From a virus, in IMG/VR virus record IMGVR_UViG_3300006790_000135, positions 1 to 21,488 of that record: a stretch of 21,488 nt of DNA, one strand, 5' to 3'. The first letter of the stretch is position 1, and each line of letters begins with the position of its first letter. The notes below the pieces were generated by a model. The model saw only the letters and a list, made by a program, of their open reading frames with translations, did no database searches and was not told the origin of the DNA. The position numbers and the translations under genes are program-made. Positions 1-21,488 of the stretch are shown one piece after another.

Positions 1-24
1 GCTGGAACAGGTGTAAGCGCATAA
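1..24 (+). CDS. C-terminal end of an upstream gene (partial)
   Basis: The window opens inside a reading frame that ends AGTGVSA-stop at 22-24. It is followed at once by a strong intrinsic terminator and then by neck and tail genes. In tailed phages this is the usual place for the major capsid protein, so that identity is likely, but only seven residues are visible and position is the sole argument. A second frame stays open through the terminator hairpin to about 62 and is less plausible. Confidence 0.5.
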   Translation, partial: AGTGVSA

Positions 25-35
25 TACAAATAATT

Positions 36-63
36 AAAGTGCTCCTCCGGGAGCACTTTTAAT
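36..63 (+). terminator. Intrinsic terminator with UNCG-type tetraloop
   Basis: A perfect 10-bp inverted repeat, AAAGTGCTCC at 36-45 and GGAGCACTTT at 50-59, encloses the loop TCCG and runs into a T tract at 57-60. The loop closed by C-G is c(UCCG)g, a member of the stable UNCG tetraloop class. The position directly after a stop codon and before the next ribosome site fits partial termination after a highly expressed capsid gene, with some read-through into the neck genes. Confidence 0.9.
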
Positions 64-75
64 ACGGAGAAACAA

Positions 76-399
76 ATGGGATTTAAAAATGATATACAGG
101 CTACTAGATCTGATGCCGCTGCAGGTGCGTCTGCAATTATAACTCCACCAGTAAGGTTAAGAGGTATAATTATTGCGTCTGATGGTGGAGGTGCAGGTGT
201 TCTAGAACTTACAACAACATCAAATTCAGGAACAACTTTATTTCTTGCAGATGTTCCAACAGGTGATGTAATTAACTTTAATTTTCCTGAAGACGGAATT
301 TTATTTCCAAAAGGAATTTTTTGTAAAACTAAAACAAATATAGCTGCATATACTTTATTGACAGACAAATATTCTGGTCCGAATTTAACAGCGGGATAG
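76..399 (+). CDS. Small beta-rich virion protein
   Basis: A 107-residue protein with a GGAG ribosome site at 66-69. It has no signal peptide or membrane segment. The body (about residues 24-100) alternates short hydrophobic strands with Gly, Thr and Asn turns, which suggests a beta-sandwich. The pattern of a strand, Gly-rich turn, further strands and a late FPKGIF strand resembles two other small proteins in this window (5330-5722 and 17842-18180). Its place between the probable capsid gene and the neck genes suggests a head decoration or minor head protein. No specific family is recognised; the virion role is inferred from context. Confidence 0.6.
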   Translation: MGFKNDIQATRSDAAAGASAIITPPVRLRGIIIASDGGGAGVLELTTTSNSGTTLFLADVPTGDVINFNFPEDGILFPKGIFCKTKTNIAAYTLLTDKYSGPNLTAG

Positions 400-404
400 G
401 AGGT
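398..404 (+). promoter_or_regulatory. Strong ribosome site fixing a GTG start
   Basis: AGGAGGT overlaps the TAG stop of the preceding gene and lies 4 nt before GTG at 409. No ATG with a comparable site is nearby, so it decides the GTG start of the neck protein and couples its translation to the upstream gene. Confidence 0.8.
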
Positions 405-408
405 CTAA

Positions 409-1350
409 GTGGCTAACGTAACCTCGGGTTCTTATGTTTTTGATAAGAATCTTGGAATAGATGAAATAATTGAAGATGCATACGAACGTATTGGGATGCA
501 GGGGGTTTCTGGTTATCAACTTAAAACTGCGAAACGATCTTTAAATATTTTATTTTCTGAATGGGGAAATAGAGGATTACAGTTTTGGGAAGTAAAAAAT
601 CAAAACGTTAAATTAATTGACGGTCAAGCTGTATATACCTTTTTTAGATCCCCATCAGATGGATTATCTGATGGTATTGCAACCACTCTTTCTGCAGGAA
701 TAAACGCTACTGTTACAACTATTGGTGTTGCTTCTGTAACAGGCATGCCAACAAGCGGAATTATTACAATTAATAGTGAACAAATTTCATACACAGGAAT
801 CTCTAGTTTAAATTTAACTGGGTGTACAAGAGGCATTAACGGAAGCACAGCTGCTATTCATGCAATAAACGATGTTGTAACTCAGTTTCCAAATGGAATG
901 ACTGATATACAAGAAGCAAACTATAGAGTTGCATCAACAAGTGTCGATACTCCTATGACAAAAATTAGTAGATCTCAGTATCAAGGGTTTTCAAATAAAA
1001 CGGATAAAGGCTTACCTTCACAATATTGGGTTCAAAGATTTATAGATAAAGTTACAATGACTTTATATTTAACACCAGGTAGTTCACAAGCTGGTAATTT
1101 TATAAATTTTTATTACACAAAAAGAATTGATGATGTAGGTGCATACACAAATGCAAGTGATGTGCCGTATAGATTTGTGCCGTGTATGATTGCTGGATTG
1201 GCTTACTACCTTGCAATAAAATATGCACCACAAAGAGTTCAGGAATTAAAATTATTATATGAAGATGAGTTATTAAGAGCAGAGGATGAAGATGGTTCTT
1301 CTAATTCTACATACATATCTCCTAAAATATATTATCCTGGAGTTAGTTAA
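409..1350 (+). CDS. P22 gp4-like neck (head-to-tail connector) protein with inserted module
   Basis: A 313-residue protein. Residues 17-60 (IDEIIEDAYERIG, then a YQLKTAKRSLN helix and SEWGNRGLQFW) match the helical N-terminus I know from P22 tail accessory factor gp4-like proteins of marine podoviruses, which sit under the portal. The expected VDGQxxYT strand follows at 70-78. The core resumes at 161 with PNGMTDIQEA, then the ISRSQY and LPSQYWVQRF segments (187-212) and a C-terminal helix. Between the two halves, residues about 92-158 form an extra domain ending in LTGCTRGINGS that recurs in two other virion proteins here. GTG start is supported by AGGAGGT. The acidic C-terminal tail (289-296) is followed by PKIYYPG. 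The family call is from motif recognition, not a search. Confidence 0.75.
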   Translation: MANVTSGSYVFDKNLGIDEIIEDAYERIGMQGVSGYQLKTAKRSLNILFSEWGNRGLQFWEVKNQNVKLIDGQAVYTFFRSPSDGLSDGIATTLSAGINATVTTIGVASVTGMPTSGIITINSEQISYTGISSLNLTGCTRGINGSTAAIHAINDVVTQFPNGMTDIQEANYRVASTSVDTPMTKISRSQYQGFSNKTDKGLPSQYWVQRFIDKVTMTLYLTPGSSQAGNFINFYYTKRIDDVGAYTNASDVPYRFVPCMIAGLAYYLAIKYAPQRVQELKLLYEDELLRAEDEDGSSNSTYISPKIYYPGVS

Positions 1351-2147
1351 TGACTGTTTTTTCGCAAGGTAAATATGCATTAGCAATTTCGGACAGATCA
1401 GGAATGGCTTTTCCATACAATGAAATGGTAAGAGAATGGAATGGTGCTCTTGTACACATTTCAGAATATGAACCTAAACAACCACAGTTAGAGCCAAAGC
1501 CGACTATGGCAGACCCACAAGCTTTACAACGAGCTAGACCTGCGAGAACAGAATTTCCAACAGAAGATTTTTTACCTGAAAACCCTATTGTAACTGCATC
1601 TAATACTACTTTAAAAATTAATTTTCCAAATGGAGAACTGCAAGTTGATGATCATGTTCGTTTGCGTAATATTAAACAACCCGTTGGTGGAGTTGCAATT
1701 TCAACATTACAATTATCAACAACTTTAAATGGAGCAATAACAGATTCAGCAACAACAATTGATCTTACCGATGGATCAGAGTTTCCAACATCGGGTTTTA
1801 TTGTAATAGAAAAAGTAAATAGTACAACAGGGATTTATGAAAACGAAGTTATTAAATATACTGGAAGAACATCAAATCAGTTAACAGGATGCACTAGAGG
1901 AACTAGCGCACCATATAGAGGTGTGTCTCCTGAGTCCACAGTTGCAAGTTCACATAGTAATTTAGCTAAAGTTTTTGGTTCTTATAAAGTTATATCACTA
2001 AACACGACTCAAATTAGAGGAACAGGGCAGCCTGAATTTTCTACACAATTTGATGGTATAAATGTTACTTTGGTTAATGCTGCATCAAGCACAGAGACAG
2101 GAGGCGGTTTACAGTGTACAATTGGACCCGTTAATGATAGGAGTTAA
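1350..2147 (+). CDS. Virion structural protein of neck cluster, unassigned
   Basis: A 265-residue protein starting at a TAATG junction with the gp4-like gene, with GGAG a few bases upstream. The N-terminus (residues 9-50) contains DRSGMAFPYNEMVREWNGALV and an EPKQPQLEPKP stretch, a combination I associate with conserved proteins of unknown role in marine phages. Residues 122-207 carry the TTIxL...FPTSGxIxI...LTGCTRG module also present in the gp4-like protein and the tail hub protein. The C-terminal part is beta-rich (GINVTLVNAAS). Position between neck protein and adaptor suggests a head-tail joining or tail-knob component; that is inference. Confidence 0.65.
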   Translation: MTVFSQGKYALAISDRSGMAFPYNEMVREWNGALVHISEYEPKQPQLEPKPTMADPQALQRARPARTEFPTEDFLPENPIVTASNTTLKINFPNGELQVDDHVRLRNIKQPVGGVAISTLQLSTTLNGAITDSATTIDLTDGSEFPTSGFIVIEKVNSTTGIYENEVIKYTGRTSNQLTGCTRGTSAPYRGVSPESTVASSHSNLAKVFGSYKVISLNTTQIRGTGQPEFSTQFDGINVTLVNAASSTETGGGLQCTIGPVNDRS

Positions 2148-2149
2148 TT

Positions 2150-2917
2150 ATGGCTGGAACAACATATGCAAATTTAACAGATGATATTAGAAATTACACA
2201 GAAGTAAGTTCTGATGTATTTACACAGGCCGTTATAAATAGGTTTATTGAAGATGCTGAATTTAGAATATATCAAGAGCTACCTATGGACTCTAATAGAT
2301 ATGTCTCAGAAGGAACTTTAGCCACTAACGATAACACTTTAAATGTCCCTGGTAAAGGAACCAAAGGATCGACGGGAGCTTTATTTATTAGAGGAATAGA
2401 GGTATTTGATTCTACGGCAAATACCGAAGGCAATGGAACTTGGTTAGAGAAAAAAGATCAAACGTATCTATCAGAATACGTAGATAGAAAATTTGGTCCC
2501 TCTGGAACCATACAAAAACCAACAGACACCACTAATTCTGTAACAGGATTTCCCAAATATTATGCAATGTTTGGGGGTGCTACTGGAGATTCTAGCACAA
2601 CATCTGGAGGTATATACTTAGCACCTACCCCTGATGCAGCATATATGTTTAGAATATATTATAATATGATTCCATTGGGATTATCTAGTTCAACGACTTC
2701 AACATACCTAAGTAAATACTTTCCAAACGGACTTCTGTATGCTTGTCTAGTTGAAGCCTATGGATTCTTAAAAGGCCCATTAGATATGTTGACATTATAT
2801 GAAAATAAATATAAAAATGCTATACAACAGTTTGCAGGAATGCAACTAGGAAGACGAAGACGAGACGATTATACTGACGGAACAGTTAGAATACCAGTCA
2901 AGTCCCCGTCTCCGTAA
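2150..2917 (+). CDS. Phage adaptor protein (SU10-adaptor type)
   Basis: A 255-residue protein with an AGGAG site just before the ATG. The N-terminal region (residues 5-45: YANLTDDIRNYTE, then AVINRFIEDAEFRIYQEL) matches the helical start of adaptor proteins like that of phage SU10, which link the portal to the tail. The middle is beta-rich with GGIYLAPTPDAAYMFRIYYN at about 161-180, and a late helical part has FPNGLLYACLVEAYGFL. The C-terminus has an unusual basic run RRRR at about 235-238 followed by an extended Pro/Ser tail. Its neighbours, a gp4-like neck protein upstream and fibres downstream, agree with an adaptor role. Confidence 0.7.
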   Translation: MAGTTYANLTDDIRNYTEVSSDVFTQAVINRFIEDAEFRIYQELPMDSNRYVSEGTLATNDNTLNVPGKGTKGSTGALFIRGIEVFDSTANTEGNGTWLEKKDQTYLSEYVDRKFGPSGTIQKPTDTTNSVTGFPKYYAMFGGATGDSSTTSGGIYLAPTPDAAYMFRIYYNMIPLGLSSSTTSTYLSKYFPNGLLYACLVEAYGFLKGPLDMLTLYENKYKNAIQQFAGMQLGRRRRDDYTDGTVRIPVKSPSP

Positions 2918-2934
2918 ATTGAGGAGAAAAAATT

Positions 2935-3372
2935 ATGGCAATATCATCAGCGGTTTGTAACAGCTTTAAACAAGAGATCCTGGTTGGTACTCACAACTTT
3001 ACTGCATCTTCTGGAAATACTTTTAAAATTGCATTGTATACAAGTTCAGCATCTTTAGGTGCGAGCACAACAGCTTATAGTTCATCAAATGAAATTTCAA
3101 ACACATCAGGTTCAGCTTATTCAGCTGGAGGAAAAGCTTTAACAAGTGTTACACCTGTACTAGATGGATCAACTGCAGTTTGTGATTTTGCAGATATTTC
3201 TTGGTCAACAGCTTCTTTTACAGCAAACGGATGTTTAATATATAACGATACTCAATCTGACAAAGCAGTATGTGTTGTAGCGTTTGGTGGAGATAAAACT
3301 GTATCTAGCGGAACATTCACAATTCAATTCCCTGCAGCAGCAGCGTCAACAGCTATCGTGAGAATAGCATAA
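2935..3372 (+). CDS. Small beta-rich virion or tail appendage protein
   Basis: A 145-residue protein with a GAGGAG site before the ATG. After an N-terminal helix-like segment ending in HNF (residues 1-22) it has FKIALYTSSASLGASTTAYS at about 30-49, then SAYSAGGKALT, FADISWSTASFTANGCLIYN and a C-terminal IVRIA. This order is typical of a conserved phage protein family I know from many marine and soil phages without a firm function. It is Ser/Thr/Ala-rich with no transmembrane segment. It starts a run of fibre-type genes, so a tail or fibre-attachment role is likely. Confidence 0.65.
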   Translation: MAISSAVCNSFKQEILVGTHNFTASSGNTFKIALYTSSASLGASTTAYSSSNEISNTSGSAYSAGGKALTSVTPVLDGSTAVCDFADISWSTASFTANGCLIYNDTQSDKAVCVVAFGGDKTVSSGTFTIQFPAAAASTAIVRIA

Positions 3373-3385
3373 GGAGAAAATCCTT

Positions 3386-4513
3386 ATGGCTGACAAAACA
3401 TTCGTTGTCACCGTTGCCTACGCAGATGGCGGTAATAAATATTTTATAGATGGAGTTCAACAAGACACCGTAATGATCGGTGCTGGTCTTACTTATAAGT
3501 TTGATCAATCAGATGGAACTAACGGAACTCACCCATTAAGATTTTCTACAACAAGCGATGGAACACACGGAGGAGGAAGTGAATATACAACCGGCGTAAC
3601 AGCTGTTGGAACTCCTGGATCATCTGGAGCTTACACAGAAATTTCAGTTCAAAATGGTGCACCTTCAACATTATATTATTATTGTACAAACCATGGCGGT
3701 ATGGGTGGTCAAGCAAATACAGATGGTTGGGGCAGATCACACTATGGACAAATGGATTGGGGCGACTCTAACGTTGTACAAGATGGTTGGGGTAGAAACA
3801 CTTGGAACGATGGAGGTTGGGGTATTGTTGGCACCGTATTACTAGAAGGTCAAGGAGCCACTGTTTCTCTTGGAGATATAACCGTAGAACAAAGACCTGG
3901 TTGGGGTACACTAGACTGGGGTGAAAACGGTTGGGGTACTGTTGAGTCAGCAGTATTTAATTTAACTGCTCCTAGTGCAATGACTTCTAGCGTAGGAGCT
4001 ATAACTCCTGCAGACGTAGTTGGATTAACAGGTCAAGGTGCAACATCTAATGTTGGTGCACCAACAATTATTTTATCACCAACAGTTTCGTTAACTGGAC
4101 AAGCTGCAACTTCTGCAGTTGGAAGTCCTTCTCCAATAGATGGAGAAATTGTTGGATTAACGGGTCAAGTTGCAACGTCCGCAGTTGGTGGAATAGTTCC
4201 AGATGGTTTATCTTTAGGAATAACAGGTGTAGGCGCAACTACCGGTGTGGGATCAATTACTATTGATGCAATAGATTTAATAAATATTACTGGTGTTGGA
4301 GCAACTTCTGCTGTAGGATCTTTAACAATAGAAATGGCCTATGAATTAACGGGCCAATCAGCAACTTCTGCTGTTGGAACAATAGTTCCTGCAGATGTTG
4401 TAGGACTAACTGGTGTAGAAGCTACAACAGCAGTTGGAAATGTATCTCCGTTAGGATATAAAGATATTGACATAACTGGAAATACAACTTATACAGACGT
4501 AAACGTGGCTTAA
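3386..4513 (+). CDS. Tail fibre-type protein with cupredoxin-like head, Trp-Gly ladder and repeats
   Basis: A 375-residue protein with AAGGAG before the ATG. Residues 1-110 look like a cupredoxin fold: strands around FVVTVAYADGG and YKFDQSDG, then HPLRF with His49, and YYYCTNHGGMGG near the end, giving Cys100-x2-His103-x2-Met106. With His49 this is a complete type-1 copper ligand set. Residues 111-184 hold regularly spaced Trp-Gly pairs (W115, 125, 135, 145, then 173, 178, 183). Residues 152-353 contain nine copies of a repeat like LTGQxATSAVGxI spaced about 20-22 residues, apart from one longer first step. This architecture of a globular head plus repetitive shaft suits a virion appendage. 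Copper binding is a prediction; many viral cupredoxin-like domains may be structural only. Confidence 0.7.
   Translation: MADKTFVVTVAYADGGNKYFIDGVQQDTVMIGAGLTYKFDQSDGTNGTHPLRFSTTSDGTHGGGSEYTTGVTAVGTPGSSGAYTEISVQNGAPSTLYYYCTNHGGMGGQANTDGWGRSHYGQMDWGDSNVVQDGWGRNTWNDGGWGIVGTVLLEGQGATVSLGDITVEQRPGWGTLDWGENGWGTVESAVFNLTAPSAMTSSVGAITPADVVGLTGQGATSNVGAPTIILSPTVSLTGQAATSAVGSPSPIDGEIVGLTGQVATSAVGGIVPDGLSLGITGVGATTGVGSITIDAIDLINITGVGATSAVGSLTIEMAYELTGQSATSAVGTIVPADVVGLTGVEATTAVGNVSPLGYKDIDITGNTTYTDVNVA
3839..4444 (+). repeat. In-frame degenerate tandem repeat, nine units
   Basis: Nine units of about 63 nt encode variants of LTGQGATSAVGSI, starting at residues 152, 193, 214, 236, 258, 279, 301, 321 and 341 of the fibre-type protein. 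The first two are the most diverged. Codon differences between copies show that the protein pattern rather than the DNA is conserved, so the array is old or under selection as a shaft. Confidence 0.8.
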
Positions 4514-4525
4514 GGAGAAAATATT

Positions 4526-5317
4526 ATGGCTTCATCTTACACACCTCTAGGTGTTGAACTAATGGCAACCGGTGAAAATGCCGGTACATGGGGAACAAAA
4601 ACTAATAATAACTTAACTTTATTTGAACAATTAATCGGTGGATATAAAGTTCAAACTTTAAATGCTGCCGGAACTGGCGCTAACACTACAGCTTTAACAG
4701 TGACTGATGGTGGAACAACAGGAAGTGCTCAAAACAGAGTATTAATTTTAGGTGCAGAATCTGCTCAAGCTATTACAGGTAACAAAATCGTAACAATTCC
4801 TTTAGACGTAACAGGTTTATTTTTTGTAAAAAACAGCACGAGTGGTGCTTACACAGTTCAGTTTAAATATGCATCTGGTTCAGGTGACACTGTAACTTTT
4901 GGAACAACTGATAAAGGTTGGAAAGTTCTTTCTGCAACAGGTAATGATGGATCTAATCCAGATATTGAAGAAGTAGAAGTAGGTGTAGATAATCCAGCAG
5001 GATCAGACACACAAGTTCAATTTAATAATTCAGGCTCTTTTGGAGCTTCAGCTAATTTAACATGGGACGATGCAAACCTTACAATTGCAGCAGAAGGTGA
5101 CTTAAGATTAGGTGATAATACAGGTGGAGAATATGTAGGAATAGACGCCCCTGCAACAGTTTCATCATCTTACACTATAACACTTCCGGCAGCTGTAGGT
5201 TCAGCTTCTCAAGCTTTAGTAACGTCAGATGGCTCTGGAAATACACAGTGGACATCGACTTCAACATTTGGTATATCAACAGGAAAAGCTATTGCAATGG
5301 CAATCGTTTTCGGTTAA
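4526..5317 (+). CDS. Tail fibre protein
   Basis: A 263-residue protein with AAGGAG before the ATG. The N-terminus SSYTPLGVELMATGENAG followed by TWGTKTNNNLTLFEQ (residues 3-35) is a recognisable start of tail fibre proteins in marine podoviruses and cyanophages. Residues 155-220 contain SDTQVQFNNSGSFGASANLTWD, a repeat-like segment common in phage fibres of the VQFNDSG type, and a C-terminal segment ALVTSDGSGNTQW. It ends in GKAIAMAIVFG, a hydrophobic strand frequent at the C-terminus of this family. Receptor binding or fibre trimerisation is inferred from family resemblance. Confidence 0.75.
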   Translation: MASSYTPLGVELMATGENAGTWGTKTNNNLTLFEQLIGGYKVQTLNAAGTGANTTALTVTDGGTTGSAQNRVLILGAESAQAITGNKIVTIPLDVTGLFFVKNSTSGAYTVQFKYASGSGDTVTFGTTDKGWKVLSATGNDGSNPDIEEVEVGVDNPAGSDTQVQFNNSGSFGASANLTWDDANLTIAAEGDLRLGDNTGGEYVGIDAPATVSSSYTITLPAAVGSASQALVTSDGSGNTQWTSTSTFGISTGKAIAMAIVFG

Positions 5318-5329
5318 AAGGAGTTAATT

Positions 5330-5722
5330 ATGGCAAACCCAAATATAGTTTCAGTAACAAGTATTCTAGGCGGAAACGCTGGTTTTAATTTATCTGCTAC
5401 AGCAACAGACACTTTAATGACTGTTGATGCAGACAAATTAGTAAAAGTAAACAGAATTACAGTCGCAAACGTTGACGGAACAAATGATGCAACTTTTGAT
5501 TTATTTATTGATGGATTAGGAAGTGGCGCATCTGGAGTTACAACTACTGGTGCAGACTCTACAGTTTATTTAGCAAAAACTGTTAATGTTCCAGCAGACT
5601 CAACGCTTGTTGTTGTAGACTCACCAATATATATGATGGAAGGCGATATTCTAAAAGGTGGAGCAAGTGCTGCTTCTGATTTAGATTTATTCGTCTCTTA
5701 TGAAGTAATAGATGATGCATAG
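5330..5722 (+). CDS. Small beta-rich virion protein
   Basis: A 130-residue protein with AAAAGGAG before the ATG. The sequence KVNRITVANVDGTNDATFDLFI (about residues 38-59), a middle YLAKTVNVPADSTLVVV, then MEGDILKGGA and LFVSYEVI describe an all-beta fold of the kind found in small phage decoration or appendage subunits. The same order of elements is seen in the 112-residue product at 17842-18180. It has no Cys or membrane segment. It lies between a tail fibre gene and an appendage gene, so it is probably a virion component; its exact place is unknown. Confidence 0.6.
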   Translation: MANPNIVSVTSILGGNAGFNLSATATDTLMTVDADKLVKVNRITVANVDGTNDATFDLFIDGLGSGASGVTTTGADSTVYLAKTVNVPADSTLVVVDSPIYMMEGDILKGGASAASDLDLFVSYEVIDDA

Positions 5723-5737
5723 GAGGATTAAAGTACT

Positions 5738-6241
5738 ATGGCACACTTTGCTGAACTAGAATTAAAACAAGATCCAACAGGTTTCACTACTGAAGACAAA
5801 TACATTGTCAAAAGAGTTGTAGTTATTGGGAACGATGTACCTGCAGCCAATGGTACATTGGAACAACATGACATGCACCCGGATGGAGAGTTTCATTGTA
5901 AAAAACTTTTTAATGGTGGTATTTGGAAACAAACATCTTACAATGGAAATTTTAGAAGTAAGTACGCTGCTAAAGGTAGTGTTTATGATCCTGTTAACGA
6001 TGTATTTTATGGACAACAACCACACGCTTCTTGGACACTAAATACAGAAACTTGGAGATGGGATCCTCCTGTTGCAGCTCCTACAATGGAACAATCTCAA
6101 TATACTCATTCAGATGGAAATCCAGGTACTTACAGATTAGAATGGAGTGAAGCAAATCAACAATGGATTGGCTTTGGAGAAGAAAATGCTCAATTCGAAT
6201 GGGATCCAGATACATCTTCTTGGAATGCTACGGGAGGATAA
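5738..6241 (+). CDS. MAHFAEL-type virion protein
   Basis: A 167-residue protein with AGGAGG before the ATG. The start MAHFAELE, the VKRVVVIGNDVP strand, then CKKLFNGGIWKQTSYNGNFR (about residues 54-73), a YDPVNDVF segment and SWTLNTETWRWDPPVAAP (98-115) form a pattern I know from conserved structural proteins of cyanophages and other marine phages. The C-terminal part repeats W-x2-x-N-x-W-like motifs (LEWSEANQQWIGFG, FEWDPDTSSWN), which give repeating Trp-containing hairpins. Precise function is unknown; a tail or appendage role is likely from the neighbours. Confidence 0.7.
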   Translation: MAHFAELELKQDPTGFTTEDKYIVKRVVVIGNDVPAANGTLEQHDMHPDGEFHCKKLFNGGIWKQTSYNGNFRSKYAAKGSVYDPVNDVFYGQQPHASWTLNTETWRWDPPVAAPTMEQSQYTHSDGNPGTYRLEWSEANQQWIGFGEENAQFEWDPDTSSWNATGG

Positions 6242-6244
6242 CCC

Positions 6245-8200
6245 ATGGCTGGAATAAATAAACTTACAAAAATTAGTACAGCTGAAGGAGGAATGATTGG
6301 TGTAGCCAATTGTGCTTCTTTTGGAAAATGTAAAACTACAGTTTACAACGCTACTAACAGTAGTGCACCTCTTGGAACTGGAACAAGATTAATGGATTAT
6401 ATGGTTATCGCTGGTGGCGGAGCCGGTGGTTTAGCTGGAGGATCTGGCGGCGGAGGAGCCGGTGGATATTTAAATTCTGTTGCTGGAGAAAACTCTGGTG
6501 GCGGTGCAACAACTACTTTAAAACCTGTATCAACAAAAGGAAATACAACTCTTAACGTTCAAGTTGGTGGTGGCGGAGCCGCACAAACAACCGGTGGTAA
6601 CGCTGGAGGCAATGGAACTAATTCATCCATTGCAGGAACTGGAATGACAACTATCACAGCCACTGGAGGTGGCGGTGGCGGTGGAGATTCAGATAACGAA
6701 ACTGACTCTGAAGCTAGACCAGGTGGATCTGGTGGAGCAAGTGGAGGAGCAAGTTATCCTTTCGGTGTTGGAACTGGTGTGGCTCTTCAAGGTAATAACG
6801 GTGGAGCTGCTAGTGGACCTGGTGGATCAAACGGCGGCGGAGGCGGCGGAGGAGCCGGAGCTGTCGGAGGAAACGGATCAGGGACATCTTCTGCAGGAAA
6901 CGGTGGAGCAGGTTTAACAAGTTGTATTACAGGATCACCTGTCACAAGAGGTGGCGGTGGTGGCGGAGCTATTTATCAAAACACAAAAGGTTCTGGTGGA
7001 TCTGGTGGTGGAGGAGCTGGAGGAAGACAATCACCTGTTCAAGCAGGTTCTGCTGGATGTGCTAACACCGGAGGCGGTGGTGGCGGAAAATGGTCTTGTT
7101 CACCTGGATACGCTGGTGGATCTGGTGTCGTTATCGTAAAAGAAAAAAATAATGCAAGAGGAGTTTGGCCAATGTCTCAAGCTGGGACTGCACAATCTGA
7201 TGGAACATGGCCTGATGGAACAATTATACAATCCGTTACATTTAACTATTTAGTTGTTGCTGGCGGAGGAGCTGGTAAGAGTTTTGGTGGTGGCGGAGCC
7301 GGAGGTTATAGAGCTTCTGGTTATGGACCTTCACCTTTACAAGGATGCGCAATTACTTTGTGCTCTTCATCAAGTTTTACAATTACAGTTGGAGCCGGAG
7401 GTGGAAACGCTTGCGGTACAGCTTATCCTGCACCCCCTGCATCTGACCCAGATGGTTCTGGTGCTGGTTATGGAAACGTGTCATCTATTAAATCAGGATG
7501 CACAGTTATTATTCAATCATCAGGTGGTGGTTATCCGTTAAATGCATCTTGTGGTAATCCATGGAATGCAAACAATGGTGAAAGAGGAGGACCTGGAGGA
7601 TCAGGTTCTGGTGGATACCCATCTGCAATTTCTGCTAAAAGACCAGGAGGATCTGGTAATTCTGGAGGTTTTTCACCACCAGAAGGAAATAGTGGTGGAA
7701 CTGGAGACTATCCAGATAACAGAGGCGGCGGAGGCGGTGGCGGTGCTACTGCTAACGGATCTAACGGATCAGGATACCCAGGAGCAGCCGGAGGAGCTGG
7801 AGCACCAAATACAATTTCAGGTTCAGATGTATCTTATGCTGGTGGCGGAGGTTCTGGTACAGACAGAGGTTATCCAGGTTCTAACCCTGGACCAGGAGGA
7901 GCTGGTGGTGGCGGAAACGGCGCTGCAGGACAACCTTGTGGTTTAGCTACATCAGGAACAGCGAACACCGGAGGTGGTGGTGGCGGAGGCACTGGAGGAC
8001 CTACGTCTTATGGAGCACCAACTTATTTAGCTCCATGTGGAAAATCTAAATATGGATCAAGAGGTGGATCAGGTATCGTTATTGTAAGATCACCTGCAGG
8101 ACACCCATTAAGTGTATCACCAGGAACTAACCAAGTTACTTGTGTTGGTGGTCATTCTGTTGCTACATTTACTGTTTCTGGAACATTGACTGTAAACTAA
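6245..8200 (+). CDS. Glycine-rich tail fibre or adhesin with two tandem domains
   Basis: A 651-residue protein with GGAGG overlapping the previous stop. Two domains begin with an aromatic strand (MDYMVIAGGGAG at 50-61, FNYLVVAGGGAG at 333-344), continue as Gly-rich loops including GGGGAGGY, and end with ANTGGGGGG followed by GGSGVVIVKE (to 300) or GGSGIVIVRS (to 616). A short C-terminal tail contains ATFTVSGTLTV. The plan of an edge sheet holding many glycine loops recalls Gly_rich domains of phage fibres and the polyglycine sandwich of T-even gp38 adhesins, so receptor contact is a reasonable inference. Unusual points are about 13 cysteines and seven Tyr-Pro pairs (171, 394, 430, 458, 489, 511, 543). 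It lies directly upstream of the oxygenase island, and its final codons contain the island promoter. Confidence 0.75.
   Translation: MAGINKLTKISTAEGGMIGVANCASFGKCKTTVYNATNSSAPLGTGTRLMDYMVIAGGGAGGLAGGSGGGGAGGYLNSVAGENSGGGATTTLKPVSTKGNTTLNVQVGGGGAAQTTGGNAGGNGTNSSIAGTGMTTITATGGGGGGGDSDNETDSEARPGGSGGASGGASYPFGVGTGVALQGNNGGAASGPGGSNGGGGGGGAGAVGGNGSGTSSAGNGGAGLTSCITGSPVTRGGGGGGAIYQNTKGSGGSGGGGAGGRQSPVQAGSAGCANTGGGGGGKWSCSPGYAGGSGVVIVKEKNNARGVWPMSQAGTAQSDGTWPDGTIIQSVTFNYLVVAGGGAGKSFGGGGAGGYRASGYGPSPLQGCAITLCSSSSFTITVGAGGGNACGTAYPAPPASDPDGSGAGYGNVSSIKSGCTVIIQSSGGGYPLNASCGNPWNANNGERGGPGGSGSGGYPSAISAKRPGGSGNSGGFSPPEGNSGGTGDYPDNRGGGGGGGATANGSNGSGYPGAAGGAGAPNTISGSDVSYAGGGGSGTDRGYPGSNPGPGGAGGGGNGAAGQPCGLATSGTANTGGGGGGGTGGPTSYGAPTYLAPCGKSKYGSRGGSGIVIVRSPAGHPLSVSPGTNQVTCVGGHSVATFTVSGTLTVN
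6392..8089 (+). repeat. Duplicated glycine-rich domain
   Basis: Two related domains lie at 6392-7141 and 7244-8089. The DNA around the end of each is still similar: 7061-7086 and 7961-7986 are the same 26 bases except for two mismatches and are exactly 900 bases apart. Interiors have diverged strongly, with different loop lengths. Confidence 0.7.
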
Positions 8201-8213
8201 AATTTGATATATT
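8186..8213 (+). promoter_or_regulatory. Sigma70-type promoter for the oxygenase island
   Basis: TTGACT at 8186-8191 (5 of 6 to the -35 consensus) is separated by 16 bases from TATATT at 8208-8213 (5 of 6 to the -10 consensus), which is preceded by TG in the extended -10 position (8205-8206). The predicted transcription start is about 8220, only some 3 nt before the ATG of the first oxygenase. The -35 lies inside the end of the glycine-rich fibre gene. In AT-rich DNA such matches arise by chance, but the combination of both boxes, spacing, extension and position is unusually good. Confidence 0.55.
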
Positions 8214-8222
8214 GGCTTACCT

Positions 8223-8732
8223 ATGTGGGTCAAGAAATTTAGAAAGCATAAGACTTTAAAGAAAAAGTTATTATCATTAATTACTAAAATGCCTTCGCAT
8301 TTTAAGTCTGATAAATCTTTTGTTAAATCTGATTGGACAGTGCCAAGAGATACACCAAGAGAATATTTAAAATTATTTTATCAAGAAGTAGGAGATTTGA
8401 TGGTAGAGACTGCAGAAGAATTTGGTTGTAATACTTGGCGAATACACAACGGTTGGTATAATCAATATTCTAAAAACAATAACCATCATTGGCACACTCA
8501 CCCAGAATCAAACTTATCAGCAATATATTTTTTAGAACTACCTAGTAAAGAATTAATGACAGAGTTTAAAACTAAAATTAAATTAAATGTAAAAGAAGGA
8601 GACATATTATTTTTTCCATCTTATATGTTACATAGAGCACCTGTTAATAATACAAACAAAAGAAAAACAGTTATTGCTTTTAATTGTGATTTTCAATTAA
8701 TACCTACAGAATATTTAGGCAGGCATAAATGA
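8223..8732 (+). CDS. 2OG-Fe(II) oxygenase, H-x-H class (1)
   Basis: A 169-residue predicted 2-oxoglutarate/Fe(II) dioxygenase of the 2OG-FeII_Oxy_5 type. The signature is HWHTHPESNLSAIYFL with His91-x-His93 as the first metal pair, then EGDILFFPSYMLHRAP with His137, and KRKTVIAFN with the basic residue (Arg147/Lys148) expected to hold 2-oxoglutarate. The N-terminus is strongly basic (residues 4-16). No Shine-Dalgarno site precedes the ATG, and a TGA lies in frame shortly upstream at 8205, so no earlier ATG start exists. The stop overlaps the next start as ATGA. Substrate is unknown. Confidence 0.8.
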   Translation: MWVKKFRKHKTLKKKLLSLITKMPSHFKSDKSFVKSDWTVPRDTPREYLKLFYQEVGDLMVETAEEFGCNTWRIHNGWYNQYSKNNNHHWHTHPESNLSAIYFLELPSKELMTEFKTKIKLNVKEGDILFFPSYMLHRAPVNNTNKRKTVIAFNCDFQLIPTEYLGRHK

Positions 8733-9208
8733 GTTTTAGAGTCATAGATAATTTTTTATCTAAAAAAAATTACAAAACAATTACGAAAACTTTTACTAAG
8801 TTAAAAGGAAACATACCTGTTAAATGGTCAGAAACAGATTATCGTAAACATGTGTTTTTAATTGAAGCAGCTAAAACATATGACTTTACAAAATATAAAG
8901 GTTTTGAGGAATGGAGTCAAAACAACACTCAATGCAACCCACACGTCGATAAAGACGAGGGCTATTATCAAAAGACAGGTAAATATAGATATCCAATATG
9001 TTCTTTAATATTTTATATAGAGGTAAAAAATTTAAGGGGTGGTGAATTAATACTAGCTGGAGATGTAATAAAACCTAAATCTAATAGACTAGTTATATTT
9101 GATCCTGGTCTACATCATTCAGTTGAATCTTTTAAAGGAACCAGAAGAGCTTTCTTAGTTAACCCTTGGACACATAAACCAGAAGCGTTTAAAAATGAAA
9201 TTGTATAA
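8729..9208 (+). CDS. 2OG-Fe(II) oxygenase, H-x-D class, prolyl-4-hydroxylase-like (2)
   Basis: A 159-residue predicted dioxygenase. Visible signature: NPHVDKDE with His72-x-Asp74, a following SLIFYIEV strand, RGGELIL at 103-109, and NRLVIFDPGLHHSVESFKG with the distal His at 130, then Arg139/Arg140 in the 2-oxoglutarate position. This arrangement is that of the prolyl 4-hydroxylase-like superfamily. Protein length is short for the family, so only the catalytic core is present. Start ATG overlaps the previous stop as ATGA. The real substrate could be a peptide, sugar or small molecule. Confidence 0.8.
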   Translation: MSFRVIDNFLSKKNYKTITKTFTKLKGNIPVKWSETDYRKHVFLIEAAKTYDFTKYKGFEEWSQNNTQCNPHVDKDEGYYQKTGKYRYPICSLIFYIEVKNLRGGELILAGDVIKPKSNRLVIFDPGLHHSVESFKGTRRAFLVNPWTHKPEAFKNEIV

Positions 9209-9647
9209 AAATATTTTAGAAGAAAAAGAACGAAAGAAACTATTAAAATTTGTAAAAACAAAAATTCGATATTGGAATGACAAAGTCCCTGGTTTACAAA
9301 CACCTATGGATTTACATACCCACCCTGAAACTCAATATTTCTATAAAAAAATTTTACAAAAATATTTCAAAGATATGTCAATACAATATTCTTGGGCTAA
9401 TTATTCAGAGGGGGATATTATAAATTGGCACAATCACCCTACCTCTGTAATATCTGCTGTTTACTTTTTAAAAAATCCTGATAGTCTAGGAACCATATTT
9501 AGAAATGAGAAATATAGTTATGACAAAATTACATCTACCAAATGTCCTGAAAATTCTTTATTGGTATTTGATGCAAGTAAAACACACTCACAACCATACT
9601 CTCCTAAAAAAATTAAAAGGTTTTCAATCGCAATAGATTTAATATGA
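9195..9647 (+). CDS. 2OG-Fe(II) oxygenase, H-x-H class (3)
   Basis: A 150-residue predicted dioxygenase, the smallest of the island. Signature: INWHNHPTSVISAVYFL with His79-x-His81, then ENSLLVFDASKTHSQPYS with His131, and KRFSIAIDL with Arg142. An additional LHTHPETQ motif at 40-47 resembles the metal-binding sequence but lies too early to be the usual site. The start lies 14 nt inside the preceding gene and has no strong ribosome site, so its translation is probably coupled. Confidence 0.75.
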   Translation: MKLYKNILEEKERKKLLKFVKTKIRYWNDKVPGLQTPMDLHTHPETQYFYKKILQKYFKDMSIQYSWANYSEGDIINWHNHPTSVISAVYFLKNPDSLGTIFRNEKYSYDKITSTKCPENSLLVFDASKTHSQPYSPKKIKRFSIAIDLI

Positions 9648-10321
9648 ATTTAAAAAACGCATATTGGTATTTTACATCTAGATTAGGAGATCGTTTTTGT
9701 GACGATGTAATAAAACTTGCAAATTCTAGAAAAGAATTAATAGGTGTAACAGGAGGTGTGTCAGATAAAATTAGAAAACGAAACAAAAATAAAAAAATTA
9801 TAGACCATAAAGACGTTCTAAAAAATATAAAAAAAAGTGATATAAAAAATTTAAAGAAACAAAGAGATTCAAATATAGTTTGGTTAGAAGATAGATGGAT
9901 TTATGATGAGATTACTCCTTTCTTTCACATGGCAAACAAGAACGCTGGTTGGAATTTTCAAATTGATTATTTTGAGTCTATGCAATTTACTAAATACAAA
10001 CCCGGTCAATTTTATGATTGGCATCAAGACCCAATGCCTGTGCCATATAATAATCCACAGAACGTTAATTTTCATAACAAAATTAGAAAAATATCTGGCA
10101 TAATACAATTATCCGATCCAAAAGATTACAAAGGTGGGGAGTTAGAAATACAGCCAAGAATGCATGCAGATGCAGGGCATGTAATACAAACAAAAAAACA
10201 TTTTAAACCTAGAGGAAGTATTATCATATTTCCGTCACACTTGTGGCATAGGGTTAAACCTGTAACGAAAGGAACAAGATATTCATTAGTGATTTGGTCA
10301 TTAGGATATCCATTTAGATAG
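9644..10321 (+). CDS. PKHD-type 2OG-Fe(II) hydroxylase (4)
   Basis: A 225-residue protein that follows the PKHD-type hydroxylase pattern closely. It has RDSNIVWLEDRWIYDEI at 74-90, then the aromatic core NAGWNFQIDYFESMQFTKY, YDWHQDP with His127-x-Asp129, RKISGIIQLSDPKDYKGGELE at 148-168, and FPSHLWHRVKPVTKGTRYSLVIW with His202 and Arg212. The GYPFR ending is also typical. Residues 41-74 are a Lys/Arg-rich stretch not usual for the family. The start overlaps the previous stop as ATGA. It is the best conserved oxygenase of the island. Substrate not known. Confidence 0.85.
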   Translation: MNLKNAYWYFTSRLGDRFCDDVIKLANSRKELIGVTGGVSDKIRKRNKNKKIIDHKDVLKNIKKSDIKNLKKQRDSNIVWLEDRWIYDEITPFFHMANKNAGWNFQIDYFESMQFTKYKPGQFYDWHQDPMPVPYNNPQNVNFHNKIRKISGIIQLSDPKDYKGGELEIQPRMHADAGHVIQTKKHFKPRGSIIIFPSHLWHRVKPVTKGTRYSLVIWSLGYPFR

Positions 10322-10322
10322 C

Positions 10323-11027
10323 ATGTCAAAAAAAGATTTACTTCAAACATCTATATATTTTCAATCACCTGTGTATCATATTGAAGTACCTGAATTAGTA
10401 AAATCTGTAGATAAAGTTTGTAATAAATATATTACACAAGCTCAAAAAAATAACGAGAAAGTAGTTAAAGAAAGAGAAAAAAAATGGAAAAAGAAAGTAG
10501 GAGATATAACTATGTCTCATCATTCTACAAGTTTAATTGGAGACCCTGATTTAAAAGAACTTAGAGATTATATTGGAGGAACAAGCTGGAATGTTTTAGA
10601 TAGTTTTGGTTATGACATGTCTGGGTACGAATTAATGTGGACAGAGCTATGGGCGCAACAATTTTCTAAAAAAGGTGGTGGACATCACATGGGTCATATA
10701 CATTATGACAATCATATATCTGGTTTTTATTTTTTAAGATGTAGTGAAAGAACTGCGGTGCCTTTCTTTAACGATCCTAGAATTGCAAAAACAATGAATG
10801 ACTTACCGGTAAAAGATCCTGTCGGTGTTTCTATGGCTAGTTCTCTCATACATTACAAACCTAAACCAGGAACGATGATATTCTTTCCTGCTTATTTAAA
10901 TCACGGTTTTACCGTAGATGCAGGAGTTGATGATTTTAGATTTATACATTTTAATTTACAGGCAGTAAGAAAGTTATTAACAGATCATTTAAGAAATGAA
11001 GGACCAACACAACCCACAAATAAATAA
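10323..11027 (+). CDS. 2OG-Fe(II) oxygenase, H-x-H class (5)
   Basis: A 234-residue predicted dioxygenase of 2OG-FeII_Oxy_5 type, and the longest of the H-x-H group. Signature: GHHMGHIHYDNHISGFYFL with His125-x-His127, VPFFNDPR at 146-153, then KPGTMIFFPAYLNHGFTVD with His194 and FRFIHFN with Arg206. The N-terminal third (about 25-65) is a charged, probably helical stretch rich in Lys and Glu. It starts one base after the upstream stop and lacks a strong ribosome site. Its C-terminus runs 32 nt into the next gene. Confidence 0.8.
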   Translation: MSKKDLLQTSIYFQSPVYHIEVPELVKSVDKVCNKYITQAQKNNEKVVKEREKKWKKKVGDITMSHHSTSLIGDPDLKELRDYIGGTSWNVLDSFGYDMSGYELMWTELWAQQFSKKGGGHHMGHIHYDNHISGFYFLRCSERTAVPFFNDPRIAKTMNDLPVKDPVGVSMASSLIHYKPKPGTMIFFPAYLNHGFTVDAGVDDFRFIHFNLQAVRKLLTDHLRNEGPTQPTNK

Positions 11028-11580
11028 TATTTTTTCTTCTTTTTTAATAGAGAAAGAAATAGACCTAGATCATGATAAGGTGACAGATATGTGTGCTGAT
11101 GCACTAGAAACTTCTGATGATTATCATCAAAAAAATATATTTCATAATCCTAAACTTATGGATAAATTTAATAAAGTATTTATTGAAATAGATGAAATAG
11201 CACAACAAGCACATAAACTTTTACAATATAAAAATAATACAAGGCAGGTATGTATAGATGCTTGGATAAATGATTTTGGAGCATTTAATATTTCTATGCC
11301 TCATCAACATCCAACAGCTGATTTATCAATAGTTTATTTTCCGTACGCACAAGAAGGGTGCAGCAACTTACAATTATTAAATCCAAATTCTAAATTACAG
11401 TATGTAATACATGACGAAATGGTAGAAGATTGGAATCATTACAATTCTTTTACTTGGGATGTAGTTCCTAAAACTGGTAAGGTTGTTGTGTTTCCAGGTT
11501 ATTTAATGCATTACGTTAAACAAAACACATCAAACAAAAAGAGAGTATCAATAGCATTTAACTATAAGGTAGCATGGTAA
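10996..11580 (+). CDS. 2OG-Fe(II) oxygenase, H-x-H class (6)
   Basis: A 194-residue predicted dioxygenase. Signature: ISMPHQHPTADLSIVYFP with His103-x-His105, then GKVVVFPGYLMHYVKQN with His172 and KKRVSIAFN with Arg183. The first 32 nt overlap the upstream gene in another frame. The chosen ATG gives an NIFSSFLI segment at residues 11-18, a plausible first strand; the first ATG after the overlap would remove it. An acidic N-terminal region (21-45) precedes the core. Confidence 0.75.
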   Translation: MKDQHNPQINNIFSSFLIEKEIDLDHDKVTDMCADALETSDDYHQKNIFHNPKLMDKFNKVFIEIDEIAQQAHKLLQYKNNTRQVCIDAWINDFGAFNISMPHQHPTADLSIVYFPYAQEGCSNLQLLNPNSKLQYVIHDEMVEDWNHYNSFTWDVVPKTGKVVVFPGYLMHYVKQNTSNKKRVSIAFNYKVAW

Positions 11581-12119
11581 AAAATTTACTATCAATAGAC
11601 ATAGATTGGGTTGGTCCTCCAAGAGATGCTAAAGAATTGCTAGAGGTTTTAGTCCCTATCTTTAAAAAAAATAAATTTAAAAAAATAGTTTTAGCGCAAT
11701 CACATAAAGAAATAAGTAAGATTGTAGATACTTTATCTGAGCCTGTATATTGTGTAAACGTAGACCACCATCATGACATACAATACCTACAATCTGAACC
11801 TTTAGAAGCGGGATTCTTATCGGGTAATTGGTTGGGTCATTATATGAAAAGCGGTAGAATTACAGGATGCACTTGGATAGCTAATTACAATTCTGCTTTT
11901 AATAGATATCAAGACTGGAGAAAAGATTTTGTCTTATTGAACAACGACGTAATAGATACTAAATTAGATATAAAAGAAATAGCAAAGTTTGATTACGACT
12001 ATTTTTTTATGTGTAGATCTTTTCATAATCATGAAGAACGTAATTGGACAGCTCTTCAAACTTTTGATGCAATAGAAGTAATATTAAAAAATTTACAAAA
12101 TGATAAAAATAAAAAATAA
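11574..12119 (+). CDS. Arginase/deacetylase-like metallohydrolase candidate
   Basis: A 181-residue protein clearly unlike its oxygenase neighbours. It has SIDIDWVGPP at 7-16 (Asp9, Asp11), IVLAQSHKEI with His44, and VNVDHHHDIQY at 62-71 (Asp64, His65-67, Asp68), followed by GNWLGHYMKSG and CTWIANYNS. Paired Asp strands and an Asp/His cluster of this sort are seen in arginase-fold metal hydrolases and in the UPF0489 family, some members of which I recall as peptide arginases. I cannot confirm membership. It starts 7 nt before the upstream stop with AAGG at a good distance, and its own end overlaps the next gene by 20 nt. Confidence 0.5.
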   Translation: MVKNLLSIDIDWVGPPRDAKELLEVLVPIFKKNKFKKIVLAQSHKEISKIVDTLSEPVYCVNVDHHHDIQYLQSEPLEAGFLSGNWLGHYMKSGRITGCTWIANYNSAFNRYQDWRKDFVLLNNDVIDTKLDIKEIAKFDYDYFFMCRSFHNHEERNWTALQTFDAIEVILKNLQNDKNKK

Positions 12120-12588
12120 TTTTTTAAATAAAAAAGATTTTAATCATATTAGAGACGTAATGTTAGGTCCTAATTTTCCTTGGTACTATAACAAAACTAA
12201 AGTAGATATAGAAGGTAAAGACAATTTATACAACTATCAATTAACCCATACTTTTTTTATAGACGGTTCTATTAATTCTGGTGGGTATAATTTATTAGAA
12301 CCTGTTTTAAAAAAATTAAAAGTAAAAGAATTAATAAGAATAAAAGCCAACTTAGTGCCACGAACATCTAAGATCCACAGGTTTGAAAAACATACAGACC
12401 AAGACTATGATTGCAAAGGTGCCATACTGTATATCAATAGTAATAATGGTTGCACTATATTTGAAAAAAATAAACATGTAACGTCAAAAGAAAATAGAAT
12501 TGTGTTGTTTGATGCAAACAAAAATCATCAGGGCACAACTTGCACGGATGAAAAAATTAGAGTATTAATAAATTTTAATTATCAATAA
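12100..12588 (+). CDS. 2OG-Fe(II) oxygenase, H-x-D class (7)
   Basis: A 162-residue predicted dioxygenase of the type seen in cyanophages. FPWYYNK at 26-32 is followed by RIKANLVPRTSKIHRFEKHTD with His98-x-Asp100, a GAILYINSNNGCTIFE segment (107-122), and ENRIVLFDANKNHQGTTCTD with His143, then KIRVLINFN with Arg154. The GGxL motif of prolyl-hydroxylase relatives is replaced by NGCTIF. The start lies 20 nt inside the arginase-like gene with no ribosome site visible, which suggests translational coupling. Confidence 0.8.
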   Translation: MIKIKNNFLNKKDFNHIRDVMLGPNFPWYYNKTKVDIEGKDNLYNYQLTHTFFIDGSINSGGYNLLEPVLKKLKVKELIRIKANLVPRTSKIHRFEKHTDQDYDCKGAILYINSNNGCTIFEKNKHVTSKENRIVLFDANKNHQGTTCTDEKIRVLINFNYQ

Positions 12589-12591
12589 AGT

Positions 12592-13272
12592 ATGAACTGG
12601 AAAAAAAATAATTACACAGTTATTAAAAAAGCCATAGACCCAAGTATGGCAGAGTTTTTAAAAAATTATATTCTTTTAAAAAGAAAAGTTTTACAAACTT
12701 TTATGACTACACAATACCTATCTGAGTTTAACACTGATTGGGGCACATGGGCTGATCCACAAGTGCCAGGAACATATTCTCATTACGGAGATATAGCTAT
12801 GGAAACATTATTAGCAACATTAAAACCTAAAATGGAAAAAGTTACAGGCACCAAATTACTTGAAAACTATTCTTATACAAGAGTGTATAAAGTAAAAGAT
12901 ATTTTACGAAGACACAAAGATAGATTTAGTTGTGAAATATCTACTACACTTAATTTGGGTAGCGACCATCAGTGGCCAATATATATAAACCCAAAGCAAG
13001 AAGAAGGAGGCCACAATGAAACAACGGGAGAATATATGCCCTCTACATCTAAAGGTGTTAAAGTAAATTTAAAACCTGGTGACATGTTAGTATATCGTGG
13101 TGATTTGTTAGAGCATTGGAGAGAACCTTACACAGGTAATTATTGTGCACAAGTATTTTTACATTATAACAATGTTAAAACACCGGGAGCTGAAGAAAAC
13201 GCTTTAGATAAAAGACCTCATTTAGGGCTACCTTCAAAATTTAAAAGGGTTGAAAAAAAGATTCCTAGATAA
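12592..13272 (+). CDS. 2OG-Fe(II) oxygenase, H-x-D class (8), atypical
   Basis: A 226-residue predicted dioxygenase. NYSYTRVYKVKDILRRHKDR contains His108-x-Asp110. It is followed by SCEISTTLNLG with HQWPIYI, then KPGDMLVYRGDLLEHWREPYTG with His175. The final strand reads YCAQVFLHYN, and no Arg or Lys sits at the usual distance after the distal His; Arg177 is the nearest. A loop at 134-153 (KQEEGGHNETTGEYMP) is inserted between core strands. I recall relatives of this form in marine phages. Loss of the usual 2-oxoglutarate contact may mean a different binding mode. Confidence 0.75.
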   Translation: MNWKKNNYTVIKKAIDPSMAEFLKNYILLKRKVLQTFMTTQYLSEFNTDWGTWADPQVPGTYSHYGDIAMETLLATLKPKMEKVTGTKLLENYSYTRVYKVKDILRRHKDRFSCEISTTLNLGSDHQWPIYINPKQEEGGHNETTGEYMPSTSKGVKVNLKPGDMLVYRGDLLEHWREPYTGNYCAQVFLHYNNVKTPGAEENALDKRPHLGLPSKFKRVEKKIPR

Positions 13273-13275
13273 CGT

Positions 13276-13890
13276 ATGTTTCCTCAAACAATTCCCATGT
13301 TTGCTAAATGTTTTTATATTAACAAAATTGACATAGACTCACATAAAATTTTAAAAGGTATAACTGAAAAATTTATACCATCTGCAGACGGAACTAATGT
13401 TGATCTTAGTCAGACATCTATTGATAAAAATGTTTTAAATAAAACAAAATGGAAAGCATTAAAGAATTTAATAATGAAAGAACTTAAAACATATACAGAA
13501 AATATTTTAGAGTATGACAATAAATTTAAGATGACTACATCGTGGTTTACAAGTTCTGGTCCTGCAAAAGAATCTGAGTATCATTGTCATAAGAACTCTA
13601 TGATAAGTTGTTGTTTATATATTCAATGTAATCAGGATTCAGGAAATATATCTTTTATGAATTATAAACAAGATGATATGTTTCAATTAAAACCAAAAAA
13701 ATTTAACATGTATAATAATGATAGTTATGAAATTATACCGCAACCAGGTATGATTTTATTTTTTCCAAGTCAAATTCATCACAAGATATTAACAAACAAA
13801 TCTAACTTAATTAGGTATTCTCTAGCATGTAACTTTGTGCCCACAGGAGATATCTATTATAAGGACACGGATAGCTATTTAAAAATATGA
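13276..13890 (+). CDS. 2OG-Fe(II) oxygenase, H-x-H class (9)
   Basis: A 204-residue predicted dioxygenase. Signature: SEYHCHKNSMISCCLYI with His103-x-His105, SGNISFMNY at 122-130, then QPGMILFFPSQIHHKILTN with the distal His at 169, and LIRYSLACNF with Arg180. The start MFPQTIPMFAKCFYI resembles the N-terminal strand of the 2OG-FeII_Oxy_5 group. The site carries an unusual Cys between the two metal-binding His residues and two more Cys (112-113) nearby. Confidence 0.8.
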   Translation: MFPQTIPMFAKCFYINKIDIDSHKILKGITEKFIPSADGTNVDLSQTSIDKNVLNKTKWKALKNLIMKELKTYTENILEYDNKFKMTTSWFTSSGPAKESEYHCHKNSMISCCLYIQCNQDSGNISFMNYKQDDMFQLKPKKFNMYNNDSYEIIPQPGMILFFPSQIHHKILTNKSNLIRYSLACNFVPTGDIYYKDTDSYLKI

Positions 13891-14444
13891 AAGATTTTCC
13901 TATTATAAGAATAAAAGATTTTTATGATTTTAAAAAAGGCGAACATGCAAAAGTTCGACGTAGCATAATAAGCCAAATAAAAAGAGCTGATTGGGATAAT
14001 AATTATGTTATTGAAAAAGATAGTTTTGCAAAAAAATTATATAAAAAATTTTTAGAAACGGCTCAAGAACATTTAAATTCTTTTACACTTCGTTCAAACA
14101 ATAGAGATAATTGTTATGCTGTAGCTTCTAATAAAGATTTTATACCCTCTGTTAATTGGCATAATCATTTAATGACCTCAACTATTAACTCTGTTTATTA
14201 TTTTCACATACCAAAAGATATGAAAGGTGGAGACATAGAATTTAAAAGTAGAAGAAAAGATATATTAAAAGTGACGCCTAAAACAAATGAATTATATATA
14301 TTTCCATCTTGGTTGTGGCATAACCCTATAAACGTAGAGTCAAAAGAATTAAGAATATCTATAAATATGGAAATCTGCACCATGGAAAAAGTTGGAGACA
14401 TCTTTAAACCGCTAGAAATCTACGATAAATCTGCTATAATCTAA
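13887..14444 (+). CDS. 2OG-Fe(II) oxygenase, H-x-H class (10)
   Basis: A 185-residue predicted dioxygenase and last gene of the island. Signature: SVNWHNHLMTSTINSVYYF with His92-x-His94, KGGDIEFKSRR at 113-123, then NELYIFPSWLWHNPINVES with His145 and LRISINME with Arg156. The usual Pro after the second His is Leu and the loop before the next strand is one residue longer than in its relatives. The start overlaps the previous stop as ATGA. Its last codons hold a TGCTATAAT extended -10 sequence likely to serve the tail hub gene. Confidence 0.8.
   Translation: MKDFPIIRIKDFYDFKKGEHAKVRRSIISQIKRADWDNNYVIEKDSFAKKLYKKFLETAQEHLNSFTLRSNNRDNCYAVASNKDFIPSVNWHNHLMTSTINSVYYFHIPKDMKGGDIEFKSRRKDILKVTPKTNELYIFPSWLWHNPINVESKELRISINMEICTMEKVGDIFKPLEIYDKSAII
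14432..14440 (+). promoter_or_regulatory. Extended -10 promoter candidate before the tail hub gene
   Basis: TGCTATAAT at 14432-14440 is a perfect extended -10 box. A weak -35 candidate, TAGAAA (4 of 6), lies 16 bases upstream at 14413-14418. The predicted start is near 14447, 17 nt before ATG at 14464. The element sits in the end of the last oxygenase gene. Confidence 0.4.
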
Positions 14445-14463
14445 CCTTAAAACAGGTTTTTTT
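14443..14463 (+). terminator. Weak terminator-like hairpin after the oxygenase island
   Basis: AACCT at 14443-14447 can pair with AGGTT at 14454-14458 around a six-base loop, followed by a T run to 14463. The stem is only five pairs with two G-C, so termination would be poor. The 3' arm includes the only purine-rich ribosome-site candidate (CAGG) of the next gene, so it could also dampen translation of read-through transcripts. Confidence 0.3.
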
Positions 14464-16641
14464 ATGCTACAAAAATTAGGCTTTGCCCCAGGATTTAATA
14501 AACAAGTAACGGAAACCGGAGCCGAAGGGCAATGGTTTGATGGTGATAACGTACGTTTTAGATATGGTTCACCTGAAAAAATAGGTGGTTGGGAGCAATT
14601 AGGACAAGATAAGTTAACTGGTGCTGCTAGAGCCCTCCATCATTGGGACGATAACTCAGGTATTAAATACGCTGCTATTGGCACCAATAAAATTTTATAC
14701 GTATATTCTGGGGGTACATACTATGACATACACCCTATTAGAACTACTTTAACAGGAGCTAATTTTACCAGCACAGCTTCATCAACCACAGTTACGGTAA
14801 CCTGCACCGGGTCTCATGGATTATTAGAGGATGGTATTGTCTTGTTTGATAGTGTAACAGGCTTATCAGGTTCTACTTTTACCAATGCAACTTTTGAAGA
14901 TCAAAAGTTTATGGTTACTTCTGTACCTACATCTACAACATTTACGATTACTATGGATGCTCAAGAAACTGGCACTCCGTTAACAACTGCAGGATCGGCT
15001 TCTGTGTTGTGTTATTATGACGTAGGGCCATCACAACAACTAGGTGGTTTTGGTTGGGGTACAGGTCTTTGGTCAGGAACTGCATTAGGACCAGCAACAA
15101 GCACTCTTGCAACTGCCATAACCGATTTAACTACAACCGATATTGTATTAACCAGCACTTTAGCTTTTCCTTCAACTGGAGAAATAAGAATTGGAACGGA
15201 AGATATAAGTTTTACATCTAACGACACTTCTACAAATACTTTAAGCGGAGGAGCCCGAGGTGTTAATGGAACAACCAAAGCTACTCACAGTGGAGGTGCT
15301 ACGGTCACAAACATATCTGACTTTGTAGCTTGGGGTGAAGCTTCTTCTGCTGACTTTACAATTGACCCAGGACTTTGGATATTAGATAACTATGGTACAA
15401 AATTAATCGCACTTATATACAATGGCGCTTGTTTTGAATGGGACGCAGCAGCTGCTGGATCTACTAGCACAAGAGCTACTCTTTTACCTAATGCGCCTAC
15501 AGCATCAAGACATGTATTAGTATCTACACCGGACAGACACTTAGTATTTTTTGGTACAGAAACAACTGTAGGAAGTTCCAGTACTCAAGACGACATGTTT
15601 ATTAGATTCTCTTCTCAAGAAAGTATTGACCAAACAGACTCATACACGGTTAGAGCAGACAATACCGCTGGTACACAAAGATTGGCTGATGGATCAAGGA
15701 TCATGGGAGCTATCAAAGGTAGGGATGCAATTTATGTGTGGACAGACACAGCCTTGTTTTTGATGAAATTTGTAGGTCAACCATTTACTTTCTCATTTGA
15801 ACAAGTTGGAACTAACTGTGGACTTGTAGGAAAAAATGCTTGTATTGAAGTCGATGGCTCTGCTTACTGGATGTCAGAAAACGGATTCTTTACATATGAT
15901 GGTCAATTAAAATCAATGCCATGTTTAGTTGAAGACTTTGTCTTTGATGATATAAACTTGGTTTCTAGAGACCTTATTAATGCGGGATTAAACAACCTAT
16001 TTGGTGAGGTAAACTGGTTCTATTGCACAACAAATTCTAATCAAATAAACAGGGTAGTTACCTATAATTACCTAGATTCAACACCTCAAAGACCTATCTG
16101 GACTACGGGTACTTTACCAAGAGCTGCGTGGCAAGACTCGGCTGTATTTGAAAGACCTCATGCCACATACTATAATCCTGATAGTAATTCTTCGTACGAT
16201 GTTACTGGTAATACGGATGGATGTACTATATACTATCAACAAGAAACAGGAACCGATCAAGTTGATGCCGGTGGTGTAATCACTGCTGTTATCGCTAGTA
16301 TTACTTCTGGTGATTTTGATATTACACAAAGAAGAGCGGCAACTGGTCAAGCACTTGGTGCACCAGACTTGAGAGGTGATGGAGAATTTATAATGAGAAT
16401 AAGTAGATTTATACCAGACTTTATTAGTCAAACAGGTAACACAGCAATTAAATTTAAAACAAGAATTTATCCAAATAGTTCACAAACTACGAGCACTTTT
16501 TCTTGTGACTCTTCAACAACTAAAAAAGATATAAGAGTAAGAGCCAGACAAATTGCTCTTGAAGTCGCTAATACTGCAGCCGGTGAAGATTGGAAACTAG
16601 GCACGTTTAGATTAGACATACATCCGGGAGGTAGACGATAA
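14464..16641 (+). CDS. Tail hub or nozzle-type virion protein
   Basis: A 725-residue beta-rich protein. The start LQKLGFAPGFNKQVTE, EGQWFDGDNVRFRYGSPEKI and GGWEQLG (residues 2-47) matches a conserved large structural protein of marine podoviruses, in the place of P22 gp10 or T7 gp12. Further recognisable parts are IKYAAIGTNKILYVY (67-81), GFGWGTGLWSG (195-205), LDNYGTKLIALIYNGACFEWD (307-327) and ARQIALEV near the end, a blade-like beta pattern. Two inserted modules are visible: about 93-187, a TxTGSHGL...VTSVPTSTTFTI type, and 212-283, the FPSTGEIRIG...GARGVNGT module shared with two neck proteins. The next gene starts at a TAATG junction. The family match is by memory, not search. Confidence 0.7.
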   Translation: MLQKLGFAPGFNKQVTETGAEGQWFDGDNVRFRYGSPEKIGGWEQLGQDKLTGAARALHHWDDNSGIKYAAIGTNKILYVYSGGTYYDIHPIRTTLTGANFTSTASSTTVTVTCTGSHGLLEDGIVLFDSVTGLSGSTFTNATFEDQKFMVTSVPTSTTFTITMDAQETGTPLTTAGSASVLCYYDVGPSQQLGGFGWGTGLWSGTALGPATSTLATAITDLTTTDIVLTSTLAFPSTGEIRIGTEDISFTSNDTSTNTLSGGARGVNGTTKATHSGGATVTNISDFVAWGEASSADFTIDPGLWILDNYGTKLIALIYNGACFEWDAAAAGSTSTRATLLPNAPTASRHVLVSTPDRHLVFFGTETTVGSSSTQDDMFIRFSSQESIDQTDSYTVRADNTAGTQRLADGSRIMGAIKGRDAIYVWTDTALFLMKFVGQPFTFSFEQVGTNCGLVGKNACIEVDGSAYWMSENGFFTYDGQLKSMPCLVEDFVFDDINLVSRDLINAGLNNLFGEVNWFYCTTNSNQINRVVTYNYLDSTPQRPIWTTGTLPRAAWQDSAVFERPHATYYNPDSNSSYDVTGNTDGCTIYYQQETGTDQVDAGGVITAVIASITSGDFDITQRRAATGQALGAPDLRGDGEFIMRISRFIPDFISQTGNTAIKFKTRIYPNSSQTTSTFSCDSSTTKKDIRVRARQIALEVANTAAGEDWKLGTFRLDIHPGGRR

Positions 16642-17678
16642 TGGCTGTAGATAAAAAAATTAATTACAAAGAAGATATAGGTTTTAGTATAGTTAAACCT
16701 TCTAAAGATGGTAAGAGACCTGGCTATAGAAGTGCACAATTTCAATCAGCAAGAGCTGAATCTATGAAATCTGGTCGTAGTAAAAAAAGTAATCCTAACA
16801 TGGGTGGCGGTGGTGGTAGAGATGCTTCAACAACATCTTTTGATAAATCAATAAATCCTAACAGACCAGGTGGACCAATAGGTAGAGATGATAGTGGAGT
16901 TCCAGGTCCAGACAGAAGTAAAGTTAGTCAGTTTTCTCAATATGGTAAAAACGTAATGAATCGAAATTTAGACCCAACTTTAAAATTTGATCCTAGAACT
17001 GGAGGCATGAAAAAATCTTTTACAGGAGGTCTAGGATCTTTGTTAGGAACTATATTAGGATTTGTAACAGGTAATCCATTTGTAAGTCTTGCCTTGGGAG
17101 GATTTGATAGAATTAAAAGATTTAATGATAAAATACAAAACACAGATTTTGGAAGATCCACAAGTTTTAAAGATTATATGGATATGAAAAGTTATGGTGG
17201 ATATGATGAAAGAGAAGAAGCTAGAAGATTAAATATGGAAGATGCTAAAAGAATTCAAGGACTTATAGATTCAGGTAAATTTGGTTTACCAACTAGTAAT
17301 AGGGAAAGAAATATATTAGGAATACCAAGCACAAACGCAGCTAATGATTTTGCTAGTAATTTTATTGGTGGATCAATTCCTTTTAACCCTGGTATGACAG
17401 TGGGTTATGGAGATGGAATAGTGCGTACGTCTAGTCCAGTAGATCGAAACGTTTTTAATTTTTCAGAACAAGTAATGCCAATAGGATTAAGCACAGCACA
17501 AAAACAGGTTTTAAATAGACCTGATGTTAGATTTAATGTTACAGATTCAACAGGAATAGCTCAAACTGAAGCAATTAATAATATATTAAATCAAGGATCT
17601 GGTTTTAAAAATTTAGATGATCCTAATGATCCAGCAACAGCAACAGATATAAGAAAATTTTATGGACTTCCAGTATAA
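16641..17678 (+). CDS. Probable internal virion protein, unassigned
   Basis: A 345-residue protein with GGGAGG before the ATG at a TAATG junction. The first 125 residues are charged, Gly/Pro/Ser-rich and probably disordered (SKKSNPNMGGGGGRD, NRPGGPIGRDDSGVPGPD). Residues 129-155 form a small-residue hydrophobic stretch GGLGSLLGTILGFVTGNPFV and on, the only membrane-active candidate. The rest is polar with a charged helix EREEARRLNMEDAKRIQGLI-like region at about 190-210. The gene lies just after the tail hub and before other internal-type proteins, so an ejected or internal protein is a fair guess; no family is recognised. Confidence 0.6.
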   Translation: MAVDKKINYKEDIGFSIVKPSKDGKRPGYRSAQFQSARAESMKSGRSKKSNPNMGGGGGRDASTTSFDKSINPNRPGGPIGRDDSGVPGPDRSKVSQFSQYGKNVMNRNLDPTLKFDPRTGGMKKSFTGGLGSLLGTILGFVTGNPFVSLALGGFDRIKRFNDKIQNTDFGRSTSFKDYMDMKSYGGYDEREEARRLNMEDAKRIQGLIDSGKFGLPTSNRERNILGIPSTNAANDFASNFIGGSIPFNPGMTVGYGDGIVRTSSPVDRNVFNFSEQVMPIGLSTAQKQVLNRPDVRFNVTDSTGIAQTEAINNILNQGSGFKNLDDPNDPATATDIRKFYGLPV

Positions 17679-17842
17679 TGGCAAAGATAGTACAATCATT
17701 AACCCGAGCTGAACCAGAGTACGATCAAAAAAATTTACAGTCTTTGGTTAGGGATTTAGACGGTGTAATAACAAAATTAAACTCTTCATTTCAAGATGAA
17801 GTTAAACAAGAGATAGAAGCTAAAAGTTTCTTTTTAGAATAA
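17678..17842 (+). CDS. Small virion-cluster protein, 54 residues
   Basis: A 54-residue frame starts ATG at 17678 and stops TAA at 17840-17842, with TAATG junctions on both sides, which strongly supports it as a real coupled gene. The product MAKIVQSLTRAEPEYDQKN..., followed by LVRDLDGVITKLNSSFQDEV and ending KSFFLE, is predicted mostly helical with a charged amphipathic pattern. I recall similar short proteins next to structural genes in marine phages; function unknown. A ribosome site is not obvious, in line with coupling to the preceding gene. Confidence 0.75.
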   Translation: MAKIVQSLTRAEPEYDQKNLQSLVRDLDGVITKLNSSFQDEVKQEIEAKSFFLE

Positions 17843-18180
17843 TGGCAGTAGTAAATCAGTATAAATTCTATGGGAAAACTACCACTGCTGCAGAGACAGT
17901 AAACATGTTATCTCCAGCTGTTAATGAAACTATTATTATAAAATCCATAAGGGTGACTAATAAATCAGGATCTAATACTCCAACAGTCACAGTAAAAAAC
18001 AACGCATTTGAGATAGTAAATACACAAAGCTTAGTAGCTGCAACTAGCGTAGAACTATTGACTTTACCCTTAATTGTAGAGGGTGGAACTACATTATCTT
18101 ATACAACAGCAGGAACGGTATCTGATGGGGTAGTATTTGGTATTAGTTATCTCAATATACTAAAGGAGAAAACAGACTAA
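17842..18180 (+). CDS. Small beta-rich virion protein
   Basis: A 112-residue protein starting at a TAATG junction. The first 20 residues are polar (KFYGKTTTAAETV). IIIKSIRVTNKSGSNTPTVTV (about residues 31-51), SVELLTLPLIVEGGTTLSYTT and VVFGISYLNI describe an all-beta domain. The order of a strand, Asn-Lys turn, further strands, and a late GISY strand parallels the 130-residue product at 5330-5722. Virion decoration or tail-associated role is inferred from context only. Confidence 0.65.
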   Translation: MAVVNQYKFYGKTTTAAETVNMLSPAVNETIIIKSIRVTNKSGSNTPTVTVKNNAFEIVNTQSLVAATSVELLTLPLIVEGGTTLSYTTAGTVSDGVVFGISYLNILKEKTD

Positions 18181-18347
18181 TGGAAGTAAAACAGGCAAAA
18201 GTAGAGACAACTTATAGACACAAAGAAACTGGAGAGCTTTTTAAAGAGAGAAAAGACTGGGAATCTAAGGGCTATAAGAATGAGGACATGGCGCAAGACG
18301 TAAAAGTCATAATGCCAGCTCTTGATTTGTTCTCTAAAACCAAGTAA
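18180..18347 (+). CDS. Small hypothetical protein, 55 residues
   Basis: ATG at 18180 overlaps the previous stop as TAATG and has AAGGAG upstream at a good distance. The stop is TAA at 18345-18347. The product is highly charged: MEVKQAKVETTYRHKETGEL, then KERKDWESKGYKNEDMAQDV and a hydrophobic end VIMPALDLFSK. The TTYRHKETGEL strand and KDWESKGY helix suggest a small alpha/beta fold. I recall similar short genes near structural genes of marine podoviruses; function unknown. Confidence 0.75.
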   Translation: MEVKQAKVETTYRHKETGELFKERKDWESKGYKNEDMAQDVKVIMPALDLFSKTK

Positions 18348-18369
18348 AACGAAGAATTAAGGTAAAAAT

Positions 18370-19644
18370 ATGGCAATATCTAGAATGCAAGAACCCAGAC
18401 AATTACAAGCCAACGGCGGAATTATGACATTACAAGATCCTAGACAAGGTTACTTTCTAGGTAAACTTGTAAAGAAAGCTGTTCGTGGTGTAAAGAAAAT
18501 TGTTAAGAGTCCATTAGGTAAAGCTGCTTTAGGAATTGGTTTAGGTATGTATGCAGGAGGACTTGGTCCTTTTGGTGCAGGCGGATCTTTATCAGGTATT
18601 AGAGGTGCAGGTTTTCTAAAAGGTATATTGCCAGCTGCAGCAGCAGGAGGAGATAGACTTGCTTTTAATGCAGCAAGAACAGCAGGATCATCTCCGTTTT
18701 CAAAAATAGGTGGATTTTTAAGCTCTATGAATCCTTTTGGTAAAAATTTTAGTGGCAGAAATTTATTTATGGGTTTAGGTGCTACAGCTGTTGCAACACC
18801 ACTTATCCAAAAAGCATTAAAGATGGGTCCTTATCAAGAGGTAGAAGAAGAAGTAGAAAATTTTATTGATCCACAAACAGCATTTATGATGGCTAGATAT
18901 AGAGATCCCTCTATGGCATTTTTACCTAGACCAGAATATGTTCAAGAAGGTTTTTATTTACCACCACCACAAAGTGCAGCTGACGGCGGACGTATAGGTT
19001 ATGCAAATGGAGAAATGGTTGGAGATGAAATGCAATTACCACCAGAAGCAGAAAAATTTTTAAGAGGAGAGTATCAAAAATATGTGGCTCAAGGTGGTGA
19101 CATGTCATACGAAGAATTTAAACAACTTGTTCTTCAACAAGCAGCCGGGGAACAGGGACCTGAAGATGAAGAAATAATGACAACTGAAGCAGAAACAATA
19201 AAAACAGAGCCAGAAGGTATTATGATGATGGCAGGCGGTGGAGCAGTGCCTGGTTCTACAGTGCCGGGATATACAACGCCAGCTGGATACAACAAGTTTG
19301 ATTACAGAACAGGTGGAGTGCCGGTAAGAGTAGGTGCACAAGAAGGTGGACTTATGGACTTAGGTGGTTTAGAAAAGGATTACAGAGAAGGTGGATTCGT
19401 GCCGATAGGTAAAGAAGAAAAAGCTGACGATGTGCCTGCAAGACTCAGTGTAAATGAGTTTGTATTTACAGCTGATGCCGTAAGAAATGCAGGTGAAGGA
19501 GATATAGACAAAGGCGCTAAAGTTATGGAAAACATGATGCAACATTTAGAATCTGGAGGAACTATCTCTAAAGAATCACAAGGATTAGAAGGTGCACAAG
19601 AAATGTATGACAACATGAGACAATTAGAAACGAGGGTAATATAA
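18370..19644 (+). CDS. Internal virion or ejection-type protein with ARLSVNEF motif
   Basis: A 424-residue protein with AAGG before the ATG. Residues 16-28 hold GGIMTLQDPRQGY, a motif echoed in the last gene of this window. Residues 31-47 (GKLVKKAVRGVKKIVKS) form a basic amphipathic helix. A Gly/Ala-rich hydrophobic stretch at 48-95 could contact membrane. Acidic segments follow (EVEEEVENFIDP at about 156). DGGRIGYANGEMVG at about 205, several GG-rich patches, and a C-terminal module VPARLSVNEFVFTADAVRNAG to 394 (with GDIDKGAKVMENMM) are known to me from marine podovirus internal proteins. Function as an ejected or core protein is inferred. Confidence 0.7.
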   Translation: MAISRMQEPRQLQANGGIMTLQDPRQGYFLGKLVKKAVRGVKKIVKSPLGKAALGIGLGMYAGGLGPFGAGGSLSGIRGAGFLKGILPAAAAGGDRLAFNAARTAGSSPFSKIGGFLSSMNPFGKNFSGRNLFMGLGATAVATPLIQKALKMGPYQEVEEEVENFIDPQTAFMMARYRDPSMAFLPRPEYVQEGFYLPPPQSAADGGRIGYANGEMVGDEMQLPPEAEKFLRGEYQKYVAQGGDMSYEEFKQLVLQQAAGEQGPEDEEIMTTEAETIKTEPEGIMMMAGGGAVPGSTVPGYTTPAGYNKFDYRTGGVPVRVGAQEGGLMDLGGLEKDYREGGFVPIGKEEKADDVPARLSVNEFVFTADAVRNAGEGDIDKGAKVMENMMQHLESGGTISKESQGLEGAQEMYDNMRQLETRVI

Positions 19645-20594
19645 TGGCTGTATTAGACGAGTTTATAAAAGATTACGCAACGCAGGCTAAAGGAGCCTAT
19701 AGTGTACCAATAGATACAACTAAATTTACTGGTAGACAATTTGTTGCTGGTGAAGACCCATTACAAACACAAGCTATAGGTATCGCTCAACAAGGTGTTG
19801 GTGCATATAAACCATATTTATCTGCAGCACAAACTGCAGCTCAACAAGCAGCTACGACGCTTGGTGGACTTGGTACTTATCAAACTGGTGCAGAAAACAT
19901 AGCAGCAGGTGCAGCTGGCATGACAGGGCCCCAAGCTTACCAACCTTTTATGTCACCATATCAACAACAAGTTATTGATACAACTTTAGCTGAGTTTGAT
20001 AAACAAAGAGCGTCAGGTGCACAAACTATTAAAGATGCAGCTTATACTTCTGGAAATTTTGGTGGAGGTAGAGAAGGTGCAATGCTTGGTCAGTTTGAAG
20101 CTGACACACTTGCAGACAGAGCAGCATTACAAGCACAATTACTACAATCAGGATTTGGACAAGCTCAACAAGCAGCACAACAAAATTTTGAAAATCAAGC
20201 ATCTTTATTTGGAATGCAAGGAGATTTACAAAGAGGTTTAGCAGGAATCGCACAAGCACAACAAGGTATAGGTCAAAGGCAGTTAGATTTATCTAAGTTT
20301 GAAAGATCAGGGCTAGGTGCAGACGTTGGTGCACTAGGACAACTAGGTTCTTTAAGACAAGGATTAACTCAAGCTCAACTACAAGCAGATGCAGAAGCCG
20401 CTAGAACAGGAGCTTACGAACCATTTGGTAGATTAGGTCAATATGGTCAAGGTTTAACAGGTATAGCTGGTGGTGTAGCAGGACAACAGTTTCAACAACC
20501 AACACCAATTGATCCGTTATCATCAGCAATAGGTACAGCGCTAGGGGTTGGTGGATTGTACGGTAAAATATTTGGATTCCCAGGAGATAATTAA
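19644..20594 (+). CDS. Gln/Ala-rich internal virion protein
   Basis: A 316-residue protein, mostly predicted helix, starting at a TAATG junction with GAGGG upstream. The N-terminal part has DPLQTQAIGIAQQGVGAYKPYL. Residues about 98-118 read QPFMSPYQQQVIDTTLAEFDK, a motif I know from conserved marine phage virion proteins. The middle is rich in Gln and Ala (QAQQAAQQNFENQASLFG, GIAQAQQGIGQRQLDL) with long amphipathic helices. A Gly/Ala-rich C-terminus (SAIGTALGVGGLYGKIFG) could insert into or lie along a membrane. Its place between two internal-type proteins fits a role comparable to T7 gp14-16, but no homology is claimed. Confidence 0.65.
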   Translation: MAVLDEFIKDYATQAKGAYSVPIDTTKFTGRQFVAGEDPLQTQAIGIAQQGVGAYKPYLSAAQTAAQQAATTLGGLGTYQTGAENIAAGAAGMTGPQAYQPFMSPYQQQVIDTTLAEFDKQRASGAQTIKDAAYTSGNFGGGREGAMLGQFEADTLADRAALQAQLLQSGFGQAQQAAQQNFENQASLFGMQGDLQRGLAGIAQAQQGIGQRQLDLSKFERSGLGADVGALGQLGSLRQGLTQAQLQADAEAARTGAYEPFGRLGQYGQGLTGIAGGVAGQQFQQPTPIDPLSSAIGTALGVGGLYGKIFGFPGDN

Positions 20595-21488
20595 TGAAAA
20601 TTTTAAATAGACCAATGTTTAGAATGGGTGGCCCTATCAAAGAAGGGATTATGTCTGGCATAAAAGAACCAAGGCAAAGATATCAAGATGCTGGTCAAGT
20701 ATTTAAAAATGTTCAATCTGTTTTAGAAGAGGGGGCAGCTGCTGATCCAGCAGTTTTAAACGAAGCAGCTAAACTAGGTATTGGAAATCCATTTAGAGTA
20801 CAAGAATTTAGACCTTACATGAAAAAGGTTGTTACAAAACCTACGGTTTTAGACGACAACTCTATAGATTCAATAACTTTAAATGAAGATTTTACGACAA
20901 CTGTAAGAAATCCAGAAACTGGAGTACTGGAATATTCAGCTCCTTCGGGACTATCTCTTGAAGCTCAAGCTGCATTAAACCGTATATCAGCTACTGAATA
21001 TGCAAAACTTAAAAAAGCAGAAGAGGACGCTAAAAACCTTAAATCAAAAGCAGATGGCACTGTAATTACAGGAGGTAAATCTCCATTTGCATACACCTTA
21101 GATGCACCAAAAGATATTAATAACAAAAACAAAGATGTAGTTAGACCGGAATCAATTGTTGAAGATAAAAAAACAAGAGTAAACAAAATATTAGAATCAT
21201 TAGGATATGACCGTGCACAGAAAAATGCATTGTACGATGCAATGATTAAAGCAGGTCAAAGAATATCTAGAAAAGGCTTGAGCGCAGACAACTTAGTCTC
21301 AGATGTTATTGCAGAAACAAGTCAATCGTATGACAAACCAGAAAAATTAAGAGAGGCTGCAAACTTAATGGATGTTCAACAAACATTAGATATTGAAAAA
21401 ATTGAAAAACAAAACGAACTTAAGAAAAACGCTTATGAAGAAAAAGAAGCATACTTAACTGGCATTTTAGGTGACGCTGATTTAGCAA
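20594..21488 (+). CDS. Probable internal virion protein with MFRMGG start (partial)
   Basis: ATG at 20594 overlaps the upstream stop as TAATG and has GGAG a few bases before. The frame stays open for 298 codons to the window end, so the protein is cut off. It starts KILNRPMFRMGGPIKEGIMSGIKEPRQRY, a sequence known to me at the N-terminus of large proteins in pelagiphage-type phages. The rest is charged, Lys/Glu/Asn-rich and helical (EYAKLKKAEEDAKNLKSK at about 133-150 and a long helix near the end, EKIEKQNELKKN). No catalytic motif is seen in this part. Role as internal or ejected protein is inferred; the C-terminal half would decide whether it carries a lytic transglycosylase or other domain. 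Confidence 0.75.
   Translation, partial: MKILNRPMFRMGGPIKEGIMSGIKEPRQRYQDAGQVFKNVQSVLEEGAAADPAVLNEAAKLGIGNPFRVQEFRPYMKKVVTKPTVLDDNSIDSITLNEDFTTTVRNPETGVLEYSAPSGLSLEAQAALNRISATEYAKLKKAEEDAKNLKSKADGTVITGGKSPFAYTLDAPKDINNKNKDVVRPESIVEDKKTRVNKILESLGYDRAQKNALYDAMIKAGQRISRKGLSADNLVSDVIAETSQSYDKPEKLREAANLMDVQQTLDIEKIEKQNELKKNAYEEKEAYLTGILGDADLA

Follow-up and report, generated by a model that had tools for sequence, protein, structure and literature searches.

A predicted 2OG-Fe(II) oxygenase island co-inherited with a glycine-rich fibre gene, a possible fibre-modifying module of pelagiphages

In a 21,488-nt stretch of viral DNA (the window; IMG/VR record IMGVR_UViG_3300006790_000135), ten predicted 2OG-Fe(II) oxygenase genes and one gene of a different kind lie next to a glycine-rich fibre gene, and the entire block of ~5.73-14.42 kb has been swapped as a unit between divergent phage backbones, an observation that appears to be new. 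We interpret this block, with a probability of about 0.42, as a co-inherited fibre-modifying module of pelagiphages, in which the linkage is observed and the fibre would be the substrate of a chemistry that we propose below. The 2OG oxygenases are among the commonest unexplained genes of marine phages and are usually filed as metabolic; their inheritance together with the fibre points to a different role, in maturing the virion fibre or recognising the host, and in cultured phages candidate substrates adjoin the enzymes.

Results

Gene layout and conservation of the island

By sequence comparison, the window is a fragment of a relative of the HTVC023P-type pelagiphages; its S725 protein is ~46% identical to the counterparts in the same slot of HTVC027P and HTVC023P, and we infer a SAR11 host for the uncultivated fragment from its relatives. 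A sequence-only reading of the window had described an island of ten oxygenases and one unrelated gene at positions 8223-14444, between a fibre gene and a tail hub gene. All eleven ORFs were found there on the + strand, tiling the interval with adjacent ORFs overlapping by 4-32 bases or lying 1-3 bases apart (Table 1), and the tail/stabilisation gene on the far side was confirmed; the start at 8223 was revised, given that the block behaving as a unit begins at ~5730 in identity comparisons and in sliding identity. Chance ORFs are ruled out by family matches, conservation, and dN/dS. A search for structured RNA across the window found none.

Table 1. Predicted genes of the exchanged block and the adjoining backbone gene
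Feature	Coordinates	Strand	Length (aa)	Predicted product and matches	Motif or position
g5738	5738..6241	+	167	Small protein, tail/fibre region	Opens exchanged block
Glycine-rich fibre protein	6245..8200	+	651	31% Gly; PF21722 Gly_rich_2 2.9e-13; phrog_2295 6.8e-55	
O1	8223..8732	+	169	2OG oxygenase; PF13759 1.4e-13; phrog_81 2.3e-28	HxH...H
O2	8729..9208	+	159	2OG oxygenase; PF13640 6.3e-7, over cut-off	HxD...H...R
O3	9195..9647	+	150	2OG oxygenase; PF13759 4.8e-8; phrog_81 7e-16	HxH...H
O4	9644..10321	+	225	PKHD/P4H-like 2OG oxygenase; PF13640 4.6e-16; phrog_61	HxD...H...R; core
O5	10323..11027	+	234	2OG oxygenase; PF13759 7e-13	HxH...H; core
O6	10996..11580	+	194	2OG oxygenase; PF13759 6e-18	HxH...H
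X	11574..12119	+	181	Candidate arginase/UPF0489-like metallohydrolase	DxHxD-type DHHHD
O8	12100..12588	+	162	2OG oxygenase; phrog_274 1e-45; PF13640 0.0019	HxD...H...R
O9	12592..13272	+	226	2OG oxygenase; phrog_2954 1.6e-48	Invariant HxD...H; core
O10	13276..13890	+	204	2OG oxygenase; PF13759 7.1e-16; phrog_81 4.6e-33	HxH...H
O11	13887..14444	+	185	2OG oxygenase; PF13759 3.7e-9	HxH...H; closes exchanged block
S725	14464..16641	+		Virion structural/stabilisation (tail hub); phrog_3287 9e-97	Backbone, just outside block

The possibility, raised by the sequence-only reading, that the run would not be conserved as a set is answered by its recurrence, in order, in independent contigs. O4 precedes O9 in 102/102 loci and O5 follows O4 in 82/82, these three being the core island genes, and the gene content of the slot is variable among contigs. 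In close pairs, dN/dS is ~0.04-0.25, indicating purifying selection.

The oxygenase superfamily assignment

Eight of the ten proteins pass the curated Pfam cut-offs for 2OG families, O1, O3, O5, O6, O10, and O11 with PF13759, and O2 and O4 with PF13640. The metal signature that all ten had been said to share is present as HxD...H in four (O2, O4, O8, and O9) and is not uniform, the six PF13759 proteins carrying HxH...H. In PF13759-type members, the acid of the HxD/E triad is replaced by histidine (in 214/215 or 236/237 homologues, for example), a variant common to the solved PF13759 proteins 2rg4 and 3bvc, both of which are matched by O6 (2e-6 and 3e-5, respectively). Downstream of the distal histidine, nine oxygenases have a mostly conserved arginine or lysine, and O9 lacks one at the expected position. 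The O4 family profile matches the PKHD-type hydroxylase PiuC in the PDB (4.5e-8). Pairwise identity of ~20-30% over the longer alignments rules out recent tandem duplication of the ten, in agreement with the original interpretation. A double-stranded beta-helix was confirmed in the predicted fold of O9, and the other nine were assigned by family models; the absence of this fold from most products, which the sequence-only reading had named as an objection, was thus not borne out. As a predicted enzyme class, membership of the 2OG-Fe(II) oxygenase superfamily is supported by curated family models for eight proteins, by profile cross-matches and motif for O8, and by structural modelling for O9. 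A second, adjacent O4-like copy is present in relatives such as L093, L095, and L217.

Corrected labels of O9 and O8

O9, which has no match in a Pfam search, belongs to phrog_2954, a family labelled "ferrochelatase." The best PDB matches of its AlphaFold2 model (pLDDT 95.2) in Foldseek are P4H, PHD, and PhyH, with small-molecule and lipid 2OG oxygenases also among the matches, and a PDB sequence search gave a weak TET-like match. Ferrochelatases were absent both from the PDB search at E<=1 and from the top 50 Foldseek matches; no ferrochelatase family was found among the Pfam matches of 53 O9 homologues, and no match to the phrog_2954 profile in 14 named cellular control genomes. The label was rejected, there being no sequence or fold likeness to true ferrochelatases; judged by its modelled fold, phrog_2954 is a 2OG oxygenase family, so conclusions on phage haem and iron metabolism that build on it need revisiting (PMC9599517; PMC11561400).

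O8 falls below the PF13640 cut-off and matches phrog_274, labelled "DNA endonuclease V," the profile of which also matches O2 (7e-11). No endonuclease V (DenV structures) was matched by O8 in the PDB at E<=10, and the HxD...H...R motif is nearly invariant across 49 sequences. This label was likewise rejected, the motif being present instead of any DenV likeness, and phrog_274 is, from its sequence features, very probably a 2OG oxygenase family too. HHalign comparison of the O8 or O9 family with the O4 family, using shallow alignments, gave no significant match, and the assignment of both proteins therefore rests on the other evidence given here. The correction of the two labels appears to be new.

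These results bear on a role in DNA repair or base modification by AlkB/TET-like enzymes, which we consider highly improbable. Some cyanophage oxygenases adjoin DNA-repair genes (uvsY/uvsW; PMC9146016), and the PHROG family of O8 bears a DNA-enzyme label; but that label is unsupported, the fold of O9 matches prolyl hydroxylases and small-molecule enzymes, its TET-like sequence match is weak, and the island sits in the tail region.

The eleventh gene

X has no Pfam or PHROG match of its own and no match among 50,697 phage records. Across 23 diverse homologues, N-D-H-H-H-D is invariant and DxD near-invariant, and some homologues give sub-threshold matches to PF00491/PF12640 over the motif region (E 0.03-0.3). 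Among the Foldseek matches of the AlphaFold2 model (pLDDT 82), the best ureohydrolases have probabilities of 0.84-0.90 but weak E values of 0.02-0.03, and searching viral records for PF12640 with X homologues gave nothing. These weak signals make X a candidate arginase/UPF0489-like hydrolase. A DHH-phosphoesterase, as DHHHD might suggest, is less likely because no DHH family is among the Pfam matches of the 23 homologues. The peptide arginases OspR and BipC (PMC10028609, PMC12707348), with their DxHxD-type metal motif and peptide hydroxylase neighbours, offer a model for X; unlike them, this putative enzyme reaches no Pfam cut-off and has an N-terminal DxD motif. Homologues of X recur adjoining 2OG oxygenase genes, which appears to be a new observation.

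Exchange of fibre and island as one block

Compared with the related locus L005, the backbone (g3386, fib4526, g5330, and S725) is ~95% identical, but identity falls to 56-79% across g5738, fibre, and island, with O2, O6, X, and O10 missing from L005. Against L093, L095, and L217 the pattern is reversed, the backbone being 42-60% identical and g5738, the fibre, and the island mostly 69-93%. For g5738 itself, identity is 70% to the L005 copy and 83-88% to the copies in the other three loci. Sliding identity shifts at ~5730-5850 and ~14400, at approximately the same breakpoints in both comparison directions.

Across loci, O9 distance tracks that of the gene directly upstream (rho 0.33, n=56), and does so among loci with a long upstream ORF with rho 0.75 (n=18), low complexity affecting the BLAST scores of the glycine-rich proteins and the permutation p of ~0.001 or less in each test being optimistic because the loci are related. 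O9 distance is unlinked to that of S725 (rho -0.05) or the adaptor (0.00), and these two virion genes track each other (0.93). The divergence of the oxygenases follows the fibre, not the flanking virion genes, which also appears to be new. In many islands a further short gene separates the glycine-rich gene from the first oxygenase, and in several loci the sequence examined contains no glycine-rich ORF.

Co-inheritance of fibre and oxygenases may reflect no more than their physical linkage at a recombination hotspot. If the slot were a hypervariable hotspot and nothing more, both would lie between recombination-prone flanks and be co-exchanged without a functional link, an account that we regard as unlikely. 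The approximate breakpoints shared at conserved flanks and the variable gene content of the slot fit it, and the tail regions of marine phages are commonly hypervariable. However, random cargo does not predict the near-invariant O4-O5-O9 order, nor does a hotspot explain homologous oxygenase families near glycine-rich fibre genes in other types of phage.

Gly_rich_2 (PF21722) genes were found in such proximity in HTVC033P, Mosig, HTVC008M, and S-SM1, in each case near the 2OG island. In a set of 16 phage genomes, 36 of the 153 oxygenase matches fall <=6 kb from a Gly_rich_2 gene, where 12.5 would be expected (p=0.0004, optimistic because the phages are related), an excess in other marine phages that appears to be new. 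The control fibre family PF13884 was too rare (4/25) to serve as a contrast. No PF21722 match over the cut-off was found in Syn30, S-PM2, S-MbCM6, P-SSM7, and others that have oxygenases, and HTVC027P, with three oxygenases, has no PF21722 match.

Discussion

We propose that a small fibre-region gene, the glycine-rich fibre, ten diverged 2OG oxygenases, and a candidate arginase-like hydrolase form a mobile host-recognition module. The oxygenases would act late in infection on side chains of the fibre, and possibly of neighbouring tail proteins, by hydroxylation or another oxidation, much as prolyl hydroxylases act on collagen-like chains; each enzyme would recognise a separate site, X, if a peptide arginase, would alter arginines, and gene content would grow by accretion onto the O4-O5-O9 core. 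The O9 fold and the O4 family profile are closest to P4H/PKHD protein and peptide hydroxylases and favour this reading. The swapping of the block together with the fibre suggests that the enzymes may finish the host-gripping part chemically, and the concerted modification pathway proposed in the sequence-only reading is indirectly backed by the same co-inheritance. More tentatively, the system could amount to a RiPP-like tailoring of a virion protein. Its swappable cassette would supply up to ten site-specific oxygenases, together with a peptide arginase-like enzyme, for the post-translational modification of a glycine-rich receptor-binding fibre; host recognition would then be set by fibre chemistry as well as sequence, and the system would recur among podo- and myoviruses that infect the most abundant bacteria of the sea.

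Alternatively, the enzymes might alter glycans, lipids, or receptor proteins of the host surface so that an infected cell stops binding the same fibre; such a set for superinfection exclusion or receptor change would be co-inherited with the matching fibre. Travel with a host-recognition gene and the use of many different enzymes would both be explained, and the Foldseek matches of O9 include 2OG oxygenases that act on small molecules and lipids; yet the genes lie in a structural operon, for which late expression is expected where exclusion should need earlier expression, and O4 is closest to PKHD/P4H hydroxylases, which leaves this alternative rather unlikely. We find it distinctly improbable that these are classical auxiliary metabolic genes, shifting host nitrogen and carbon metabolism by using, or signalling via, 2-oxoglutarate. 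A metabolic role has been proposed for cyanophage 2OG oxygenases (Sullivan 2010, PMC3037559), and pelagiphage infection upregulates iron-uptake genes (PMC12753301), but such a role leaves unexplained both the presence of ten diverged enzymes in one operon in fixed order and their co-exchange with a fibre gene instead of genes for replication or metabolism.

The island had been thought denser than any known, and in this respect it is rivalled by those of S-SM1, S-RSM4, and S-SCSM1. In S-SM1, an 11-gene island of 6.25 kb downstream of the fibre genes contains about nine recognisable 2OG oxygenases, S-RSM4 combines a run of eight found by Pfam with one phrog_2954 gene, and the S-SCSM1 genome carries 24 2OG oxygenase genes (PMC9602691). 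Eight non-orthologous 2OG genes were reported in HTVC023P-type pelagiphages by Wittmers et al. 2022 (PMC9599517). Density alone is therefore not new, oxygenase accumulation being published and the S-SM1 island comparable. The clusters of Wittmers et al. come from the same phage group and gene families, often near one or two "ferrochelatases," and the isolates HTVC023P, HTVC027P, and 023Pt_psg01 have 3-4 profile-recognised 2OG genes in or near the same slot. Their genes were described as "nearby although not adjacent," with the partner taken for a ferrochelatase (PMC9599517), whereas in the present island all ten form a contiguous run with X, the supposed ferrochelatase is itself predicted to be a 2OG oxygenase, and the set is exchanged with the fibre.

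Alteromonas phages are reported to share a fibre and an accessory gene as a unit among distant relatives, the partner there being a fibre chaperone and here the oxygenase set (PMC10579305). S-SM1 (33496-39749, GU071094) and S-RSM4 (88.8-95 kb, FM207411) both have contiguous runs of about nine oxygenases close to a Gly_rich_2 gene, but these are T4-like cyanobacterial myoviruses with another oxygenase repertoire and no X. The S-SM1 island holds homologues of O4, O8, and O9 and, unlike the present island, includes a 233-aa protein of phrog_33749.

The oxygenase island

Eight of the eleven ORFs in the island (Table) scored above Pfam's curated threshold for either 2OG-FeII_Oxy_5 or 2OG-FeII_Oxy_3. 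O8 matched PF13640 only weakly and belongs to phrog_274, a family that retains HxD...H...R and whose profile also matches O2. O9 gave no match in the Pfam search and lacks the usual downstream Arg/Lys; its AlphaFold2 model (pLDDT 95.2, pTM 0.90; 53-sequence alignment) produced 644 structural matches at E ≤ 0.001, and the 50 best PDB matches were P4H, PHD, PhyH, and related 2OG enzymes. The ten oxygenases proposed in the sequence-only reading are all supported, because sequence backs nine and the predicted fold backs O9. Their pairwise identity is ~20–30% in the longer alignments. The standard HxD...H motif is present in O2, O4, O8, and O9; O1, O3, O5, O6, O10, and O11 contain HxH...H followed by Arg/Lys, a pattern essentially invariant across >200 relatives. 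The solved PF13759 proteins 2rg4 and 3bvc possess HxH...H too, and the proteins with His replacing the acid are putative 2OG oxygenases.

The PHROG family of O9, phrog_2954, is labelled "ferrochelatase" and was so interpreted by Wittmers 2022 (PMC9599517) and by a 2024 time-series study in ISME J (PMC11561400). Its profile matched nothing in 14 named cellular genomes, no ferrochelatase was found when the O9 family profile was compared with the PDB, and the fold is that of a 2OG oxygenase; this label was therefore rejected. The 2OG oxygenases of these islands are matched by phrog_2297, phrog_274, phrog_2954, and phrog_3531, labelled DNA endonuclease, DNA endonuclease V, or ferrochelatase, and these families deserve new labels. 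DNA modification by the oxygenases appears very improbable.

Features of the window and comparison contigs
Sequence	Positions	Strand	Feature
Window	8223-14444	+	O1-O6, X, O8-O11; eleven tiled ORFs
Window	6245-8200		Glycine-rich fiber (PF21722 Gly_rich_2 / phrog_2295)
Window	409-1350, 1350-2147, 14464-16641		Similar ~70-aa stretch; the last is S725, virion structural/stabilization gene
Window	2935-3372		g2935
Window	3721-3796		Repeat in g3386
L217	9702-10927 (G001 49702-50927)		Paired O4-like genes
L084 (HTVC027P)	13295-14956	opposite to flanks	Three-gene oxygenase island
L210 (HTVC008M)	15199-17158		2OG oxygenase, tryptophan halogenase
L211 (Mosig EXVC030M)	7651-8887		Genes adjoining 2OG island

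X itself had no family match, nor any match among 50,697 phage records. A wider alignment built from viral contigs retains a DxD close to the N-terminus, one His, and NxDHHHD; weak arginase/UPF0489 matches of X homologs map to the DHHHD region, and the X model (pLDDT 82) matched ureohydrolases weakly. The homologs (22–46% identity) lie among 2OG oxygenases in ~9 of ~17 distinct clusters, as delimited by eye. UPF0489-type peptide arginases work alongside hydroxylases in RiPP pathways (PMC12707348; PMC10028609). Arginase activity is a lead, under which X would act on arginine.

Carriers and gene order

S725, downstream of the island, is ~46% identical to the core virion gene found in the Pelagibacter phages HTVC023P and HTVC027P and in 023Pt_psg01; these isolates encode 3–4 profile-recognized oxygenases in or near the same slot. 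The complete 11-gene set occurs in the same order in L088, L090, and L091; the variant found in L093, L095, L097, L098, and L099 carries two O4-like genes and lacks O10; L107 and L005 carry 10 and 9 oxygenases, respectively, with X absent. In the 60-kb relative G001 (bases 1–60000 of its record), every recognized oxygenase falls inside the island. Across 60 loci with both flanks, located via S725, O9, or X and thus no unbiased census, the median oxygenase count was three, usually O4-O5-O9. Gene order is nearly fixed: O4 precedes O5 in 82/82 cases and O9 in 102/102, and O5 precedes O9 in 88/89. Compared with close relatives, dN/dS of the island genes is ~0.04–0.25. The adjacent O4-like genes of G001 (184 and 223 aa) likely reflect in-island duplication or a second acquisition. 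The HTVC027P genome, with its inverted island, has no PF21722 match.

Several 2OG genes per marine phage are established (Sullivan 2010, PMC3037559; Wittmers 2022, PMC9599517), with 24 in S-SCSM1 (PMC9602691) and nine in S-SZBM1 (PMC9146016). Synechococcus phage S-SM1 similarly holds nine within one 11-gene island. A metabolic role for such enzymes here is doubtful.

Exchange and co-variation with the fiber

Between the window (linear, 21,488 bases; IMG/VR) and L005, the backbone genes g3386, fib4526, g5330, and S725 are 95–97% identical, but the small tail/fiber-region gene g5738 is 70%, the fiber 72%, and the island 56–79% identical, with four island genes missing from L005. The pattern is reversed against L093, L095, and L217: fib4526 (42–43%), adaptor (52–53%), and S725 (54–60%) are divergent, and g5738 (83–88%), fiber (83–86%), and island (mostly 69–93%) are conserved. 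In both comparisons, sliding nucleotide identity shifts near 5730–5850 and near 14400. From these breakpoints and reciprocal identities, the exchanged unit is therefore g5738, the glycine-rich fiber, and the whole oxygenase island, ~8.7 kb. Because g2935 is 84–86% identical in L093/L095/L217, far above its neighbors (~42–53%), it may be a second gene exchanged separately.

In Mantel tests, limited by related sequences, modest n, and low-complexity fiber scores, O9 distance correlated with that of the gene directly upstream (rho 0.33, n=56), rising to 0.75 (n=18) where this gene was a long ORF, Gly-rich in 16/18 cases. Within the glyF group the correlation reached 0.86; it was 0.72 for the other loci and 0.73 for loci found via S725 alone. 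O9 was uncorrelated with S725 (−0.05), adaptor (0.00), and g3386 (0.11); adaptor and S725 correlated at 0.93. We consider modification of the fiber by the oxygenases the leading, still tentative, reading (probability roughly 0.4): the fiber would be the substrate and hydroxylated residues the products. Modification of the host surface instead is unlikely.

In HTVC033P, Mosig, HTVC008M, and S-SM1, Gly_rich_2 proteins are likewise encoded near the 2OG islands. Among 25 phage records picked by oxygenase or S725 homologs, not by Gly-rich genes, 16 encode both oxygenase and Gly_rich_2; 36/153 oxygenase matches lie ≤6 kb from a Gly_rich_2 gene versus 12.5 expected (circular shift, p=0.0004), and 28 versus 10.2 in the larger myovirus genomes. 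This proximity could reflect a general preference of oxygenases for the tail-fiber region, the intended control family (PF13884) being too rare to separate the two. A hotspot that brings fiber and oxygenases together with no functional link is rather unlikely. The fiber–oxygenase link is apparently unreported in the literature searched, as none of its papers joins glycine-rich tail fibers and phage 2OG-Fe genes.

Other observations

In HTVC008M, a further 2OG oxygenase and the tryptophan halogenase lie between the terminase genes; in S-SZBM1, too, a halogenase is encoded near 2OG genes. Annotated heme oxygenase and phycocyanobilin:ferredoxin oxidoreductase genes adjoin the island of the SAR11 phage Mosig. 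The ~70-aa stretch shared by three different virion proteins ends in a GCTRGxNGT-like motif and is linked by PHROG matches to baseplate/tail fiber proteins. The tail-fiber-like gene g3386 contains a short, imperfect 30-base tandem repeat.
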